Assembly: GCA_944325505.1 (NCBI GenBank)
Contig: CALVAJ010000001.1
Span: 1-64,000, forward strand
Length of the DNA stretch: 64,000 nucleotides
Source of the DNA: an uncultured Bacteroidales bacterium
GTDB lineage: Bacteria > Bacteroidota > Bacteroidia > Bacteroidales > UBA932
Direction of reading: 5' to 3'
Within the stretch, counting starts at the first letter, position 1, and each line of letters begins with the position of its first letter. Shown in pieces: positions 1 to 64,000 of this stretch. The position numbers were made by a program, and so were the translations under genes. The notes under the pieces were generated by a model. The model saw only the letters and a list, made by a program, of their open reading frames with translations. It made no database searches and had not been told where the DNA came from.

Positions 1-8
1 GGCAAAAT

Positions 9-33
9 CCTGAGCAACTTTTTGTTGCTCAGG
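9..33. terminator. Intrinsic terminator hairpin, probably bidirectional
   Basis: A perfect 10-base inverted repeat (CCTGAGCAAC and GTTGCTCAGG) surrounds a TTTTT loop. It sits 44 bases beyond the stop codon of the minus-strand CpXC gene and could also end a gene left of the window. On the minus strand it is followed by GATTTTG, a poor U-tract, so its strength is uncertain. Confidence 0.55.
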
Positions 34-76
34 TACTTATAAAATAAGTTAAACTAAAATGCTGCGGAATTTAGGT

Positions 77-739
77 TTATCTGAAATATCCGGACAGCCA
101 TTCTGAATCCACTTTCGCGAACCCTTCGTCCGGCTTTATCCCTGTGTTTCTCTGCAGGATTCCGCAGCAGTCTTCATAGACATTGTACCCGATGGTGTAA
201 TTTTTCATCTGCCCTTCTTCAGGATAGACGAATGTTATTGATTTGCTGTCCCCCGACCGGTCGAGACGGAAAAAATGCAGCTGCATCTGCAGAATCCTTT
301 TTGCCGCTTCTTCATCGGAAGACTTTGAAGCCAGCTCCATCTTAAGGACATATTTGCACAGTTCCACAGTCACATCGTCCAGACCGCTGTCGAAGATGAG
401 CACTTTTTCCATAAGGGAACCCGTATCGGTCACCCTGCGGAGCGTATAGTTCCCTATCGCCTTGGCATGCAGGGATATTGAGTGCATCTGGGTTTCAGAT
501 ACGTTTTCATCCTGCAGCAGCCAGACCATCAGTTTTTTTTCAGGGTCATGGTACAGAGTGTCGTACTTCGCCAGGTTGACCTGTCCGCATGATGGGCATT
601 TCCACAGGAACAGCGACCCGTCCTTGACCTTTTCCTTTAAAGAAGGGTCTTCAGCCGTGTTTATGCTTTTATACATGGTGAGACCGGTGCGGTTCCCGCA
701 TCGGCTGCAGGTGGCGATGCTTTCTGTTTTTATTGACAT
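77..739 (-). CDS. CpXC-domain zinc-binding protein of unknown function
   Basis: A 220-residue soluble protein with two metal-binding knuckles near its N-terminus, C11-x2-C14 and C48-P-x-C51. This is the pattern of the CpXC family, whose biochemical role is not established. The rest (about residues 60-220) has no motif I recognise and no signal peptide or membrane segment. The frame stays open to an upstream ATG at 808, but the family begins with the short stretch before the first CxxC, so I chose the ATG at 739. A minus-strand TACCTTTG at 760-767 fits the Bacteroidetes -7 element and would give a short leader to that start; no clear TTTG lies upstream of it. Divergent from the yeiH-like gene. 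Family assignment is fairly sure; function unknown. Confidence 0.75.
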   Translation of the reverse strand: MSIKTESIATCSRCGNRTGLTMYKSINTAEDPSLKEKVKDGSLFLWKCPSCGQVNLAKYDTLYHDPEKKLMVWLLQDENVSETQMHSISLHAKAIGNYTLRRVTDTGSLMEKVLIFDSGLDDVTVELCKYVLKMELASKSSDEEAAKRILQMQLHFFRLDRSGDSKSITFVYPEEGQMKNYTIGYNVYEDCCGILQRNTGIKPDEGFAKVDSEWLSGYFR

Positions 740-792
740 GATAATCCCGATTAGACCGCCAAAGGTACTAAAATCGTCTGATATTGCCATGG

Positions 793-823
793 TTTGGAAT
801 TTTTCCAAAATGGCGTAACTTTG
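793..823 (+). promoter_or_regulatory. Bacteroidetes housekeeping promoter for the YeiH-type transporter
   Basis: TTTG at 793-796, 19 bases, then TAACTTTG at 816-823: an exact match to the TTTG/TAnnTTTG consensus. The start codon follows at 846, leaving a leader of roughly 15 bases. Confidence 0.8.
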
Positions 824-845
824 CAGCCTTTAAAAAACGCTGTAT

Positions 846-2084
846 ATGAAAAAATGGTTGAGACAGTTCGCTTCTGAAGACTGGATAATAGTCTTTGCGG
901 GAGCGGTAATCCTGGCACTGGCATGCATATTCCCTGAAGTGATGCCACAGATGCCGGCATCGCTCAAGACAGGGGAGGACTGGCTTTCTGCCGGATATAT
1001 GTTCCTTTTCGTCCTGCTGCTTACGTATGTGACATCTGCATTGCTGCACAGGCCGCTGAAATGGATTCTTCCGTCGCTTTTGGTCATTTTCGGACTCACT
1101 CTTGCGGCCCAGCTCATCGCTTCCATTCCGGCAGTCAAGGAACTCGGATTCGAGTCCGTGTTTTTTGCGGTTATACTCGGACTGCTGATAAGCAATTTAT
1201 TCAAAGTGCCCGAATGGCTGAAATCAGCCGTACAGAGCGAGTTCTATATAAAGATAGGGATTATCTGTCTGGGCTCTACGATACTTTTCGGGGAGGTGAT
1301 GAAGTCCGGGGCATACGGACTTGCCCAGTCGCTGATAGTCGTATTCACCGTATGGTATTTCGCTTTCTGGTTCGGCAGGAAGATGAGGATAGATCCTGAG
1401 ATGGGGACTATGGTCTCGAGTGCGGTGTCGATATGCGGAGTGTCTGCCGCCATCGCCACTTGCGGAGTTATAAAAGGGGACAACAAGAAACTCTCCTATG
1501 TCATTTCGCTTGTACTTATAATCGCCATACCGATGATGTACCTGCTGCCGTGGCTGGCGAATCTTATGGGGCTGAGCGAGGAAGTGGCCGGAGCATGGCT
1601 CGGAGGTACGATAGACACTACGGGAGCCGTTGCCGCATCGGGGACTCTGGTCGGTGAGACGGCTGCCAAAACTGCCGTCATTGTCAAGTCTTCGCAGAAT
1701 GTCCTTCTGGGCGTTGCCGCGTTCATCATCTCGCTGATGTGGTCCTATCAGGGGAAGGACCATGCTGAAAAGCCTACTCTCGGGGTCATCTGGGACAGGT
1801 TCCCGAAATTCGTGGTAGGTTTTATCCTTGCTTCGCTCGTATTCAGTTTCTGCCTGGACACCGAGACGGCAAAGGCTGTGGGAAAAGTGACAAAGGGATT
1901 CCAGAACACCCTGTTCAGTGTCGCTTTTGTCTGCATAGGTCTTGAGACGAGGTTCAGGGAGATATTCAGCAAAGAGAACCGCACACCTTTGAAGGTCTTT
2001 CTTGTGGCACAGACCTTCAACATTTTCGTAACCCTTGTCGTTGCCTGGATTATTTTCGGTCTGATAAAGCCGATGCTTGGATAA
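846..2084 (+). CDS. YeiH-family putative sulfate exporter
   Basis: A 412-residue polytopic inner-membrane protein of the UPF0324/YeiH family (Cons_hypoth698). Hydrophobic segments run almost throughout, about ten or eleven of them, separated by short charged loops. The conserved small-residue stretch with SICGVSAAIA (around residues 195-210) and the later TTGAVAASGT segment are typical of the family. Members are annotated as putative sulfate exporters, but the substrate is poorly supported experimentally, so transport of a small anion is family-based inference. The gene has its own consensus promoter, stands alone, and meets the minus-strand propeller gene tail to tail over a shared hairpin. 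Confidence 0.85.
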   Translation: MKKWLRQFASEDWIIVFAGAVILALACIFPEVMPQMPASLKTGEDWLSAGYMFLFVLLLTYVTSALLHRPLKWILPSLLVIFGLTLAAQLIASIPAVKELGFESVFFAVILGLLISNLFKVPEWLKSAVQSEFYIKIGIICLGSTILFGEVMKSGAYGLAQSLIVVFTVWYFAFWFGRKMRIDPEMGTMVSSAVSICGVSAAIATCGVIKGDNKKLSYVISLVLIIAIPMMYLLPWLANLMGLSEEVAGAWLGGTIDTTGAVAASGTLVGETAAKTAVIVKSSQNVLLGVAAFIISLMWSYQGKDHAEKPTLGVIWDRFPKFVVGFILASLVFSFCLDTETAKAVGKVTKGFQNTLFSVAFVCIGLETRFREIFSKENRTPLKVFLVAQTFNIFVTLVVAWIIFGLIKPMLG

Positions 2085-2099
2085 TTCCGGTATATTAAA

Positions 2100-2119
2100 C
2101 CTGCCGTTATTGCGGCAGG
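2100..2119. terminator. Shared hairpin between convergent genes
   Basis: CCTGCCG - TTATTG - CGGCAGG forms a 7-base stem between the yeiH-like gene and the convergent propeller gene, overlapping the stop codon of the latter. On the minus strand it is followed by TTTAATAT. Neither side has a strong U-tract, so termination is likely but modest. Confidence 0.5.
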
Positions 2120-5088
2120 CTTATGCTGAATACGGGACCGATGTAGTGGTGTCCGGCTACAGCTCCTGCGGCAGCAAGGCTGTTGAAAGATTTTCCGCTG
2201 TTGTATGAGTACGTAATTCCGATCTGGATCGGAGTTCCTATCCAGAAAAAGCACCCGAATTCCACCGCGGCGGATACTCCTGTCGAGAAAAGGTTTCCTC
2301 CAGGGAATACGGACATGTCGAAATGCGGAGTGATGATCGCCCGTTTGACATAAAATGCGGAAGTTATGTTGAAATCGCCGAGATAGACCGGAATGGCATA
2401 TTCCGCGGTAAACTTGTAGCTGGAAGAGAATCCGTTCATGTATGATGAAAGGATTCCGTCTGACCTGAAGCCCCGCGGGAGAGTATTTGCTATGCCGGAC
2501 GAAAACAGGGACTCCCTGTCCGTCTGCCACTGACCGGTAGCCGTAAGCCTGAATCCATGGGTGGTGAAAAAGCCGGGCAGATAACCGTAGGCATATGCAT
2601 AGGCTACAGGGGAGAAATAGTCTGAAAGCCCGAGATATCCTGATATTCCACCCTCGATTCCGATACCCCAGTCCGGATAGATTTCAGAAGCGGCTTTCCC
2701 GAGCATGGTGTATGCCCTGAGGGAAGCTGTCAGGCTCTGTTCCGGTTTCCCTATATACAGGTCATTCCCGGCCGACCATGCAATCTGCGGGACCACTCCG
2801 CGATACCATCCTCCGGAGGAGAAATTGAACGGGATATATGCGGCTACCCTGCCACGCACGGAAGGAAGTGCGGACGCACGTGACCGGATTGACAGCAGAT
2901 ACGTGTTCCGGTCGGCTTTTTCTATCAGCAGGAAGTTGTTCCTGGCAGCTCTGTCATTGACATCGATAGAGGCTTCAATAACCGGATAAAGCCCGGAATA
3001 TGTGAACGTTGCATGTCCGGAATGTCTCCATGAACTTCTGTCGTACGGGTCCGGATGGGCGGAATATCCGAAATTCGCCGTAAAAGTACCCAGGCTGTTC
3101 TGTACGACGGCTGCCGCTCCGGGCGAAAGCATATCATAGAAATAGTCGTAGCTCAGGTTCTTGATATTGTCATAGTTGAAATATACCGGGGCCCAGGAAT
3201 GGATGTTGAAAAGATGCGGGAATTTGCGGTAGCGCTCCGGAGAGGAAATCTCAATATGCGCGGTATCGGAAATCATGTCTGCTCCTGCGGTTGCCTGCCG
3301 TTCCTGCTCCGACAGCTTCTCCGCTACCGTGTATATGTATTTTTCCGAAAAATCCACTTTCTTCCATGGCAGGGAGTCCGAGTCTGTCCTGCTCAGGACG
3401 GCTCCGTCATGCGTTGCTGCCGAATAATAAAGTGCTTTCCCGTCAGGACTGAACTGGAAAGCGTCCGCTCCATAAGGGGTGGAAGTCACCTGGTATGTTT
3501 CGCCTGAATGCGGGTCGAGGATATACATTTCATTGACACCGGTACGGTCGCTGGTGAAGGAAATTTTCCCGTTCACGCTTCTCAGGCCGTTGATTTTGAC
3601 GGGTTCCGCCTTAAGTACAGGGGTAAGGGAAGGACTGCCGGCGGCGGAGTCGGCGGACACGCCGTATATCCCGAATCCGGATTCGGAGATTCCCGAAACA
3701 TACAGCTCCCCTCCCGCCCAGACGGACTCGACTATCTGCAGGGAGTCGGGAGCGCAGATTTCTTTCACTTCCTTTCCTTCCATGTCCGTGACAAGTATCC
3801 TGCTTCCGCCTTCTACAGGGTATCCGGTCATGGCCAGAAGCCCGAGACTGTCGGATACGCTCGGGTTGAAGAATTTGCCCTGCCGGGTGATATTTACTGT
3901 CTTCCGGCGTTCTATGTCGTAATATCTTATTTTCGAATTGATCTTATGTCCCCAACGTGCGTCCGGAACGGATTCGCTCCAGTACAGCCTTCCCGAGGAT
4001 GAATATTCCAGCTTGCCCGTTGCGGATGCGAAGGCCCTGAGCCGTTTGCCTTTGCCGGAAGAATAACCGTATTGCATCAGCGTCCTGCTCCTGTCGATTC
4101 CGCTTCTGAGCGTAAACAGCCCTTGTGGCGTGGCAACGGTGCCGGCGTATTCCGTATATCTTCTTGTCCTTTCTTCCGGGACCCTTGAAGATTCCATGAA
4201 AGGGGCACGTTTCTGCCGGTCCTCCGCCCACATCTGCGCGTAGAAGTCCATTACCTCGTTGAATGTCTCCCGGACATTCATTCCGCTGACCTGCCTGGTG
4301 ACTGTATTTTCGAAAAACATGTTGTATGGTCTTCTTGCTGCATAATGAAGGTATCTCGATGTGTAGTCGGGGCAGTCATACAGGTACCGGATACCGCTGA
4401 TATACAAGTAACCGAGAGAATACTCATTCGGCGTATAATATCTGTAGGAGCCGTATTTCCACTGCTTTGAACGCCTTACATCTCCGTTGTCCGCTGCAAT
4501 CATATACCAGTTGAGCAGGTCGGCTGTCCGTCCTCTTCCCGAGCGGGAAAGGGCGGTCTCGGCTACTACCGCATCGCCTTCAAGCATCCATTTGCTGGGA
4601 TAGAGCCCTGCGACTGCCCCTGTCCACATCTGTCCGAAAATCCAGTTGAACGGCCTGAACACATGACTCATCCCCTGCTGCATCTGGGCGACATGCCTGG
4701 ACTCGTGGATGGCCAGGTTCATTTCCCACGGCATGGGCTCGGGAGAATAGGCTGACGGGGCAGTGTAAAGTTCCATGCGCTTGGGGGCCCATACTACCAC
4801 TCCGTTTGAGTTGGCATTGTAGGCATGCAGTATTACGGGCATCCTGCCTGACGTAAGTTCTCCGGGGAAGTATCCGGCCGTACGGCCTACAGCAAGCCGG
4901 TATTTCTCCAGATTCCTGCCGTATACTGCCGCCAGCGAGTCCAGGCCTTCAGGATACAGAATGCTATAGTGTTCGGTCGTAACCCGGTACCATTTAAGAG
5001 ACCCCGGATCGTCCCCTGTCATATAGAACTGGGCTCCGGCCCGGAAGGAGAACAATATTATCAGTATGGCGGTAAAAAGAAATCTCAT
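2107..5088 (-). CDS. Exported HExxH metallopeptidase-like protein with TolB-type propeller and barrel-like C-terminus
   Basis: A 993-residue exported protein starting with a clear Sec signal peptide (hydrophobic residues 3-16, ending AGAQ). The N-terminal third contains H128-E-S-R-H132 followed by L169-E170-G about 40 residues later, the arrangement of a gluzincin zinc peptidase. The middle (about 330-600) holds repeats of the type found in TolB/WD40-like propellers (SPDGKALYYS, TSDRTGVNEMYI). The last 350 residues are rich in alternating hydrophobic and aromatic strands, resembling an outer-membrane beta barrel. I infer a cell-envelope protein with a possible peptidase head; substrate unknown. 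An exact consensus promoter lies just upstream. No close functional relative is recognised by eye. Confidence 0.75.
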   Translation of the reverse strand: MRFLFTAILIILFSFRAGAQFYMTGDDPGSLKWYRVTTEHYSILYPEGLDSLAAVYGRNLEKYRLAVGRTAGYFPGELTSGRMPVILHAYNANSNGVVVWAPKRMELYTAPSAYSPEPMPWEMNLAIHESRHVAQMQQGMSHVFRPFNWIFGQMWTGAVAGLYPSKWMLEGDAVVAETALSRSGRGRTADLLNWYMIAADNGDVRRSKQWKYGSYRYYTPNEYSLGYLYISGIRYLYDCPDYTSRYLHYAARRPYNMFFENTVTRQVSGMNVRETFNEVMDFYAQMWAEDRQKRAPFMESSRVPEERTRRYTEYAGTVATPQGLFTLRSGIDRSRTLMQYGYSSGKGKRLRAFASATGKLEYSSSGRLYWSESVPDARWGHKINSKIRYYDIERRKTVNITRQGKFFNPSVSDSLGLLAMTGYPVEGGSRILVTDMEGKEVKEICAPDSLQIVESVWAGGELYVSGISESGFGIYGVSADSAAGSPSLTPVLKAEPVKINGLRSVNGKISFTSDRTGVNEMYILDPHSGETYQVTSTPYGADAFQFSPDGKALYYSAATHDGAVLSRTDSDSLPWKKVDFSEKYIYTVAEKLSEQERQATAGADMISDTAHIEISSPERYRKFPHLFNIHSWAPVYFNYDNIKNLSYDYFYDMLSPGAAAVVQNSLGTFTANFGYSAHPDPYDRSSWRHSGHATFTYSGLYPVIEASIDVNDRAARNNFLLIEKADRNTYLLSIRSRASALPSVRGRVAAYIPFNFSSGGWYRGVVPQIAWSAGNDLYIGKPEQSLTASLRAYTMLGKAASEIYPDWGIGIEGGISGYLGLSDYFSPVAYAYAYGYLPGFFTTHGFRLTATGQWQTDRESLFSSGIANTLPRGFRSDGILSSYMNGFSSSYKFTAEYAIPVYLGDFNITSAFYVKRAIITPHFDMSVFPGGNLFSTGVSAAVEFGCFFWIGTPIQIGITYSYNSGKSFNSLAAAGAVAGHHYIGPVFSISLPQ

Positions 5089-5113
5089 ATGCCGGCAGGG
5101 AAAATTCCGGCGG

Positions 5114-5145
5114 CAAATCTAATTATTTTTATAATTTTGCCCAAA
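5114..5145 (-). promoter_or_regulatory. Consensus promoter for the HExxH/propeller gene
   Basis: On the minus strand TTTG (5142-5145), 20 bases, then TAGATTTG (5114-5121), 26 bases before the start codon at 5088. A plus-strand TAATTTTG (5132-5139) inside the same interval may serve the divergent lipoprotein gene, but it lacks a TTTG partner. Confidence 0.75.
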
Positions 5146-5191
5146 CGGTCTTCCTGTTTAATCGGCAGACCGCCGGAAATTATATACGATT

Positions 5192-6172
5192 ATGGCAAAC
5201 TGTAATGATTTAAGGGGCATAACTGCCGGGTTTACGGCGCTTTATATTATGCTGGCCACAGGCTGCGGCGGCTCCGGGGCAGGGAAATTCCAGCCGCATG
5301 CTTTCCCCGTTCCCGATGTCCCGGCCATGGTGACATCGATGGAAGATGCGAAAGAGTATTTCATCCTGAATTACTGGAATGAATTTACGGATACTTCGGC
5401 ACTGTATCCGTGCGACTCTGCCGTTGTCAACGGAGTGCTTAAAGAAGAAGTGGAGCAGGCTCTGGCGGACTGGCTGGCATTTGTCGGCAGCGCATCCCCG
5501 GAGCTGTCTGAAAAGTCGATGGCTGTCCTGTTCGACAGGATATCGGCCTGCGAGGCCAGGGATACGGCTTCCTCTGTCTTTGAAACCGTTTCTTCTCTGA
5601 TTGAAAAATATCTTTATGACCCTAATTCTCCGCTGAGAAACGAAGACCTTTATCTTCCTTTTGCGACAAGGATGGCCTCTTGCCGGCTTGTTGCTCCTGC
5701 ACGCAGGGAAGCATACGGGTATGATGCCGGAATGTGTTCTCTCAACCGTACGGGGACTCCGGCTGCGGACTTTTCCTTCAGTGACAAGGACGGGCGCATA
5801 CGCACCCTTTACAGCCTGAATGCGGATTTTACCCTTCTGTTTTTCAGCAATCCCGGATGCGAGGCCTGCAAGTATATCATCGATGAACTGAAATCGGATC
5901 CCGTGCTGGAGTCTATGGTATCTTCAGGAAAGGTGGCTGTCGCCAATATCTATATCGACGAGGACATTGAATCGTGGTACGGCTACCAGAACATCTATCC
6001 GAAGGAATGGTACAACGGATATGATCCGAACTTCATCATCCGTACAGACCTTCTGTACAATGTCAGGGCCATCCCTTCCCTCTATCTTCTTGACCGGGAC
6101 AAGAAAGTAATACTGAAAGACGCTCCGGACATCAGGGTATTCTCATACCTTCACGGCATTGCGGAACAATGA
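5192..6172 (+). CDS. Thioredoxin-like lipoprotein with a DUF5106-type N-terminal region
   Basis: A 326-residue protein whose N-terminal hydrophobic segment ends in a lipobox-like ATGC with cysteine 25, so it is probably a lipoprotein on the periplasmic side. Residues 45-180 form a helical region like that found ahead of thioredoxin folds in Bacteroidetes (DUF5106-like). The C-terminal part (about 188-326) is thioredoxin-like, with FFSNPGC-E-A-C at C223 and C226 and a cis-proline segment RAIPSLYLLD. The likely role is thiol-disulfide exchange or reduction in the envelope; the partner is unknown. It diverges from the propeller gene and is followed by an independent galM promoter. Confidence 0.75.
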   Translation: MANCNDLRGITAGFTALYIMLATGCGGSGAGKFQPHAFPVPDVPAMVTSMEDAKEYFILNYWNEFTDTSALYPCDSAVVNGVLKEEVEQALADWLAFVGSASPELSEKSMAVLFDRISACEARDTASSVFETVSSLIEKYLYDPNSPLRNEDLYLPFATRMASCRLVAPARREAYGYDAGMCSLNRTGTPAADFSFSDKDGRIRTLYSLNADFTLLFFSNPGCEACKYIIDELKSDPVLESMVSSGKVAVANIYIDEDIESWYGYQNIYPKEWYNGYDPNFIIRTDLLYNVRAIPSLYLLDRDKKVILKDAPDIRVFSYLHGIAEQ

Positions 6173-6193
6173 TTTTCCGGCAGGGTAAATAAA

Positions 6194-6225
6194 TTTGCTC
6201 TGCTCTCGGCTTCTGCATATCTTTG
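6194..6225 (+). promoter_or_regulatory. Consensus promoter for aldose 1-epimerase
   Basis: TTTG at 6194-6197, 20 bases, TATCTTTG at 6218-6225; the start codon is at 6254. Exact consensus match. Confidence 0.8.
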
Positions 6226-6253
6226 TTTGTTATAACATTAATCCAAAATAACC

Positions 6254-7306
6254 ATGAGCATAGAAAAAGAACTCTGGGGCAAGTCCCCTTGCGGCAAGGA
6301 AATTTATCGTTATACATTGAAAAACGACAGCGGAGCCTACGTCCGGCTTTCAAGCGTGGGAGCAGGAATCGTTGAGGTGGTTGTCCCTGACAGGGACGGG
6401 AAACTGGCGGATGTCGCCCTCGGATATAAGGATCCTCTGAGCTATTTCGATGACGGCCCTTGTGCTGGGAAAGTCCCCGGCCGGTATGCCAACAGGATAG
6501 CAAAAGGCCGTTTTACCCTTGAGGGCAAAGAATATACGCTTCCGGTCAACAATGGTCCCAATCACCTGCACGGCGGACCCCAAGGGTTCCAGAATCAGGT
6601 ATGGGAGAGCCGCATACATGAAGACGGAGTCGAATTCATGTACTATTCCCAGGATGGGGAGATGGGGTACCCGGGTGCCCTGAAAGCCGTTGTCCGCTAC
6701 GAATGGAGCGAAGAAAACGAGTTGAGGCTCACCCTTACGGCTGAAACTGATGCCCCTACGGTGGTGAACCTTACCAACCACGCCTATTTCAATCTGAACG
6801 GGGAAGGGAGCGGAAGCGTCCTCGGGCACGAGCTCAGGCTGAATGCTTCCGAATATCTCCCTACGGATGATTCTCTCATTCCGGCAGGGGAAAGCGAGCC
6901 GGTTGCCGGAACACCTATGGATTTTGTTGTGGCAAAACCTCTCGGACGGGACATCAAGGCGGATTTTCCTGCACTGAAATACGGTAAGGGATATGACAAC
7001 TGCTGGGTAATCGACGGATACGAACCCGGACAGCTGCAGACGGCAGCAGAGCTTTATGCCCCTGAAAGCGGCCGCCTGCTGGAAGTAGTCACAACACAGC
7101 CCGGAGTGCAGGTCTACACCGGAAACTGGCTTGCCGGATGCCCTGAAGGCAAGTGCGGACGCAGCTATAACGACTATGACGGTGTAGCCGTCGAGTGCCA
7201 GCACTTCCCTGATTCTCCCAATCATCCTGACTATCCTTCCACAGTCCTCCGTCCGGGAGAGACTTTCGAAGAGGCGATAATCTTCGCTTTCAAGGTAAGA
7301 CAGTAA
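6254..7306 (+). CDS. galM: Cytoplasmic aldose 1-epimerase (galactose mutarotase)
   Basis: A 350-residue enzyme that interconverts the alpha and beta anomers of aldoses such as galactose, the entry step of the Leloir pathway. The fold is the galactose mutarotase beta-sandwich. Active-site residues are visible: the substrate-binding His in NHLHGG (H104/H106), the general acid H176 in NLTNHAYFN and the general base E314 in VECQHFPDSPNHP. Other family signatures are GRYANRI and the LPTD segment. There is no signal peptide, so it acts in the cytoplasm, unlike the lipoprotein paralog at 61564-62727. It is a single-gene transcript with its own consensus promoter and a downstream hairpin. Confidence 0.93.
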   Translation: MSIEKELWGKSPCGKEIYRYTLKNDSGAYVRLSSVGAGIVEVVVPDRDGKLADVALGYKDPLSYFDDGPCAGKVPGRYANRIAKGRFTLEGKEYTLPVNNGPNHLHGGPQGFQNQVWESRIHEDGVEFMYYSQDGEMGYPGALKAVVRYEWSEENELRLTLTAETDAPTVVNLTNHAYFNLNGEGSGSVLGHELRLNASEYLPTDDSLIPAGESEPVAGTPMDFVVAKPLGRDIKADFPALKYGKGYDNCWVIDGYEPGQLQTAAELYAPESGRLLEVVTTQPGVQVYTGNWLAGCPEGKCGRSYNDYDGVAVECQHFPDSPNHPDYPSTVLRPGETFEEAIIFAFKVRQ

Positions 7307-7395
7307 AACAAGAGAGGGCAACTCAAAAGGATTTTTCCCTTCGTGAGAAAATTGAGTATTTGAAACAAGACTCCATCAGGAGTACGGATAATAAA

Positions 7396-7423
7396 GGGGT
7401 GAGTCAGACTTTTGACCCACCCC
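7396..7423. terminator. Bidirectional terminator between galM and the EF-G paralog
   Basis: GGGGTG-A-GTCA, loop GACTTT, TGAC-C-CACCCC: a ten-pair stem with one mismatch. It is followed by GCTATTTTTC on the plus strand and by TTTATTATCC on the minus strand. It lies between the convergent galM and EF-G-like genes. The bases between galM and the hairpin (7307-7395) hold no gene I can see. Confidence 0.65.
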
Positions 7424-7448
7424 TGCTATTTTTCACTTGTCTGTCTGC

Positions 7449-9602
7449 TTATTCATCCCGGTCCTGTTCCATATAAGCCTTGAGGAGCTTATCCTGAACA
7501 TCAGCAGGAACAGGCTGGTAATCGGCAAATTCCATTGAGAACGTAGCGCTTCCTGACGTAAGGGAGCTTAGGGTCGTGGAGTACTTGTACAGTTCTGCAA
7601 GAGGAACTCTCGCCCTGATGACCTCGAATCCCTTGTCGCTACCCATTCCTTCTATGAGGGCACGGCGGTTCTGCAGGTCCGACATGCAGGCGCCCATGTA
7701 CTCGGACGGGGTCAGAACCTCTACATTGTAGATTGGCTCCATGATCTTCGGCCCGGCGTTGCGGAATGCCTCTTTGAATGCATTTCTGGCAGCCAGAACG
7801 AAAGAAATTTCGTTGGAATCCACCGGATGCATCTTTCCGTCGTAGACATAGACGCGGATGTCGCGGGCCAGAGAACCGGTAAGAGGACCTTCGCTCATCT
7901 TGTCCATAATACCTTTCAGGATGGCAGGCATGAAACGCGCATCGATAGCTCCTCCGACGATGCAGTTGTAGAACTCGAGCTTGCCGCCCCACTCAAGGTC
8001 AAATGTTTCCTTGTTCTTGATATTGAGGACCATGTCCTTTCCGTCAATCTTGAACTTGTTGGTCGCTTCGACGCCTTCCACGATAGGACAGATAAGAAGA
8101 TGGACTTCTCCGAACTGGCCTGCACCGCCGGACTGTTTCTTGTGGCGGTAGCTTGCGGTAGCCACTTTGGTGATAGTCTCCCGATATGAAATCTTAGGCG
8201 GGAACAGCTCGATTTCGATCTTGTTCTCGTTCTTGAGTCTCCATTTGACTATGTTGATATGCTGCTCTCCCTGACCCTTGAGTATGGTCTGCTTGAGTTC
8301 CTTGGAATATTCGACGATAATCGTAGGGTCTTCAGCCGAAATCTTCGACAGGGCCTCGTTCATTTTTTCTTCATCCTTCTGTTCCTTGGCCTTTATGGCT
8401 GTGCGGAACTTGGATGCCGGGAATTTAATATGCTCGTAGGCTATTTCCGTTCCCGGCTGCGCAAGGGTGACATTGGTCTTTGCCGCGCGGAGCTTGACCG
8501 TACAGCCGATATCGCCGGCAAACAGGTCCGTCACCTTGTCCTTTCTCTTTCCGGCTACTGCATATATGGTGCTGATCCTTTCCTTGTCGCCGGTCTCCGG
8601 ATTCTCCAGATCCTGTCCTTCGGTCAGCTCTCCGGACATCACCTTGAAATAGGCTACCTCGCCGAGATGCTGCTCGACAGCCGTCTTATATATGAAGAGT
8701 GTGGTAGGGGCGTCCTGCTTGCACTCTATTTCTTTTCCGTCTTTGGTCTTTGCCTTCCTGTCTGCAGGTGAGGAAGCTGTCCTTATGGTAAATTCCATAA
8801 GCCTCTTGACACCTATATCCTTTTTGGCTGAAAGGCAGAACACAGGAAGCACTTCTCCCGCCCTGCAGCCTATTCCGATGCCTTTGCGTATCTCGTCTTC
8901 CGTCAGCACTCCCGCCTCGAAAAACTTTTCCATCAGAGTGTCATCGTATTCGGCGGCCCGCTCGATAAGCGCCGCCCTCAGTTCCTCCGCCTCATCCTTG
9001 TACTGTTCAGGGATTTCAAGGTCCTCACGGGTACCGTTGTCATCCTTGAAATGGTAGTATTTCATTTTAAGCACATCGATGAACCCGTCAAATGAAGGAC
9101 CCGGATTCACCGGATACTGTATGAGCACCGGCTGCTTGCCGAATGCCTCTTTCATCGATTCCAGGGTATTTTCCCACGAAGCCTTTTCGCTGTCAAGCTG
9201 ATTCACCGCAACGATGAGAGGGACATCATACTGACGTGCATAACGGGCGAATATTTCGGTCCCGACTTCAACCCCCTGCTGGGCGTTGATGACAAGGACT
9301 CCGGTATCGCAGACCTTGAATGCGGATACCGCACCTCCGATGAAGTCGTCTGCACCCGGAGTGTCTATGATATTGAACTTCGTATCCATGAATTCCGCAT
9401 AGAGAGGAGTAGAGTAGATGGAGCGCTGGTTCATCTGCTCGATTTCCGAGTTGTCAGATACGGTGTTCTTAGCCTCCACCGACCCTCTCCTCTCGATCAC
9501 CTTGCCTTCGTAGAGCATAGCTTCAGATAATGTGGTTTTACCTGACTTGGTGCTACCAAGCAGAACCACATTACGGATGTTGTTGGTTGAATAAGCTTTC
9601 AT
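7449..9602 (-). CDS. fusA2: EF-G paralog (EF-G2-like), probably GTPase-deficient
   Basis: A 717-residue translation-factor protein with the full EF-G domain order: G domain (1-280), domain II, and the EF-G C-terminal domains with the HKKQSGGAGQFGEVH segment. P-loop G16-S-T-K-S-G-K-T23 and N134-Q-L-D137 are intact, so nucleotide binding is expected. However the switch II motif reads D80-T-P-G-A84, with alanine where EF-G has the catalytic histidine of DTPGH. Switch I (about 50-65) lacks the RGIT sequence. Bacteroides EF-G2 (FusA2), described as translocating without GTP hydrolysis and important during starvation and gut colonisation, shares these losses. It is therefore probably a second EF-G and not the housekeeping one. 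Its minus-strand promoter (TAGATTTG) leaves a leader of about 55 bases. Confidence 0.88.
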   Translation of the reverse strand: MKAYSTNNIRNVVLLGSTKSGKTTLSEAMLYEGKVIERRGSVEAKNTVSDNSEIEQMNQRSIYSTPLYAEFMDTKFNIIDTPGADDFIGGAVSAFKVCDTGVLVINAQQGVEVGTEIFARYARQYDVPLIVAVNQLDSEKASWENTLESMKEAFGKQPVLIQYPVNPGPSFDGFIDVLKMKYYHFKDDNGTREDLEIPEQYKDEAEELRAALIERAAEYDDTLMEKFFEAGVLTEDEIRKGIGIGCRAGEVLPVFCLSAKKDIGVKRLMEFTIRTASSPADRKAKTKDGKEIECKQDAPTTLFIYKTAVEQHLGEVAYFKVMSGELTEGQDLENPETGDKERISTIYAVAGKRKDKVTDLFAGDIGCTVKLRAAKTNVTLAQPGTEIAYEHIKFPASKFRTAIKAKEQKDEEKMNEALSKISAEDPTIIVEYSKELKQTILKGQGEQHINIVKWRLKNENKIEIELFPPKISYRETITKVATASYRHKKQSGGAGQFGEVHLLICPIVEGVEATNKFKIDGKDMVLNIKNKETFDLEWGGKLEFYNCIVGGAIDARFMPAILKGIMDKMSEGPLTGSLARDIRVYVYDGKMHPVDSNEISFVLAARNAFKEAFRNAGPKIMEPIYNVEVLTPSEYMGACMSDLQNRRALIEGMGSDKGFEVIRARVPLAELYKYSTTLSSLTSGSATFSMEFADYQPVPADVQDKLLKAYMEQDRDE

Positions 9603-9664
9603 GTGCTTTCTGTTTTGTTATTAATTACTGGTCTGCCGATACTTTCATTAAGTTAGCATCGAAG

Positions 9665-9696
9665 CAAATCTAATAAATTAAAACCTGAAAAACAAT
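9665..9696 (-). promoter_or_regulatory. Probable promoter of the EF-G paralog
   Basis: Minus-strand ATTG (9693-9696, three of four -33 bases), 20 bases, then TAGATTTG (9665-9672, exact -7). The leader to the start at 9602 is about 55 bases, AT-rich, and could hold regulation. Confidence 0.6.
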
Positions 9697-9702
9697 AGCA
9701 TT

Positions 9703-9930
9703 TTACAGCTCTATCCCATATTTGTCCCTGAAACGGGAAACCGTTCCCTGCCTGTATGCATCCAGTATCTCGTCTCCGCCGTATCCGAATTCCGATTTCA
9801 GGAATGCATCCATTTCCTTTTCATCCGCTCCTGCCCATCCGCACATCTTCCGGAATGTCACGCCCGGGTACATATGCGCCTTTTCATTTTCCAGCAGTGC
9901 GGCGAATTTCTCGAATTTTTCCTTTTCCAT
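9703..9930 (-). CDS. Small conserved-looking hypothetical protein
   Basis: A 75-residue soluble protein starting MEKEKFEKFAALLEN. The frame extends to 9969, but the upstream part is low-quality and the internal methionine at 9930 gives a natural start. The sequence predicts alpha-helices, and the stretch with TFRKMCGWAGADEKEMDAFL followed by FGYGGDEILDAYR loosely resembles the helix-turn-helix core of AraC-type regulators. That is too short and weak to assign DNA binding. It lies upstream of, and co-directional with, the EF-G paralog, but that gene has its own promoter. Coding is probable; function unknown. Confidence 0.55.
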   Translation of the reverse strand: MEKEKFEKFAALLENEKAHMYPGVTFRKMCGWAGADEKEMDAFLKSEFGYGGDEILDAYRQGTVSRFRDKYGIEL

Positions 9931-10119
9931 ATGCCGTGTTTTCCTGCAAATCTGAAACGAAAGGGGCAAAAGACAAGGGATTATTGTCTTTTTGTGGCGA
10001 AATGACCCCGGAATTTTATCTTTTTTAATGTTTTTTCTGTTTTTGACATGATATGGTTGTCATTGACAAATAATCATTGTCATACGGCTCGTCTTATATG
10101 TAATACTTTTGTTGCCATT

Positions 10120-10137
10120 ATATCATTTATATGATAT
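10120..10137. promoter_or_regulatory. Inverted repeat over the XRE gene start, candidate autoregulatory operator
   Basis: ATATCAT-TTAT-ATGATAT, perfect 7-base arms, starts nine bases after a -7-like TACTTTTG (10104-10111) and runs into the start codon at 10136. A dimeric repressor bound here would block its own promoter; a hairpin in the mRNA would hide the start codon. Which, if either, applies cannot be told from sequence. Confidence 0.45.
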
Positions 10138-10549
10138 GGACAATAATTCCGTCAAGAAAAACATAACTGCACTCCGCAAGAAACTCGGTCTCACCCAGCA
10201 GGAAATGGCGGAAAAGATGGGTATCTCGCGCAATGCCTACAGACGCATAGAGTCCGGGGAGACTTCGCTGGTAAACGACTATCTTCCGCGGATCGCCTCT
10301 ATTCTGGACAGGACGGCAGATGAACTTGTCCTCGGCTATGCCCCTCCCGGGAATCCGGGCGCGACCCTGAATGAAATAAGGGCCAGGTATCTTCAGGAAT
10401 GGAAGGAGTCGGAACGCATGTATCTGGACAAAATAAGCGGGCTGGAGGAGACTGTCAGGTCATATGAGGCAAGGATTGCGCTTCTGGAGGATCTGGTCCG
10501 GACAAAGGATGAAATCATCTCCATGCTGAAAAAGGAGAAGCAGGGATAA
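10136..10549 (+). CDS. XRE-family helix-turn-helix regulator with coiled-coil tail
   Basis: A 137-residue protein. Residues 8-65 are a Cro/C1-type helix-turn-helix: TQQEMAEKMGISRNAYRRIESGET is the recognition unit and DYLPRIASILDRTADEL the following helices. Residues 75-135 are charged and heptad-like, probably a coiled coil for dimerisation. A TTG at 10109 gives a longer frame, but the ATG at 10136 fits the helix-turn-helix family and leaves room for the promoter. Only 20 bases separate it from rnhB, so the two are probably co-transcribed. An inverted repeat spanning its start suggests autoregulation. Targets are unknown. Confidence 0.85.
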   Translation: MDNNSVKKNITALRKKLGLTQQEMAEKMGISRNAYRRIESGETSLVNDYLPRIASILDRTADELVLGYAPPGNPGATLNEIRARYLQEWKESERMYLDKISGLEETVRSYEARIALLEDLVRTKDEIISMLKKEKQG

Positions 10550-10569
10550 TTTTTCATACCTTTGCGTCC

Positions 10570-11229
10570 ATGCGTGAAAAGACCTGTCTGCTGAACCACT
10601 TTAATGAAACCCTCCTTGAAGCCGGATGTGACGAGGCGGGAAGAGGGCCGCTTGCCGGACCGGTATTCGCCGCAGCCGTCATTCTGCCGGAAGATTTCCA
10701 TCATCCTCTGCTAAACGACTCCAAGAAAATGACGGAAAAGGCCCGGGAGGCTCTCCGGAGCGTCATCGAACAGGAGGCCGTAGCTTTTGCGGTAGAAGCT
10801 GTCAGCCCGAAGGAAATAGACACGATAAACATACTGAACGCCTCCATAGCCGGGATGTGGCGGGCCGTCATGCGGCTCTCCCCTCTGCCGGAATTCCTTC
10901 TGGTGGACGGTAACAGGTTCTGGCCCTACAGCCGGATATTCAGGTCGGAGAAAGACCGGGAAACTGTCCTTGAAGCAGAAAGGATACCTTACCAATGCAT
11001 AGTAAAAGGCGACGGGAAATACGCTCCGATTGCGGCGGCGTCTGTCCTCGCCAAGACATACAGGGACGAGTACATGAGGAGCCTTGCCGCCGAATACCCG
11101 CAGTACGGCTGGGACAGGAATATGGGATACCCTACAAAGGAACATGTCGCTGCTATCCGCAAGTACGGATATACCCCTCACCACCGCATGAGCTTCCATG
11201 TCAAGGAACTGGAGCCGTCACTTTTCTGA
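10570..11229 (+). CDS. rnhB: Ribonuclease HII
   Basis: A 219-residue RNase HII, which cuts the RNA strand of RNA-DNA hybrids and starts removal of single ribonucleotides from DNA. The signature G19-C-D21-E22-A-G-R-G-P-L-A-G-P is complete, giving the first two acidic ligands. The later acidic residues are in LLVDGNRF and AKTYRDEYM, and the C-terminal YGWDRNMGYPTKEH segment is typical. Length is normal. It sits 20 bases after the XRE gene. A TACCTTTG just before the start (10557-10564) resembles a -7 element but is too close to make a normal leader. Confidence 0.95.
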   Translation: MREKTCLLNHFNETLLEAGCDEAGRGPLAGPVFAAAVILPEDFHHPLLNDSKKMTEKAREALRSVIEQEAVAFAVEAVSPKEIDTINILNASIAGMWRAVMRLSPLPEFLLVDGNRFWPYSRIFRSEKDRETVLEAERIPYQCIVKGDGKYAPIAAASVLAKTYRDEYMRSLAAEYPQYGWDRNMGYPTKEHVAAIRKYGYTPHHRMSFHVKELEPSLF

Positions 11230-11242
11230 GTCTTGATTTTAT

Positions 11243-11273
11243 TTTTTCCGGCACAGGAAAATCAGTATCTTTG
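11243..11273 (+). promoter_or_regulatory. Likely promoter of the S46 peptidase
   Basis: TATCTTTG at 11266-11273 is an exact -7 element; 19 bases upstream the -33 position reads TTTT instead of TTTG. The leader to 11320 is about 40 bases. Confidence 0.55.
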
Positions 11274-11319
11274 TCACTTTGTGGAAAGTCAGGCAAAATA
11301 ATTAAAAGCATATAATACA

Positions 11320-13488
11320 ATGAAAAAATTTCTTTGTGCAGCAGCGGCCCTCGCTGTATTTTCTTCTGCAGGGCTGAAAGCGGACGAGGGGATGTGGATG
11401 CTCCCTCTCCTTGAGAAAATGAACATCAATACAATGCAGGAAGAAGGCTGCAGACTGAGTGCTGATCAGATCTACAGCATCAACCATTCTTCCCTCAAAG
11501 ACGCCATAGTGCAGTTCGGAGGAGGATGTACCGGTGAAATCATCTCCGATGAAGGACTTCTGGTGACCAACCATCACTGCGGATATGCAAGTATCCAGCA
11601 GCTCAGTTCAGTGGAACACGACTACCTCACTGACGGATACTGGGCCATGAACAGGGGCGAAGAACTCCCTTGCGAAGGACTGACTGTCACATTCCTGGAA
11701 AACATGACGGATGTTACCGCCATAATGGCAAAGGCCGAGAAAGCGGCCCGCAAACAGTACAGGGACAGCCTTAACATCGAAACGCTTGTAGGAAAAGCCC
11801 TTCTTGACAAGGAGCAGGAACTCAGGGAACAGGCAGAAGGAGACTATCCTCACTGCAAGGTAGTGTTCGAGTCATTCTACAATGAGAATGTCCGCTATAT
11901 GATAGTCTACAAGACCTTCCGCGATATCCGTTTCGTAGGGGCCCCGCCTTCCTCCATCGGAAAATTCGGAGCCGACACTGATAACTGGATGTGGCCGCGC
12001 CACACCGGAGACTTCTCGATGTTCCGCGTGTACGCCGACAAGGACAACAATCCTGCGGATTACTCGCCGGACAATGTACCTTATTCTCCGAAGCAGCATC
12101 TGGCCATTTCCCTGAAAGGGGTTCAGGAAGGAGACTACACAATGATCATGGGCTATCCGGGAAGGACGAACAGGTTCTTCACTTCTCCTGAACTTAAAAA
12201 CCTCCTGGCAAAGCAGGACATAGCCATCGCGGCACGCACAATCCGTCAGGACATCATGATGGAAGACATGCTCGCCGACCCTAAGGTGAAAATACAGTAT
12301 GCCAGCAAATACGCCGGCTCTTCCAACGGATGGAAAAAATGGATCGGAATGAAGCAGGCATTCGCAAAACTGGACATCATCGGCCGGGCCGAGCAGGAAG
12401 AAGCCGACTTCACCTCATGGGTCAATGAGAACAGGAAACGCCAGGAAAAATACGGCAAAGCACTGGAAACCATCAGGGAAGGTGTAGAGGCCGTAGCAGA
12501 GGCAAACCGCATATACACCACTACCCTGGAATCAGTCTACCGTATCGAGCTCCCGAGCTTCGCAGTAAAGTTCAACAATGCGGCCAAGACCGCCCTCAAT
12601 GCTACAGAAAACAAAGACACCCTCGCGGCATTCCAGGACGCCCTTGCTTCCATAGCCCCTCTCTACAAAGACTATTCTGCCGGCACCGACATCAAGGAGG
12701 CCAAGGCCATGCTGGAATACTATAGGAACAATACCGACACTACATACTACCTCAAAGGCATCTCTCCGGATTTCGGGACAATGGATATCAGTTCATACGT
12801 CGACTCCCTTTTCAGCAGCAGTGTCTTTACTTCAGAAGAGAAACTTGCCGGAGCAATCAGGACAAAGGAGCCGTCAAAAATATTCGATGATCCGGCCATC
12901 CTTCTTGCCAAATCATATTCCGAGGTACTGATGAGCGTATTACCTGAAATATCCTACAGTGATTCCCTGCTCGCCATCGGGCGCAAGGCATACACCGCAG
13001 GACAGCTCGAATGGAAGAAAGGCCAGCCTTCATATCCTGATGCAAACTTCACCATGAGACTCACTTACGGACACGTGAAAGGCTACTCTCCGAAAGATGC
13101 CGTCATTTATAAATATTATACCACACTGGACGGGGTAATGGAGAAAGAAGATCCTGACAACTGGGAATTCGTCGTGCCGGAGAAACTGAAGGAGCTGTGG
13201 AAAAACAAGGATTTCGGCCAGTATGCCTCTTCTGACGGAAAAATGCCTGTGGCTTTCCTTTCCAACAATGACATTACCGGAGGCAACTCCGGAAGCCCTG
13301 TGCTCAATGCAGAAGGTCAGCTGATCGGACTCGCGTTCGACGGCAACTGGGAATCGATGAGCAGCGACATCATGTTCGAGCCTGACCTGCAGAGATGCAT
13401 CAACGTGGACATAAGATATGTGCTGTTCATTGTGGACAAGTTCGGCGGGGCAGGTTATCTTCTTGATGAAATGACTATTCTGAATTAA
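11320..13488 (+). CDS. S46-family dipeptidyl-peptidase, DPP7-type specificity
   Basis: A 722-residue secreted serine exopeptidase that removes dipeptides from peptide N-termini, feeding amino-acid use in asaccharolytic or peptide-using Bacteroidetes. A Sec signal peptide covers residues 1-21. The catalytic triad can be placed: H85 in VTNHHCGYA, D231 in RHTGDFSMF and S657 in GGNSGSPV. The specificity position, 18 residues after the serine, is glycine (G675 in AFDGNWE). That matches DPP7, which prefers hydrophobic P1 residues, and not DPP11, which has arginine there and takes acidic ones. DFGTMDISSYVDSLF and neighbouring helices form the family's cap. Single gene; acts in the periplasm or at the surface. 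Confidence 0.92.
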   Translation: MKKFLCAAAALAVFSSAGLKADEGMWMLPLLEKMNINTMQEEGCRLSADQIYSINHSSLKDAIVQFGGGCTGEIISDEGLLVTNHHCGYASIQQLSSVEHDYLTDGYWAMNRGEELPCEGLTVTFLENMTDVTAIMAKAEKAARKQYRDSLNIETLVGKALLDKEQELREQAEGDYPHCKVVFESFYNENVRYMIVYKTFRDIRFVGAPPSSIGKFGADTDNWMWPRHTGDFSMFRVYADKDNNPADYSPDNVPYSPKQHLAISLKGVQEGDYTMIMGYPGRTNRFFTSPELKNLLAKQDIAIAARTIRQDIMMEDMLADPKVKIQYASKYAGSSNGWKKWIGMKQAFAKLDIIGRAEQEEADFTSWVNENRKRQEKYGKALETIREGVEAVAEANRIYTTTLESVYRIELPSFAVKFNNAAKTALNATENKDTLAAFQDALASIAPLYKDYSAGTDIKEAKAMLEYYRNNTDTTYYLKGISPDFGTMDISSYVDSLFSSSVFTSEEKLAGAIRTKEPSKIFDDPAILLAKSYSEVLMSVLPEISYSDSLLAIGRKAYTAGQLEWKKGQPSYPDANFTMRLTYGHVKGYSPKDAVIYKYYTTLDGVMEKEDPDNWEFVVPEKLKELWKNKDFGQYASSDGKMPVAFLSNNDITGGNSGSPVLNAEGQLIGLAFDGNWESMSSDIMFEPDLQRCINVDIRYVLFIVDKFGGAGYLLDEMTILN

Positions 13489-13542
13489 ATTGATAAGGTG
13501 ACTTCTGATTTAATTCAGATATGGATATAATTAAAAAAGACA

Positions 13543-14604
13543 ATGAAACAGAATGAAATAATGAAAATGCTCTACGATGTGCAGCACCCCGGAAAAGGGG
13601 ACAGGAATATCGTAGAGCTGGGCATGGTCGAGAAAGTGGATATAGACGGAGACAAGGTCACCGTCACCCTTGCTTTCCCCAAGCACCGTGACCCGCTTGC
13701 AGAATACCTTATAGGCAGCACGAAGGCGGCTGTAATCCGTCATGCTCCTGCCGGAACACAGGTTGAAGTCAAGACCGTCGTAAAGGAAGATACTGCAAAG
13801 AAGCCTGTCGGACTCAACCTCGGACTTGAAGAACTTGAAAATGTCAAGCATATCATCGGTGTGGCTTCCGGTAAAGGCGGAGTGGGAAAATCCACTGTTG
13901 CCGTAAACCTGGCCATCGCTCTCGCACGTGCAGGATATAAGGTCGGGCTGGCTGACGCGGATGTCTACGGACCGTCCGTGCCGAAGATGACCGGGACTGA
14001 AAACGATATGCCGGAAGCTTTCCAGGAAGGGGACAAGGAAGTCATCATGCCTCTGGAGAAATACGGGGTCAAATGGATGTCCATAGGCTATTTCGCAAAG
14101 CCGGAGCAGGCCCTCATCTGGAGAGGACCTATGGCCTGCAACGCCCTCAAGCAGATGATCCTGCAGGTACGCTGGGGTGAACTTGACTTCCTGCTCATCG
14201 ACATGCCTCCGGGAACAGGGGATATCCATATCAGCCTGGTGCACGACATACCTATGAACGGGGCAGTAATAGTGACGACTCCTCAGGCGGTAGCGCTGGC
14301 GGATGTGGAAAAAGGCGTTAACATGTTCCGCAACGACAGCATCAAAAAGCCTATCTATGGCCTGGTAGAAAATATGGCATGGTTCACACCTGAAGAACTT
14401 CCGGAAAACAGATACTATATCTTCGGGAAGAACGGCGGCATAGAGATGGCGAAAAAATACGGAATCCCTCTCCTCGGGCAGATTCCTATCGTCCAGAGTA
14501 TCCGCGAGGGAGGTGACAGCGGAGAACCGGCGGCCCTTTCAAACCGCCCTGACGGAATCGCATTCATGGAACTTGCTTCGCGTCTTGCCGAAGAAGTCAG
14601 ATAG
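13543..14604 (+). CDS. mrp: Mrp/NBP35-type iron-sulfur cluster carrier ATPase
   Basis: A 353-residue protein that binds and transfers Fe-S clusters with ATP hydrolysis. Residues 1-80 are the MIP18/DUF59 domain, joined to a deviant Walker A ATPase (G110-K-G-G-V-G-K-S117) with DADVYGPSVPKM and the LIDMPPGTGD Walker B region. The C-terminal segment that in E. coli Mrp carries a CPHC cluster-bridging pair here reads ENMAWFTPEELPEN with no cysteines, which I believe is a Bacteroidetes form of the family. It lies 21 bases before thyA and is likely co-transcribed with it. Confidence 0.9.
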   Translation: MKQNEIMKMLYDVQHPGKGDRNIVELGMVEKVDIDGDKVTVTLAFPKHRDPLAEYLIGSTKAAVIRHAPAGTQVEVKTVVKEDTAKKPVGLNLGLEELENVKHIIGVASGKGGVGKSTVAVNLAIALARAGYKVGLADADVYGPSVPKMTGTENDMPEAFQEGDKEVIMPLEKYGVKWMSIGYFAKPEQALIWRGPMACNALKQMILQVRWGELDFLLIDMPPGTGDIHISLVHDIPMNGAVIVTTPQAVALADVEKGVNMFRNDSIKKPIYGLVENMAWFTPEELPENRYYIFGKNGGIEMAKKYGIPLLGQIPIVQSIREGGDSGEPAALSNRPDGIAFMELASRLAEEVR

Positions 14605-14625
14605 ATTTTTCAGAAACCACGCAAA

Positions 14626-15420
14626 ATGAAACAGTACCTTGACCTTCTGCGCCACATCCGCGAGCATGGAGTGATGAAACACGACCGGACCGGAACAGGC
14701 ACACAGAGCATATTCGGATACCAGATGCGCTTCGACCTGAATGAAGGCTTTCCGCTTCTCACCACCAAGAAAGTGCATCTGAAATCCATCATCTACGAAC
14801 TCCTGTGGTTCATAGCAGGTGATACGAACATCAAGTATCTCAAAGACCACGGCGTATCCATCTGGGACGAATGGGCTGACGGGAACGGTGACCTCGGACC
14901 TGTATACGGGCACCAGTGGCGCAGCTGGCCGGCACCTGACGGACATACCATCGACCAGCTGTCAAATGTCATTGAAGCCATCAAGAAAAACCCGGACAGC
15001 CGAAGACTCATAGTATCGGCATGGAATGTCGCTGAAGTGGACAGGATGGCCCTTCCTCCGTGCCACACGATGTTCCAGTTCTATGTTGCCGACGGCAGGC
15101 TTTCATGCCAGCTATACCAGCGCAGCGCGGACGTGTTTCTCGGAGTCCCGTTCAATATAGCGTCATACGCGTTGCTGACCATGATGATCGCTCAGGTATG
15201 CGGTCTGCAGCCGGGAGAATTCATCCATACCACCGGAGACACGCATATCTACAGAAACCATTTCGAACAGGTGGCCCTGCAGCTCTCACGTGAACCGCGG
15301 CCGCTTCCGCTAATGAAGATCAATCCTGAAGTAAAGGATATCTTCGACTTCAGATACGAAGATTTTACCCTGGAAGGATACGATCCGTGGCCTGCAATCA
15401 AGGCTCCGGTAGCGGTATAA
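14626..15420 (+). CDS. thyA: Thymidylate synthase
   Basis: A 264-residue ThyA that methylates dUMP to dTMP with methylenetetrahydrofolate, yielding dihydrofolate. The nucleophile C146 sits in [12 protein letters not shown], preceded by [31 protein letters not shown] and HIYRNHFEQ are the folate- and dUMP-contacting motifs, and the C-terminus APVAV is the expected closing tail. The partner enzyme dihydrofolate reductase is encoded at 32337-32837. It follows mrp closely and ends before the consensus promoter of the AAA/nuclease array. Confidence 0.97.
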
Positions 15421-15438
15421 CAGGCTGCTGCAAGACAA

Positions 15439-15470
15439 TTTGTCTGGAGACAGTTTCTTTCATATATTTG
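15439..15470 (+). promoter_or_regulatory. Consensus promoter for the AAA/nuclease tandem array
   Basis: TTTG at 15439-15442, 20 bases, TATATTTG at 15463-15470, then a leader of about 50 bases to the ATG at 15526. Only the first copy has this promoter; the 48-base spacers before copies two and three contain no TAnnTTTG, so the three genes probably share this transcript. Confidence 0.78.
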
Positions 15471-15525
15471 CCTTAGGCATTTATACTGCGACGCTTCGGT
15501 AATAAAAACGGAACTTTTTTACACT

Positions 15526-17073
15526 ATGGACGGAAAACTTTACCCGGTAGGGATCCAGAATTTCGAGAGTCTCCGTAGAGACGGGTACTTTTATGTAGAC
15601 AAGACAGCCAGGATATATGAATTGGCAAGGACAGGACGGTATTATTTTCTGAGCCGTCCGCGGCGGTTCGGGAAAAGCCTTCTTGTGAGCACGCTGGAGG
15701 CATACTTTCAGGGGAAGAAGGAATTGTTCGAAGGGCTGGCGATATATGGGTTGGAGAAGGAATGGAAACGGTATCCTATCCTGCACCTGGATCTGAATAT
15801 AGAGAAATACGACACTCCGGAGAGTCTTGATGATATTCTGAATCGCAATCTGGTAGCATGGGAGAACCTGTACGGGAGCGATCCTGCGGAAGTATCCCTG
15901 TCACTCCGTTTTGCCGGAGTAGTCAAGAGGGCATGTGAGAAGACCGGAGAGCGGGTAGTGATCCTTGTCGACGAGTATGACAAACCGATGCTGCAGGCCA
16001 TCAATAGTCCGGAGCTCCAGGCCGCATACAGGAGCACACTGAAGCCATTCTACGGAGTACTCAAGTCGATGGACGGGAATATCAAGTTCGCCCTCCTGAC
16101 GGGGGTGACGAAGTTCGGGAAGGTGAGCGTGTTCAGCGACCTGAACAACCTGGAGGATCTGTCCAGAAATCCAGGCTACACCGATATCTGCGGAATCAGC
16201 GAAGAAGAACTTCTCCGGGACTTCTCCGATGACATACATGAGCTTGCCTCTGCCAACGGGCAGACTTTCGAGCAGGCCTGCGACCAACTCAAAACCGACT
16301 ACGACGGATACCATTTCTGCCCGGATACTCCGGGAATGTACAATCCTTTCAGCATCCTCAACACTTTCAAGTCCAGAAGATACGGCAGCTACTGGTTCGA
16401 GACGGGGACCCCGACTTATTTAGTCGAATTGCTGAAAAAGAGCGACTATGACCTTGAAGAAATGAGTCATGTGGAGACTGACGCCGATGTGCTGGACAGC
16501 ATCTTCACGGACGACAACCCCATCCCGGTCATCTACCAGAGCGGGTATCTGACAATAAAGGGATACGACAAAAGATTTGGAATATATACATTAGGGTTTC
16601 CGAACAGGGAGGTAGAGGAAGGCTTCATGAATTTCCTGCTTCCGTTCTATTCAGCTGTCAGCAAGACCCGGTCTCCGTTCGAGATAAAACGGTTCGTGAC
16701 AGATGTGGAATCCGGTGACATCGACGGCTTCATGGAGCGGCTGCAGTCATTCCTTGCGGACTGCCCTTACGAACTGGCGAAAGACGTGGAACTGCATTAC
16801 CAGAACGTCCTTTTCATCGTGTTCCGCCTGGCAGGCCTGTACACTAAGGTGGAGTACCATACCTCCAGAGGCAGGATAGACCTTGTACTGCAGACCGACA
16901 GCTATGTGTATGTGATGGAGTTCAAGCTGGACGGGAGCGCTGAGCAGGCCCTGCAGCAGATAGAGGAAAAGCAGTACGCCCTTCCGTTCGCAAAGGACAG
17001 CAGGAAAGTCTACACGATAGGTGTGAACTTCAGCAGCACTACCCGGAACATCGAGCGGTGGATAGTGAAATGA
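15526..17073 (+). CDS. AAA-ATPase-like/PD-(D/E)XK nuclease-like protein, tandem copy 1
   Basis: A 515-residue two-domain protein (AAA-ATPase_like plus PDDEXK_9 families, often annotated DUF1703). The N-terminal domain starts with the family's PVGIQNFE...DGYFYVDKT segment. Its Walker A variant is R46-R-F-G-K50-S51 and its Walker B VVILVD149-E150. The C-terminal domain has the nuclease-fold core D452-x12-E465-F-K467, followed by a Q-x4-Q-Y element. No signal peptide or membrane segment. Such genes are abundant and multicopy in gut Bacteroidetes, and their function is not established; a nuclease coupled to ATPase is inference from the folds. Copies 1 and 3 are identical over 803 bases in their C-terminal halves. 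Confidence 0.85.
   Translation: MDGKLYPVGIQNFESLRRDGYFYVDKTARIYELARTGRYYFLSRPRRFGKSLLVSTLEAYFQGKKELFEGLAIYGLEKEWKRYPILHLDLNIEKYDTPESLDDILNRNLVAWENLYGSDPAEVSLSLRFAGVVKRACEKTGERVVILVDEYDKPMLQAINSPELQAAYRSTLKPFYGVLKSMDGNIKFALLTGVTKFGKVSVFSDLNNLEDLSRNPGYTDICGISEEELLRDFSDDIHELASANGQTFEQACDQLKTDYDGYHFCPDTPGMYNPFSILNTFKSRRYGSYWFETGTPTYLVELLKKSDYDLEEMSHVETDADVLDSIFTDDNPIPVIYQSGYLTIKGYDKRFGIYTLGFPNREVEEGFMNFLLPFYSAVSKTRSPFEIKRFVTDVESGDIDGFMERLQSFLADCPYELAKDVELHYQNVLFIVFRLAGLYTKVEYHTSRGRIDLVLQTDSYVYVMEFKLDGSAEQALQQIEEKQYALPFAKDSRKVYTIGVNFSSTTRNIERWIVK
16132..16934 (+). repeat. 803-base tract in copy 1 identical to copy 3
   Basis: By direct reading, 16132-16934 matches 19324-20126 base for base. The tract is bounded by single differences at 16131/19323 (G/A) and 16935/20127 (G/C). 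Copy 2 is clearly diverged over the same region, so the identity reflects recent gene conversion between the outer copies. Confidence 0.85.
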
Positions 17074-17121
17074 CAGTCCGCCTCCGTAAAACATTAAGTT
17101 AAGAAACAAAAGAAAGAAGCC

Positions 17122-18669
17122 ATGTCAGACAAGTTATACCCGGTAGGGATCCAGAATTTCGAGAGTCTGCGTAGAGACGGGTACTTTTATGTGGACAAGA
17201 CAGCCAAGATATATGAATTGGCAAGGACAGGACGGTATTATTTTCTGAGCCGTCCGCGAAGGTTCGGCAAAAGTCTTCTTGTGAGCACGCTGGAGGCATA
17301 TTTCCAGGGGAAGAAGGAATTGTTCGACGGGCTTGCGGTGCAGGAACTGGAAAAGGAGTGGAAACGTTATCCTATACTGCATCTTGACCTGAATACGGAG
17401 AAATATGACACTGCTGAAGCTCTGGATAAAAAACTGGAGCTGGCCCTAAGCGAATGGGAAAGCCTGTACGGTTCCAACCCTCATGAAAAATCCCTTGCGA
17501 CAAGATTCGAGGGGACGATCAAGCGTGCGGCGGCCAAGACCGGGGAGCGGGTAGTGATCCTGATAGACGAATACGACAAGCCGATGCTTCAGGCCATAGG
17601 CGATGAAGACAGGCAGCAGGCATATCGCGGCACTCTCAAGGCATTTTACGGGGCTTTGAAGTCACAGGACGGGAATATCAAGTTCGCCCTCCTGACGGGG
17701 GTGACGAAATTCGGGAAGGTGAGCGTGTTCAGCGACCTGAACAACCTGATGGACCTGTCCCGGGACCACCGCTATTTCGACATCTGCGGAATCAGCGGGG
17801 AGGAGCTCCTGCGTGACTTCAGCGACGACATCCGGGAACTTGCTGCAGCCAACGGACAGACCTTCGAGCAGGCCATAGGGCAGCTTAAAGAATACTATGA
17901 CGGCTACCATTTCAACCAGTACAGCCCAGGAATGTACAACCCGTTCAGTATCCTGAATACCTTCGCAAAGAAGACATACGGCAGCTACTGGTTCGAGACA
18001 GGGACACCTACCTATCTTGTGGAGCTATTGAAAAAGAGCGACTATGACCTGGAGGAGATGAGCCATGTGGAGACTGACGCCGATGTGCTGGACAGCATCT
18101 TCACGGACGACAACCCCATCCCGGTCATCTACCAGAGCGGTTACCTCACCATCAAAGGCTACGACAAGGAGTTCGGGATATACGAACTCGGGTTCCCGAA
18201 CAGGGAAGTAGAGGAAGGTTTCATGAAGTTCCTCCTGCCGTACTATTCCAGCGTGAGCAAGACCAGCTCGCCGTTCGAGATAAAGAAGTTCGTTCAGGAC
18301 GTTAAGCGGGGAGACATCGACGGGTTCATGGAGCGTCTGCAGTCGTTCCTTGCGGACTGCCCTTACGAGCTGGCGAAGGATATCGAGCTGCATTACCAGA
18401 ACGTCCTTTTCATCGTATTCCGCCTGGCAGGCCTGTACACTAAGGTGGAGTACCATACATCCAGAGGCAGGATAGACCTTGTTCTGCAGACCGACAGCTA
18501 TGTGTATGTCATGGAGTTCAAACTGGACGGCAGTGCGGAGCAGGCCCTGCAGCAGATAGAAGACAAGCAGTACGCCCTCCCGTTCGCAAAGGACTCCAGA
18601 AAAGTCTATACGATAGGAGTGAACTTCAGCAGCGAGACCCGGAACATCGAGCGGTGGATAGTGAAATGA
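17122..18669 (+). CDS. AAA-ATPase-like/PD-(D/E)XK nuclease-like protein, tandem copy 2
   Basis: Same length and architecture as copy 1: RRFGKS P-loop near residue 50, VVILIDEYDKPM Walker B, and the C-terminal GRIDLVL...EFK nuclease-like core. The first 50 residues are almost identical to copy 1 (SLRRDGYFYVDKTAKIYELARTG). Residues 90-200 belong instead to a second sequence type shared with copy 3 (DTAEALD, YGSNPHEKSLATRFEG, IGDEDRQQAYRG). Residues 205-300 are a type found only here (NLMDLSRDHRYFDICG, KEYYDGYHFNQYSPG). No promoter is seen in the spacer before it. Function unknown as for copy 1. Confidence 0.85.
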   Translation: MSDKLYPVGIQNFESLRRDGYFYVDKTAKIYELARTGRYYFLSRPRRFGKSLLVSTLEAYFQGKKELFDGLAVQELEKEWKRYPILHLDLNTEKYDTAEALDKKLELALSEWESLYGSNPHEKSLATRFEGTIKRAAAKTGERVVILIDEYDKPMLQAIGDEDRQQAYRGTLKAFYGALKSQDGNIKFALLTGVTKFGKVSVFSDLNNLMDLSRDHRYFDICGISGEELLRDFSDDIRELAAANGQTFEQAIGQLKEYYDGYHFNQYSPGMYNPFSILNTFAKKTYGSYWFETGTPTYLVELLKKSDYDLEEMSHVETDADVLDSIFTDDNPIPVIYQSGYLTIKGYDKEFGIYELGFPNREVEEGFMKFLLPYYSSVSKTSSPFEIKKFVQDVKRGDIDGFMERLQSFLADCPYELAKDIELHYQNVLFIVFRLAGLYTKVEYHTSRGRIDLVLQTDSYVYVMEFKLDGSAEQALQQIEDKQYALPFAKDSRKVYTIGVNFSSETRNIERWIVK

Positions 18670-18717
18670 CAGTCCGCCTCCGTAAAACATTAAGTTAAGA
18701 AACAAAAGAAAGAAGCC

Positions 18718-20265
18718 ATGTCAGACAAGTTATACCCGGTAGGGATCCAGAATTTCGAGAAAGTCCGCAGGGACGGATACTGTTACATTGACAAGACGGC
18801 TCTTATATATCAGCTTGTCAAGACGGGGAGCTATTATTTTCTGAGCCGTCCGCGGCGGTTCGGGAAAAGCCTTCTTGTGAGCACGCTGGAGGCATATTTC
18901 CAGGGAAAGAAGGAGCTGTTCGACGGGCTGGCAATGGAAGGCCTGGAGAAGGAATGGAAACGTTATCCTATCCTGCATCTTGACCTGAATACGGAGAAAT
19001 ATGACACTGCCGAAGCTCTGGATGCAAAACTGGAGCTGGCCCTAAGCGAATGGGAAAGCCTGTACGGGTCCAATCCACATGAAAAATCCCTTGCGACAAG
19101 ATTCGAGGGGACGATCAAGCGTGCGGCGGCCAAGACGGGGGAGCGGGTAGTGATCCTGATAGACGAGTACGACAAGCCGATGCTTCAGGCCATAGGAGAT
19201 GAAGACAGGCAGCAGGCATATCGCGGCACTCTCAAGGCATTTTACGGGGCTTTGAAGTCACAGGACGGGAATATCAAGTTCGCCCTCCTGACGGGGGTGA
19301 CGAAGTTCGGGAAGGTGAGCGTATTCAGCGACCTGAACAACCTGGAGGATCTGTCCAGAAATCCAGGCTACACCGATATCTGCGGAATCAGCGAAGAAGA
19401 ACTTCTCCGGGACTTCTCCGATGACATACATGAGCTTGCCTCTGCCAACGGGCAGACTTTCGAGCAGGCCTGCGACCAACTCAAAACCGACTACGACGGA
19501 TACCATTTCTGCCCGGATACTCCGGGAATGTACAATCCTTTCAGCATCCTCAACACTTTCAAGTCCAGAAGATACGGCAGCTACTGGTTCGAGACGGGGA
19601 CCCCGACTTATTTAGTCGAATTGCTGAAAAAGAGCGACTATGACCTTGAAGAAATGAGTCATGTGGAGACTGACGCCGATGTGCTGGACAGCATCTTCAC
19701 GGACGACAACCCCATCCCGGTCATCTACCAGAGCGGGTATCTGACAATAAAGGGATACGACAAAAGATTTGGAATATATACATTAGGGTTTCCGAACAGG
19801 GAGGTAGAGGAAGGCTTCATGAATTTCCTGCTTCCGTTCTATTCAGCTGTCAGCAAGACCCGGTCTCCGTTCGAGATAAAACGGTTCGTGACAGATGTGG
19901 AATCCGGTGACATCGACGGCTTCATGGAGCGGCTGCAGTCATTCCTTGCGGACTGCCCTTACGAACTGGCGAAAGACGTGGAACTGCATTACCAGAACGT
20001 CCTTTTCATCGTGTTCCGCCTGGCAGGCCTGTACACTAAGGTGGAGTACCATACCTCCAGAGGCAGGATAGACCTTGTACTGCAGACCGACAGCTATGTG
20101 TATGTGATGGAGTTCAAGCTGGACGGCAGCGCGGAGCAGGCCCTGCAGCAGATAGAAGACAAGCAGTACGCCCTCCCGTTCGCAAAGGACAGCCGTAAAG
20201 TCTACAGCATAGGTGTGAACTTCAGCAGCGAGACCCGGAACATCGAGCGGTGGATAGTGAAATAG
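18718..20265 (+). CDS. AAA-ATPase-like/PD-(D/E)XK nuclease-like protein, tandem copy 3 (mosaic)
   Basis: Full-length 515-residue copy with both motif sets intact. It is a mosaic. Residues 15-40 are unique in the array (KVRRDGYCYIDKTALIYQLVKTGSYYF). Residues about 85-200 follow copy 2, and the codons from 19324 to 20126 are identical to copy 1. It ends with TAG, whereas copies 1 and 2 end with TGA, and its stop lies two bases from the stop of the convergent Stealth gene. All reading frames are open, so every copy appears functional or recently so. Confidence 0.85.
   Translation: MSDKLYPVGIQNFEKVRRDGYCYIDKTALIYQLVKTGSYYFLSRPRRFGKSLLVSTLEAYFQGKKELFDGLAMEGLEKEWKRYPILHLDLNTEKYDTAEALDAKLELALSEWESLYGSNPHEKSLATRFEGTIKRAAAKTGERVVILIDEYDKPMLQAIGDEDRQQAYRGTLKAFYGALKSQDGNIKFALLTGVTKFGKVSVFSDLNNLEDLSRNPGYTDICGISEEELLRDFSDDIHELASANGQTFEQACDQLKTDYDGYHFCPDTPGMYNPFSILNTFKSRRYGSYWFETGTPTYLVELLKKSDYDLEEMSHVETDADVLDSIFTDDNPIPVIYQSGYLTIKGYDKRFGIYTLGFPNREVEEGFMNFLLPFYSAVSKTRSPFEIKRFVTDVESGDIDGFMERLQSFLADCPYELAKDVELHYQNVLFIVFRLAGLYTKVEYHTSRGRIDLVLQTDSYVYVMEFKLDGSAEQALQQIEDKQYALPFAKDSRKVYSIGVNFSSETRNIERWIVK
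19324..20126 (+). repeat. 803-base tract in copy 3 identical to copy 1
   Basis: Partner of the tract at 16132-16934. It covers most of the linker and nuclease-like domain (about residues 203-470). It ends just before the last 45 residues, where copy 3 again resembles copy 2 (QIEDKQYA instead of QIEEKQYA). Confidence 0.85.
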
Positions 20266-20267
20266 GA

Positions 20268-21260
20268 TCAGCCTTCAGAAGACTGTTTCTGCGACGCTTC
20301 AAGAGAAAGCCGGTTGCATATCCAGTTTATTGCCATTTCCTTGTCTTTTTCGGAGGCATAGCCTAAAGAATTGAAACAGCAGAAAGGAGCTTCGGATTCC
20401 CCGAACTCACGCAATTTTCGTCTCATGTACCCTTTTCTTTTCTTGGGTTTCAGATACAGGTCCTTTCCTTTTCTTGGCCGTACCGTACATTCTCCGGTGT
20501 CTTCCGCCAGAAGATAGAAAAGGGCCTGGGGATTGTATTGGAACGGTTCCCTGAATTTCGGTTTCATGTTCATTTCCATGATAGCCGGATTATTTCCATA
20601 AAATCTTTCAAGCGTACTTTTCCTTATAGCCAGTGGAATATGTCCGATGTACAGGAAATATCTTTTGTTCCCTGCTATTTTTGCGGCATTGACCATTGAA
20701 TCCTTGAATCCGGATATCTTGAATCCTTTCTTTCGCGGTTTCAGTATATGAAGCAGCCTGGCGAACAACGTGCTGAAACGGTAACCGTAGCACACCGCTT
20801 TGCCATCGAGAAAAAAATCTTCAGGAGAAGTCGGGGCGACAAGCAGGAAATCGTCATTCAGATAGATGAAATGCTCGCTCAGCCCTGGGATCCGGAACAA
20901 TACCGTTTCGATAGACCTCGCAGAAAAGACAGGCAGATATTTTTCGTACCCGCGATAGATTACCGTGTGGTCGACAATTTCTATTTCGGTGCTGCGTTCA
21001 GGAAAGTATTTGTCAAGAAAAGGTCCCAGGCATGGGTCCTGACCGTCTGTAACAATGAAGATTTTCCTGAGAAAAGGGGCGAATCTGAGCAGGGATGCGA
21101 TACAGTATTTTATCTCACCGCAGTTCTGGTACCGTATGTCGCCCCCTACTTCATCATTCATCAGCTGTGCTGCCGATTCGTATTTCAGCCGTTTTGATTT
21201 GTGGACAGGGTCGTCCCCGTCAACCCACGTTACCACTGCATCGATCGGATAGTCTGCCAT
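20268..21260 (-). CDS. Stealth-family sugar-phosphate transferase, copy A
   Basis: A 330-residue protein with the conserved regions of the Stealth family (capsular polysaccharide phosphotransferases related to GlcNAc-1-phosphotransferase). Region 1 is IDAVVTWVDGDDP at residues 5-17, and region 2 runs through IKYCIASLLRFAPFLRKIFIVTDGQDP. Further segments are IEIVDHTVIYR and the YLNDDFLL metal-binding motif. It probably transfers hexose-1-phosphate from a nucleotide sugar to a growing glycan in the cytoplasm. It is last in a minus-strand set with glf and a GT2, 36 bases after glf. A close paralog lies at 28123-29112. Donor and acceptor are unknown. Confidence 0.88.
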   Translation of the reverse strand: MADYPIDAVVTWVDGDDPVHKSKRLKYESAAQLMNDEVGGDIRYQNCGEIKYCIASLLRFAPFLRKIFIVTDGQDPCLGPFLDKYFPERSTEIEIVDHTVIYRGYEKYLPVFSARSIETVLFRIPGLSEHFIYLNDDFLLVAPTSPEDFFLDGKAVCYGYRFSTLFARLLHILKPRKKGFKISGFKDSMVNAAKIAGNKRYFLYIGHIPLAIRKSTLERFYGNNPAIMEMNMKPKFREPFQYNPQALFYLLAEDTGECTVRPRKGKDLYLKPKKRKGYMRRKLREFGESEAPFCCFNSLGYASEKDKEMAINWICNRLSLEASQKQSSEG

Positions 21261-21296
21261 TCGGTTCTGGATTTTAAGCGTTTGACGTCCTGAGTC

Positions 21297-22403
21297 CTAC
21301 TCCGTTGTTTTTAATTCCGGATGCTCCAGAACTTTTTCAACGATATTGTGCATATCATAGTACCGGTACTCGGCGAGCCTCCCTCCGAAAATAACCGATG
21401 TTTCACTGTCTGCAAGATCTTTATATTTCTGATACAGGCAGTTGTTCCTTTCATTGTTTATCGGGTAATACGGCTCGCTGTCGCTTTTCCATTCGGATGA
21501 ATATTCTTTGGAAATTACGGTCTTTTCCTGGTTGCCGAATTCGAAATGCTTGTGTTCTATGATGCGGGTGTACGGGGTTTCCGCATCGGTATAGTTCATC
21601 ACGGCTACACCCTGATAGTTTCCGGTGTCAAGAACGGAAGTCTCGAACCGTACGGTCCTGTATTCAAGTTTTCCGAACCGATAGCCGTAAAACTGGTCGA
21701 CAGGTCCGGTAAATACGGTTTTTTCGGCAATCGAATCGAAATACTGCCTGTCAGAGAAATAATCGGTTCCGAGTCTTGTTTCAATCCCTTCCAGCAGTTT
21801 GTCGAAAAGCCTGTTATACCCTCCTGTCGGGATACCCTGCCATAGATCATTGAAATAATTGTTGTCGAAAGTAAACCTTACAGGCAGTCTTTTGATAATC
21901 GAGGCAGGCAGCTCGGTGCATTTCCTTCCCCACTGCTTTTCAGTATAGCCTTTAATGAGGATTTCATATATGTCACTGCCCACCAGCGAAATGGCCTGTT
22001 CTTCAAGATTGCGAGGCTCGGATATTCCGGCCCGTTCCCTTTGTTCCCTGATTTTTTCCCTTGCCTGTTCCGGTGTTACCACGCCCCAGAGGGCATGGAA
22101 AGTGTTCATGTTGAAAGGAAGGTTGTAGAGCTTGCCTTTATAGTTGGCGACAGGGGAATTTATGTAATTGTTGAATTCGCACAGGGAATTGACAAACTCC
22201 CATACTTTCCTGTTTGAAGTATGGAAAATATGCGCCCCGTACTTATGTACATTGATGGACTCTATGTTTTCGCAATACATGTTTCCGCCCGAGTGCCCAC
22301 GTTTGTCTATTACAAGGCATCGGTGGCCTTTACGCTTGGCCAGATATGCGAAGCAGGCTCCGTACAGCCCTGCGCCGACAATCAGATAATCATATTGTTT
22401 CAT
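21297..22403 (-). CDS. glf: UDP-galactopyranose mutase
   Basis: A 368-residue flavoenzyme that converts UDP-galactopyranose to UDP-galactofuranose, the donor for galactofuranose in surface glycans. The FAD Rossmann motif VGAGLYGA (residues 9-16) is followed by VIDKRGHSGGN. The family signatures YGAHIFHTS, YNLPFNMNTFHALW, KGYTEKQWG and IPTGGYN are all present, and NYTDAETPYTRIIEHKHF is the substrate-binding segment. It lies four bases downstream of a GT2 gene and 36 bases upstream of Stealth copy A, so the three form an operon. The product implies galactofuranose in the polymer made here. Confidence 0.96.
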   Translation of the reverse strand: MKQYDYLIVGAGLYGACFAYLAKRKGHRCLVIDKRGHSGGNMYCENIESINVHKYGAHIFHTSNRKVWEFVNSLCEFNNYINSPVANYKGKLYNLPFNMNTFHALWGVVTPEQAREKIREQRERAGISEPRNLEEQAISLVGSDIYEILIKGYTEKQWGRKCTELPASIIKRLPVRFTFDNNYFNDLWQGIPTGGYNRLFDKLLEGIETRLGTDYFSDRQYFDSIAEKTVFTGPVDQFYGYRFGKLEYRTVRFETSVLDTGNYQGVAVMNYTDAETPYTRIIEHKHFEFGNQEKTVISKEYSSEWKSDSEPYYPINNERNNCLYQKYKDLADSETSVIFGGRLAEYRYYDMHNIVEKVLEHPELKTTE

Positions 22404-22407
22404 TATA

Positions 22408-23379
22408 TCATACCTTTTTGATAAAACAGTACAGGAACGGGCAGTAGGCTATTATCCAAAGCCTGAAAATACGGTTACGGGAAAAGTTTTTCCGAGTAAC
22501 GGCGTTATCTGCAAACCATATTTTTGCCTCTTTCGACCACTGCTTCATGAAGGCTCGCTTCAGTTTCATAGGTCCGAGACGGTTGTAGTTCCACTTATAT
22601 GAACCGAATGCTCTCAATGCCATGATTCCTTTCAGTTCCTCATACCGGCCATGCTCTTTAACATAACGCCTGATTTCAGCCTCTTCATCGCATACGCAGA
22701 ATACTTTGCCTGGAGAGGATACGGAAGAAGCCGGGTTGATACGGTAGTTATGCAGCACGTCCGGAAGGAATCTGACCCTACGTGCCATAGATAGGGCCTT
22801 AAATGAAAAGGATGTGTCCTGATAGCTGGCTCCGGGAGTCTCGAGAAAATATATGCCGTTGTCCTTCAGAAATTTGCTGCTGTACAGCGCTGCCCAGATG
22901 GAAGGCTTGATAAGCAGAGAGGTAGGGACTTCCACAGGTTTGAAAACCTTACCGTTGTCCTTGACATAATAAAATGTTTCCACCTCGTCCTGATGCGTGA
23001 CCTCGTTTCTTTCAATGAACCGGCACCGCGTTATGTCCAGATTTTCTTTTTCCGCTTCCTTGCAGAGGATTTCATACATGGAAGGTTCGATGTAGTCATC
23101 CGACTCCACGATTCCGATATACTTCCCTTTGGCCATCTTCATCCCGAGGTTCATGGTCGCCCCATAGCCTGAGTTCGGTTTGTCCACTACCAGGATTCTG
23201 CTGTCTTTCTTTTCATATTCTCTCAGAATGTCGGGAGTGCTGTCGGTTGATCCGTCATTCAGGCAGATGATTTCGAGCTCGGTGTATGTCTGGTTTATAA
23301 TCGAGTCCAGACACTGCCGGAGATATTTCTCTACATTACAGCACGGGACAAGCACCGAAATTAGCGGAGTGTTGTTCAT
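22408..23379 (-). CDS. Family 2 glycosyltransferase
   Basis: A 323-residue GT-A fold transferase. The N-terminal ISVLVPCCNVEKYLRQCLDSIINQTY, the nucleotide-binding NDGSTDSTPDIL and the DxD-type motif VESDDYIEPSMYE are characteristic. The C-terminal part is basic and amphipathic, suggesting membrane association but no transmembrane segment. It is first in the minus-strand set GT2-glf-Stealth A. A minus-strand TAACTTTG at 23402-23409 lies 23 bases before the start and could be its -7 element. Sugar specificity cannot be read from sequence; with glf next to it, galactofuranose transfer is a possibility. Confidence 0.88.
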   Translation of the reverse strand: MNNTPLISVLVPCCNVEKYLRQCLDSIINQTYTELEIICLNDGSTDSTPDILREYEKKDSRILVVDKPNSGYGATMNLGMKMAKGKYIGIVESDDYIEPSMYEILCKEAEKENLDITRCRFIERNEVTHQDEVETFYYVKDNGKVFKPVEVPTSLLIKPSIWAALYSSKFLKDNGIYFLETPGASYQDTSFSFKALSMARRVRFLPDVLHNYRINPASSVSSPGKVFCVCDEEAEIRRYVKEHGRYEELKGIMALRAFGSYKWNYNRLGPMKLKRAFMKQWSKEAKIWFADNAVTRKNFSRNRIFRLWIIAYCPFLYCFIKKV

Positions 23380-23638
23380 AGCATCTATAGTTTAACTCCG
23401 GCAAAGTTATGTTGTTTTATCTGATTTGCCTAATCCGGACGGCACATATTGTATATCATGCATGCGAAATAGGCATCAACGTATTTCCGGTCTGAAAAAA
23501 AATTTCAGGTGCAACGCATGCAATATTCCTTGCATCTTCAGATTTCATAATGGACGAATTGATTGTGACAAAGGTAGCATAATTTTAACATAAATTTTGC
23601 GTATTTTTGCAAATTGGATTTTAGATGTTTTGAATCAT
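23380..23638. promoter_or_regulatory. Divergent intergenic region between two glycosyltransferase genes
   Basis: An AT-rich 259-base gap. It contains a minus-strand TAACTTTG (23402-23409) for the GT2-glf-Stealth set and a plus-strand TATTTTTG (23602-23609) for the gene at 23639; neither has an exact TTTG partner. Short GCATGC-type repeats (GCATGCG near 23462, CGCATGC near 23516) are present but form no obvious operator. No gene seen. Confidence 0.45.
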
Positions 23639-24694
23639 ATGGTTTCTGAAAAAATTTCTGTCATCATCCCGGTTTACAACACCGAAAAATATGTTGAAAA
23701 GTCTGTCAGAAGCGTCATGGACCAGACATACAGGAATCTGGAAATCATCTGTGTAAATGACGGATCTACTGACGGATCAGCGGAGATTCTGTACAGGCTG
23801 CAGCAGGAAGACCCGAGAATAGTTATAGTTGAGAAACAGAATGGGGGACCGGGGGAGTCCAGAAACTATGGACTGGCTAAAGCGACATCCGAGTGGATCA
23901 GTTTCCTTGATTCGGACGATACTTTGCAGCCGGATACCTATGATACTATTTCTAAATCTTTTCAGTATAACCCTGATATGATAAACTTTAGTATCAGGGT
24001 CGTGTCGGAAAAGGAAGGAGAGCCAACGTCAACTGAGAAGAAATATTATTCCGTGAAGTATTCCGGTTTAGTAGAAATCAATGATGAAGTGATAAAACAT
24101 ACGGACGGATCTGCATCAAACAAACTGTTCAGAAAATCAATATTAGACAGATATGGTATCCGTTTCGAGAAAATCTATTATGAAGATTATACTTTCACAA
24201 TGCAGTATTGTTTTTGTATAAAAAAAGCGTATTATTTTCAGACTCAACTATATAATTATTTGAGGCATTCTGGAAGTATAATGGATGAAACATTCAATTC
24301 AACACCGAGGGCAATAGATCATCTTTATGCTGTAGAATATTTATATTCATTTCTTGCCAAGCATGATTTGATAAAATTACATGAGCAGGTTTTGGCTGAA
24401 GTCTTTAATGCTTATTATTGGTTAGCCATTAAATATACCGTATTGGATAGGAGGAAGGATGTAGTAGATTGTGCCAGTAAGATATATGACAAATATGATT
24501 TCCTGCATAATTATCTGGTGCGCAGACATATGAATGGCACCGTATACTACAAGAAAAGAAAAAGACACCATTTTGTCTCGGTTGTTTTGCAGATGTTTTT
24601 TTCCGCAAGATGGGAATTTATCGATTACAAGAGATACAAGGTTGTCAGACTGTTCAATATTATTATCTACAAGAAACCTTCGGAAGAAGATTAG
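23639..24694 (+). CDS. Family 2 glycosyltransferase, AT-rich
   Basis: A 351-residue GT-A enzyme starting MVSEKISVIIPVYNTEKYVEKSVRS. NDGSTDGSAEIL and LDSDDTLQPDTYD are the nucleotide- and metal-binding motifs. The frame extends to an earlier start at 23597, but that lies within the promoter-like TATTTTTG region, and the ATG at 23639 aligns with relatives. From about 24060 on the DNA is noticeably richer in A and T than its neighbours, with codons such as TTA, ATA and AAA, suggesting recent acquisition. Followed after 15 bases by another GT2 on the same strand. Acceptor unknown. Confidence 0.87.
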   Translation: MVSEKISVIIPVYNTEKYVEKSVRSVMDQTYRNLEIICVNDGSTDGSAEILYRLQQEDPRIVIVEKQNGGPGESRNYGLAKATSEWISFLDSDDTLQPDTYDTISKSFQYNPDMINFSIRVVSEKEGEPTSTEKKYYSVKYSGLVEINDEVIKHTDGSASNKLFRKSILDRYGIRFEKIYYEDYTFTMQYCFCIKKAYYFQTQLYNYLRHSGSIMDETFNSTPRAIDHLYAVEYLYSFLAKHDLIKLHEQVLAEVFNAYYWLAIKYTVLDRRKDVVDCASKIYDKYDFLHNYLVRRHMNGTVYYKKRKRHHFVSVVLQMFFSARWEFIDYKRYKVVRLFNIIIYKKPSEED

Positions 24695-24709
24695 TGTCGG
24701 GACGAACCT

Positions 24710-25657
24710 ATGGAAAAAGTAAGCATCATCATTCCTGTACACAATACGGAAAACTATCTGAGGAAGTGCGTGGATTCGGTACTGTCCCAGACATTGGAGG
24801 ATATCGAAGTGATCCTTGTGGAGAACGGCTCTGATGACGGTTCTCTGGAACTTTGTCGGAAACTGGCCGGTGAAGACGCTAGGGTAAAGTATATAAGCCT
24901 TGATAAAGGGGATCAGTCAAATGCCAGAAATGCAGGGGTTAAGATTGCTTCTTCTGAGTATGTGGGCTTTGTAGACAGCGATGATCTGATAGCTCCGGAC
25001 ATGTACGAGCGGATGTATGATGCTGCAGTGAGGAACGGGGCTGATGTAGTGAACTGCAACTATGTGAAAATCTATGATTCAGGCCGCAGACCGAAGTACC
25101 AGTATTGCGAAGACGGAACAGAGAAAGTCCTGACCCCCAAGGAAATGATAGCCCTGAACATGGAAGAGAAGATTTCCCAGTCCCAGTGCACGATGCTGGT
25201 CAGGAAAAGTATTGTCGAAAAAACCGGCTTTACGTGCGGGGTGAAATATGAAGACAGGCGCGGGACTTTTCTTTTTTATACCAAAGCCGGCAGATGCGTG
25301 CAGATAAACAGGTCCCTTTATTACTACCATCAGTATCGTGGAGGCATAGTAAGGAAAGGGTTGAGGAAATTCCGGACCAATTATGACTATGCTGCGGCGG
25401 ACTGTATACGGCTGGATTTTATCAGGAACTCGGGTATGTTTTCTCCATCGGAACAGGTGACGCTGGCTTCCAGGTCGGCCGATTCGTTCCTGAGAAAGCT
25501 GAACAGGATGCGCAGGGAAGCTTCCTGTAAAGAGGAAAAAGAGAAGCTCTACGCTATAATGAGGAATATTGCATTGATCCCGGAAGGCTGCCCTCTCTCA
25601 TTGAAAGCCAGGATTATCCGGTGGGCAGTCAGGAAAGTGCTGGCGGTCAGCCGCTGA
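24710..25657 (+). CDS. Family 2 glycosyltransferase
   Basis: A 315-residue GT-A transferase beginning MEKVSIIIPVHNTENYLRKCVDSVLSQT, with VENGSDDGSLELC and VDSDDLIAPDMYERM as sugar-nucleotide and metal motifs. The C-terminal third is basic (RKLNRMRREASCKEEKEK). It pairs with the upstream AT-rich GT2 on the plus strand; base composition here returns toward the local average. It is convergent with rfbC, their stops 12 bases apart. It presumably adds one sugar to the same surface polymer. Confidence 0.87.
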   Translation: MEKVSIIIPVHNTENYLRKCVDSVLSQTLEDIEVILVENGSDDGSLELCRKLAGEDARVKYISLDKGDQSNARNAGVKIASSEYVGFVDSDDLIAPDMYERMYDAAVRNGADVVNCNYVKIYDSGRRPKYQYCEDGTEKVLTPKEMIALNMEEKISQSQCTMLVRKSIVEKTGFTCGVKYEDRRGTFLFYTKAGRCVQINRSLYYYHQYRGGIVRKGLRKFRTNYDYAAADCIRLDFIRNSGMFSPSEQVTLASRSADSFLRKLNRMRREASCKEEKEKLYAIMRNIALIPEGCPLSLKARIIRWAVRKVLAVSR

Positions 25658-25668
25658 TCCCGGTCTGT

Positions 25669-26223
25669 CTAATAGATGAATGGGGAGTCAAAGTCTTTAA
25701 ACAGAGGGTGTCTTGTGTCCTTTTCACTTAGAATGGCCTTCTCAAAAGGGATTTTCCAGTCTATCCCAAGACTGCCGTCGAGAATGCTGATTCCTCCGTC
25801 CGACTCCGGATGGTAGAACTCATCGCATTTGTACTGGAAAACGGCTGTTTCGCTCAGTACAGCGAATCCGTGTGCAAATCCCTTCGGGATGAAGAACTGC
25901 AAGTGGTTGTCCTCGGTCAGTTCGACGGCTACATGTCTTCCGTATGTGGGCGAGCCTTTTCTTATATCTACCGCAACATCCAGGACGGCTCCCTTGACGC
26001 ACCTGACAAGCTTGGCCTGGGCATATGGCGGAGACTGGAAATGCAGGCCCCTCATGACCCCGTATGAAGACTTGCTCTCATTGTCCTGTATGAACATGGT
26101 TTCCTTTACATTGGCATTGAAATCCCTTTGGGAGAACGACTCGAAGAAGTATCCTCTGGCGTCTTCAAAAATTCGGGGTTCGATTATGACTGCTCCGTCT
26201 ATTTCCGTATGTGTTACCTTCAT
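25669..26223 (-). CDS. rfbC: dTDP-4-dehydrorhamnose 3,5-epimerase
   Basis: A 184-residue cupin-fold enzyme for the third step of dTDP-L-rhamnose synthesis. [21 protein letters not shown] is the usual N-terminus. The catalytic H61 is in MRGLHFQSPP, followed by KLVRCVKGAVLDVAVDIR, and FIPKGFAHGFAVLSETAVFQYKC carries the active-site tyrosine. The open frame reaches 26370, but the ATG at 26223 matches the family and overlaps the rfbA stop by one base (TAATG), a sign of translational coupling. RfbB and RfbD are not in the window, so the pathway is completed elsewhere. Confidence 0.95.
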   Translation of the reverse strand: MKVTHTEIDGAVIIEPRIFEDARGYFFESFSQRDFNANVKETMFIQDNESKSSYGVMRGLHFQSPPYAQAKLVRCVKGAVLDVAVDIRKGSPTYGRHVAVELTEDNHLQFFIPKGFAHGFAVLSETAVFQYKCDEFYHPESDGGISILDGSLGIDWKIPFEKAILSEKDTRHPLFKDFDSPFIY

Positions 26224-27125
26224 TACAGATTCTCCTTGCCTGTGCGGTTGACTTCGTCTATTACTTTTAGCAGGTACTGCCCGTACTGGTTTTTCAGCAT
26301 CGGCCGCGCCACTTCTCTCATCTTTTCTTCGCTGATCCATCCGTGACGGTATGCTATCTCCTCCAGACATGCTATTTTAAGGCCCTGGCGCTTTTCGATC
26401 ACTTCAACGAATATAGATGCGTCGGCAAGGGAGTCGTGCGTGCCCGTATCCAGCCATGCGAAGCCTCTCTCCATTGTCTGGACCTTCAGTTCCCCGTCTT
26501 TCAGGAATTCCTGGTTTACACTTGTTATTTCGAGTTCTCCGCGTGCCGACGGTTTTATGTGTTTTGCTACATCCACTACCTTGTTCGGATAGAAGTAAAG
26601 ACCTATGACGGCATAGCTGCTCTTGGGATTCTTGGGTTTTTCCTCGATGCTCAGACAGTTCCCTTCCCTGTCGAACTCCGCTACCCCGTATCTTTCCGGA
26701 TCATCGACCCGGTAGCCGAAAACGGTAGCCTTCGAGTCTTTTTCGGCTGCCCTGACGGCTTCCTTGAGGAGTCCTGTAAGGCCTGCTCCATGAAAAATAT
26801 TGTCTCCGAGTACAAGGCATACGCTGTCTTTCCCGATGAAATCCTCCCCTATGATGAATGCCTGGGCCAGACCGTCAGGACTCGGCTGTTCTGCATACTC
26901 GAAGTGCACTCCGAAATCGGAACCGTCTCCGAGAAGCCTTTCGAATCCCGGCAGATCCTGCGGTGTGGATATGACCAGTATATCCCTTATTCCGGCGAGC
27001 ATGAGCACCGAAATCGGATAATAGACCATAGGCTTGTCATAAATCGGGAGGAGCTGTTTGCTCACGCCTTTTGTGATCGGGTACAGCCTCGTTCCGGAGC
27101 CTCCTGCCAGCACTATTCCTTTCAT
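26223..27125 (-). CDS. rfbA: Glucose-1-phosphate thymidylyltransferase
   Basis: A 300-residue nucleotidyltransferase that makes dTDP-glucose from dTTP and glucose-1-phosphate, the first step of dTDP-rhamnose synthesis. The signature [28 protein letters not shown] starts at residue 6. VLGDNIFHG is the metal-binding region, and the later [18 protein letters not shown] and [12 protein letters not shown] segments are typical. It is co-transcribed with rfbC, and about 25 bases separate it from the upstream transferase-like gene, consistent with one minus-strand operon from 29964 down to 25669. Confidence 0.97.
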
Positions 27126-27148
27126 ATGTATTTACTTTTTATGTGCAA

Positions 27149-28111
27149 TTATTCAATCCGTATCCTTTCGAAAGGGACATCGTTTATTTTTGCGGCATAC
27201 ATCGGGAATTCGCTCTGATACATTATTGATGTCCCGATGCAAGAGACTTTCTGCGCTCCTGCCAGCATGAAGAAATCCAGGAATGATTTTATGTAAGGTT
27301 TATGGTTGCCGTCTTTCTTTTCAGGCCTGGAGCCGTCCATATGTGAGAGGCTGCCAGGAATTATGAACACGCCGTTTATTTCCGAGGCCATTTTAAGGAA
27401 ACTTACGCTGTCGGACGTTACGAGCAACGGAGTCCCGGGGGGGGCTTCGGATAAGGTGTCTCTTACGGACTGCAGGCATTTGCCGATGAGGGTATCTCTC
27501 TCGGATTTGTCTTCTATCGGCTTGAATCTGTACTCGGGGAAATCGCCCAGAAGGTTCTGGAAGCGGAAAACGGCCGCATTGTACTTTTCTCCGATCTGTT
27601 CCCTGAGGGAGGAGAGCTGTCTTTCCAGTTCAGGAGCCGGCCTGAACAGTTCTTTAAAAAGCGTTCCCCATTCGTATGATGTGTTTCCGGTCCTGTTGAG
27701 GACTTCCAGCAGGTCCATGTTTCCGTAGAAATGCAGCTGCTTCCTGGTCCTGAGACTGATAAGACGTTTCCCGTCCTCTCCTCTCAGGTACATTATCCGG
27801 CTGCCTTTTATGCTTTCGTCCAGTTCCCCGTCCTTGAGCGTCCAGTCGTATGATGCCGGTAACAGATAGTCTTCCAGCCGGAACGGATAGGTGTACAGTA
27901 TCCTGAATTCCAGTCCTCTCTGCTTACAGTATGCATATAGGGAGACAATGCCTTTGAATCTGTCGCACATTCCGCCATGGTATTGTCTGCCGTCTACCAT
28001 AGCTATCATTGCCTGTTTTTCCGGTTTTGGCCTTTTCCTGCTGAAAGACAGGTATTTTAAGGCCATTATTTTTTCTTTTATTATATGTTCGGCTATTCTG
28101 TCGAATGTCAT
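27149..28111 (-). CDS. Unassigned transferase-like protein of the glycan cluster
   Basis: A 320-residue soluble protein of no family I can name firmly. The segment GGMCDRFKGIVSLYAYCKQRGLEFRI near residue 45 resembles the nucleotide-binding N-terminus of fucosyltransferase-like enzymes (GT11/GT23/NodZ group). LLVTSDSVSFLKMA and the closing FLDFFMLAGAQKVSCIGTSIMYQSEF fit the C-terminal donor-binding half of that fold. The frame opens at 28171 inside Stealth copy B; I chose the ATG at 28111, 11 bases after that gene's stop. Its place between Stealth B and rfbA supports a glycan role; fucosyl transfer is only a suggestion. Confidence 0.7.
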   Translation of the reverse strand: MTFDRIAEHIIKEKIMALKYLSFSRKRPKPEKQAMIAMVDGRQYHGGMCDRFKGIVSLYAYCKQRGLEFRILYTYPFRLEDYLLPASYDWTLKDGELDESIKGSRIMYLRGEDGKRLISLRTRKQLHFYGNMDLLEVLNRTGNTSYEWGTLFKELFRPAPELERQLSSLREQIGEKYNAAVFRFQNLLGDFPEYRFKPIEDKSERDTLIGKCLQSVRDTLSEAPPGTPLLVTSDSVSFLKMASEINGVFIIPGSLSHMDGSRPEKKDGNHKPYIKSFLDFFMLAGAQKVSCIGTSIMYQSEFPMYAAKINDVPFERIRIE

Positions 28112-28122
28112 TGGATATGGGA

Positions 28123-29112
28123 TTAAAATGTGGCTGGGGTCTGTTCGATGGAAAGCCGTCTGCGTATCCACCTTGTGGCCGTTTCAATGTCTTTTTCCGA
28201 TGCGTATCCGAGGGAATTGAAACAGCAGAAAAGGGCTGTCTTTGACTTGTCGAATCTCCGCAGTTTTCTTTCCATGTATCCCGGTCTGTCTTTCGGCTTT
28301 ATATACAGGTCTTTCCCTTTTCTCGGCTTTACCGTGCATGCCCCGCCTGCAGTTCCGAGCAGATAGCACAGTTCCTGAGGGTTGTACTGGAAAGGCTCGC
28401 GGAAACGCGGCCTCATGTTCTTTTCCATTGCTTCCGGATGCTCCGTATAGAATTTTTCGAAAACACTGCGTTTCTGTGCCAGAGGGATATGTCCGATATA
28501 GAGGAAATGCCTTTTTTCCCCTGCCACATCGGCGGCATTGATCATGGCATCCTTGAATCCGAAAATCCTGACGCCTCCCCTTTTGGGCTTTACCGCCCTG
28601 AGCAGTTTTCCGAAATGCAGGCTGAACTTCGATGCATAGCATATGGCCTTGCCGTCCTGGAAAAAGTCCTCACGGGTAACGGGGGATATCAGCATGAAAT
28701 CATCGTTCAGGTAGATATAGTGCTCGCTCAGACCGGGTATGCGCCATAGCATGGTCTCTATAGAGAGGGAATTGAATACCGGGAGACAGTCTTCATAGCC
28801 TCTGTATATGACCTTGTGGTCGATGATTTCCACTTCGGTTTCCGTTTCAGGGAAGAACCTTCCGATAAAATCCCCCAGCTGCGGGTCCTGCCCGTCCGTG
28901 ACAATGAAGATTTTTCTGATGAAAGGAGCGAATCTCAGAAGAGAAGCTACGCAATAATAGATTTCCCCTATGCTCGAGAACCGGATCTCTCCTCCTACTT
29001 CGTCATTCTGTGTCTGGTCCTTCGTGGCGAATCTGAGCCGTTTCTCCCTGTGGGCCGGGTCATCTCCGTCCACCCATGCAATAACGGCATCTATCGGGTA
29101 TGTGTCAGTCAT
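28123..29112 (-). CDS. Stealth-family sugar-phosphate transferase, copy B
   Basis: A 329-residue paralog of the protein at 20268-21260, sharing the same length and conserved regions: IDAVIAWVDGDDPAHREKRL, the FAPFIRKIFIVTDGQDP block, VEIIDHKVIYRGYEDCLP, YLNDDFMLISP and the C-terminal FCCFNSLGYASEKD. The two copies differ along their whole length, so the duplication is old and they may have different donors or acceptors. It lies in the minus-strand operon between a glycosyltransferase (18 bases) and the unassigned transferase. The Stealth family is known for phosphodiester-linked capsules and for structures that mimic host-type glycans. Confidence 0.88.
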   Translation of the reverse strand: MTDTYPIDAVIAWVDGDDPAHREKRLRFATKDQTQNDEVGGEIRFSSIGEIYYCVASLLRFAPFIRKIFIVTDGQDPQLGDFIGRFFPETETEVEIIDHKVIYRGYEDCLPVFNSLSIETMLWRIPGLSEHYIYLNDDFMLISPVTREDFFQDGKAICYASKFSLHFGKLLRAVKPKRGGVRIFGFKDAMINAADVAGEKRHFLYIGHIPLAQKRSVFEKFYTEHPEAMEKNMRPRFREPFQYNPQELCYLLGTAGGACTVKPRKGKDLYIKPKDRPGYMERKLRRFDKSKTALFCCFNSLGYASEKDIETATRWIRRRLSIEQTPATF

Positions 29113-29130
29113 GATGGAATCGGTATGTAA

Positions 29131-29964
29131 TCAGACGATAGAACTGAATCGGTCCGGAATCCTGACGACTATGTCCATGTTGAGCATGGCCGGCTTGTTC
29201 CAAGCGTACGGGGGTCTGATAAATGTCTGGAGAATCCTCGCCTTGCGGGTCCATTTCTCCCAGTCACGGCTTTTCTTGCGGGTGACCAGATTGATGGTCC
29301 TTGCCCGTTTGGCCAGGTGCCTTCCCCATCCTGCGGCCTGGCGGTCCTTGTCGTTGAACCGGGCCTCTATTCTCTTGAGGTCGAAATACCCGAAATGGAA
29401 AAGGAATAGCCCCGGCGCGATGTGGAAGTTGTGCCCTTTTATCCGGTGGAAGCCGGAACCCCATGTGACAGGTTCGGTCAATATTGACGGTTTCGTGTAT
29501 CTGGTGCCGAGAAGTCCGTATCTGCGCTGCGAAAGGAAAGGCTTCGACGGGTCTATCTCTGATTCGCATCCGGTATGCTGGCCCACATCCACCCCGAGAG
29601 CCGATACGGATGTGTGTTTCTTCATTTTGCTGAGATATTCTGCCAGGGACATGTGCAGGTCAGGGTCGACGATGATGAATTCATCCGCATCCGTTCCGAT
29701 GACCATGTCATATTTTTCCAGAAGCCGCGCTGCCTGTCCTGAAAGGAATTTGAGCCGTCCTTTTTCGGCCTCCACCACTTTCCCGGGGATTTTGTCGCAT
29801 GCAGTGACATGTGTGCCGCTGCACCATTCAGGTATTTCCTGATCCTTTCCGTCCAGAAAGATGTACAGGTTTTCTTTACCGAGTTCGGCCCCGTAGTAGT
29901 CTACCCATTTGCGCAGGTAGAACTCATCGTTCCGGACCATTGTTACAGCACAGATTCTTTTCAT
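29131..29964 (-). CDS. GT-A glycosyltransferase (family 2 / GT92-like)
   Basis: A 277-residue protein beginning MKRICAVTMVRNDEFYLRKWVDYYG, the opening of glycosyltransferases of the DUF23/GT92 and related GT2 groups. IGTDADEFIIVDPDL contains the metal-binding DxD, and the C-terminal half is basic and histidine-rich (VTWGSGFHRIKGHNFHIAPGLFLFHFGYFD). The longer frame from 30018 lacks a sensible start context, so I used 29964. It is the first gene of the minus-strand glycan operon; TATCTTTG on that strand at 30016-30023 is a likely -7 element about 50 bases upstream. Sugar specificity unknown. Confidence 0.82.
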   Translation of the reverse strand: MKRICAVTMVRNDEFYLRKWVDYYGAELGKENLYIFLDGKDQEIPEWCSGTHVTACDKIPGKVVEAEKGRLKFLSGQAARLLEKYDMVIGTDADEFIIVDPDLHMSLAEYLSKMKKHTSVSALGVDVGQHTGCESEIDPSKPFLSQRRYGLLGTRYTKPSILTEPVTWGSGFHRIKGHNFHIAPGLFLFHFGYFDLKRIEARFNDKDRQAAGWGRHLAKRARTINLVTRKKSRDWEKWTRKARILQTFIRPPYAWNKPAMLNMDIVVRIPDRFSSIV

Positions 29965-30086
29965 TGGGTATTGTCGTTTTAACGTTTCCGGCGCAATGGC
30001 CTGACGCCATTTGCGCAAAGATAAGAAATCCGTTTATATATAGAATAAAAAAGCGTATCTTTACCGCCCTATTCCAGTATTTGACA
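29965..30086. promoter_or_regulatory. Divergent promoter region, glycan operon and LpxL-type gene
   Basis: Minus strand: TATCTTTG at 30016-30023 (exact -7, no clear -33) for the glycan operon. Plus strand: TTTA (30033-30036), 19 bases, TATCTTTA (30056-30063), each one base off consensus, for the acyltransferase starting at 30087. Confidence 0.5.
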
Positions 30087-30962
30087 ATGAAACAGGATAC
30101 GAAATACAGAGTGCTTCTGAGTCTTCTTTCCGTTGCGGCCCGCCTGCCTTCCGGTCTTCTGTATCTGTTCAGCGACATAGGGTATGTTATAGTCTATCAT
30201 ATAGTCAGGTACAGGCGCGATATTGTCAGGCACAATCTGGAACTTGTCTTCGGGACTTCTGACAGGAAAGCGCTGCGGAGGACCGAAAGGGAGTTCTACC
30301 GCCACCTGTGCGACTGTATCGTGGAAACGGTAAAGCTCCTGCATATTTCCGATGCCGAGGTGGACAGGAGGGTGGAAGTGACCAACGGAGAATATGTCGA
30401 CGGGATAATACGTTCCGGACATTCGGTCGTTCTGTTTCTCGGTCACTACGGGAACTGGGAATGGGTCCAGGCCATAATCCATCATTTCAGCGAGCCTCTT
30501 GTCGGAGGGCAGATCTACAAGCCCCTGCATGACAAGGTTATGGACCGGATTATGCTGAAAATCAGATCGAGGTTCGGGCTGGAATGCATCCCTCAGGAAA
30601 GGGCAGTGCGCAGGCTTCTTGAGATAGAGCGCAGCGGACAGAAGTTCGTTATCGGATTCATTTCTGACCAGAGACCTTCCGGTGTGCTGCATCACTGGAC
30701 TGCTTTCCTGGGGCAGGATACCCCTTATGTCATAGGCGGGGAAACCATCGGAAATCACGTTGACGCCAGATTTGTATATCTGGATGTCATGAAAACATCC
30801 AGAGGACATTACCGTCTGACCTTCTGCCCGGTAGTCCCGGATCCGGAAGACAAAGGCCCTGATCCTTATACCAGGGAATTCATGAAGATGCTCGAAAAGA
30901 CCATATACAGGGCCCCTGCCTACTGGCTGTGGTCGCACAAAAGGTGGAAACGCCAGCGTTAG
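30087..30962 (+). CDS. LpxL/HtrB-family lipid A acyltransferase
   Basis: A 291-residue inner-membrane acyltransferase of the lauroyl/myristoyl (LPLAT) family that adds a secondary acyl chain to lipid A. A hydrophobic N-terminal anchor (residues 9-40) precedes the catalytic motif H120-Y-G-N-W-E125, the HX4E of the family. DQRPSGVLHHWTAFLGQDTPYVIG is the second conserved block, and the C-terminal PAYWLWSHKRWK is typical. The frame opens upstream at 29811 across the divergent gene; the ATG at 30087 is the only plausible start. Its position next to the glycan cluster fits lipopolysaccharide assembly. Which acyl position it modifies is unknown. Confidence 0.92.
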   Translation: MKQDTKYRVLLSLLSVAARLPSGLLYLFSDIGYVIVYHIVRYRRDIVRHNLELVFGTSDRKALRRTEREFYRHLCDCIVETVKLLHISDAEVDRRVEVTNGEYVDGIIRSGHSVVLFLGHYGNWEWVQAIIHHFSEPLVGGQIYKPLHDKVMDRIMLKIRSRFGLECIPQERAVRRLLEIERSGQKFVIGFISDQRPSGVLHHWTAFLGQDTPYVIGGETIGNHVDARFVYLDVMKTSRGHYRLTFCPVVPDPEDKGPDPYTREFMKMLEKTIYRAPAYWLWSHKRWKRQR

Positions 30963-30967
30963 GCGCT

Positions 30968-32251
30968 CTACAGCCCCAGCTCTACCTGGAACCTTATTCC
31001 CCACCTGTCATATCCGGCCATGGCCGGAACTGCATCTTTCATATGGTTGTATGAGACATCCAGCTGTACTTTCAGACTGTGGCCTATGATGTACCGCGTT
31101 ACGCCGACGGTGCTCTGGTTCCATCTGCCATAACCTTCCAGGCTGCGGATTTCCCTGTCCGGAAACATGGTGGAGTTCCTGATCGCCACTTCCCATTTCC
31201 CGTCGAAAAGGTAGCTGGACTGCAGGTTCAGTCCCGATCCGGTATAGATATGCTGCCCGTCGGAAAGCAGCGGCGACTGCGGCGTGTATCTGCCGAGATA
31301 GTCTGCGGCGAAGGCGAATCCCTTGTATTTCAGTACCATGTCTGCATAATAGGAGGCTATGTCGCGCGTTTCGTTCCCGCTCATGACAGCTCCTTTCCAG
31401 CCCTGGACGCGCCGGGCGTTGTCGTTGAAGGTATAGCCTATTCCTAGCATCAGTTTCGGGGTCTCTTCCCGGTCCAGATCCCCTTCAATGTACTCGCCTT
31501 TGCCGTGGAACCGCCCCATCGGATAGAATTCCAGCCGTCCCGTATATGCGAACCCTCCGGCTCCGGCCGAAGACGTATTCCAGTTCCGTCCTTCTCCGAG
31601 CGTGACGGAGGCCTTTGCTGCCAGTGCGAAAGAATCATAGTCTCCGTAATAGTATTCTCCGAAGAATCCCATGTCCCTGTCTCCTCCGAATTCGCTGTTT
31701 ACTATGCTCCTGTCGACGAACTGCAGAGCGCTTGAAGAGTTGACCCTGGCGCGGTTGGTCTTGACTTTTGTCTGTCCGAAGCCTATATTCCATGAGGAGT
31801 TCGGCATGAAGTACACTATGGCATCACGGATGAGGTTCATGTTTCCGTTCGGGATTACTTCCGAGTCATAGCTCGAGAATCCGAGCTGTATCGAATATAT
31901 GAACTTCGGCGAGAATATGTATCCGTCGAAGCGCAGCCTGAGCCTCTTGATCTGCGCTTCCGTTTCCGTCAGACCGAAATCCCGGCCGAAAGACATTCCC
32001 AGCATGTTCTGCATCCTGAAGCGCAGGGTCATCTCATAGCTTTCGTTTTTGGGGCGGAACGTTATGCCTTTGCCTATTTCGATGTTCGGCAGGTTCTTGA
32101 TGCTTTCCAGTATTTCCTCTTTGCTGTCGAGGGAGTCGGCAATGAATGATTCTATCCGGTCCGTCCCGGAGACCTTTTCTTCCGTGCCCCGGGCCGCCAT
32201 GCCCAGCGGCAGGGTGAGAACGATGAGTGTGATTGCTGCGAAATGTTTCAT
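30968..32251 (-). CDS. Outer-membrane porin of the OprO/OprP (porin O/P) family
   Basis: A 427-residue exported protein. MKHFAAITLIVLTLPLGMAARG is the signal peptide, and the start at 32251 was chosen because it begins exactly there. Residues 55-100 (TLRFRMQNM, AQIKRLRLRFDGYIFSPKFIYSIQLGFSS) are the first strands of the phosphate-selective porin O/P barrel, and strand-like repeats continue to the end (GIRFQVELGL). It would form a diffusion channel; substrate cannot be predicted, as many Bacteroidetes members are not phosphate-specific. Its stop is five bases from that of the convergent acyltransferase. Confidence 0.88.
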   Translation of the reverse strand: MKHFAAITLIVLTLPLGMAARGTEEKVSGTDRIESFIADSLDSKEEILESIKNLPNIEIGKGITFRPKNESYEMTLRFRMQNMLGMSFGRDFGLTETEAQIKRLRLRFDGYIFSPKFIYSIQLGFSSYDSEVIPNGNMNLIRDAIVYFMPNSSWNIGFGQTKVKTNRARVNSSSALQFVDRSIVNSEFGGDRDMGFFGEYYYGDYDSFALAAKASVTLGEGRNWNTSSAGAGGFAYTGRLEFYPMGRFHGKGEYIEGDLDREETPKLMLGIGYTFNDNARRVQGWKGAVMSGNETRDIASYYADMVLKYKGFAFAADYLGRYTPQSPLLSDGQHIYTGSGLNLQSSYLFDGKWEVAIRNSTMFPDREIRSLEGYGRWNQSTVGVTRYIIGHSLKVQLDVSYNHMKDAVPAMAGYDRWGIRFQVELGL

Positions 32252-32336
32252 TTTCAGTCTGGGAACTGGTTTTTTGAGTGTTCCGGCGCAAATGTCGGCC
32301 GACTTTCTGAAATGAATGTGAAATGCCGGAGGGAAT

Positions 32337-32837
32337 CTATTGCCTTGTCCTGTGATATACCGTGAATTCAAACCTGAGCCCTGATTCCGGGTCGGTCATC
32401 GTTCCGGAAGACGTGCCTTTCTCCCACTGGCTGTCCGGTATATCGGGGAAGAACGTGTCGGCATCCGGGATGACAGTATGGACATGAGTAATGTACAGCG
32501 TGTCTGCATACTGCAGTGCCTGTCGGTATATTTCACCGCCTCCGATGACGAAGCATGGCTTTCCGTATGATTCGGCTTTTGAAAAGGCCTCTTGTATCGA
32601 GCGGGCTATGTCGGCTCCTTCAGGAAGCCCTTCACCGTTCCCGCGCGTAATGACGATATTGGTCCTGCCGGGCAACGGCTTCCCTATGGACAGGAAAGTC
32701 TTCCTTCCCATGATTACCGTTCCTCCAGAGGTAATGCGCTTGAAATATTTCAGGTCTTCAGAAATGTGCCACGGCATTCTGTTGTCCGTGCCGATTGCGC
32801 CGTTGTCAGAAACGGCGGCTATTATACTCTTTTCCAT
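32337..32837 (-). CDS. folA: Dihydrofolate reductase
   Basis: A 166-residue enzyme that reduces dihydrofolate to tetrahydrofolate with NADPH, completing the cycle begun by thyA at 14626. IIAAVSDNGAIGTDNRMPWHISEDLKYF contains the Trp of the substrate loop and the catalytic Glu of the ISEDL segment. VIMGRKTFLSIGKPLPGR is the NADPH-binding motif, and FVIGGGEIYRQAL the conserved glycine-rich turn. Normal length. It follows the YifB gene on the same strand by about 20 bases and may be co-transcribed with it. Separation from thyA by 17 kb is unremarkable. Confidence 0.96.
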   Translation of the reverse strand: MEKSIIAAVSDNGAIGTDNRMPWHISEDLKYFKRITSGGTVIMGRKTFLSIGKPLPGRTNIVITRGNGEGLPEGADIARSIQEAFSKAESYGKPCFVIGGGEIYRQALQYADTLYITHVHTVIPDADTFFPDIPDSQWEKGTSSGTMTDPESGLRFEFTVYHRTRQ

Positions 32838-32857
32838 ACTGCAAATATAGGCAATCG

Positions 32858-34420
32858 TCAGACAATTCCAAGATCCCTCCTGTCCAGCAGCCTGTATCGT
32901 GAAGCTTCCATAAGGTGCGGCAGCAGGATTTCCCCCGAACCTTCCATGTCGGCGATGGTCCTGCCCAGTTTAAGTATCCGGTGATATGCCCTGGCGGACA
33001 GCCCCATGCTTTCCACGGCCTTTTCCATAAAGTCCCTGCACTCTGGCGAAAGTCTGCAGAATTCCGGGATCATCTTTCCGGTCATTTCCGCATTCGTGAA
33101 TATCCCGCATCCGGCAAGCCGCTCTTTCTGTATTTCCCTGGCGGCAGACACCCTTGCCGCAATGTCCCTGCTGGACTCTGCCTTGCATCCTGCTGTCAGT
33201 TTCCCTGTTTCTACGGGACTGACCCACAGGTGGATGTCTATTCTGTCCATTACGGGGCCCGACAGCTTTGACAGGTATGAGGCTCTCCGCGCAGGAGTAC
33301 AGCTGCATTTGTCCCCGTCCCCATAGTATCCGCACGGACACGGATTGGTCGCGGCCACCAGCATGAAGGATGCCGGAAAACTGATTCTGCTCCTGAGCCG
33401 CGAGATTGTCACCTTCCGTTCTTCAAGCGGGCCTCTGAGGGTTTCCAGGACGCGTTTGGGGATTTCACAGAATTCATCCAGGAAAAGGACCCCGTTGTGG
33501 GCAAGGGAGATTTCCCCTGGAATTATGCTGTCCGATCCTCCTCCGATGAGCGATGCGGAGGAGATGTTATGGTACGGTGAACGGAAAGGGCGTTGTCTGA
33601 TAATCTGTGTTCCGGTCCTGTATTTTCCTGCTACCGAGTATATTTTGCTTGTCTGGAGGGACTCTTCGGGTGTCATCGGCGGCAGGATTCCGGCAAGCGA
33701 TCTGGCCAGGGTGCTTTTGCCTGCCCCCGGAGGGCCGATCATTATGACGTTATGCCCTCCGGCAGCTGCTACTTCCAGGCCTCTTTTTGCCCCTTCCTGT
33801 CCGTATATGTCGGAAAAGTCTGGAATGTCATTCATGGAAGAAGAGCTCTTTTCTCCGGCGATGTCCGTTCCCGGACAGTCCGGACAGAAGGCTTCCGGGC
33901 CGCTGCAGCCGCTTTTCCCTTCCAGGATTGACAGTACGTCCGTAAGCGTCCGTACACCGAATATGTCTGTAAGCCTGTACCCGGATGTCTCACGAGCGGA
34001 CTCGTATGGCAGGATACAGCCGCTGAACCCGTTCTTTTTCGCCATTTCCGTTATCGGAAGTGCTCCCGGGACCGGACGGACGGAACCGTCCAGCCCGAGC
34101 TCTCCCATGATGATGTATTTTCCTATGTCAGGGAGCGCCATCTGCCCTGACGCCGCGATGATTCCCACGGCTATGGGAAGGTCGTATCCGCTTCCTTTCT
34201 TGTGCAGGTCGGCCGGGGCCAGATTTATGACTATCTTTTTTCCCGGGATTCTGAATCCGAGTGTCTGCAGTGCCGTTACCGTTCTCAGAAGGCTTTCTTT
34301 GACCGCCACATCGGCCAGCCCGACCAGATGGATGCCCAGCCCGGAAGTTATGTCCACTTCAACCGTTACCGGGACTGCGTCTATCCCGATGCATTTTGCG
34401 CTGAAAATATTGATAAGCAT
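32858..34420 (-). CDS. YifB/ComM-family magnesium-chelatase-like AAA+ ATPase
   Basis: A 520-residue AAA+ ATPase related to ComM, a helicase that promotes branch migration during integration of DNA taken up by natural transformation. The N-terminal domain (1-170; GLGIHLVGLADVAVKESLLR, LAPADLHKKGSGYDLPIA) is the Lon-protease-like fold of the family. The ATPase core has MIGPPGAGKSTLARSLAG as Walker A and HNGVLFLDEFCEIP as Walker B. NPCPCGYYGDGDKCSC is the cysteine-rich insert and the end is the Mg-chelatase C-terminal domain. The hydrophobic stretch encoded upstream to 34495 is not part of the family, so I placed the start at 34420. Confidence 0.92.
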   Translation of the reverse strand: MLINIFSAKCIGIDAVPVTVEVDITSGLGIHLVGLADVAVKESLLRTVTALQTLGFRIPGKKIVINLAPADLHKKGSGYDLPIAVGIIAASGQMALPDIGKYIIMGELGLDGSVRPVPGALPITEMAKKNGFSGCILPYESARETSGYRLTDIFGVRTLTDVLSILEGKSGCSGPEAFCPDCPGTDIAGEKSSSSMNDIPDFSDIYGQEGAKRGLEVAAAGGHNVIMIGPPGAGKSTLARSLAGILPPMTPEESLQTSKIYSVAGKYRTGTQIIRQRPFRSPYHNISSASLIGGGSDSIIPGEISLAHNGVLFLDEFCEIPKRVLETLRGPLEERKVTISRLRSRISFPASFMLVAATNPCPCGYYGDGDKCSCTPARRASYLSKLSGPVMDRIDIHLWVSPVETGKLTAGCKAESSRDIAARVSAAREIQKERLAGCGIFTNAEMTGKMIPEFCRLSPECRDFMEKAVESMGLSARAYHRILKLGRTIADMEGSGEILLPHLMEASRYRLLDRRDLGIV

Positions 34421-34537
34421 GACGTTTTTTACTACGAAGATTGCTGTCAAAATCAGAAAAAAGATAAAGAATCGGAAAAAGGTGGCGGATTGCATGGAAG
34501 ATTTTCTAATTTTGTATGACCAGAACCAGCCGGAAAC

Positions 34538-35284
34538 ATGATAAAGGAGTTTATAGAGTCGGTAGGGCAGTATTGCCTTTTTCTGAAAATGGTTTTCAGG
34601 AAACCCGAGAAGTGGAAGATTTTCTGGAGACAGTTTCTTGCAGAGTCTGAAAAGCTGATCCTCTCATCGGTGCTTCTGGTCTGTGTCATTTCCCTGTTCA
34701 TCGGCGGGGTCCTGGTCATCCAGATAGCGTCCAATATCGAGAATCCTTTCATAGACAGGATGAATGTAGGTTACATGCTCAGGGAGATCCTTATTCTTGA
34801 GTTCTGTTCTACGATCGTAGCCCTTATCCTCGCAGGGAAGATGGGCTCTAACATTTCCTCTGAAATCGGCAGCATGAGGATAACGGACCAGATCGATGCG
34901 ATGGATATGATGGGGGTCAATTCCGCCGGTTTCCTTGCCCTGCCGAAAATAGTGTCGGCAACACTTCTGAGTCCGCTTCTGATGCTTCTGAGCCTGGCGT
35001 TCGGCCTGCTGGGCGGATGGGTGGTGGTGTCGCTTACCGGAATTATCGGGACGAATCAGTATATCGAAGGTATAAAGTATTGCTATACCGGGTTTTATGT
35101 CTTTTATAGCGGTTTTAAGATGTCTCTTTTCTGCTTCCTGATATCATCCATAGCCTCTTTCCGCGGATACTATGCAAGCGGAGGGTCTCTGGGGGTCGGC
35201 ACCGCAAGCACGAAGGCGATTGTTACCATAAGCATCCTTATACTTCTTTTCGATCTGGTAGTGACCCAGCTCATGCTGTATTGA
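34538..35284 (+). CDS. mlaE: MlaE-type ABC transporter permease
   Basis: A 248-residue permease of the MlaE/YrbE family, part of phospholipid transport between inner and outer membranes. After a short cytoplasmic helix come about five transmembrane segments. The conserved MlaE signature is MLREILILEFCSTIVALILAGKMGSNISSEIGSMRITDQIDAM, with an E and the EIG-M motif facing the ATPase. A plus-strand TAATTTTG at 34507-34514 is a possible -7 element. It is followed by the ATPase gene; the usual third component, an MCE protein MlaD, is not adjacent here. Confidence 0.92.
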   Translation: MIKEFIESVGQYCLFLKMVFRKPEKWKIFWRQFLAESEKLILSSVLLVCVISLFIGGVLVIQIASNIENPFIDRMNVGYMLREILILEFCSTIVALILAGKMGSNISSEIGSMRITDQIDAMDMMGVNSAGFLALPKIVSATLLSPLLMLLSLAFGLLGGWVVVSLTGIIGTNQYIEGIKYCYTGFYVFYSGFKMSLFCFLISSIASFRGYYASGGSLGVGTASTKAIVTISILILLFDLVVTQLMLY

Positions 35285-35301
35285 CATTTTCGGGATTTGT
35301 T

Positions 35302-36024
35302 ATGATCAGGATAGAACATTTGTACAAAAGTTTCGCGGGAGCGCAGATCCTCAAAGACATTACCATAGAATACAGTCCGGGGAAGTGCAATATGGTAATA
35401 GGGGCCAGCGGGAGCGGCAAGACGGTCCTCCTGAAGACCCTTATCGGCCTGTATGAGCCGGATTCGGGAAGCATATGGTATGGAGACGAGGATCTTGCCG
35501 CCATGACATATGACCAGAAGAAGAAACTGCGGCAGCGCATAGGGATGCTTTTCCAGGCCAGCGCCCTGTTTGATTTTGCCACAGTGCTGGAAAACATAAT
35601 GTTTCCTATGGATTTCTGTACCGACTGGAGTAAAGCACAGAAAATAGAGCGTGCCCGCTTCTGTCTGGACAGGGTGAATGTAAAGGGGGCGGACGGAAAG
35701 TATCCCAGCGAACTGAGCGGGGGTATGCAGAAGCGTGTCGGTATCGCGCGTGCCATTGCCCTGAATCCGGAGTTCCTCTTCTGCGATGAGCCCAATTCAG
35801 GACTGGACCCCTATACTTCCTCGCTGATAGATGAACTGATTTCCGAAATTACGAAGGAGTACAATATGACAACGGTCATAAATACCCATGACATGAATTC
35901 GATACGGTCTATAGGCGACAATATCGGATTTATCTGTGACGGAATGCTGCTGTGGCAGGGGAGCAGGGACAGTCTCGACTCGACTTCTTGTCCCCAGTTG
36001 AGGAAATTTCTCAGAATCCGCTGA
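35302..36024 (+). CDS. mlaF: MlaF-type ABC transporter ATPase
   Basis: A 240-residue ABC ATPase that powers the MlaE permease. Walker A G34-A-S-G-S-G-K-T41, signature ELSGGMQKR, Walker B FLFCDEPNSGLDP and the switch histidine in NTHDMNS are all intact. The frame could start at a TTG overlapping the mlaE stop (35281), but the ATG at 35302 gives the normal N-terminus MIRIEHLYKSF. Operon with mlaE; convergent with the barrel protein, stops four bases apart. Substrate (phospholipid) follows from family and partner. Confidence 0.92.
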   Translation: MIRIEHLYKSFAGAQILKDITIEYSPGKCNMVIGASGSGKTVLLKTLIGLYEPDSGSIWYGDEDLAAMTYDQKKKLRQRIGMLFQASALFDFATVLENIMFPMDFCTDWSKAQKIERARFCLDRVNVKGADGKYPSELSGGMQKRVGIARAIALNPEFLFCDEPNSGLDPYTSSLIDELISEITKEYNMTTVINTHDMNSIRSIGDNIGFICDGMLLWQGSRDSLDSTSCPQLRKFLRIR

Positions 36025-36027
36025 GTG

Positions 36028-37266
36028 TCATAGTCTGAACCGCAGACCGGCTTCAAACCCGAGCATCAGAGGCTGTACGGTACGGATGCTCTTCGGTGCC
36101 TTGCTGTTTCTGAAATAATATCTGAGACTCGGGTCGATATACAGGCCGAAGTGGTCGGTAATGAGGAATTCGACTCCGATTCCCGCATTGGCTGAAAGCT
36201 GGAGAGCTCCTGTCCTGTCGCTGAAATCAAGGCGTCCCGCGGAATTGCTGGCCGTGTATTTGTTCGATATGTTGCAGTCGACGGCACCGCCTGCATATAC
36301 GTACAGGTCTATGAAATCTTTGGTCAGTATGCTGTAGTAGACATTTACCGGTATGCCGATATAGTGCTGGCTGTTGCGTATGTCCTGATATCTGGTTCTT
36401 GTCTGGTCATCCGCGTTATTGAATGTCCCATCGAAACTCCTGGAGAGATAGGTGTAGTTCATTCCTATGCTCATTGACCATTTCGGTGTAAAGCTGAAGC
36501 GGACTCCGGCTCCCACGGATACCGGAATGCCGAACCTGCTGTTTCCTTCGCCGTCTTCCGTAAATCCTGTCTTTGTGATTGTCCCCGGCGCCATAATGCC
36601 GTTTCTGCCTGCTTTCTCGCTGTTCGAGTTGCTGGCTGCGTTTCCCGATATGACTAAAGAGGTCCTGACTTTACGGCCGGAGCGTTTGTCTTCTTCATCG
36701 TTCCCGAAGAGATCCCAGCTGTCATAGGCAGAGTCATCTTCCTGATTTCCAGCCTCTGTCTTCTTCACAGGCTTTTCATCTGTCCGGGCCGGTGCCGTTT
36801 CCTCTGCCGGTGTCTCTGTTACAGGGTCCGGTGCCGGACTCATGCTTTCTTCATGCATTTCGGCCATCGTGACTTCAGAAGGGACAGAGGATGAAATGTC
36901 CCGCACTGCGGATGTCTCTTCCTGTGTCGCCTGGGCGATCATTATATTGTCTGTGCTGTCGGAACCTTTGTCTTGGTCAGGTTCTATGACCGCCAGAGTG
37001 GCGGAGTCTCTTTGGTCAGGAGAATTGCCCGGATCGAATATGCCGCTGAATATCACCGTTGCGGTCAGAGCGGCTGCTGCCGCCACGGCAGCTCCCGTAT
37101 TCCGGAGCCATATCAAGACGCGTCTGTTCTTCTGAGGCTTTGCAGACTCGCCGGACACGTCCAGCCGCGCCTGGATCCTGTCCCAGACAAAGTCAGGGAC
37201 TTCTTCCCTGCCTTCTTCGAGGACCGATCTTATCTTCAGGTCGAATTTTTCGTCTTCGTTAAACAT
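36028..37266 (-). CDS. Anti-sigma-like N-terminus and membrane helix joined to an outer-membrane beta barrel
   Basis: A 412-residue protein with three parts. Residues 1-48 are a charged cytoplasmic segment (KIRSVLEEGREEVPDFVWDRIQARL) like the start of Bacteroidetes anti-sigma-type membrane proteins. A single transmembrane helix (about 50-77, AAVAAAAALTATVIFSGIF) follows. A long acidic, Pro/Glu-rich stretch (80-225) then leads to a porin-family barrel (about 240-412) ending in GLRFRL, an outer-membrane C-terminal pattern. There is no cleavable signal peptide. It overlaps the upstream ECF sigma gene by eight bases, so it is likely that sigma factor's regulator. How one chain could sit in both membranes is unclear; processing is one possibility. 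Confidence 0.78.
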   Translation of the reverse strand: MFNEDEKFDLKIRSVLEEGREEVPDFVWDRIQARLDVSGESAKPQKNRRVLIWLRNTGAAVAAAAALTATVIFSGIFDPGNSPDQRDSATLAVIEPDQDKGSDSTDNIMIAQATQEETSAVRDISSSVPSEVTMAEMHEESMSPAPDPVTETPAEETAPARTDEKPVKKTEAGNQEDDSAYDSWDLFGNDEEDKRSGRKVRTSLVISGNAASNSNSEKAGRNGIMAPGTITKTGFTEDGEGNSRFGIPVSVGAGVRFSFTPKWSMSIGMNYTYLSRSFDGTFNNADDQTRTRYQDIRNSQHYIGIPVNVYYSILTKDFIDLYVYAGGAVDCNISNKYTASNSAGRLDFSDRTGALQLSANAGIGVEFLITDHFGLYIDPSLRYYFRNSKAPKSIRTVQPLMLGFEAGLRFRL

Positions 37267-37828
37267 TTTCCTGTTCTTTAATTTTACTTTGCAGCCACAC
37301 TCTTGCCCTGCTCAGCTGTGTCCTGGATGTCGTTTCGGTTATGTTGAGCATATCCGCGATTTCCTTATGCGAGTATCCTTCCACTACGTACATGTTGAAT
37401 ACCGTGCGGAATCCGGGCGGGAGCGCCGTTATCAGCTTCATCAGTTCCTTATACCCTATATTCTGCATCTGGGAGGCGATATCCGTGCTCAGACCCCTGG
37501 CGTTTTCCAGTTCATCGCTCATCTTCAGTGCGTCCTTTTTCCTCAGGTACATGAGTGCGGTGTTGACAAAGATCTTACGGGCCCATCCCTCGAAGGATCC
37601 GTTCCCCTTATAGCTGTCCAGCTTTGAGAACAATGTTATGAATCCCTCCTGGAGTATGTCCTGCGCTACGGAGCGGTCTCCTACATACCGGATACATACA
37701 GGGAACATCCGGGAAGCCAGCTGGTCGTACAAGACCCTCTGGGCAGCCCTGTCTCCCTTTATGCACAGATCAATCAATTTCTGCTCTGAGGTTCCGGTCA
37801 CGGTACTGTCGCTCAAATCGTTTCGCAA
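37259..37828 (-). CDS. ECF-type RNA polymerase sigma factor
   Basis: A 189-residue sigma-70 family factor with only regions 2 and 4. Region 2 includes RVLYDQLASRMFPVCIRYVGD, AQDILQEGFITLF and SFEGWARKIFVNTALMYLRKK. Region 4 is ALPPGFRTVFNMYVVEGYSHKEIADMLNITETTSRTQLSRAR, with the DNA-binding helix-turn-helix at its end. It overlaps by eight bases the gene for the membrane/barrel protein that probably controls it. A hairpin-forming inverted repeat lies 27-55 bases upstream of the start. It is divergent from the TPR gene. Regulon unknown; the partner suggests an envelope signal. Confidence 0.93.
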   Translation of the reverse strand: MRNDLSDSTVTGTSEQKLIDLCIKGDRAAQRVLYDQLASRMFPVCIRYVGDRSVAQDILQEGFITLFSKLDSYKGNGSFEGWARKIFVNTALMYLRKKDALKMSDELENARGLSTDIASQMQNIGYKELMKLITALPPGFRTVFNMYVVEGYSHKEIADMLNITETTSRTQLSRARVWLQSKIKEQENV

Positions 37829-37854
37829 AACTCAATTACCCATGCGACGTTACA

Positions 37855-37883
37855 GATGCAAAGGCGTTTGAAAACGTTGCATC
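37855..37883. promoter_or_regulatory. Two-part inverted repeat upstream of the sigma gene
   Basis: GATGCAA, AGG bulge, CGTTT-GA-AAACG, TTGCATC: two perfect nested arms (7 and 5 bases) with one bulge. Located between the divergent sigma and TPR genes, in what would be the sigma leader or promoter. It could be an operator or an mRNA hairpin; there is no U-tract, so it is not a typical terminator. Confidence 0.4.
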
Positions 37884-38016
37884 GGCCGCATTTGTTTCGT
37901 CAAACATAAACAAAAAATCAGACATATAGAAGCTTCTTAACGGAAATGTACTATTTTTGCAGGATACGTGTCATGGAAATCCGGTGCCGGACACGCCGGA
38001 AATGATTTTGTTGAAA

Positions 38017-39741
38017 ATGAGAGAAACCATACATATTTCCATTATAGCCTTCCTGTCCGTATTGCTTTTCCCTTTCCCTGCGGCGGGCCAGATGCCGGGG
38101 CAGCATAAAGACAGGAGTTACTATGAAAACCAGGTGATATCTGCGGTTGAACGGTATGATGCCCAGGATTTCAAAGGCGCGTCGGACATGCTTGAAGATG
38201 TAGTGGCCGGCGATCCGGAAAATGACGCCGCACATTACTATCTCGGGCTTTCATCTTTCTGCCTGAAGGATTTCGCAAAGGCGGAAAAGGAGTTGAAGAC
38301 GGCCGTTCAGCTCGATTCCATGAATTTCTGGTACAGGTACCGTCTGGCTCTGGTATATTCGGCGACCGACCGTAAAGAGCTGACGATTGCCATGTATGAG
38401 GATCTGTTAAGGGATTTCCCGAAGAAAAGCGACCTTTACTATAATCTGATAGATCTGTACCTTTCCGACGGACAGTCAGACAAGGCGCTGGAGACACTCT
38501 CCCAGATTGAAGCCGTTTCCGGAAAGAACGATGCGACTGCCATGACGCGTTTCCAGCTTCTTGCAAGGCTGGGGAAGCAGAAAGAGGCGTATGAAAGCCT
38601 TGAAGAATATAATAAGGAATATTCTTCTCCTCAGGTCCTGTCCGTCCTGGGGGATTACCAGATGTCCATGTATAATGATTCGACAGCTCTCAGATATTAT
38701 GATGAGGCTCTCGACATCTCTCCCGGCTATGCCCCTGCCGTACTTGGAAAGGCTGAGGCCCTGCGTGTGACCAGGCGGTATGACGGATACTTTTCCATTA
38801 TTAACAGGTTTCTTGCCGATGATACCGTTCCGGCCGCCGGCAAGTGCGACTATCTGAAGGCCGTAATGCAGCAGTCCGACCCGATGTTCCTGAAATCGTT
38901 CATGGAGAGGGTGGATACCATGTTTACAAATGCAGTCGCCGCACATCCCAAGGACAGTTCCGTGCTCGTGACGGCCGGAATCTATTTCTTCGGTACAGAC
39001 CGTGAAGGAAAGGCCCTGGAGTATCTCAGGCAAAATATGGATATCTATCCTGAAAGCCTGTCCGCAGCGGCGAACTATATCGAGGTGCTTATGTACACCG
39101 GGAACTGGGATGCCCTGGCTTCTGAGTCGGAAAAGTCTTTCCGGAAATTTCCGCAGGAGACGGCTTTTCTGGAGATGTCCAGCATGGCCTATTATAATAA
39201 AGGTGAATACGGCAAGGTCCTTGACAACTGCAGGACAATCCTGTCTGTAGCTGCAGGCGACAGTCTCAAGACCCTGACTGCCTATTCCACGATGGGCGAC
39301 ATGTACCATCAGCTCGGGGAAAACGCAAAGGCATACAAGGCGTATGACAGTGCCTTGAAGATCAATGCTTCGTACGCTCCCGTCCTGAACAATTATGCGT
39401 TCTACCTGAGTATGGAGGGCAGGAAGCTGAAAAAGGCGGCCGCAATGAGCAAGATCACGGTAGATCAGGAACCCGACAATCCCACCTACCTCGACACATA
39501 CGCCTGGATCCTGTATCTTATGGGCAAGCCTGAAGAAGCCAAACCGCTGTTCAAGCACGCCATGCTGTACGGCGGCAAGGACAGCGTCGTAATCCTGGAC
39601 CACTATGCCGAGGTGCTCTATGCCCTGAAGGAATATGATCTGGCAATGGTCTACTGGACCCAGGCCAGTATGAAGAACAATAATGAAATTCCCGATCTGG
39701 ACCGGAGGATCAAGGAAAGGAAGGAAGCCATCAGGAAATGA
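38017..39741 (+). CDS. Exported tetratricopeptide-repeat protein
   Basis: A 574-residue protein with signal peptide MRETIHISIIAFLSVLLFPFPAAGQ. The remainder is a run of TPR units, for example AAHYYLGLSSFCLKDFAKAEKEL, FWYRYRLALVYSATDRKELTIAMYE and APVLNNYAFYLSMEGRKLKKAAAM, consistent with a periplasmic scaffold for protein partners. The open frame starts at 37957 inside a -7-like TATTTTTG (37952-37959), so the start must be later; 38017 puts the signal peptide first, with 38002 as an alternative. Its stop overlaps the start of the EnvC-like gene (ATGA), implying coupled translation and a shared role in cell-wall processing or division. Confidence 0.85.
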   Translation: MRETIHISIIAFLSVLLFPFPAAGQMPGQHKDRSYYENQVISAVERYDAQDFKGASDMLEDVVAGDPENDAAHYYLGLSSFCLKDFAKAEKELKTAVQLDSMNFWYRYRLALVYSATDRKELTIAMYEDLLRDFPKKSDLYYNLIDLYLSDGQSDKALETLSQIEAVSGKNDATAMTRFQLLARLGKQKEAYESLEEYNKEYSSPQVLSVLGDYQMSMYNDSTALRYYDEALDISPGYAPAVLGKAEALRVTRRYDGYFSIINRFLADDTVPAAGKCDYLKAVMQQSDPMFLKSFMERVDTMFTNAVAAHPKDSSVLVTAGIYFFGTDREGKALEYLRQNMDIYPESLSAAANYIEVLMYTGNWDALASESEKSFRKFPQETAFLEMSSMAYYNKGEYGKVLDNCRTILSVAAGDSLKTLTAYSTMGDMYHQLGENAKAYKAYDSALKINASYAPVLNNYAFYLSMEGRKLKKAAAMSKITVDQEPDNPTYLDTYAWILYLMGKPEEAKPLFKHAMLYGGKDSVVILDHYAEVLYALKEYDLAMVYWTQASMKNNNEIPDLDRRIKERKEAIRK

Positions 39742-40925
39742 TTTTCAGGAAAATACTATATTTTACGGTTTTTCTGTCGGTTGCGCTTTTCTCCGTAAGG
39801 TCTCTGGATGCCCAGGATATCAGGGCGCATGAGCAGAGGAAGGCGCAGCTGGAGAAGGATATCGAACTCATAGACAGGCAGCTTTCCGAGAACCGTACGC
39901 AAAGCAGGAGCCTGCTCTCCCGTCTGACTTTGATCAGGACCCAGATCTCCAACAGGAACGCCCTTCTGGCCGAGAGCAACAGGATGATCAGGAAATACTC
40001 TGACGAAATCTATCTTTCCCAGCTTCAGATCAACCGCCTCAACGCCAGAATCGACACCCTTACGGTACATTATGAGAAGCTGGTCCGGAGCGCCTACAAG
40101 AACAGGGATGCGAAAGTCTGGTATATGTACATCCTTGCAAGCGATAATCTCGGACAGGCATTCCGCAGGTACAGTTATTTCAAGAACCTTTCTTCGGAAA
40201 TGAGACGTCAGGCTGACGATATTGTCCGCGCCAGGGAGGAGCTTCAGGAGAAAAAAGCCGGGCTGCAGGCAATGAAAGCCGATGCTGAAAAGGTCAGGGC
40301 GGAAAGGGAAAAGGAACTGTCTTCCCTGAACGCGGAGAAAGCCCGTTCAGAAAAGTTGGTTGCCCAGCTCAGGCGCAGCAGAGGCAGATATGAGAAGGAG
40401 CTGGCAGCGAAACGCAAGGAAATCAATGCCCTTAACAGAGAGATAGAACGCCTTATAGCCGAAGCTATGAAGTCCGGGGGCAAGGGTAAGCCGGCAGAGA
40501 TAGACTATGCCCTTGACGCGGAGTTTTCCAAGAACAAGGGGAAGCTGCCGTGGCCGGTAGAGGGGGTTGTCGTAGACAGGTTCGGCCAGCATTATCATCC
40601 GGTGTTTACGAGAGTAAAGCTTCCGTTCAACAACGGGATATCGATAGCGGTAGCCGCCGGAGCGAGAGTCAGGGCCGTGTTTGACGGGGTGGTCAAGCAG
40701 ATAGTCGTAATGCCGGGGTACAATCAGTGCGTACTCGTACAGCACGGTAACTGGTTCTCTTTCTACTGCAAGCTTCAGAATACGACGGTCAAGGCCGGAG
40801 ACAAGGTCAGGACAGGGCAGGTGATAGGGACGGTAGATACCATTAACGGAGATACCCAGCTCCATTTCCAGATATGGCAGAAGCAGACCCCTCAGAATCC
40901 GGAACTGTGGCTCCGGAAAAAGTAG
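39738..40925 (+). CDS. EnvC-like murein hydrolase activator (degenerate LytM/M23 domain)
   Basis: A 395-residue exported protein: signal peptide 1-25, a long coiled coil (about 27-265, heptads rich in Glu, Lys, Arg), and a LytM/M23-type domain (about 275-395). In that domain the zinc ligands are mostly lost. The usual HxGxDI reads NNGISI, the HxH of YAHLS reads YCKL, and only LHF is kept. This matches EnvC/NlpD-type proteins, which activate cell-wall amidases at division and do not cut peptidoglycan themselves. It overlaps the TPR gene by four bases. Assigning it as EnvC relies on architecture; the exact amidase partner is unknown. Confidence 0.87.
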   Translation: MIFRKILYFTVFLSVALFSVRSLDAQDIRAHEQRKAQLEKDIELIDRQLSENRTQSRSLLSRLTLIRTQISNRNALLAESNRMIRKYSDEIYLSQLQINRLNARIDTLTVHYEKLVRSAYKNRDAKVWYMYILASDNLGQAFRRYSYFKNLSSEMRRQADDIVRAREELQEKKAGLQAMKADAEKVRAEREKELSSLNAEKARSEKLVAQLRRSRGRYEKELAAKRKEINALNREIERLIAEAMKSGGKGKPAEIDYALDAEFSKNKGKLPWPVEGVVVDRFGQHYHPVFTRVKLPFNNGISIAVAAGARVRAVFDGVVKQIVVMPGYNQCVLVQHGNWFSFYCKLQNTTVKAGDKVRTGQVIGTVDTINGDTQLHFQIWQKQTPQNPELWLRKK

Positions 40926-40987
40926 ACATGTGCCCTTGCCGGCTTTCATAATGACGAGGGATGAATTTGAACAGGACTCTATTTGCA

Positions 40988-42457
40988 ATGAAAAAGACGA
41001 AAATAAACAGGACCGTATTCCTTACCGGTGCCACCGGCAACATGGGATGGGCCGGATTCCAGGAACTCTATAAAAGGAAAAACAGATTCAACATAACACT
41101 GCTCGCACGGCCGAGCAAAAAGAACAGGAAACTTCTGGCCCCTTATGCAGAGGATCCTTCTGTCAGGATTGTCTGGGGCGACCTTATGAACTACGGGGAT
41201 GTGCTGGAAGGAGTTACCGGGGCCGATTATGTGCTTCATGTAGGGGGAATGGTGTCCCCTCAGGCGGACTATTGCCCGGAAAAGACTATGGAGGTCAATG
41301 TGCGGGCGGCAGAGAATGTGGTCAGGGCGATTCTTGAACAGCCGGACAGGGATAATATCAAAGCCGTTTACATAGGTTCCGTAGCCCAGTGCGGAGACAG
41401 GCTGTCTCCAGTGCACTGGGGAAGGACGGGAGATCCGGTATATGCAAGCGAATATGACAGCTATTCGGTCTCCAAATGCATTGCCGAGAAGGTTTTCGCA
41501 GATTCCGGCCTTAAATGGTGGGTGTCTCTGCGTCAGTCAGGTATCCTCTATCCTGCGATTATCAGGAAAATTGATCCCATAATGTTCCATGTTCCCGTCC
41601 GGGGTGTGCTGGAATGGGCTACTATCGAGGACTCGGGGCGTCTGCTTGCCAATGTATGTGAGGATTCCGTTCCGGACGAGTTCTGGAACAGGTTCTACAA
41701 TATCGGAAGCGGCGAGCAGTACCGTCTGACCAACTATGAATTCGAAAGCCTCATTTTGGGGGCTCTCGGGCAGGATGTAGAGAAGGTCTTCGAGCCACAG
41801 TGGTTTGCCACGAGGAACTTTCACGGCATGTGGTATCTGGATTCTGACGTTCTGGAAAATTATCTGCATTTCAGGGAGAATGTACCGGTGGCCGATTATT
41901 TCAGAAGGCTTGTCTCCAGCCTGCCATGGTATTATTCCCTGGCACGGTTCGTCCCCTCTGCCCTGATCAGGAAGTTCATGAAGCCGCTGACCGAAGTCAG
42001 GGATCTCGGGTCCCAGTACTGGGTAAAGCATGATCCGGACAGGGTAAAGGCATTCTACGGGTCGATGGAAGAGTATCGCGGAATTGCCTCCTGGGATCAG
42101 ATACGTCCGGGCCATATGGAAAAGAATCTGGAGACAGCGGTGAAGACAGGCGAGGCAGTCATTCTCAATCACGGCTATGATACTTCCCGCCGGATATACA
42201 CCCTCTCGGCAGAGGAGGTGGAGAAAGCCGCACAGTTCAGAGGAGGGCATTTTATAGGTCCGGCAGACAGGCTTGGACAGAAAGGTGTCCTGTTCGAGTG
42301 GGAGTGCGAGCACGGTCACAGGTTCCCGGCATCGCTTGAATATGTGCTTCTCGGCGGCGGATGGTGCAATGTCTGCAAGCCCGAAAGCGTCCGCTCGCAT
42401 GTCACATCCCGCAACAGATTCATTTGGCAGGTACTAACGGGACAGTACCTGGAATAG
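40988..42457 (+). CDS. NAD(P)-dependent epimerase/dehydratase with C-terminal zinc-finger-like tail
   Basis: A 489-residue protein. Residues 8-300 are an extended short-chain dehydrogenase with the Rossmann motif LTGATGNMG, VLHVGGMVSP and the catalytic YSVSK tail of YDSYSVSK, so it probably acts on a nucleotide sugar or similar. The last 60 residues carry C440-x3-H444 and W-C460-x2-C463 with GGGW between, the ligand layout of a small treble-clef zinc finger not usual in this family. An ATG at 40961 is an alternative start nine codons earlier. The 3' end overlaps the convergent nrdG by 38 bases. Substrate unknown; the finger suggests nucleic-acid or protein binding. Confidence 0.8.
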   Translation: MKKTKINRTVFLTGATGNMGWAGFQELYKRKNRFNITLLARPSKKNRKLLAPYAEDPSVRIVWGDLMNYGDVLEGVTGADYVLHVGGMVSPQADYCPEKTMEVNVRAAENVVRAILEQPDRDNIKAVYIGSVAQCGDRLSPVHWGRTGDPVYASEYDSYSVSKCIAEKVFADSGLKWWVSLRQSGILYPAIIRKIDPIMFHVPVRGVLEWATIEDSGRLLANVCEDSVPDEFWNRFYNIGSGEQYRLTNYEFESLILGALGQDVEKVFEPQWFATRNFHGMWYLDSDVLENYLHFRENVPVADYFRRLVSSLPWYYSLARFVPSALIRKFMKPLTEVRDLGSQYWVKHDPDRVKAFYGSMEEYRGIASWDQIRPGHMEKNLETAVKTGEAVILNHGYDTSRRIYTLSAEEVEKAAQFRGGHFIGPADRLGQKGVLFEWECEHGHRFPASLEYVLLGGGWCNVCKPESVRSHVTSRNRFIWQVLTGQYLE

Positions 42458-42923
42458 AGTCATCCGGTTTTCCGTGCAGATAGATTATCCTTTGGTTTGA
42501 ACTGCCCCGGAAAAGCAGTTCCGTGTCCCTTTGGGCCAGAATGAACGGTCCGTCGACCAGAACATCGATGTACGGCAGCATCATGGACAGTTTTTTGTCC
42601 GCAGCGATTTCTTCATATGTAAATCCGGTATAGCACCATATGGTCTTTCCGGTTTCTTCCTTTATCCTGCGGGCGAGTTCCGTGAAGGCTTCCACCTGAT
42701 AGAACGGGTCGCCTCCGGTGAATGTCACGTTGCTGAATTCGTCATCCTTTATGAGGTCCAGCAGTTTGTCCACACTCATCTCCTTCCCTCCGTTCATGTC
42801 CCACGACTGCGGATTATGACACCCCGGGCAGTGGTGCAGGCACCCTGCACAGTATATTGAAGTACGGAGACCAGGGCCGTCGGCCATGGTCTCCTCTATT
42901 ATGTCCAATACTCTGATTGTCAT
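42420..42923 (-). CDS. nrdG: Anaerobic ribonucleotide reductase activating protein
   Basis: A 167-residue radical-SAM enzyme that generates the glycyl radical on NrdD. The cluster motif C-L-H-H-C-P-G-C (CX3CX2C) follows IEETMADGPGLRTSIYCAG, and VTFTGGDPFYQ is the SAM-binding GGE-like strand. The short length, without a Cys-rich insert, is typical of NrdG. It starts two bases after the nrdD stop, so the two form an operon, and it overlaps the epimerase gene tail to tail. Functions only without oxygen, consistent with an anaerobe. Confidence 0.95.
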   Translation of the reverse strand: MTIRVLDIIEETMADGPGLRTSIYCAGCLHHCPGCHNPQSWDMNGGKEMSVDKLLDLIKDDEFSNVTFTGGDPFYQVEAFTELARRIKEETGKTIWCYTGFTYEEIAADKKLSMMLPYIDVLVDGPFILAQRDTELLFRGSSNQRIIYLHGKPDDSIPGTVPLVPAK

Positions 42924-42925
42924 GT

Positions 42926-45133
42926 TTATTTATGCACTACACGGTCTTTAAGTTCAGCAAGCTTGGCGCTGTTCCAGCGTTCGGTAGTTCCTACCAGATA
43001 GCCGGTAATGCGCTGGAGCTTGTCGATATGATGACCATGGCAGTGAGGGCATTCTTCCAGTTCCGCATCGGCGTTTTCGAACCCGCAGTCCATGCAGCGG
43101 TTCCTGTTGTGGTTTACCGAACCGTATCCGATGTTGTACTTGTCCATCAGGTCCACAATGGCCATGATAGCTTCCGGATTGTGGGTCGCGTCACCGTCGA
43201 TTTCGACATAGAATATGTGTCCTCCTCCGGTCAGAGCGTGGTAAGGGGCTTCTATTTCGGCCTTGTGCTTAGGGGTGCAGTGATAGTAGACAGGAACATG
43301 GTTGGAGTTGGTATAGTATTCCTTGTCTGTTACACCCTTTATGATTCCGAATTTCTTGCGGTCCATCTTGGTGAAGCGGCCTGCAAGCCCTTCTGCCGGA
43401 GTGGCGAGAACGCTGAAGTTGTGCTGGTATTTCTCCGAGAATTCGTTGGCCTTGTCCCTGAAATAGGTGATGATCCTGAGTCCGAGCTGCTGGGCCTCTT
43501 CCGATTCCCCGTGATGCTTGCCGATAAGGGCGATAAGGGTTTCTGCAAGTCCGATGAATCCTATTCCGAGGGTTCCCTGGTTGATTACCGACTCTATCGT
43601 ATCGTCCTCTTTGAGGTTTTCGCTTCCCAGCCACAGGGCTCCCATAAGCAGAGGGAACTGCTTCTTGAGGGCTGTCTTCTGGAAGTTGTATCTTTCGCAA
43701 AGCTGTTTTGCCGTGACGTTAAGGGCCCAGTCCAGACGGTTGAAGAACTTCTGGATCCTGTCGTTCTTGTCCGGCTCGTCCATGCATTCTATGGCGAGTC
43801 TTACGATATTGATGGTGGTGAAGGACAGGTTTCCTCTGGCGATGGATGTCTTAGGTCCGAACCTGTTCTCGAAGACGCGGGTACGGCATCCCATTGTCGC
43901 TACTTCATAGTTGTATCTTTCCGGGTCATCGGCTCTCCACAACTCATGCCGGTTGAATGTCGCGTCCAGGTTCAGGAAGTTAGGGAAGAATCTGCGGGCG
44001 GACACTTTGCAGGCAAACCTGTACAGGTCGTAGTTCCTGTCCTCCGGAAGGTAGCTTACCCCGCGTTTCTTTTTCCATATCTGGATAGGGAAGATGGCCG
44101 TAGAGCCGTTCCCGACTCCTTCATATGTCGTGTTGAGGATTTCCCTGATGACGCAACGTCCTTCGGCCGAGGTGTCTGTACCATAGTTGATGGAACTGAA
44201 CACCACCTGGTTGCCTCCGCGGGAGTGGATTGAGTTCATGTTGTGGACGAATGCCTCCATGGACTGGTGTACACGGCTTACCGTCATGTTGATTGCATGC
44301 TGGATAACCCTTTCCTCGCCCTGGATGCCTACCAGATCGCGCTTGATGTAGTCATCGATCTCCATATTGTAAAGGTGGCTGTAGTCCTTGCCGTCGAGTT
44401 CCCCGATCTTTTCGAGCTCTTCCTGGAAACTCTTGCGCACGAACGGTGCCATGTAGAAGTCGAATGCAGGAATGGCCTGTCCTCCGTGCATTTCGTTCTG
44501 TACCGTCTCCATGGAGATACATCCCAGGATGCTTGCGGTCTCTATCCTTTTTGCCGGACGCGACTCCCCGTGCCCGGCGAAGAAACCGTTCTTGAGGATC
44601 TTGTCCAGCGGGTGCTGGACGCATGTAAGGCTCTTGGTAGGGTAGTAGTCCTTGTCATGGATATGGATATAGCCGTTCTGTACCGCTTCCTTGACATCTT
44701 CCGACAGCAGGCACTCGTCCACGAAAGACTTGGTGGACTCCGATGCGAACTTCATCATCATTCCTGCAGGAGTGTCGGCATTCATGTTGGCGTTCTCCCT
44801 GGTCACATCGGTAGCCTGGGCCTCGATGATCTCCTTGAAGATTTCACGGGATTTGGCCTTTCTGGCGAGATTCCTCTGGTTACGGTATGCTATGTATTTC
44901 TTTGCGACCTCCTTGCGCGGACTTTTCATGAGCTCCATTTCCACCACATCCTGGATATCCTCCACGCTCATGTCTTCTTTCTCGATTCTGGAGATCGTGG
45001 CTGCGATTTCCGCCGCAAGCACGATATCCTCACCCTCTTCGGTTACATCCATAGCCTTGAGGACTGCATCGACTATTTTCCTTTTGTCGAAGTCGACGAT
45101 ACGTCCGTCCCTTTTGATTACATGCTTTACCAT
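42926..45133 (-). CDS. nrdD: Anaerobic ribonucleoside-triphosphate reductase
   Basis: A 735-residue class III reductase that makes dNTPs from NTPs without oxygen. Residues 1-90 are the ATP-cone (VIKRDGRIVDFDKRKIVDAV), the allosteric nucleotide-binding domain. The barrel follows, with TCVQHPLDKIL and SRGGNQVVFSSINYGTD. At the C-terminus, CMDCGF and CPHCHG bind zinc and RITGYLVGTTERWN carries the glycyl-radical glycine. An upstream ATG at 45154 exists; I chose 45133 because MVKHVIKRDG is the standard start. A minus-strand TATATTTG (45261-45268) implies a leader of about 120 bases. Confidence 0.95.
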   Translation of the reverse strand: MVKHVIKRDGRIVDFDKRKIVDAVLKAMDVTEEGEDIVLAAEIAATISRIEKEDMSVEDIQDVVEMELMKSPRKEVAKKYIAYRNQRNLARKAKSREIFKEIIEAQATDVTRENANMNADTPAGMMMKFASESTKSFVDECLLSEDVKEAVQNGYIHIHDKDYYPTKSLTCVQHPLDKILKNGFFAGHGESRPAKRIETASILGCISMETVQNEMHGGQAIPAFDFYMAPFVRKSFQEELEKIGELDGKDYSHLYNMEIDDYIKRDLVGIQGEERVIQHAINMTVSRVHQSMEAFVHNMNSIHSRGGNQVVFSSINYGTDTSAEGRCVIREILNTTYEGVGNGSTAIFPIQIWKKKRGVSYLPEDRNYDLYRFACKVSARRFFPNFLNLDATFNRHELWRADDPERYNYEVATMGCRTRVFENRFGPKTSIARGNLSFTTINIVRLAIECMDEPDKNDRIQKFFNRLDWALNVTAKQLCERYNFQKTALKKQFPLLMGALWLGSENLKEDDTIESVINQGTLGIGFIGLAETLIALIGKHHGESEEAQQLGLRIITYFRDKANEFSEKYQHNFSVLATPAEGLAGRFTKMDRKKFGIIKGVTDKEYYTNSNHVPVYYHCTPKHKAEIEAPYHALTGGGHIFYVEIDGDATHNPEAIMAIVDLMDKYNIGYGSVNHNRNRCMDCGFENADAELEECPHCHGHHIDKLQRITGYLVGTTERWNSAKLAELKDRVVHK

Positions 45134-45423
45134 ATACAGTGTCGTTAACGTCATCCGAAGACAGCCGAAGCCGAGGGCTGTCCTCTGATTTCCGATGTTA
45201 TGTTGAATGATTTTTTATCTCACGGGCGGCCGTCCCGCCACCCTTGCTTCTTTCGGAGGACAAATATAGTCCAATTATCAGTATTATGGCGGACTTTTTG
45301 TCGAAAAAGTTATCAACAATAAACACAAATGCCTGTTAATATCATGATTAACAGGCATTTACATAAAATGTAAATTAGAAAAATTCAAAATTCGATAACA
45401 ATCTTGTTATCCGGCTTCCGCCT
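45134..45423. promoter_or_regulatory. nrdD upstream region with -7 element and perfect hairpin
   Basis: A gene-free gap of 290 bases. Minus-strand TATATTTG at 45261-45268 is the likely nrdD -7 element, without an exact TTTG partner. In the leader, GGCGG-CCGTC-CCGCC (45225-45239) could fold. Further up, 45327-45360 is a perfect 14-base inverted repeat described separately. Confidence 0.55.
45327..45360. terminator. Perfect 14-base inverted repeat, terminator or operator
   Basis: AAATGCCTGTTAAT, loop ATCATG, ATTAACAGGCATTT: 14 uninterrupted pairs. It follows the phosphopantetheinyl transferase stop by 63 bases and precedes the nrdD promoter by about 60. Its A-stem-T shape suits a bidirectional terminator, although the U-tract is short. 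Its symmetry would also suit a regulator of nrdDG. Confidence 0.6.
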
Positions 45424-46059
45424 CTACCCTACGACCCACACGAGCACGTGTCTGTCAAAAACCATGTATCCGAGCTCGAATTCTTCTTCGTGCCCGTCCT
45501 TGTGCGTGAATGTGGCTTCGAGCTCCCCTTCTCCTTTCGGGTTGAACTCCTCCACCTCTATCTGCTCGGCGAAATCCACCCTGTTCTGGGACATCCTTTT
45601 GAAAATGGCTTCCTTTGCACACCAGTAGATAGCCAGCTGCTCGTTTTTCTTGCTGTTGTCCAGATCCTCCTTCTCCTCTTCCGAGAGCGCTTTCCTTTCT
45701 ACGGCGGAGAAATCCCTGTCCAGGGATTCCATGTCTATTCCGAGGTCTTCTTCGTCATCGATTATGACGGCTACGTATTTTTCGGTATGGGTGATGCTTA
45801 TGTTGGTGATGCAGTTTTCGAGGAACGGCTTTCCGTTGTCATGGTGTCCGAGATAGACCTTTTCCTCGAAAAGTTCGTTGAGCAGGGCGCGGACTGCGAG
45901 CTTCTGCCTGCGCAGCGACTCGCTCCGGATGAAAGATATTTCTTCCATCTCGTCATTCGGCGTACTGGACAGTTCCTTGAGCTGTTCTTCTGTCTCGGTT
46001 ATCTGCCAGACGGCGATTTCCGCTTTGTTCTCCAGTGTCTTTCGTAAATACAGTCCCAT
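45424..46059 (-). CDS. 4'-phosphopantetheinyl transferase superfamily protein
   Basis: A 211-residue Sfp-type enzyme that transfers the phosphopantetheine arm of CoA onto carrier proteins. The magnesium- and CoA-binding motifs are present: G107-I-D109-M-E111 and W146-C-A-K149-E150-A. NGKPFL and ISITHTEKYVAVII are the flanking conserved strands. Length fits the Sfp group rather than the 120-residue AcpS. The carrier (fatty-acid ACP or a secondary-metabolite system) cannot be told; no such gene is next to it. Its likely promoter lies about 280 bases upstream, leaving an unusually long leader. Confidence 0.9.
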   Translation of the reverse strand: MGLYLRKTLENKAEIAVWQITETEEQLKELSSTPNDEMEEISFIRSESLRRQKLAVRALLNELFEEKVYLGHHDNGKPFLENCITNISITHTEKYVAVIIDDEEDLGIDMESLDRDFSAVERKALSEEEKEDLDNSKKNEQLAIYWCAKEAIFKRMSQNRVDFAEQIEVEEFNPKGEGELEATFTHKDGHEEEFELGYMVFDRHVLVWVVG

Positions 46060-46488
46060 AATTTATATTATGATCTTTTTTATCCTCTCGGGGAACCGGT
46101 CCCGTATATCAGGAGCCGATATTTCCTGATGTGCCTATATATGACAGTCCGGTGCGTGCGTTATACGCACACACGGAATATTTTGATCCGGATGTATCGC
46201 AGGATGCTTCGCTCAAGACTATGAGGATGCTTTCCGACAGAGGGTCGTCAGACAGTGCGTCTGCCGCTCCGGCGTGACATGTCATTATATGACTGGGAGG
46301 TTCCACTTCTGCTATATGTTCTTTAGAATTCAGACCGCAAATATACGAAACTGTTTTGATTTTCAAGCAAACAAATTCCATATATATGATTAATCGTAAT
46401 GTTTCATTATCTTTGCAATGCCTTTGGCCTGCAAATTGTTGCTCAAAGGCCCGGTTTTGAAAAGCAGATTAACTTAAATACTGATATT
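46060..46488. other. Gene-poor 429-base region between divergent PPTase and mdh
   Basis: Divergent signals lie to the right: minus-strand TATATTTG (46338-46345) with TTTG 22 bases upstream (46368-46371), and plus-strand TATCTTTG (46408-46415) for mdh. The minus transcript would therefore have a leader of about 270 bases before the transferase start at 46059. That leader can fold locally: ATCAGGA/TCCTGAT (46108-46130) and GTGCG-TTATA-CGCAC (46156-46170). It also contains a 58-codon frame (start 46285, stop 46109) of doubtful coding value. Nothing else recognised; no tRNA. Confidence 0.5.
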
Positions 46489-47484
46489 ATGGAATTTTTG
46501 ACTAACGAGAAACTGACAATCGTCGGCGCTGCCGGCATGATCGGTTCAAACATGGCGCAGACAGCCATGATGCTGAAACTTACTCCGAACCTTTGTCTTT
46601 ATGATCCGTACGGTCCGGGTCTTGAGGGCGTTGCAGAAGAAATGTATCATTGCGCGTTCGACGGTGCAAACATCACCTATACTACCGATATCAAGGAAGC
46701 CCTTACAGGTGCGTCTTATGTAGTTTCTTCAGGCGGTGCACCTCGCAAGCAGGGAATGACACGCGAGGACCTTCTCAAAGGGAACTGCGAAATAGCAGAG
46801 GAGCTCGGAAAGAACCTGAAGGCATACTGCCCTGAGGTGAAGCATGTTGTCATCATCTTCAACCCTGCCGACCTGACAGGACTCGTAACTCTGCTTCATT
46901 CAGGCCTTAAGCCTTCACAGGTGACTACTCTTGCCGCTCTTGATTCCACAAGGCTCCAGAGCGCTCTTGCAAAAGAGTTCGGCGTACAGCAGTGCAAGGT
47001 GACAGGATGTCATACCTACGGCGGACACGGCGAGCAGATGGCAGTATTCGCATCGAAGGTAAGCGTTGACGGGAAGCCGTTCACAGAGCTGCTCGGAACC
47101 AAGCTCGCACATGACAGGTGGGAGGAGATCAAGGGCAACGTCATCCAGGGCGGCAAGCACATCATCGAGCTCCGCGGACGTTCTTCATTCCAGAGCCCTG
47201 CATATGTATCTATCGAAATGATAGCTGCGGCAATGGGCGGCAAGAAGTTCGAGTGGCCTGCAGGATGCTATGTGAATACGGAAAAGTATCACAATGTGAT
47301 GATGGCAATGCCTACGACTATCGATGCGACCGGTGTCCACTATATCGACATCACGGGTACTGCCGAGGAAATGGCTGCCCTCGATGCTTCATACGACCAT
47401 CTCTGCAAGATGCGTGACGAGATCATCGAACTGGGTATCATCCCTGCAGTGGCAGACTGGAAGACAGTCAATCCTAATCTCTAG
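46489..47484 (+). CDS. mdh: Malate dehydrogenase
   Basis: A 331-residue lactate/malate dehydrogenase that reduces oxaloacetate to malate with NADH, feeding the reductive branch to succinate in Bacteroidales. LTIVGAAGMIGSNMA is the NAD-binding loop. SSGGAPRKQGMTREDLLKGN carries the substrate-binding arginines, IFNPADLTGLV the conserved loop, and H180 in TYGGHGEQM is the catalytic histidine. The frame opens at 46399, but the ATG at 46489 is where the family starts. A -7 element TATCTTTG (46408-46415) lies upstream and a strong terminator downstream, so it is a single-gene unit. Confidence 0.94.
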   Translation: MEFLTNEKLTIVGAAGMIGSNMAQTAMMLKLTPNLCLYDPYGPGLEGVAEEMYHCAFDGANITYTTDIKEALTGASYVVSSGGAPRKQGMTREDLLKGNCEIAEELGKNLKAYCPEVKHVVIIFNPADLTGLVTLLHSGLKPSQVTTLAALDSTRLQSALAKEFGVQQCKVTGCHTYGGHGEQMAVFASKVSVDGKPFTELLGTKLAHDRWEEIKGNVIQGGKHIIELRGRSSFQSPAYVSIEMIAAAMGGKKFEWPAGCYVNTEKYHNVMMAMPTTIDATGVHYIDITGTAEEMAALDASYDHLCKMRDEIIELGIIPAVADWKTVNPNL

Positions 47485-47520
47485 TCCTTGCAGCCGACAG
47501 GCACAAGTCAGAAAAAAGGA

Positions 47521-47550
47521 AGACGGCCCTGATTCAGGACCGTCTTTTTT
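47521..47550. terminator. Strong intrinsic terminator after mdh, probably bidirectional
   Basis: AGACGG-C-CCTGA-T-TCAGG-A-CCGTCT followed by TTTTT on the plus strand; on the minus strand the stem is followed by TCCTTTTTTC. It separates mdh from the convergent ThiL-like gene, whose stop is at 47569. Confidence 0.85.
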
Positions 47551-47568
47551 ATGCAATGCGGGCGGATA

Positions 47569-48570
47569 TTACCATCCCTGCGCCTTCAGCGGGAGTTCGA
47601 CACCGTCCGGAGTGACGAGGACGGCCCCGACTTCAGGGCGGGCAAGATGACCTATGATATCGAATGTCTGGAAATCATGGCGGAACCTGTCGTGTTTCCC
47701 TATCGGGACGGTGAACAGCAGGCGGCAGTCATCCCCGCCGTTTAGTGCAGCCGAGATCGGGTCGATATTCATTTCTTTTCCCAGGTCGAACATCTTTCCC
47801 GGGAAAGGGATCTTGTCTACATAGATTTTGGCTCCCAGACCGCTGTCGCGGGAGAGGCGCCTGACGGCATCCGCCAGACCTCTGGTTACGAAATATCCGT
47901 ATGACGGGATGATTTCCGCTTCTTCAAGCTGGGATACGGCAGAGGGGTTCAGTTCGGGTTTCAGGTAGGCTCCTACAAGATGCTTGTATTCCGTCAGATC
48001 TGGCTGTGAAGAATCGTTTCCGGTCTTTTCGAAACGGCGTTTCTCCCTCTCCAGTACCTGCATTCCCATGAAGGCGGCTCCGAGGTTGTCGGAGATGCAG
48101 ATCAGGTCCATGCTTTTCCCTTCCGTCCTGCGTCTGGCGGTCAGCATACCGGTTTCTCCTGCGGCGGAAACGGCAATGCACAGTCCGTTGCAGGAAGGTA
48201 TGAGGTCGAGGGACATCTCTCTGTATCCGTGTTCCCTGGAAGCGGCCGTCATTCCTGACCACAGTTCCCTTATCTGTGCGTAATCCAGCTTGGAGGATAC
48301 CCCCAGTGTGACTGAAATGGTTTTCGGATGGGCCATGCAGGCATACAGTTCTCCGGTTGCACAGATGACGCTTTTATATCCGAGATGCTTGAAAGGGAAA
48401 TAGGTCAGGTCGAAATCAGTGCCTTCGAGCAGGACTTTGGAGACATTTACGGGATAGCTTTTCCCGGAGGTCTCGAATCTGCATTGTCCTGAAGGCCTGT
48501 ATCCTGTACCTTCAAAAAGTCGTTCGATAGCCTTTACCCGGCCGATTTCTGAAAATTTTTCTTCTGCCAT
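47569..48570 (-). CDS. AIR synthase/ThiL-related protein
   Basis: A 333-residue protein with the two-domain fold of AIR synthase, selenophosphate synthetase and thiamine-monophosphate kinase (ThiL). Recognisable parts are DFDLTYFPFKHLGYKSVICATGELYACMAHPKTISVTLGV (dimer and Mg-binding region) and DLICISDNLGAAFMGMQVLEREK. The C-terminal substrate domain has PSYGYFVTRGLADAVRRLSRDSGLGAKIYVDKIPF and LNGGDDCRLLFTVP. Against ThiL the first acidic cluster (GDDAAV) is missing, so kinase activity is doubtful; many Bacteroidetes carry such divergent copies. A minus-strand TATATTTG (48605-48612) is the likely -7 element. Family secure, activity not. Confidence 0.75.
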   Translation of the reverse strand: MAEEKFSEIGRVKAIERLFEGTGYRPSGQCRFETSGKSYPVNVSKVLLEGTDFDLTYFPFKHLGYKSVICATGELYACMAHPKTISVTLGVSSKLDYAQIRELWSGMTAASREHGYREMSLDLIPSCNGLCIAVSAAGETGMLTARRRTEGKSMDLICISDNLGAAFMGMQVLEREKRRFEKTGNDSSQPDLTEYKHLVGAYLKPELNPSAVSQLEEAEIIPSYGYFVTRGLADAVRRLSRDSGLGAKIYVDKIPFPGKMFDLGKEMNIDPISAALNGGDDCRLLFTVPIGKHDRFRHDFQTFDIIGHLARPEVGAVLVTPDGVELPLKAQGW

Positions 48571-48619
48571 ATTCTTTGAACTGTCAAAACCTGATATTAA
48601 CCTTCAAATATAGTCAAAA

Positions 48620-48650
48620 TTTGTTTTCACATTAATTATTCCTATTTTTG
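48620..48650 (+). promoter_or_regulatory. Consensus promoter for the DUF4492-cydAB run
   Basis: TTTG at 48620-48623, 19 bases, TATTTTTG at 48643-48650; exact match. It would start transcription near 48657, ahead of the DUF4492 start at 48690. No later gene up to 57733 shows an equally good promoter. Confidence 0.8.
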
Positions 48651-48689
48651 AAAGATTTTATATGCCGCAGTCAAGGGCGGATATCCGCA

Positions 48690-48923
48690 ATGCCGAGGGA
48701 AAAGCATAACATATTCCTTTCCATCTGGAATTTTTATGCGGACGGATTCAGGAATATGACCTGGGGGCGTCCTCTCTGGGGGCTTATAATATTGAAGCTG
48801 ATTGTCCTTTTCGCCATATTGCGCGTGTTTTTCTTCCAGCCGGTCCTTTCGGGAAAGACGGATCGGGAGAAAAGTGATTTTGTGGGGGAGAGGCTGACGG
48901 AACATCTGGATGACAATGTCTAA
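48690..48923 (+). CDS. DUF4492 small membrane protein, cytochrome bd associated
   Basis: A 77-residue protein with one transmembrane helix (about 28-49). The opening NIFLSIWNFYADGFRNMTWGRPLWGLIILKL matches DUF4492, a family found just before cydAB in Bacteroidetes and some Campylobacterota. It probably stabilises or assembles the oxidase, like CydX in proteobacteria, but this is inferred from position. The frame extends to 48648, inside the -7 element of the promoter, so the start must be later; 48690 fits. Eleven bases from cydA. Confidence 0.88.
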   Translation: MPREKHNIFLSIWNFYADGFRNMTWGRPLWGLIILKLIVLFAILRVFFFQPVLSGKTDREKSDFVGERLTEHLDDNV

Positions 48924-48934
48924 ACTGAATATAT

Positions 48935-50437
48935 ATGGTAGAAAACGCTTTGATTGACTGGTCAAGGGCCCAGTTCGCCCTTACGGCATGCTATCATTGG
49001 ATATTCGTACCGCTTACTCTCGGGCTGTCCGTGATAATGGCTGTCATGGAGAGTATCTATGTAGCCCGGAAAGATGAATTCTGGAAAAAGGCTGCAAAGT
49101 TCTGGATGAAGCTTTTCGCCATCAATTTCGCTGTGGGCATTGCTACGGGTATTATCCTTGAATTCGAATTCGGTACCAACTGGAGCAATTACTCCTGGTT
49201 TGTAGGAGATATATTCGGCGCCCCGCTGGCTATAGAAGGCATACTTGCCTTCTTCATGGAGGCGACGTTCTTTGCCGTGATGTTTTTCGGCTGGAACAAG
49301 GTAAGCCGGAAGTTCCACCTCGCATCCACATGGCTGACATGTATCGGGGCATCCGTTTCCGCTCTGTGGATACTTGTGGCGAATGCATGGATGCAGCATC
49401 CTGTAGGCATGGAATTCAATCCCGATACCGTACGTAACGAAATGACGGATTTCTGGGCGGTGGCATTGAACCCTGTTGCCGTGAGCAAGTTCTTCCATTC
49501 GGTGCTCAGCGGATGGATGACAGGGGCGGTATTCGTCATCGGGGTAAGCTGCTGGTATCTGCTCAGGGGCAGGGAAACGAGGTTTGCAAAAGCCAGTATC
49601 AGGGTCGCTTCCATCGTAGGGATAGCAGGGACCCTGGGCGTAATGTTTTCGGGAGACAGTTCGGCCATACATGTGGCCAGGTACCAGCCTATGAAACTGG
49701 CTGCGGCGGAAGGCCTTGAAGACGGGGGAGAACGTGCTCCGTTCTCGATTGTCCCGGGAGTCGAAATCCCCGGGATGCTCTCAATCCTTGCAACCCATGA
49801 CATAGACGGCTATGTGCCCGGGATAAATGACATTCTTGACGGATACACCGACTCCGACGGAAATCGGATCCTGTCCGCGGACGAGAAAAAGGAGAGAGGT
49901 GATCTTGCACTCGCTGCATTCAAGGCTTACCGGGAAAACAGGGATACTGACCCGCAGGCTGCCGCCCAGGCACGTAAGGTGCTGGAAGAGAATGTGGAAT
50001 ATTTCGGTTACGGGTATATACAAGACAAGGAGGATCTGGTTCCTTCGGTCGGGATGGTCTACTGGCCTTTCAGGATAATGGTCGGCCTGGGATGTTTCCT
50101 CCTGCTGCTTATGGTTGCCGTGCTTTGGGCGGAGCGTAAGGACAGGATAGCGGGGCTTGCCTGGCTGCAGCGGGTGGCACTGTTCTCCATCCCTCTGGTC
50201 TATATTGCAGGCCAGGCAGGATGGATAGTGGCGGAGGTCGGACGCCAGCCATGGGCGATACAGGATCTTCTGCCGGTCAATGCCGCCATATCCAGTCTTA
50301 GCGTAGGTGCGGTAAGGACTACGTTCATCGTATTTGTCGCGGTATTCACATTATTCCTGGCCATTGAACTGCGGATACTGCTTAAAGCCATCAGGAAAGG
50401 TCCTGCGGTAGACGAGCCGGAAGTGTCAGACAGATAA
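48935..50437 (+). CDS. cydA: Cytochrome bd ubiquinol/menaquinol oxidase subunit I
   Basis: A 500-residue membrane subunit that carries the three haems and the quinol site of cytochrome bd, which reduces oxygen to water and protects anaerobes from traces of it. RAQFALTACYH21WIFVPLTLG gives the high-spin haem ligand, and ATGIILEFEFGTNWSNYSWFVGDIFGAPLA is the conserved second-helix region. GRQPWAIQDLLP is the signature late in the chain. The quinol loop (about 250-360) is of moderate length. Second gene of the promoter at 48620; 16 bases before cydB. Confidence 0.96.
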   Translation: MVENALIDWSRAQFALTACYHWIFVPLTLGLSVIMAVMESIYVARKDEFWKKAAKFWMKLFAINFAVGIATGIILEFEFGTNWSNYSWFVGDIFGAPLAIEGILAFFMEATFFAVMFFGWNKVSRKFHLASTWLTCIGASVSALWILVANAWMQHPVGMEFNPDTVRNEMTDFWAVALNPVAVSKFFHSVLSGWMTGAVFVIGVSCWYLLRGRETRFAKASIRVASIVGIAGTLGVMFSGDSSAIHVARYQPMKLAAAEGLEDGGERAPFSIVPGVEIPGMLSILATHDIDGYVPGINDILDGYTDSDGNRILSADEKKERGDLALAAFKAYRENRDTDPQAAAQARKVLEENVEYFGYGYIQDKEDLVPSVGMVYWPFRIMVGLGCFLLLLMVAVLWAERKDRIAGLAWLQRVALFSIPLVYIAGQAGWIVAEVGRQPWAIQDLLPVNAAISSLSVGAVRTTFIVFVAVFTLFLAIELRILLKAIRKGPAVDEPEVSDR

Positions 50438-50453
50438 AAAGGAGGAGGTCATC

Positions 50454-51599
50454 ATGTTCGGATATGAATTTTTACAGCAGTACTGGTGGTTCATAGTTTC
50501 GCTTCTGGGCGGACTTCTTGTCTTCCTTCTTTTTGTCCAGGGTGGCAATGCCCTGATATTTTCCGCAGGCAGGAGTGAAGAAGAGAAGCAGCTGATAGTG
50601 AACTCTACAGGCAGGAAGTGGGAACTTACTTTCACGACTCTGGTCACATTCGGCGGTGCGTTCTTCGCTTCGTTTCCGCTTTTCTACAGTACGAGTTTCG
50701 GAGGAGCTTACTGGCTCTGGGTGCTGATTCTCATCAGTTTCGTATTCCAGGCCGTTTCCTACGAGTTCCAGACCAGGGCCGGGAATCTTCTGGGACGCAA
50801 CACGTTCCGTGTTTTCCTGGTGATAAACGGGTTTATGGGGCCTTTCCTCATAGGGATGGCAGTGGCCACATTCTTTACGGGATCGGATTTCATAGTCGAC
50901 AAGGATGCGGTTGGGGATTCCCTTTCCCCGGTTATCAGCACATGGGGAAGCGGATGGCACGGGCTGGAGGCTTTCGGCAACATATGGAACATATGTTTCG
51001 GGCTGGCGGTCTTTTTCCTCGCTCTCGTCCTCGGTTCGCTTTACATGATCAATAATATCGAAGAAGAAAACATCGTATTGAAGCTGCGTCTGCGTCTGTG
51101 GATGTTCGCATTCTGTTTCCTTATACTGTTCGTGGCTTTCCTGCTGCATATCTTTGTTTCGCCCGGCTTTGCCGTGGATGCGGACGGGACTGTCTTCATG
51201 GAGAAATCGAAATATCTGCATAATTTCATACAGATGCCGGCGGTTCTTGCCGTTTTTCTGGCTGGTGTGATTCTTGTATTGTATGGCATAGTCAAGACCC
51301 TGGCTTCCAAAAGATACCGCAGGGGGATATGGTTTACGGGTCCTGGTACCGTTCTGGCGGTACTGGGGCTTCTGCTTGTGGCGGGCTATAACGGTACGGC
51401 TTACTATCCGTCGACCGCCGACCTGCAGAGCTCCCTTACGATAGCCAACAGCTGTTCGAGCCGCTTTACCTTGAATACGATGACGATAGTCTCGTTTATA
51501 ATACCGTTTGTGATTGCATATATAGCCTACGCCTGGAGGGCGATGGACCGCAAGTCACTGACACCGGAAGAACTGAAAGATACGGAAGATAAATATTAG
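50454..51599 (+). CDS. cydB: Cytochrome bd oxidase subunit II
   Basis: A 381-residue polytopic partner of CydA. Eight or nine hydrophobic segments are visible. YWWFIVSLLGGLLVFLLFVQGGN, FPLFYSTSFGGAYWLW, SYEFQTRAGN and WHGLEAFGNIWNICFGLAVFFLALVLGSLYMIN are the typical CydB segments of Bacteroidetes. The C-terminal SLTIANSCSSRFTLNTMTIVSFIIPFV matches the SS-TL-TM motif near the end of the family. 17 bases separate it from the next gene, so co-transcription is likely. Confidence 0.95.
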   Translation: MFGYEFLQQYWWFIVSLLGGLLVFLLFVQGGNALIFSAGRSEEEKQLIVNSTGRKWELTFTTLVTFGGAFFASFPLFYSTSFGGAYWLWVLILISFVFQAVSYEFQTRAGNLLGRNTFRVFLVINGFMGPFLIGMAVATFFTGSDFIVDKDAVGDSLSPVISTWGSGWHGLEAFGNIWNICFGLAVFFLALVLGSLYMINNIEEENIVLKLRLRLWMFAFCFLILFVAFLLHIFVSPGFAVDADGTVFMEKSKYLHNFIQMPAVLAVFLAGVILVLYGIVKTLASKRYRRGIWFTGPGTVLAVLGLLLVAGYNGTAYYPSTADLQSSLTIANSCSSRFTLNTMTIVSFIIPFVIAYIAYAWRAMDRKSLTPEELKDTEDKY

Positions 51600-51616
51600 A
51601 AAGCAAGCTATAGAAA

Positions 51617-52459
51617 ATGAAAAGATTTGCATTGATCCTGGCGGTCGCCCTGACTGTGCTTCCGCAGGCGGCTTCGGCACGGAAAACGGCCGGCCCCGAT
51701 ACGCTGAGCGTCATCTCCTTTAACATACGGATGGGAGAAGCCAATGACGGCACCAACTCATGGCAGTACAGATACCCTGCCACCATATTGATGCTCAGGG
51801 ACAAGCAGCCTGACATATTCGGACTCCAGGAAGCATTTGACTATCAGGTGCTGCTCGTTAAGGAGAATATGAGGGACTACAAATGCGTCGGAGTCGGAAG
51901 GGAAGACGGGAAGCATAAGGGCGAGCATATGTCCATTTTCTATAATAAGAAAAAGGTTTCCCTGCAGAAATGGGGGACGTTCTGGCTTTCGGAAACTCCC
52001 GGGAAACCTTCTATGGGCTGGGATGCCGCCTGCATCAGGACCGCTACCTGGGCATTGATGAAGGACAAGAGGTCAGGGCACAGGTTCTATTATGTCAACA
52101 CCCATCTCGACCATGTAGGCAAAGAGGCTCAGAAAAAGGGTCTTGCCCTGATTGTCGACAAGATAAAGGAGATGAATCCGGAGGGCTACCCTATGGTCCT
52201 TACAGGGGATTTCAATGTGGAAAGCAACGATCCGGTCCTCGAGGACCTGAACAGGATCATGAGAAGCGCACGGTCCTCGGCAGAAAGGACCGACCGGCTC
52301 AACTCATATAACGGCTGGGGCAAAAGCAGTTCGGTCATAGACTACATCTATTATTCCGGCTTCTCGTCCTGCCCGAAATTCGAGACGATACAGAAAAAGT
52401 ACGGTGAATTCCCGTTCATATCGGACCACTACCCGATCAAGGCCGTACTTGTTTTCTGA
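51617..52459 (+). CDS. Secreted endonuclease/exonuclease/phosphatase-fold hydrolase
   Basis: A 280-residue exported enzyme (signal peptide 1-21, ending AASA) of the EEP superfamily. The metal and catalytic residues are in SFNIRMGE, GLQEAFDYQ, YYVNTHLDHVG, LTGDFNV, VIDYIYYSG and FISDHYPIKAVLVF, all intact. Bacteroidetes members without other domains are usually phosphodiesterases or phosphatases of sugars, lipids or nucleic acids; the substrate is not readable. It follows cydB by 17 bases and precedes the cytochrome fusion by 35, within the same co-directional run, so it may simply ride in this operon. Confidence 0.88.
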   Translation: MKRFALILAVALTVLPQAASARKTAGPDTLSVISFNIRMGEANDGTNSWQYRYPATILMLRDKQPDIFGLQEAFDYQVLLVKENMRDYKCVGVGREDGKHKGEHMSIFYNKKKVSLQKWGTFWLSETPGKPSMGWDAACIRTATWALMKDKRSGHRFYYVNTHLDHVGKEAQKKGLALIVDKIKEMNPEGYPMVLTGDFNVESNDPVLEDLNRIMRSARSSAERTDRLNSYNGWGKSSSVIDYIYYSGFSSCPKFETIQKKYGEFPFISDHYPIKAVLVF

Positions 52460-52494
52460 TAATATAACGAACTTTAAGACAGATAAATCTGATT

Positions 52495-54033
52495 ATGCCG
52501 AAATCTCAGAACAGGAAAAGACTGTTTTTAGCTGCACTTGCCGGACTGGTTGCCGGCTTTTCCCTGATGATAGTACTGAACTCTCTGTATGTCAAGAGTT
52601 CTTCGAACGAGTCCTGCATGTCATGCCATTCCCATCCTGATTCCGATGCGAGCTGGAAGCAGTCGATGCATTATAACAACGGCAGCGGGACCGCGACGGA
52701 CTGTGCCGACTGTCATCTGCCGCCGAAAGGGTCGGTCAGCCATTTCATGGCCAAGGCCAGGACAGGAATGAAAGACGTGTGGTCCTATATCACAAAAGAC
52801 ACGGAAAAGATCGACTGGGAAAGCAAGAGCCAGTTGGAGTATGCCGTGAATATCGTATATAACGAATCATGCGAGGCCTGCCATGTGAACCTTTTCCCTG
52901 AAGGTATCACCGATGACGGTGTGACCGCGCATCTCTACTATGAGGAGAATGCTGAAAAACTGAATCTGCAGTGCATAAGCTGCCATCTGGATGCAGGGCA
53001 TTACAACCCCAACTATCAGCACAAGAAAATGACCGGTGTTCCTGATTCGGGCAGCAAAGAGGTCTTTGCCGAAGCGACGCCGGTGACTTCGTTCGGGAAT
53101 TTCACGGAGAAAATACCGGGAACCTCCGCTTCGATAAACATGATAGCGGTTCCGGGAGGGACGTTTGTTATGGGAAGTCCGGAGAAGGAGCCTTTCCGCC
53201 GCAGCGACGAGTCTCCGCAGCGCAGCGTTACCGTATCCTCTTTCTTTATGGGAGAGACCGAGGTTACATGGGACCAGTTCTGGGCTTTCTACGGGGAGAC
53301 CATGTCCGAGGGCAGGATACCTCCGGAGGTCGTGTATATGAACAATTCCCGTGATGACGTGGACGCCATTAGCGGCCCGACCCCTCCTTTCGGATATCCG
53401 GACCAGGGATGGGGTATGGCTGACCGGCCGGTAATCACTCTGACCCACTATTCTGCCGAGACTTTCTGCAAGTGGCTCTCCAAAAAGACGGGCAAGAAGT
53501 ACCGCCTTCCGACCGAGGCGGAATGGGAATATGCCGCCAGGGGCGGGACATCTACCCCTTATTTCTTCGAGGGAAGTCCGAAAAAGTATTCCAACCGCGG
53601 ATTCTGGAGAGGGATTTTCGGGGCCGATACGACAGTGATAAACAGCTATGCCGTATATGCCAACAACAGCGGCAGCCGGACCAAAGAGCCTTCGAAAGTG
53701 AAGGCCAATCCGTTCGGACTCAAGAATATGCTCGGTAATGTCATGGAGTACTGCTCCGACTGGTATGCCGAGGATGCATATTCACGGCTGCAGGACGGGG
53801 CGGTGGATCCGAAAGGACCGGAGTCCGGAACCGAACACGTTGTCAGGGGAGGCCTTTACACCGATGATGCGGCGGACCTGAGATGCGCCGCCAGGTCGCA
53901 TACGGAACATGAAGCCTGGCTGAAGACCGACCCGCAGAATCCGAAGAGCATATGGTGGTATTCCGATATCAAGGGTATAGGATTCAGGGTGGTCTGCGAA
54001 GTGCCGGAAGGTGTGGAAGGATCTTTACAGTAG
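52495..54033 (+). CDS. NapC/NrfH-type tetraheme cytochrome c fused to a SUMF1 (FGE-fold) domain
   Basis: A 512-residue protein in a single unbroken frame. An N-terminal membrane anchor (residues 10-30) is followed by four haem-c sites: C41-MS-CH45, C70-AD-CH74, C126-EA-CH130 and C160-IS-CH164. This is the layout of NrfH/NapC quinol dehydrogenases, which pass electrons from menaquinol to periplasmic enzymes. After a short linker, residues 213-505 are a formylglycine-generating-enzyme/PvdO-type domain (VPGGTFVMGSPE, ETEVTWDQFWAF, YRLPTEAEWEYAARGG, GNVMEYCSDWY, VVRGGLYTDDAADLRCAARS, GIGFRVV). The FGE redox cysteine pair is absent. I know of no described protein of this type. Upstream of two secreted enzymes and CcsBA. 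Confidence 0.88.
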   Translation: MPKSQNRKRLFLAALAGLVAGFSLMIVLNSLYVKSSSNESCMSCHSHPDSDASWKQSMHYNNGSGTATDCADCHLPPKGSVSHFMAKARTGMKDVWSYITKDTEKIDWESKSQLEYAVNIVYNESCEACHVNLFPEGITDDGVTAHLYYEENAEKLNLQCISCHLDAGHYNPNYQHKKMTGVPDSGSKEVFAEATPVTSFGNFTEKIPGTSASINMIAVPGGTFVMGSPEKEPFRRSDESPQRSVTVSSFFMGETEVTWDQFWAFYGETMSEGRIPPEVVYMNNSRDDVDAISGPTPPFGYPDQGWGMADRPVITLTHYSAETFCKWLSKKTGKKYRLPTEAEWEYAARGGTSTPYFFEGSPKKYSNRGFWRGIFGADTTVINSYAVYANNSGSRTKEPSKVKANPFGLKNMLGNVMEYCSDWYAEDAYSRLQDGAVDPKGPESGTEHVVRGGLYTDDAADLRCAARSHTEHEAWLKTDPQNPKSIWWYSDIKGIGFRVVCEVPEGVEGSLQ

Positions 54034-54080
54034 GAAAATATCGTTTTTAAATATAGAACTAATCAAAATAATCAATTGTC

Positions 54081-55433
54081 ATGAGCGAAAAAAATATCAG
54101 CAGGAAAGACTTCCTGAAGTATTCTGCGGCTCTCGGTGTCTCAGGCATCCTGGGCACCTCACTTCTGTCCTCATGCGGAGGCAGGAAAAATTCCTATGTG
54201 CCGCTGAGGCAGCCGGAAGAATATTATGTGCCTGAACTTCCGGACAAGGCAATCGCGGGGAAAGAGCTGAAAGTAGGAGTAGTAGGTTGCGGCGGACGCG
54301 GCTCGGGCGCGGTGCTCGACCTGCTTGCGGCGGCCGACGGCATCAAGGTGACTGCCCTCGGGGATACCTTCAGTGACAGACTGGAAGGACTGAGAAAAGA
54401 CCTTAAGAACAACCACGGGCAGGACGTTCCTGCCGGGAACTGCTTCGTCGGATTCGATGCGTACAAGAAGGTGATCGATTCCGGAATCGACATGGTGATT
54501 CTGACAACACCTCCGGTATTCAGGCCGGAACATTTCAAATACGCTACTGAAAAGGGCGTTCATACATTCATGGAGAAGCCTGTAGCCGTAGACCCTAAGG
54601 GATGCCGTTCGGTCATTGCGACCGCCCGCCAGGCGAAGGCCAAGGGTCTGTGTGTGGTAGCAGGAACCCAGCGTCATCATGAGAGGCCTTATGTGGAGGC
54701 TTTCCGGAAAATACAGGAAGGATATATAGGGGAGATTACAGGCGGTAACGTCTACTGGAACCAGGGTATGCTCTGGTACCGCGAGCGTCAGGCAGGCTGG
54801 AGCGATATGGAATGGATGATCCGTGACTGGGTGAACTGGAAATGGCTTTCGGGAGACCATATTATCGAGCAGCATGTCCATAATATCGACGTATTTCTGT
54901 GGATGTCAGGGCTCAAGCCTGTAAAGGCCACTGCTTTCGGCTCCCGCCAGCGCCGTATTACCGGTGACCAGTATGACAATTTCAGCGTCGATTTCGAGTT
55001 TGAAAACGGAATCCATATGCACAGCATGTGCCGTCAGATAGACGGATGCAGCACCAATATAGGCGAATACATCCAGGGGACGAAAGGTTCCTGGAACAGC
55101 TACAATCACGAGATCAAGGACCTCGAAGGGAATGTCGTATGGAAGTATGACGAAGAAGCTTCGAATGCTGCCTTCAAACAGCAGAATCCATATGTGCTCG
55201 AGCATGTAGACTGGGTGAACCATATCCGTAAGGGAGAAGCCCATGATGAAGCCGAGGCCTGCGCCATATCTACAATGGCAGGCGTAATGGGGCGTGAAGC
55301 CGCCTATACCGGCAAAACCGTCAGCTGGGATGAAATCAGCGCATCGGCAATGAACTATATGCCTGAGAAACTGGTGATGGGAAAAATGGATATGTCCAAA
55401 TATACGGTTCCGGTTCCTGGAACAGGTAAATAA
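54081..55433 (+). CDS. Secreted Gfo/Idh/MocA-family oxidoreductase lipoprotein
   Basis: A 450-residue protein with a Tat-like signal (S7-R8-K-D-F-L-K) ending in the lipobox LLSSC32, so it is probably exported folded with its cofactor and lipid-anchored. The dinucleotide motif G66-V-V-G-C-G-G-R-G74, the MEKPVAVDPKG signature and the WLSGDHIIEQHVHNIDVFLW catalytic His region are typical of glucose-fructose oxidoreductase relatives. The second arginine of the Tat pair is lysine here. Its likely substrate is a sugar or sugar derivative oxidised in the periplasm. Nine bases separate it from a similarly exported TIM-barrel gene, implying paired reactions. Confidence 0.88.
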   Translation: MSEKNISRKDFLKYSAALGVSGILGTSLLSSCGGRKNSYVPLRQPEEYYVPELPDKAIAGKELKVGVVGCGGRGSGAVLDLLAAADGIKVTALGDTFSDRLEGLRKDLKNNHGQDVPAGNCFVGFDAYKKVIDSGIDMVILTTPPVFRPEHFKYATEKGVHTFMEKPVAVDPKGCRSVIATARQAKAKGLCVVAGTQRHHERPYVEAFRKIQEGYIGEITGGNVYWNQGMLWYRERQAGWSDMEWMIRDWVNWKWLSGDHIIEQHVHNIDVFLWMSGLKPVKATAFGSRQRRITGDQYDNFSVDFEFENGIHMHSMCRQIDGCSTNIGEYIQGTKGSWNSYNHEIKDLEGNVVWKYDEEASNAAFKQQNPYVLEHVDWVNHIRKGEAHDEAEACAISTMAGVMGREAAYTGKTVSWDEISASAMNYMPEKLVMGKMDMSKYTVPVPGTGK

Positions 55434-55442
55434 ACAGAGACT

Positions 55443-56354
55443 ATGGACAGAAGAAGTTTTTTGGGCAGGACTCTGGCAGGAGCGGCGGCGGTCACATTGG
55501 GAGGACTGCCGCTTGGAATTGCCTCAGCCTGCGCTCCCAAGAAAGAGACAGAAAAGGCGGCGGAGCTGAAACTGTCGTTCCAGGAGGGGATTGCTCCGGG
55601 GAATACGCTGGCTGAAAAGCTGGATTATATGGAGAGTCTCGGAGTAGTCGGATTTGAACCTGGAGGGGGTAATCTTCCAGGCCGCGTGGATGAGATCCGT
55701 AAGGCTCTCAGCGGCCGCAACATAAAGGTGTCTGCCATATGCGCCGGATTCAGGGGCTTTATCCTCGCCGAGGATCCGAAAGTAAGGGCCGAATTCGATA
55801 CTACAATGCGTGAAATCATAGCTGCGGCAGGAGAGATAGGGTCGACAGGTGTGATAATGGTACCGGCATTCAACGGCCAGAAGCCTTGTATGCCGCATAC
55901 TCTTGAAACGCGCGAATACCTTACGCAGCAGCTTCATGATCTTGGAGAATATGCCCTCAAATGCGGAACGACGGTCATTCTCGAACCCCTGAACAGAGGA
56001 GAAGCATTCTATCTCCGTCAGGTAGCGGATGCGGCAGCCATCTGCAGGGATTCAAAGAGTGCCGGAGTGAAATGCATGGGCGATTTCTGGCATATGCAGG
56101 AAGAGACTTCGGACTATGCCGCTTTCATGGCAGCAGGGGCCGAATATCTGCAGCATGTACATGTGGCCAGCCGGGCCCGCCGTATAATGCCGGGAGAGGA
56201 CGGCGAGGCGGATAACTATATAGACGGTATGAGAGCCTTGAAGGAACTCGGCTATGACAAATACATAAGTTTCGAGTGCGGCACCGACGGTGACCGTACA
56301 GTGACTGTCCCTGCCGCGGTGGCTCTGCTCCGTGAGCAGTGGGAGAAAGCATAG
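55443..56354 (+). CDS. Secreted sugar-phosphate isomerase/epimerase-type TIM barrel
   Basis: A 303-residue protein with a full Tat signal (M-D-R3-R4-S-F-L-G) and a lipobox ending at C30. The mature part is an AP-endonuclease-2/xylose-isomerase-like TIM barrel. Candidate metal ligands lie in VILEPLNRGEAFY, KCMGDFWHMQEE, YLQHVHVASR and ISFECGTDGD. Paired with the Gfo/Idh gene it probably isomerises, epimerises or eliminates a keto-sugar made by that enzyme, a pairing known from 3-keto-glycoside metabolism; this is inference. It follows directly in the operon and overlaps or nearly touches the CcsBA frame. Confidence 0.86.
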   Translation: MDRRSFLGRTLAGAAAVTLGGLPLGIASACAPKKETEKAAELKLSFQEGIAPGNTLAEKLDYMESLGVVGFEPGGGNLPGRVDEIRKALSGRNIKVSAICAGFRGFILAEDPKVRAEFDTTMREIIAAAGEIGSTGVIMVPAFNGQKPCMPHTLETREYLTQQLHDLGEYALKCGTTVILEPLNRGEAFYLRQVADAAAICRDSKSAGVKCMGDFWHMQEETSDYAAFMAAGAEYLQHVHVASRARRIMPGEDGEADNYIDGMRALKELGYDKYISFECGTDGDRTVTVPAAVALLREQWEKA

Positions 56355-56383
56355 TCGGAGTGGCTTTCAGGTGGAATTATAAA

Positions 56384-57733
56384 ATGGCTTTTTTGCGCTG
56401 TGCCCTGCTGCTTGCGGCAGGCACGGCGGTGCAGATTGCTGCAGGCGATGTGCCTGCAGCTTTTTTGCGTTATCCGTGGACTGCGGTCCTTGCCGTGAAT
56501 TATCTTTATCTGTTGGTGCTGGCTTATGTCTTCAGCGGCAGATACGAGTGGCTCAGGACACTGTGGGATGACAAGGCCTGTATATCGTCGCTTGCTTCCG
56601 TATTGCTGGTTGTCATTATTTCAGGGTTCAGCCCTATAACATCCTCATGGCCTTTTGTCCTGATACTCCTGTATTTTACTACTGTTCTTGGTGTCAGGAC
56701 GACAGCTGAAATTGCAGGGATGAAACTTCTGTTGAGGAATACTTTGCCCGTATCGGAGAGGCTTCGCCATGCGGCCAGGACCGCCATGCATGCCGGCGTA
56801 TTTGTTCTCTTGTGGGCCGGCATTTTCGGAAGCGGTGACAAGCTGCGATATAAAACGGTTGTTCCTCAGGGAGTGACGGTCGTTATGGCGTCAGATGCTT
56901 CAGGAAACCGCATTGCCCTTCCGTTTTCCATTACCCTGCACAGTTTTTCTGCCCCTCCTGAAGCCGACAGGTATCTTTCCGAGATAACGCTGACCGGAAA
57001 GGGAGGGTATCAGAAGGATTATGATATTGAGGTGAACCGTCCTGCCGGATACGGAGCCTGGAGGATATACCAGTCGGGGTATGACAGTTCGGGACACTGG
57101 GGGACGGCCAGCGTGCTTGAATGCGTGAAGGACCCATGGTGGCCGGTGGTCTGTGCGGCCTTGTGGACAGTGCTGGCTTCGGCGGTACTGATGGTCTGTG
57201 CAAGGCTGAGTCCCAAGTGGATCCTTCTGACTGCCATCCTTCTCGCAGCTGCATGCACGGGCGTATATTTCATTGAGATTTACGGCAAGACGCTTGTGCC
57301 GGCACTCCGAAGCGCCTGGTTTGTCCCTCATGTGGCTGCATATATGGTAGCGTATTCAGTGCTTGGAGCGGCAGCTCTTGCCGCGCTTTATCTGTGGCTG
57401 CGGCCTTCGCATGAAGAACCGTCAGAGCGCAGTATGCGGTTGTGCGACGCCCTTATCGGAACAGGCTCGGCATTCCTGTCCGCCGGAATGATGATGGGAG
57501 CCCTGTGGGCAAAGCAGGCATGGGGAGACTGGTGGACCTGGGATCCGAAAGAGACCTGGGCGGCAGCTACCTGGGCCGGCTATCTTCTGTATATTCATCT
57601 TAGAGGGACACGCCGGATAGATTACCATACGGCCTTTGCCCTCATATTGTTCTCGTTCCTGTTGATCCAGATGTGCTGGTACGGCGTCAACTATCTTCCT
57701 TCCGCACGGGGAGCCAGCCTGCACCTGTATTGA
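56384..57733 (+). CDS. CcsB-CcsA (ResB/ResC) cytochrome c haem-attachment fusion protein
   Basis: A 449-residue system II cytochrome c maturation protein. The first part has four hydrophobic helices and a periplasmic ResB-like region (QGVTVVMASDASGNRIALPFSITLHSF, VNRPAGYGAWRIYQSGYD). The rest is CcsA with the haem-handling WWD motif WGDWWTWDPKETWAAATW and flanking histidines (FVPHVAAYM, DYHTAFALI). It delivers haem to apocytochromes in the periplasm. A GTG start at 56339 overlapping the previous stop is possible; I chose the ATG at 56384. In Bacteroidetes such genes follow nrfHA; here the client is the tetraheme fusion encoded upstream. Confidence 0.9.
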   Translation: MAFLRCALLLAAGTAVQIAAGDVPAAFLRYPWTAVLAVNYLYLLVLAYVFSGRYEWLRTLWDDKACISSLASVLLVVIISGFSPITSSWPFVLILLYFTTVLGVRTTAEIAGMKLLLRNTLPVSERLRHAARTAMHAGVFVLLWAGIFGSGDKLRYKTVVPQGVTVVMASDASGNRIALPFSITLHSFSAPPEADRYLSEITLTGKGGYQKDYDIEVNRPAGYGAWRIYQSGYDSSGHWGTASVLECVKDPWWPVVCAALWTVLASAVLMVCARLSPKWILLTAILLAAACTGVYFIEIYGKTLVPALRSAWFVPHVAAYMVAYSVLGAAALAALYLWLRPSHEEPSERSMRLCDALIGTGSAFLSAGMMMGALWAKQAWGDWWTWDPKETWAAATWAGYLLYIHLRGTRRIDYHTAFALILFSFLLIQMCWYGVNYLPSARGASLHLY

Positions 57734-57746
57734 CAGGGGCAGGTGC
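57721..57746. terminator. Weak hairpin between ccsBA and dnaE
   Basis: GCACCTG and CAGGTGC (7-base arms, 12-base loop) overlap the ccsBA stop and lie four bases from the convergent dnaE stop. There is no U-tract on either strand; a modest bidirectional terminator at best. Confidence 0.35.
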
Positions 57747-57749
57747 CGA

Positions 57750-60700
57750 TTATTGCTTCCGCATTACGCTATATCCTATATTCATGTCTTTCAGTTCGCT
57801 GATAAACGGAGCCGTAACGGCAACCTGGAATTTCCTTGAAAGGAATTCGATTTTGTACCTTGTCTTCGGATCGTAAAGGAACATTGTCAGGGGGACGTTG
57901 CCTTTGTTGTTCTTTATCACTTTTCCAAGCCTTTCCCTGAAATCGCTGTTTAGCATCGGCGTGGTAATGTTGATAGAGAATCCTTTGATATAGCTTTCCG
58001 TCACATTGCCTAAAAGCGTGATTTTCTTTATTTTGAAGCCGTAAGGAGGGTCCCCCATCGTCTTGCGGTCCTCAGGCTTGCGGAAATACTTTTCCCCGAT
58101 TTCACCTTCGATGAATATGGCTGCATTCTCCTGCATGTATTTCATGAAGTTCTCGTGGTCCTTGCCGAACAGGGCGATTTCATAACTGCCCTCCTTGTCT
58201 TCTATTACTGTCCTGGAAAACGGCTTGCCGGTTTTGGTCGTGCCCTGCTGGGCAGAGGATATATATCCTGCTACAGAGACTTTCATCGTTTTTTTCTCGG
58301 ATTCGCACGAATTTATCAAATCCGGAATTGCGGCTACACTGTTAGTGGTAAAGCTTTCTATTTCAAACGAATACTTGTCCAGTGGATGGGATGAAAGGTA
58401 CATTCCGACAAGTTCTTTCTCCCGTTTGAGCATTTCCAGTTCGTTTTCTTCTCCGTGCATTGGAGGCATTTCAGGCCTTACCGGTTTTGCTTCTTCCATT
58501 TCTCCGAACAGGGAGTTGGCGGAGTCTACGGTGTCCCTCCTGTACTGGTCGGCGTATCTTACAAGCGCGTCCAGAAATGCGTCTCCGGATGCGCAAGGCA
58601 GCATATATTGCGAGCGCCTGTAGCCGAAACTGTCGAAAGCGCCGGAATAGATCAGGGATTCGAAAGCCTTACGGTTGACCGTGCCGGCCATCCTTTCGGT
58701 AAAGTCGTATATGTCAGTAAAGGTGCCGTTAGTTTCGCGTTCGGCGATAATAGCCTTGACGATGTTGTCACCGAATCCTTTGATGCCTCCGAGCCCGAAT
58801 CGCACGTTGCCTTCCTTGTTTACAGTAAATCCGGAACCGCTCTCGTTTACGTCCGGATTCAGGACCTTGATCCTGGACTTTTTGCAGTCGTCCATGATTT
58901 TCCTGATCTCGTCCATGTTGGAGAGGTTGCGGCTCAGGTTGGCTGCCTGGAATTCTGCGGGATAGTGCGCTTTGAGGTAGCCTGTCTGGTAGCTTACCCA
59001 GGCGTAGCAGGTAGCATGGGACTTGTTGAAGGCATACTGGGCGAACTTTCTCCAGTCACCCCAGATTTTCTCGAGGATTTCCACCGGATGCCCGTGGTCC
59101 TTTCCTCCGCTTATGAACTTGTCATGAAGAGATTCCAGCACGTCCAGCTGCTTTTTACCCATGGCCTTACGGAGTTTGTCGGCCTCGCCTTTGGTAAATC
59201 CGGCAAGTTTCTGTGACAGGAGCATGACCTGCTCCTGATAGACTGTCACCCCGTATGTGTCCTGGAGGAACTCTTCCATTTCAGGAAGGTCGTATTCTAT
59301 CTTTTCCGTTCCCTGTTTCCTGGCTACGAAAGACGGAATATAGTCCAGAGGCCCCGGCCTGTAGAGGGCGTTCATGGCGATAAGGTCTTCGAAACGGGTC
59401 GGCTGGAGTTTCTGCAGCCACTGCTTCATACCTTCGGACTCGAACTGGAATACGCTGGTGGTGTCTCCGCGGCCGTACAGACGGTATGTTTCCTCGTCAT
59501 CTATAGGAATGGATTCTATATCGATGTCGATGTCGTGGCGTTTCTTTATGTTGGCAAGGCATTCCTTGATGATGGACAGGGTCCTCAGTCCGAGGAAGTC
59601 CATCTTGAGCATTCCGACATCTTCGATGAAGCAGCCTTCATACTGGGATACCCAGACATCTTCTCCGGTGGCTTTGTCGGCAGCCACGCTGATAGGTATG
59701 TAGTCCGTAAGGTCTCCGCGTCCTATGATCATGGCGCAGGCATGGACTCCTGTCTGGCGGATGCATCCCTCCAGTTTTACGGCATATTTGAGCACGTCCT
59801 TTACCTGCTCGGTGCCGTTCTCATACTCGTTCTTGAGGTCAGGCAGGTATTTTACGCAGTTGGCGAGTTTCGGCTTGAATTCCTTCTTGACTTTTTTCCC
59901 GTCTTCCATGACCTCGGCCTCGAAAGGTTTGTCCGGGATCATCTTCGTGAGCCGGTTGGACTCGTCTATAGGCATGTTGCTTACTCGCGCAACGTCCTTT
60001 ATGGCACTTTTCGCCGCCATTGTGCCGAACGTAATCACGTGTGACACATGGTCCTTGCCGTACGTATCCTCGACATACCTGAACACCCGGTACCTTCCGT
60101 CGTCATCGAAGTCGATATCTATATCAGGCATGGAAATACGGTCCGGATTGAGGAAACGCTCGAACAGAAGCTGGTATTTGATAGGATCTATGTTGGTGAT
60201 TCCAAGGCAATAGGCTACTGCCGAGCCTGCCGCCGAGCCACGGCCCGGTCCTACGGAAATGCCGTTCCTGCGTGCCGCGGCAATGAAGTCCTGTACGATA
60301 AGGAAGTAATCCGGGAATCCCATCCTGCAGATGGTCTTGAGCTCGAAATCCAGACGTTCGCTCTGTTCTTCCGTCAGGGTGTCCCCGTAGCGCCTGCGTG
60401 CGCCTTCATAGCACAGATGGCAAAGAAAAGCGACGGAATGGGTAAAAGCCTCCCCGCGGTCATTCCCCGCCTTGTCGCAGCGGCCGACATCTATTATCTC
60501 CTTGTATTTTTCAAGATAGGTGTCGATGTCTTTCAGGAAGTCTTCGTCTATTCTGAACAGAGGAAGCACGTGTCCCCTGTCTATTTCATACCTTTCTACC
60601 TTTTCCAGAATCTCGAGGGTGTTTGTAAGGAATTCGGGATGCTCCGGAAACAGGGCCGCCATTTCCTCCTCGCTTTTCAGATACTCCTGCTGGGTGTAGC

Positions 60701-61436
60701 GCATACGGTCGGCGTCTGTAAGGTATGCATTGGTAGTCAGGCAGATAAGCCTGTCATGAGCAGGGCCGTCCTCTTTCCTGACGAAATGGGAGTCATTGGT
60801 AGCGACTATTTTTACGCCTGTCTTTTTTGAAAGTTCGATGATGCCTTCAAGTGCAATCAGCTGTTTTTCATATACCTCCTGCGACTGTCCGGGCACTTCT
60901 GTCCTGTGCAGCTGGACTTCGAGATAATAGTCATCTCCGAACACGCTTTTATGCCACTGAATCGCCTTTTCGGCCGCTGCCATATCTCCGGCGATGATGT
61001 TTCTTGGAATTTCCCCTGCGACACAGGCGGAGCAGCAGATCAGGTCCTTGGCGTATTTCTGAATTGTCTCATGGCTCACTCTCGGTTTGTAGTACATTCC
61101 TTCGATATGGCCGGTAGAGACTATCTTCATGAGGTTCTTATATCCGTTGTAGTTCTTGGCCAGCAGGATAAGGTGGTAGTAGCTCTTGTGGTCCTTGTCC
61201 TTGAGCCTGTGATCGTAATGCTGTGTTACATAGACCTCGCAGCCTACGATAGGCTTGATGTCCGGATGCTTTTTGGCGAATTTGAAGAATTCTTTCACCC
61301 CGTACATGTTGCCGTGGTCCGTGATGGCCAGTCCCGGCATGCCGAGTTCTTCTGCCCTGTTGAAAAGGTCTTCGATCGAAGCCTGGCCGTCCAGGATGGA
61401 ATACTGCGTATGTACGTGAAGGTGAACGAATGACAT
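57750..61436 (-). CDS. dnaE: DNA polymerase III alpha subunit
   Basis: A 1228-residue replicative polymerase of the DnaE1 type. The PHP domain starts FVHLHVHTQYSILDGQ. The palm carries the catalytic aspartates in M436-P-D438-I-D440-I-D. GPGRGSAAGSAVAYCLGI is the nucleotide-binding segment, and FNKSHATCYAWVSYQTGYLKAHYPAEF the fingers. A helix-hairpin-helix region (FGLGGIKGFGDNIV) and an OB-fold (SVAGYISSAQQG...GKPFSRTVIEDKEG) follow. The whole length is normal, with no frameshift. A consensus promoter lies 34 bases upstream. Core of the chromosomal replicase. Confidence 0.97.
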   Translation of the reverse strand: MSFVHLHVHTQYSILDGQASIEDLFNRAEELGMPGLAITDHGNMYGVKEFFKFAKKHPDIKPIVGCEVYVTQHYDHRLKDKDHKSYYHLILLAKNYNGYKNLMKIVSTGHIEGMYYKPRVSHETIQKYAKDLICCSACVAGEIPRNIIAGDMAAAEKAIQWHKSVFGDDYYLEVQLHRTEVPGQSQEVYEKQLIALEGIIELSKKTGVKIVATNDSHFVRKEDGPAHDRLICLTTNAYLTDADRMRYTQQEYLKSEEEMAALFPEHPEFLTNTLEILEKVERYEIDRGHVLPLFRIDEDFLKDIDTYLEKYKEIIDVGRCDKAGNDRGEAFTHSVAFLCHLCYEGARRRYGDTLTEEQSERLDFELKTICRMGFPDYFLIVQDFIAAARRNGISVGPGRGSAAGSAVAYCLGITNIDPIKYQLLFERFLNPDRISMPDIDIDFDDDGRYRVFRYVEDTYGKDHVSHVITFGTMAAKSAIKDVARVSNMPIDESNRLTKMIPDKPFEAEVMEDGKKVKKEFKPKLANCVKYLPDLKNEYENGTEQVKDVLKYAVKLEGCIRQTGVHACAMIIGRGDLTDYIPISVAADKATGEDVWVSQYEGCFIEDVGMLKMDFLGLRTLSIIKECLANIKKRHDIDIDIESIPIDDEETYRLYGRGDTTSVFQFESEGMKQWLQKLQPTRFEDLIAMNALYRPGPLDYIPSFVARKQGTEKIEYDLPEMEEFLQDTYGVTVYQEQVMLLSQKLAGFTKGEADKLRKAMGKKQLDVLESLHDKFISGGKDHGHPVEILEKIWGDWRKFAQYAFNKSHATCYAWVSYQTGYLKAHYPAEFQAANLSRNLSNMDEIRKIMDDCKKSRIKVLNPDVNESGSGFTVNKEGNVRFGLGGIKGFGDNIVKAIIAERETNGTFTDIYDFTERMAGTVNRKAFESLIYSGAFDSFGYRRSQYMLPCASGDAFLDALVRYADQYRRDTVDSANSLFGEMEEAKPVRPEMPPMHGEENELEMLKREKELVGMYLSSHPLDKYSFEIESFTTNSVAAIPDLINSCESEKKTMKVSVAGYISSAQQGTTKTGKPFSRTVIEDKEGSYEIALFGKDHENFMKYMQENAAIFIEGEIGEKYFRKPEDRKTMGDPPYGFKIKKITLLGNVTESYIKGFSINITTPMLNSDFRERLGKVIKNNKGNVPLTMFLYDPKTRYKIEFLSRKFQVAVTAPFISELKDMNIGYSVMRKQ

Positions 61437-61469
61437 ATTTTCAGCTGATTTTTATAGGTTGCGGACCGG

Positions 61470-61500
61470 CAAAGATAATAAAAGAGCGCCGGATTTCAAA
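61470..61500 (-). promoter_or_regulatory. Consensus promoter for dnaE, overlapping the upstream terminator
   Basis: Minus-strand TTTG (61497-61500), 19 bases, TATCTTTG (61470-61477), start codon at 61436. The -33 element lies in the middle of the terminator hairpin 61485-61509. Confidence 0.82.
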
Positions 61501-61509
61501 TCCGGCGCT
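61485..61509 (-). terminator. Terminator of the lipoprotein aldose 1-epimerase
   Basis: AGCGCCGGATTT and AAATCCGGCGCT form a perfect 12-base stem around a single central base. On the minus strand it is followed by CTTTTATT. It ends the gene at 61564-62727 and contains the dnaE -33 element in its centre. Confidence 0.8.
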
Positions 61510-61563
61510 GCATCTGAATTTGCCGTAAATTATATCCTGCCTTGTTTCAGGACCGGCTGTCCG

Positions 61564-62727
61564 TTATTTGAGGCTAAAAGCATAGACAGTGTGCTGGGTG
61601 TATGATTCTCCCGGACGGAGTACGGAAGAAGGGAAATTCTCATGATTCGGGGCGTCAGGGAAGTTCTGTGTCTCGAGGGCTATGCCTGAGCGTACATTAT
61701 GGATATCTCCGCGTTTTCCCGTCTCTTTGCCGTCCATTCCCTGACCTGCATAGAACTGCAGTCCAGGCTGGTCGGTGTATATTTTCATTATTATGCCTGT
61801 TTCCGGTTCATAGACTTCAGCTGCGATATGCGCTCCTGTATGGGTCCCGTCCGTTGTCTTGTTCAGCACCCAGTTGTGGTCATAGCCTTTTCCGAGTCTG
61901 AGCGGCTCGAAGTCCGGAGTGTCCATCCTGGCTCCGATGGCCGTGGCTGTCCTGAAGTCCATCGGGGTGCCCTCCACCGGCGCTATCTCACCTGTAGGGA
62001 TCAGTTCCGCATCAGTCGGAGTATAGCCGTCCGCATAGATGGTCATCAGATGGGAATCGGTGGATTTGGCCGAGGTGCCATGAAGGTTGTAGTAAACGTG
62101 GCTTGTAGGGTTGAGAACCGTAGGTGCGTCTGTCGTGGCACTGTAGTCGATTGCGACTTCATTTTCAGGGGTAAGTGTATAGGTAACGGATATTGTGAGA
62201 TTTCCCGGATAGCCTTCCTCTCCGTCAGCGGAAAGATATGTCATTTTTACGGCAGGGTTTCCCTCTGTGTCCGTAAACTGCTCCGCATCCCATACCTTTG
62301 TGGAAAATCCTCCGGCCCCGCCATGCAGCTGGTTTCCGTTTTCATTTACCGTAAGCCGGTATTCTTTGCCGTCGAGAGTGAATTTCCCGTCCTTTATCCT
62401 GTTTCCGTAACGTCCTACGACAGGTCCGGAATATTTGTCCCCGGCATTCAGATATGCATCGATGCTGTCATATCCCCAGACTATATCCTTGAATCCGTCT
62501 GCCGACGGAACCCATAAGGCAACGATTCTGGCTCCATAGTTGGTCAGCTGGACTGTCATGCCATTGGCATTCTGCATAGTATAGAGCCGGGTCTCCTTTC
62601 CGTCAACTGTTTCGGCAAAAGCTTCTTCGCGGAGCAGCTCCATGCCTGTCCCCTTGTTTCCCGTACAGGCGGCACAACTTAAGGCAAGCACCGCTGCCGT
62701 AGCGGCCTTTATCAGATTACGTGTCAT
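61564..62727 (-). CDS. galM: Lipoprotein aldose 1-epimerase
   Basis: A 387-residue mutarotase with a lipoprotein signal (LALSCAAC21), so it acts in the periplasm or on the outer membrane. The active site is intact: H135 in GNQLHGGAGGFS, H210 in LNPTSHVYYNLHG and E352 in IALETQNFPDAPNH. GRYGNRIKDGKFTLDGKEY and SSVLRPGESYTQ are the usual flanking motifs. It converts anomers of sugars freed by extracellular glycan breakdown before uptake, whereas the paralog at 6254-7306 is cytoplasmic. Single-gene unit between two terminators; no exact consensus promoter found, but AATATTTG (minus strand, 62755-62762) is close. Confidence 0.92.
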   Translation of the reverse strand: MTRNLIKAATAAVLALSCAACTGNKGTGMELLREEAFAETVDGKETRLYTMQNANGMTVQLTNYGARIVALWVPSADGFKDIVWGYDSIDAYLNAGDKYSGPVVGRYGNRIKDGKFTLDGKEYRLTVNENGNQLHGGAGGFSTKVWDAEQFTDTEGNPAVKMTYLSADGEEGYPGNLTISVTYTLTPENEVAIDYSATTDAPTVLNPTSHVYYNLHGTSAKSTDSHLMTIYADGYTPTDAELIPTGEIAPVEGTPMDFRTATAIGARMDTPDFEPLRLGKGYDHNWVLNKTTDGTHTGAHIAAEVYEPETGIIMKIYTDQPGLQFYAGQGMDGKETGKRGDIHNVRSGIALETQNFPDAPNHENFPSSVLRPGESYTQHTVYAFSLK

Positions 62728-62862
62728 GATTTATAAGTTAATTTAAAGGTTTTCAAATATTCCGTAAACTTACATCATTTAAACCTATTATTCAATATTA
62801 ATCCGCCCGGACAGAAGAAATCCTTTCAGAAAACCGGTATAAAACGGATATGAAACGAAAAA

Positions 62863-62887
62863 GACCGGCCCTTTACAGGGACCGGCC
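62863..62887 (-). terminator. Terminator of secDF
   Basis: GACCGGCCC, loop TTTACA, GGG-A-CCGGCC: seven pairs with one bulged base, then CTTTTTCG on the minus strand. It ends the secDF gene, whose stop is at 62914. Confidence 0.78.
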
Positions 62888-62913
62888 TCTTTCAATATAA
62901 GTAGTTCTTCCGG

Positions 62914-64000
62914 CTATTTTTTCAGACCGGCTTTTGCTGCTTTCCTTTTTTCAGCCCACATCGTCACATCGTACATGATAGGAGTTGCGATGAACAGTGA
63001 GGCGTAGGTTCCGACTGCGATACCCAGTACGAGAGCTACTGCAAGTCCTCTGATCACTTCACCTCCGAAAATCGCGATGGCTACCATTACGATGAGGGTG
63101 GTGAGGGAGGTGTTCATTGTACGTGAAAGCGTACTGTTGAGAGCCTGGTTTGCGTTTTCGTAGAGTGGCATCTTCGGATGCAGGGTCTTGTACTCACGGA
63201 TACGGTCGAAGATGACCACGGTATCGTTGATGGCGTAACCGATGATTGTCAGTACCGCTGCGATGAATGTCTGGTCGACATCGAGGCTGAACGGAAGTAT
63301 CCCTGAGAACAGAGAGAAGAATCCGATCACGATGATGGCCGTATGGGCAAGACCCATGACACCGCCGAATCCCCACGTCCATTTCTTGAACCGGACAGCA
63401 ATGTAGGCGAAGATTACGAACAGGGCTATGATCACTGCGATGATTGCGCTGCGCTTCATGTCGTTCGCGATGGTAGGACCCACCTTGTCCGAACTGATGA
63501 TACCGTTAGGGTTCTCGAGAGTCGATGTGAACTCGCTGAGGGTAAGATCTTCTGCGAAGAATCCTTTCAATGCGTCATAGAGGATCTGCTCTACTTCTGC
63601 ATCCACTTCCGTAGACTCCTCGGCCACTTTATACTGAGTGGTGATCTTCATCTGGCTTTCACCTCCGAACTGCTTCACTTCGACAGCGGAGCCATATTTC
63701 TGGCTGTCATCGGCGGCATCTGCCTTGCTGAATGCATCGATGGTGGCTTCCCTTACCTCTTCAGTCGAAACAGGCTGGTCGAACCTTACCACGAAAGTAC
63801 GTCCTCCGGTAAAGTCAACGCCATAGGTAAATCCTTTGGTGAACATCGATACTATGCAGATTACGATAACAAGTCCGGAAATTGCATAGGTGTACTTCTT
63901 CTTTGCAAGGAAGTTGACATGAGTATGCTGGAGAAGGTTCCTTGTGTACTTGTTGTCGAAAGTGATGTTCTTTCCTTTTGCAAGCCTGTCTTCGAAAATC
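62914..64000 (-). CDS. secDF: Protein translocase SecDF (C-terminal part, runs off the window)
   Basis: The 361 residues visible are the end of a fused SecD-SecF protein, which uses the proton gradient to help preproteins leave the Sec channel. The frame is open to the right edge with no start, so the gene is partial. From the edge come a hydrophilic linker (DRLAKGKNITFDNKYTRNLLQHTHVNFL) and a transmembrane helix. Then comes the SecF periplasmic domain beginning TYGVDFTGGRTFVVRF, and five more helices with the SecF motif IGYAINDTVVIFDRIREY. The C-terminus is basic (AEKRKAAKAGLKK). Fusion of SecD and SecF is usual in Bacteroidetes. Confidence 0.93.
   Translation of the reverse strand, partial: IFEDRLAKGKNITFDNKYTRNLLQHTHVNFLAKKKYTYAISGLVIVICIVSMFTKGFTYGVDFTGGRTFVVRFDQPVSTEEVREATIDAFSKADAADDSQKYGSAVEVKQFGGESQMKITTQYKVAEESTEVDAEVEQILYDALKGFFAEDLTLSEFTSTLENPNGIISSDKVGPTIANDMKRSAIIAVIIALFVIFAYIAVRFKKWTWGFGGVMGLAHTAIIVIGFFSLFSGILPFSLDVDQTFIAAVLTIIGYAINDTVVIFDRIREYKTLHPKMPLYENANQALNSTLSRTMNTSLTTLIVMVAIAIFGGEVIRGLAVALVLGIAVGTYASLFIATPIMYDVTMWAEKRKAAKAGLKK

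Follow-up and report, generated by a model that had tools for sequence, protein, structure and literature searches.

Among described cytochromes, the NapC/NrfH proteins come closest to the haem-bearing part of the protein considered here. The accessible text of PMC10654088 treats them as a quinol dehydrogenase family and gives Met49 and Asp89 as essential for menaquinol oxidation, and that of PMC4683180 says that NrfH interacts with the quinone pool and that its Lys82 and Asp89 are conserved. On the side of sugar chemistry, BT2158 of B. thetaiotaomicron is a periplasmic glycoside 3-dehydrogenase (PMC11300592, excerpts), and deletions of BT2157 and BT2158 were without effect on growth on raffinose-family sugars (PMC11501099, excerpts). 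A. tumefaciens has a 3-keto-glycoside eliminase and a Gfo enzyme, its GlycDH being a flavoenzyme (PMC10628242, excerpts), and YcjR is a 3-keto-D-glucoside isomerase (PMC11543891, excerpts). The literature searched gave no description of the fusion reported below, including any of NrfH and SUMF1 together; a report in print may still exist.

The window, by which we mean the whole 64,000-nt stretch of Bacteroidales DNA that was analysed, holds a gene in which a tetraheme cytochrome domain of the NapC/NrfH type is joined to a SUMF1 domain (FGE fold). The features of this gene are the following.

52495–54033, plus strand: fused NapC/NrfH-type tetraheme cytochrome and SUMF1 (FGE-fold) protein, 512 aa, from Pfam and relatives
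52519–52578, plus strand: N-terminal membrane-anchor helix, residues about 9–28, from hydropathy (helix 5–34 in the structural model)
52615–52635, plus strand: haem-1 motif C41-x-x-C44-H45-x-H47 (CxxCH at 41–45)
52702–52716, plus strand: haem-2 motif CADCH, residues 70–74
52753–52776, plus strand: K87 and D94, seven residues apart, aligned with Lys82/Asp89 of NrfH
52870–52884, plus strand: haem-3 motif CEACH, residues 126–130
52972–52986, plus strand: haem-4 motif CISCH, residues 160–164
53023–53109, plus strand: interdomain linker, about residues 177–205
53137–53910, plus strand: SUMF1/FGE-fold domain (PF03781), residues 215–472, from Pfam and fold matches to PvdO and FGE
53860–53883, plus strand: TDDAADLR, residues 456–463, at the region of the FGE catalytic cysteines, neither of which is present; the region was placed from what we take to be the catalytic residues of FGE
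53929–53958, plus strand: subfamily signature DPQ-x-P-x-S-x-WW, residues 479–488, common to fused and stand-alone members

The open reading frame runs through 512 codons without an internal stop, and Pfam places Cytochrom_NNT at residues 7–173 (E 3.5e-25) and FGE-sulfatase at residues 215–472 (E 7.4e-43). In what follows, we use the term 81 rows for the window protein together with the best 80 of 299 relatives. All of these rows have four CxxCH motifs and a hydrophobic N-terminal stretch (mean hydropathy of 1.88 or higher over the best 19 residues), and the distance from the fourth CxxCH to an [IVL]PG[TGS] motif is 41–44 residues in 74 rows and 45–66 residues in the other 7. The predicted structure of the fusion has a mean pLDDT of 71, with several stretches below 50 (residues 165–185 among them), values above 90 from about residue 191, and low values at 477–492, which is too weak a model for placing a pocket that faces haem 4, as the earlier note had proposed to look for. 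The earlier note had described one unbroken frame joining a tetraheme, quinone-type domain to SUMF1, and the frame, the Pfam matches and the four motifs confirm this; the conserved protein architecture is real.

The best 80 of the 299 relatives, from a scan of genome contigs, match over both domains without exception (80/80, 66–94% identity). Their labels are Bacteroidales or subgroups of it, except for two that read only Bacteroidetes and Bacteroidia, and include Cryptobacteroides, Alistipes, Rikenellaceae, Bacteroidaceae, Prevotella and Phocaeicola abscessus. Of 295 genomes from the same order, 38 carry the full-length fused gene (the copies in G309 and G425 have one internal stop). Among 149 genomes from the same family the number is 27, and in four of these (G663, G699, G710 and G639) the listed or only copy has an internal stop; in one family genome beyond these, G610, the match to the fusion is confined to a fragment at a contig end. 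A phylum-wide draw gave the full fusion in 1 of 296 genomes, which is the window's own. The fused gene is thus widespread but patchy, in that some genomes of the same genus rated 98–100% complete do not have it. Candidates for separate NrfH and SUMF1 genes in G526 and G448 were rejected, as every half-gene stops at a contig end. The co-occurrence of the two domains, which the earlier note had proposed to look for, therefore recurs in many Bacteroidales, and its concern that the domains might be found only apart in relatives, as with a local fusion or a sequencing error at about 53050–53130, does not hold against these counts. We see practically no chance that the joining is a local or assembly artefact without functional meaning: the search found nothing in its favour, and the fused relatives, the 38 order genomes and their grouping in one clade (below) all speak against it.

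The 29 best matches of a phylum search outside the window's genome cover the SUMF1 part only. The open frames of such stand-alone SUMF1 genes are 317–440 aa long, with one exception that is a read-through of 1367; a SUMF1 domain apparently inside a 793-aa frame (L112) was likewise rejected as a larger protein, being a read-through upstream of a start with a signal-like sequence. A tree of 33 fused rows (16 of the 81 close ones and 17 from 20 diverged loci), 29 stand-alone rows and 12 other SUMF1 rows places all 33 fused rows on one side of a branch (support 97/99), and the fused and stand-alone rows together against the 12 others (support 100/100). A single joining event would fit this tree, with the haem domain either acquired by this line or lost in the others; both directions are compatible because fused and stand-alone rows form sister groups.

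With respect to the haem domain, PF03264 lies above its cut-off in the window protein (89.2 versus 24.1 bits) and was found in all 44 members scanned. In the alignment to D. vulgaris NrfH (2j7a, E 1.8e-6), K87 and D94 correspond to its Lys/Asp pair, each being present in 81/81 rows, and H47 replaces the methionine of the NrfH motif CxxCHxM, again in every row (CxxCHxH, 81/81). The NrfH equivalog model TIGR03153 (cut-off 134.2) is not reached, the scores being 68.4 bits for the N-terminal part and 64.2 bits for the whole protein, and the host genome (92% complete) gave no match to NrfA (PF02335). This genome has one NapC/NrfH match and one FGE-sulfatase match, and both are the fused gene. A census of CxxCH patterns in it gave 146 forward and 146 reverse matches versus 82 and 80 in a control, which is not a count of cytochromes.

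The earlier note had suggested a menaquinol-linked enzyme, but a flow of electrons out of menaquinol, as in NrfH, now looks doubtful: the haem-1 Met is His in all 81 rows, and the partner gene described below resembles those of sugar dehydrogenases. The exchange of Met for His is expected to lower the potential of haem 1, which favours delivery to menaquinone, and sugar dehydrogenases are expected to feed the quinone pool. By midpoint potentials, the oxidation of a sugar by menaquinone is downhill, and the opposite direction, from menaquinol to a keto-sugar, is uphill. We therefore regard as improbable a reverse flow in which menaquinol would reduce the haems and the downstream Gfo/Idh protein would act as a periplasmic keto-sugar reductase, with keto-sugars as respiratory acceptors. 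Such a flow would agree with the treatment of NapC/NrfH as a quinol dehydrogenase family in the accessible text of PMC10654088, and with the A. tumefaciens Gfo enzyme that excerpts of PMC10628242 say reduces 3-keto-glucose, but the methionine that the former source gives as essential is the very residue exchanged throughout the 81 rows.

The SUMF1 domain departs from FGE at the residues that give the family its name. Both FGE catalytic cysteines are absent from it, and no metal or cofactor site was identified in the domain. Comparison of 37 SUMF1 rows, of which 8 are fused and 29 stand-alone, shows 48 nearly invariant positions, including those of DPQxPxSxWW. The best fold matches are PvdO (5hha, E 1.4e-15) and then FGE, and the NCBIfam models for GldK and PvdO give 107.3 bits versus a cut-off of 350 and 88.6 bits versus 500, respectively. 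The suggestion that SUMF1 takes the reductase's place as an enzyme thus loses ground, with the cysteines missing and no cofactor site found, although the domain may have some other activity. PvdO is believed to be a redox enzyme, and the SUMF1 domain might, like it, be a redox enzyme itself that exchanges electrons with the haems, leaving the Gfo/Idh protein to handle a substrate or product. The PvdO fold match and the nearly invariant positions are consistent with this, but the PvdO score far below cut-off, the absent cysteines and the lack of an identified site argue against it, as do PorK/GldK, which we take to show that the fold can be structural; overall, we give such an enzyme a low probability.

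Flavinylation was considered as a general feature of these loci and rejected, the motif not being constant and ApbE being absent at fused loci. The segment DAISGPT (residues 290–296) of the fused protein resembles an ApbE target motif, but has Pro for Ala (the rule in the accessible part of PMC8238504 being [S/T]GA[S/T]), and 8 of the 17 diverged fused proteins do not match a pattern of this type. ApbE was found at 0/80 close and 0/20 diverged fused loci, with one homologue elsewhere in the host genome, and at 7/20 long stand-alone loci (L116, L118, L121, L128, L129, L131 and L133; Pfam-checked in 4 of the 7), six of which also hold Gfo/Idh. The motif D..[ST][GSA][APG][ST] occurs in none of the 7 SUMF1 and 6 Gfo/Idh segments of the ApbE loci, although one Gfo/Idh (L128) has a bare SGAS without the Asp; nor was a flavinylation motif found in the open frames kept at 8 loci, a selection that hides genes under longer antisense frames.

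The genes around the fusion are as follows.

48935–52459, plus strand: cydA and cydB (bd oxidase) and an endonuclease/exonuclease/phosphatase-family (EEP) gene, upstream and co-directional
54081–55433, plus strand: Gfo/Idh dehydrogenase gene (Pfam), with a Tat-like R[RK] signal (RK here) and a lipobox
55443–56354, plus strand: AP_endonuc_2 TIM barrel (Pfam), with an RR signal and a lipobox, a relative of 3-keto-D-glucoside 4-epimerase
56339–57733, plus strand: ResB/CcsA-type cytochrome c assembly protein, GTG start as called, with a 16-nt overlap with the previous gene

The Gfo/Idh gene is a near-constant companion. By tblastn, 79 of the 80 close loci have a homologue as the next downstream gene, in the same orientation as the fusion, the exception (L046) ending at a contig end. 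Twenty diverged fused loci were taken, of which L171 and L172 are cut; of the 18 with a 3' flank, 16 have a homologue in that position, and L158 and L162 lack one. The pairing extends to SUMF1 genes without the haem domain: among 29 stand-alone loci, 26 have a Gfo/Idh homologue no more than about 1.5 kb away, in 25 of them on the same strand and downstream within 4 kb, and none was found at L087, L088 and L090 and in the longer stretches of those genomes (L116, L117 and L119). Counts were made by tblastn because long antisense frames overlie the Gfo/Idh genes in L102, L110 and L112. Two controls of other SUMF1 proteins with like flanks gave 0/20 and 0/20 at a laxer cut-off, the first drawn for 19 of its 20 loci from one family (f18), with two loci lacking part of the flank, and the second spread over 15 families (18 genomes). 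Fisher tests of 26/29 give p 6e-11 versus either control and 5e-16 versus both pooled, uncorrected for kinship. The comparison of neighbourhoods thus bears out the idea that SUMF1 is a platform for the oxidoreductases next door, to the extent that Gfo/Idh accompanies this SUMF1 subfamily whether fused or not. The gene pairing is strong and new, and on this genomic evidence the two proteins may be in contact.

All 80 Gfo/Idh rows have a lipobox and match a lax Tat-like pattern, R[RK]; the motif is RR in 44 of them and RK in 36, including the window's protein. EKP (165–167) and most Rossmann glycines are invariant, and the structural model has a mean pLDDT of 86.7. The best PDB match has E 8e-9 and none reaches 1e-10, so there is no close characterised relative; the nearest folds, with no clear winner, are inositol dehydrogenases, GH109 (6t2b), an aldose-aldose oxidoreductase, GFOR (1rye), RgNanOx and a glucuronide-3-dehydrogenase. 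Other Gfo/Idh enzymes such as GH109 and GFOR work without an acceptor, being redox-neutral. The enzyme here could be of that kind, with SUMF1 helping to dock or assemble it and the haem domain serving only as an anchor or in a separate sensing or protective role. The matches to GH109 and GFOR, though two among many, and the existence of the SUMF1–Gfo/Idh pair without a haem domain in other Bacteroidota are compatible with this, but conservation of all four CxxCH motifs, K87 and D94 throughout the 81 rows, together with cytochrome assembly genes at 56/80 loci, would make for a costly anchor, and we consider the idea unlikely.

Cytochrome-like genes are scarce where SUMF1 stands alone, CxxCH frames of any kind being found in 4 of 20 long stand-alone loci and none of them having four CxxCH. 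From this scarcity, the primitive role of the pair may have been docking or maturation, with the haem domain coming later. At L116 and L117, which are without Gfo/Idh by tblastn, the stand-alone SUMF1 gene lies beside CxxCH-bearing genes, those at L116 being a YceI-family gene and PSCyt1/PSD1-type proteins.

The gaps between the fused gene and Gfo/Idh (47 nt) and between Gfo/Idh and the TIM barrel (9 nt) are short, and the next junction is the 16-nt overlap, so the fused gene through ResB/CcsA is likely one operon. The TIM barrel matches 3kws (putative sugar isomerase, E 2.5e-127) and 6wn6 (3-keto-D-glucoside 4-epimerase, E 3.7e-22), the latter of which we take to be YcjR; its residues E181, D214, H240 and E278, presumably metal ligands, are nearly invariant. 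It lies downstream on the same strand within 4 kb in 75/80 close loci, and by tblastn occurs in 4/20 diverged fused and 3/20 long stand-alone loci (8/20 and 10/20, respectively, by weaker blastp matches). A CcsBA homologue is found at 56/80 close loci and 0/20 diverged fused loci, and within the family 25 of the 28 genomes that have the fused gene also have CcsA, versus 58 of the 121 that lack the fused gene (p 4e-5). A Ccs system dedicated to the fused cytochrome was rejected, given those 58 fusion-less genomes and a second CcsA in the host. This second assembly gene (L196, G000:C4:93000-105000, 3383–8561) has genes for a DHOR di-haem protein and an imelysin as neighbours.

Upstream in the window, a DUF4492 gene is followed by cydA, cydB and EEP directly before the fusion operon (48648–52459). 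The gaps are short here, and cydA, cydB and EEP were found in only 6/80 of the relatives' loci. Elsewhere in the window there are three tandem, very similar 515-aa open frames (15526–20265, plus strand), which look to us like AAA-ATPase/PD-(D/E)XK-type proteins, and, in a glycosyltransferase region, two similar proteins (20268–21260 and 28123–29112, minus strand) that presumably resemble Stealth-type sugar-phosphate transferases.

The host genome has 8 Gfo/Idh matches and 8 matches to PF06439 (3-keto-disaccharide hydrolase) in 6 open frames, two of them weak. One cluster (L200, G000:C10:56000-68000, 4829–9638) combines two Gfo/Idh genes with a 3-keto-disaccharide hydrolase and an AP_endonuc_2 gene, and is likely a 3-keto-glycoside pathway; it resembles what we take to be the gene content of BT2156–BT2160 in B. 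thetaiotaomicron. With this cluster and the PF06439 and Gfo/Idh sets, the host appears to have the genes for keto-glycoside chemistry in the periplasm.

The reading we favour, though at somewhat less than even confidence, is that the fusion is a membrane-bound electron-transfer adaptor, in which SUMF1 docks an exported Gfo/Idh sugar dehydrogenase and the haems deliver electrons to menaquinone. The SUMF1-fold domain, without FGE chemistry, would bind the neighbouring Gfo/Idh protein, and as an arm on the linker would hold it near the haems. The Tat-like signal and lipobox of the Gfo/Idh protein make it probable that it folds and binds NAD(P) before export, which would cut it off from the cytoplasmic NADH pool. 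To judge by its relatives, it would oxidise a sugar or glycoside, plausibly at C3 (substrate and position both being guesses), and the TIM-barrel protein might isomerise or cleave the keto-sugar. The trapped NAD(P)H would then be re-oxidised by the tethered four-haem domain, matured by Ccs proteins, and the haems would pass electrons to menaquinone near the conserved Lys/Asp pair, with the bd oxidase in this lineage, or another quinol oxidant, completing the chain. The step from Gfo/Idh to the first haem is missing from this proposed chain, since the analysis identified nothing, flavin or otherwise, that would turn a hydride transfer into one-electron steps. Further points weigh against the adaptor: the haem-1 Met of NrfH is absent; Gfo/Idh is missing at fused loci L158 and L162 and at stand-alone loci L087, L088 and L090; the Gfo/Idh protein has no close characterised relative, and others of its family are redox-neutral; its Tat motif is RK rather than RR in the window and in 36/80 rows; a cytochrome gene is not a regular neighbour of the stand-alone pairs, so that electron transfer may not be the general role of the pair; and at diverged fused loci Ccs (0/20) and the TIM barrel (4/20) fall away.

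A wider and more tentative proposal, which we hold as possible, is that the SUMF1 arm is a dedicated dock for an NAD(P)-trapped periplasmic Gfo/Idh enzyme, that SUMF1 and Gfo/Idh are an old pair across the Bacteroidota which the haem domain joined once, and that anaerobic gut Bacteroidales in this way respire periplasmic sugars. An exported NAD(P) enzyme stands off the cytoplasmic NADH pool, and a dedicated quinone-linked partner, if true, would explain where its electrons go in the species that have the fused gene. It would also be a respiratory entry point new to the literature searched, and would give a partner-module role to a SUMF1-fold subfamily without its name-giving catalytic cysteines.

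Set against known systems, the locus shares with the periplasmic 3-keto-glycoside systems (BT2156–BT2160, LacABC of C. crescentus, and GlycDH-OGE-HYD-Gfo; PMC11300592, PMC11501099, PMC9007349 and PMC10628242) exported or membrane-linked sugar 3-dehydrogenases and sets of Gfo and TIM-barrel proteins, whereas the accessible text of these sources mentions no tetraheme–SUMF1 protein and GlycDH is a flavoenzyme. With FGE/SUMF1 it has in common the fold and the RLPTEAEWE core, but both catalytic cysteines are replaced and the DPQxPxSxWW tail is distinct; PorK/GldK and PvdO are alike in fold, but the domain scores far below both curated cut-offs. NrfH (2j7a/2vr0) and the NapC/NirT family are alike in one N-terminal helix, four CxxCH motifs, the Lys/Asp pair and PF03264. 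Compared with NrfH, the fusion falls below the TIGR03153 cut-off in a host genome without an NrfA match, and it carries CxxCHxH at haem 1, a C-terminal SUMF1 domain and a Gfo/Idh neighbour.
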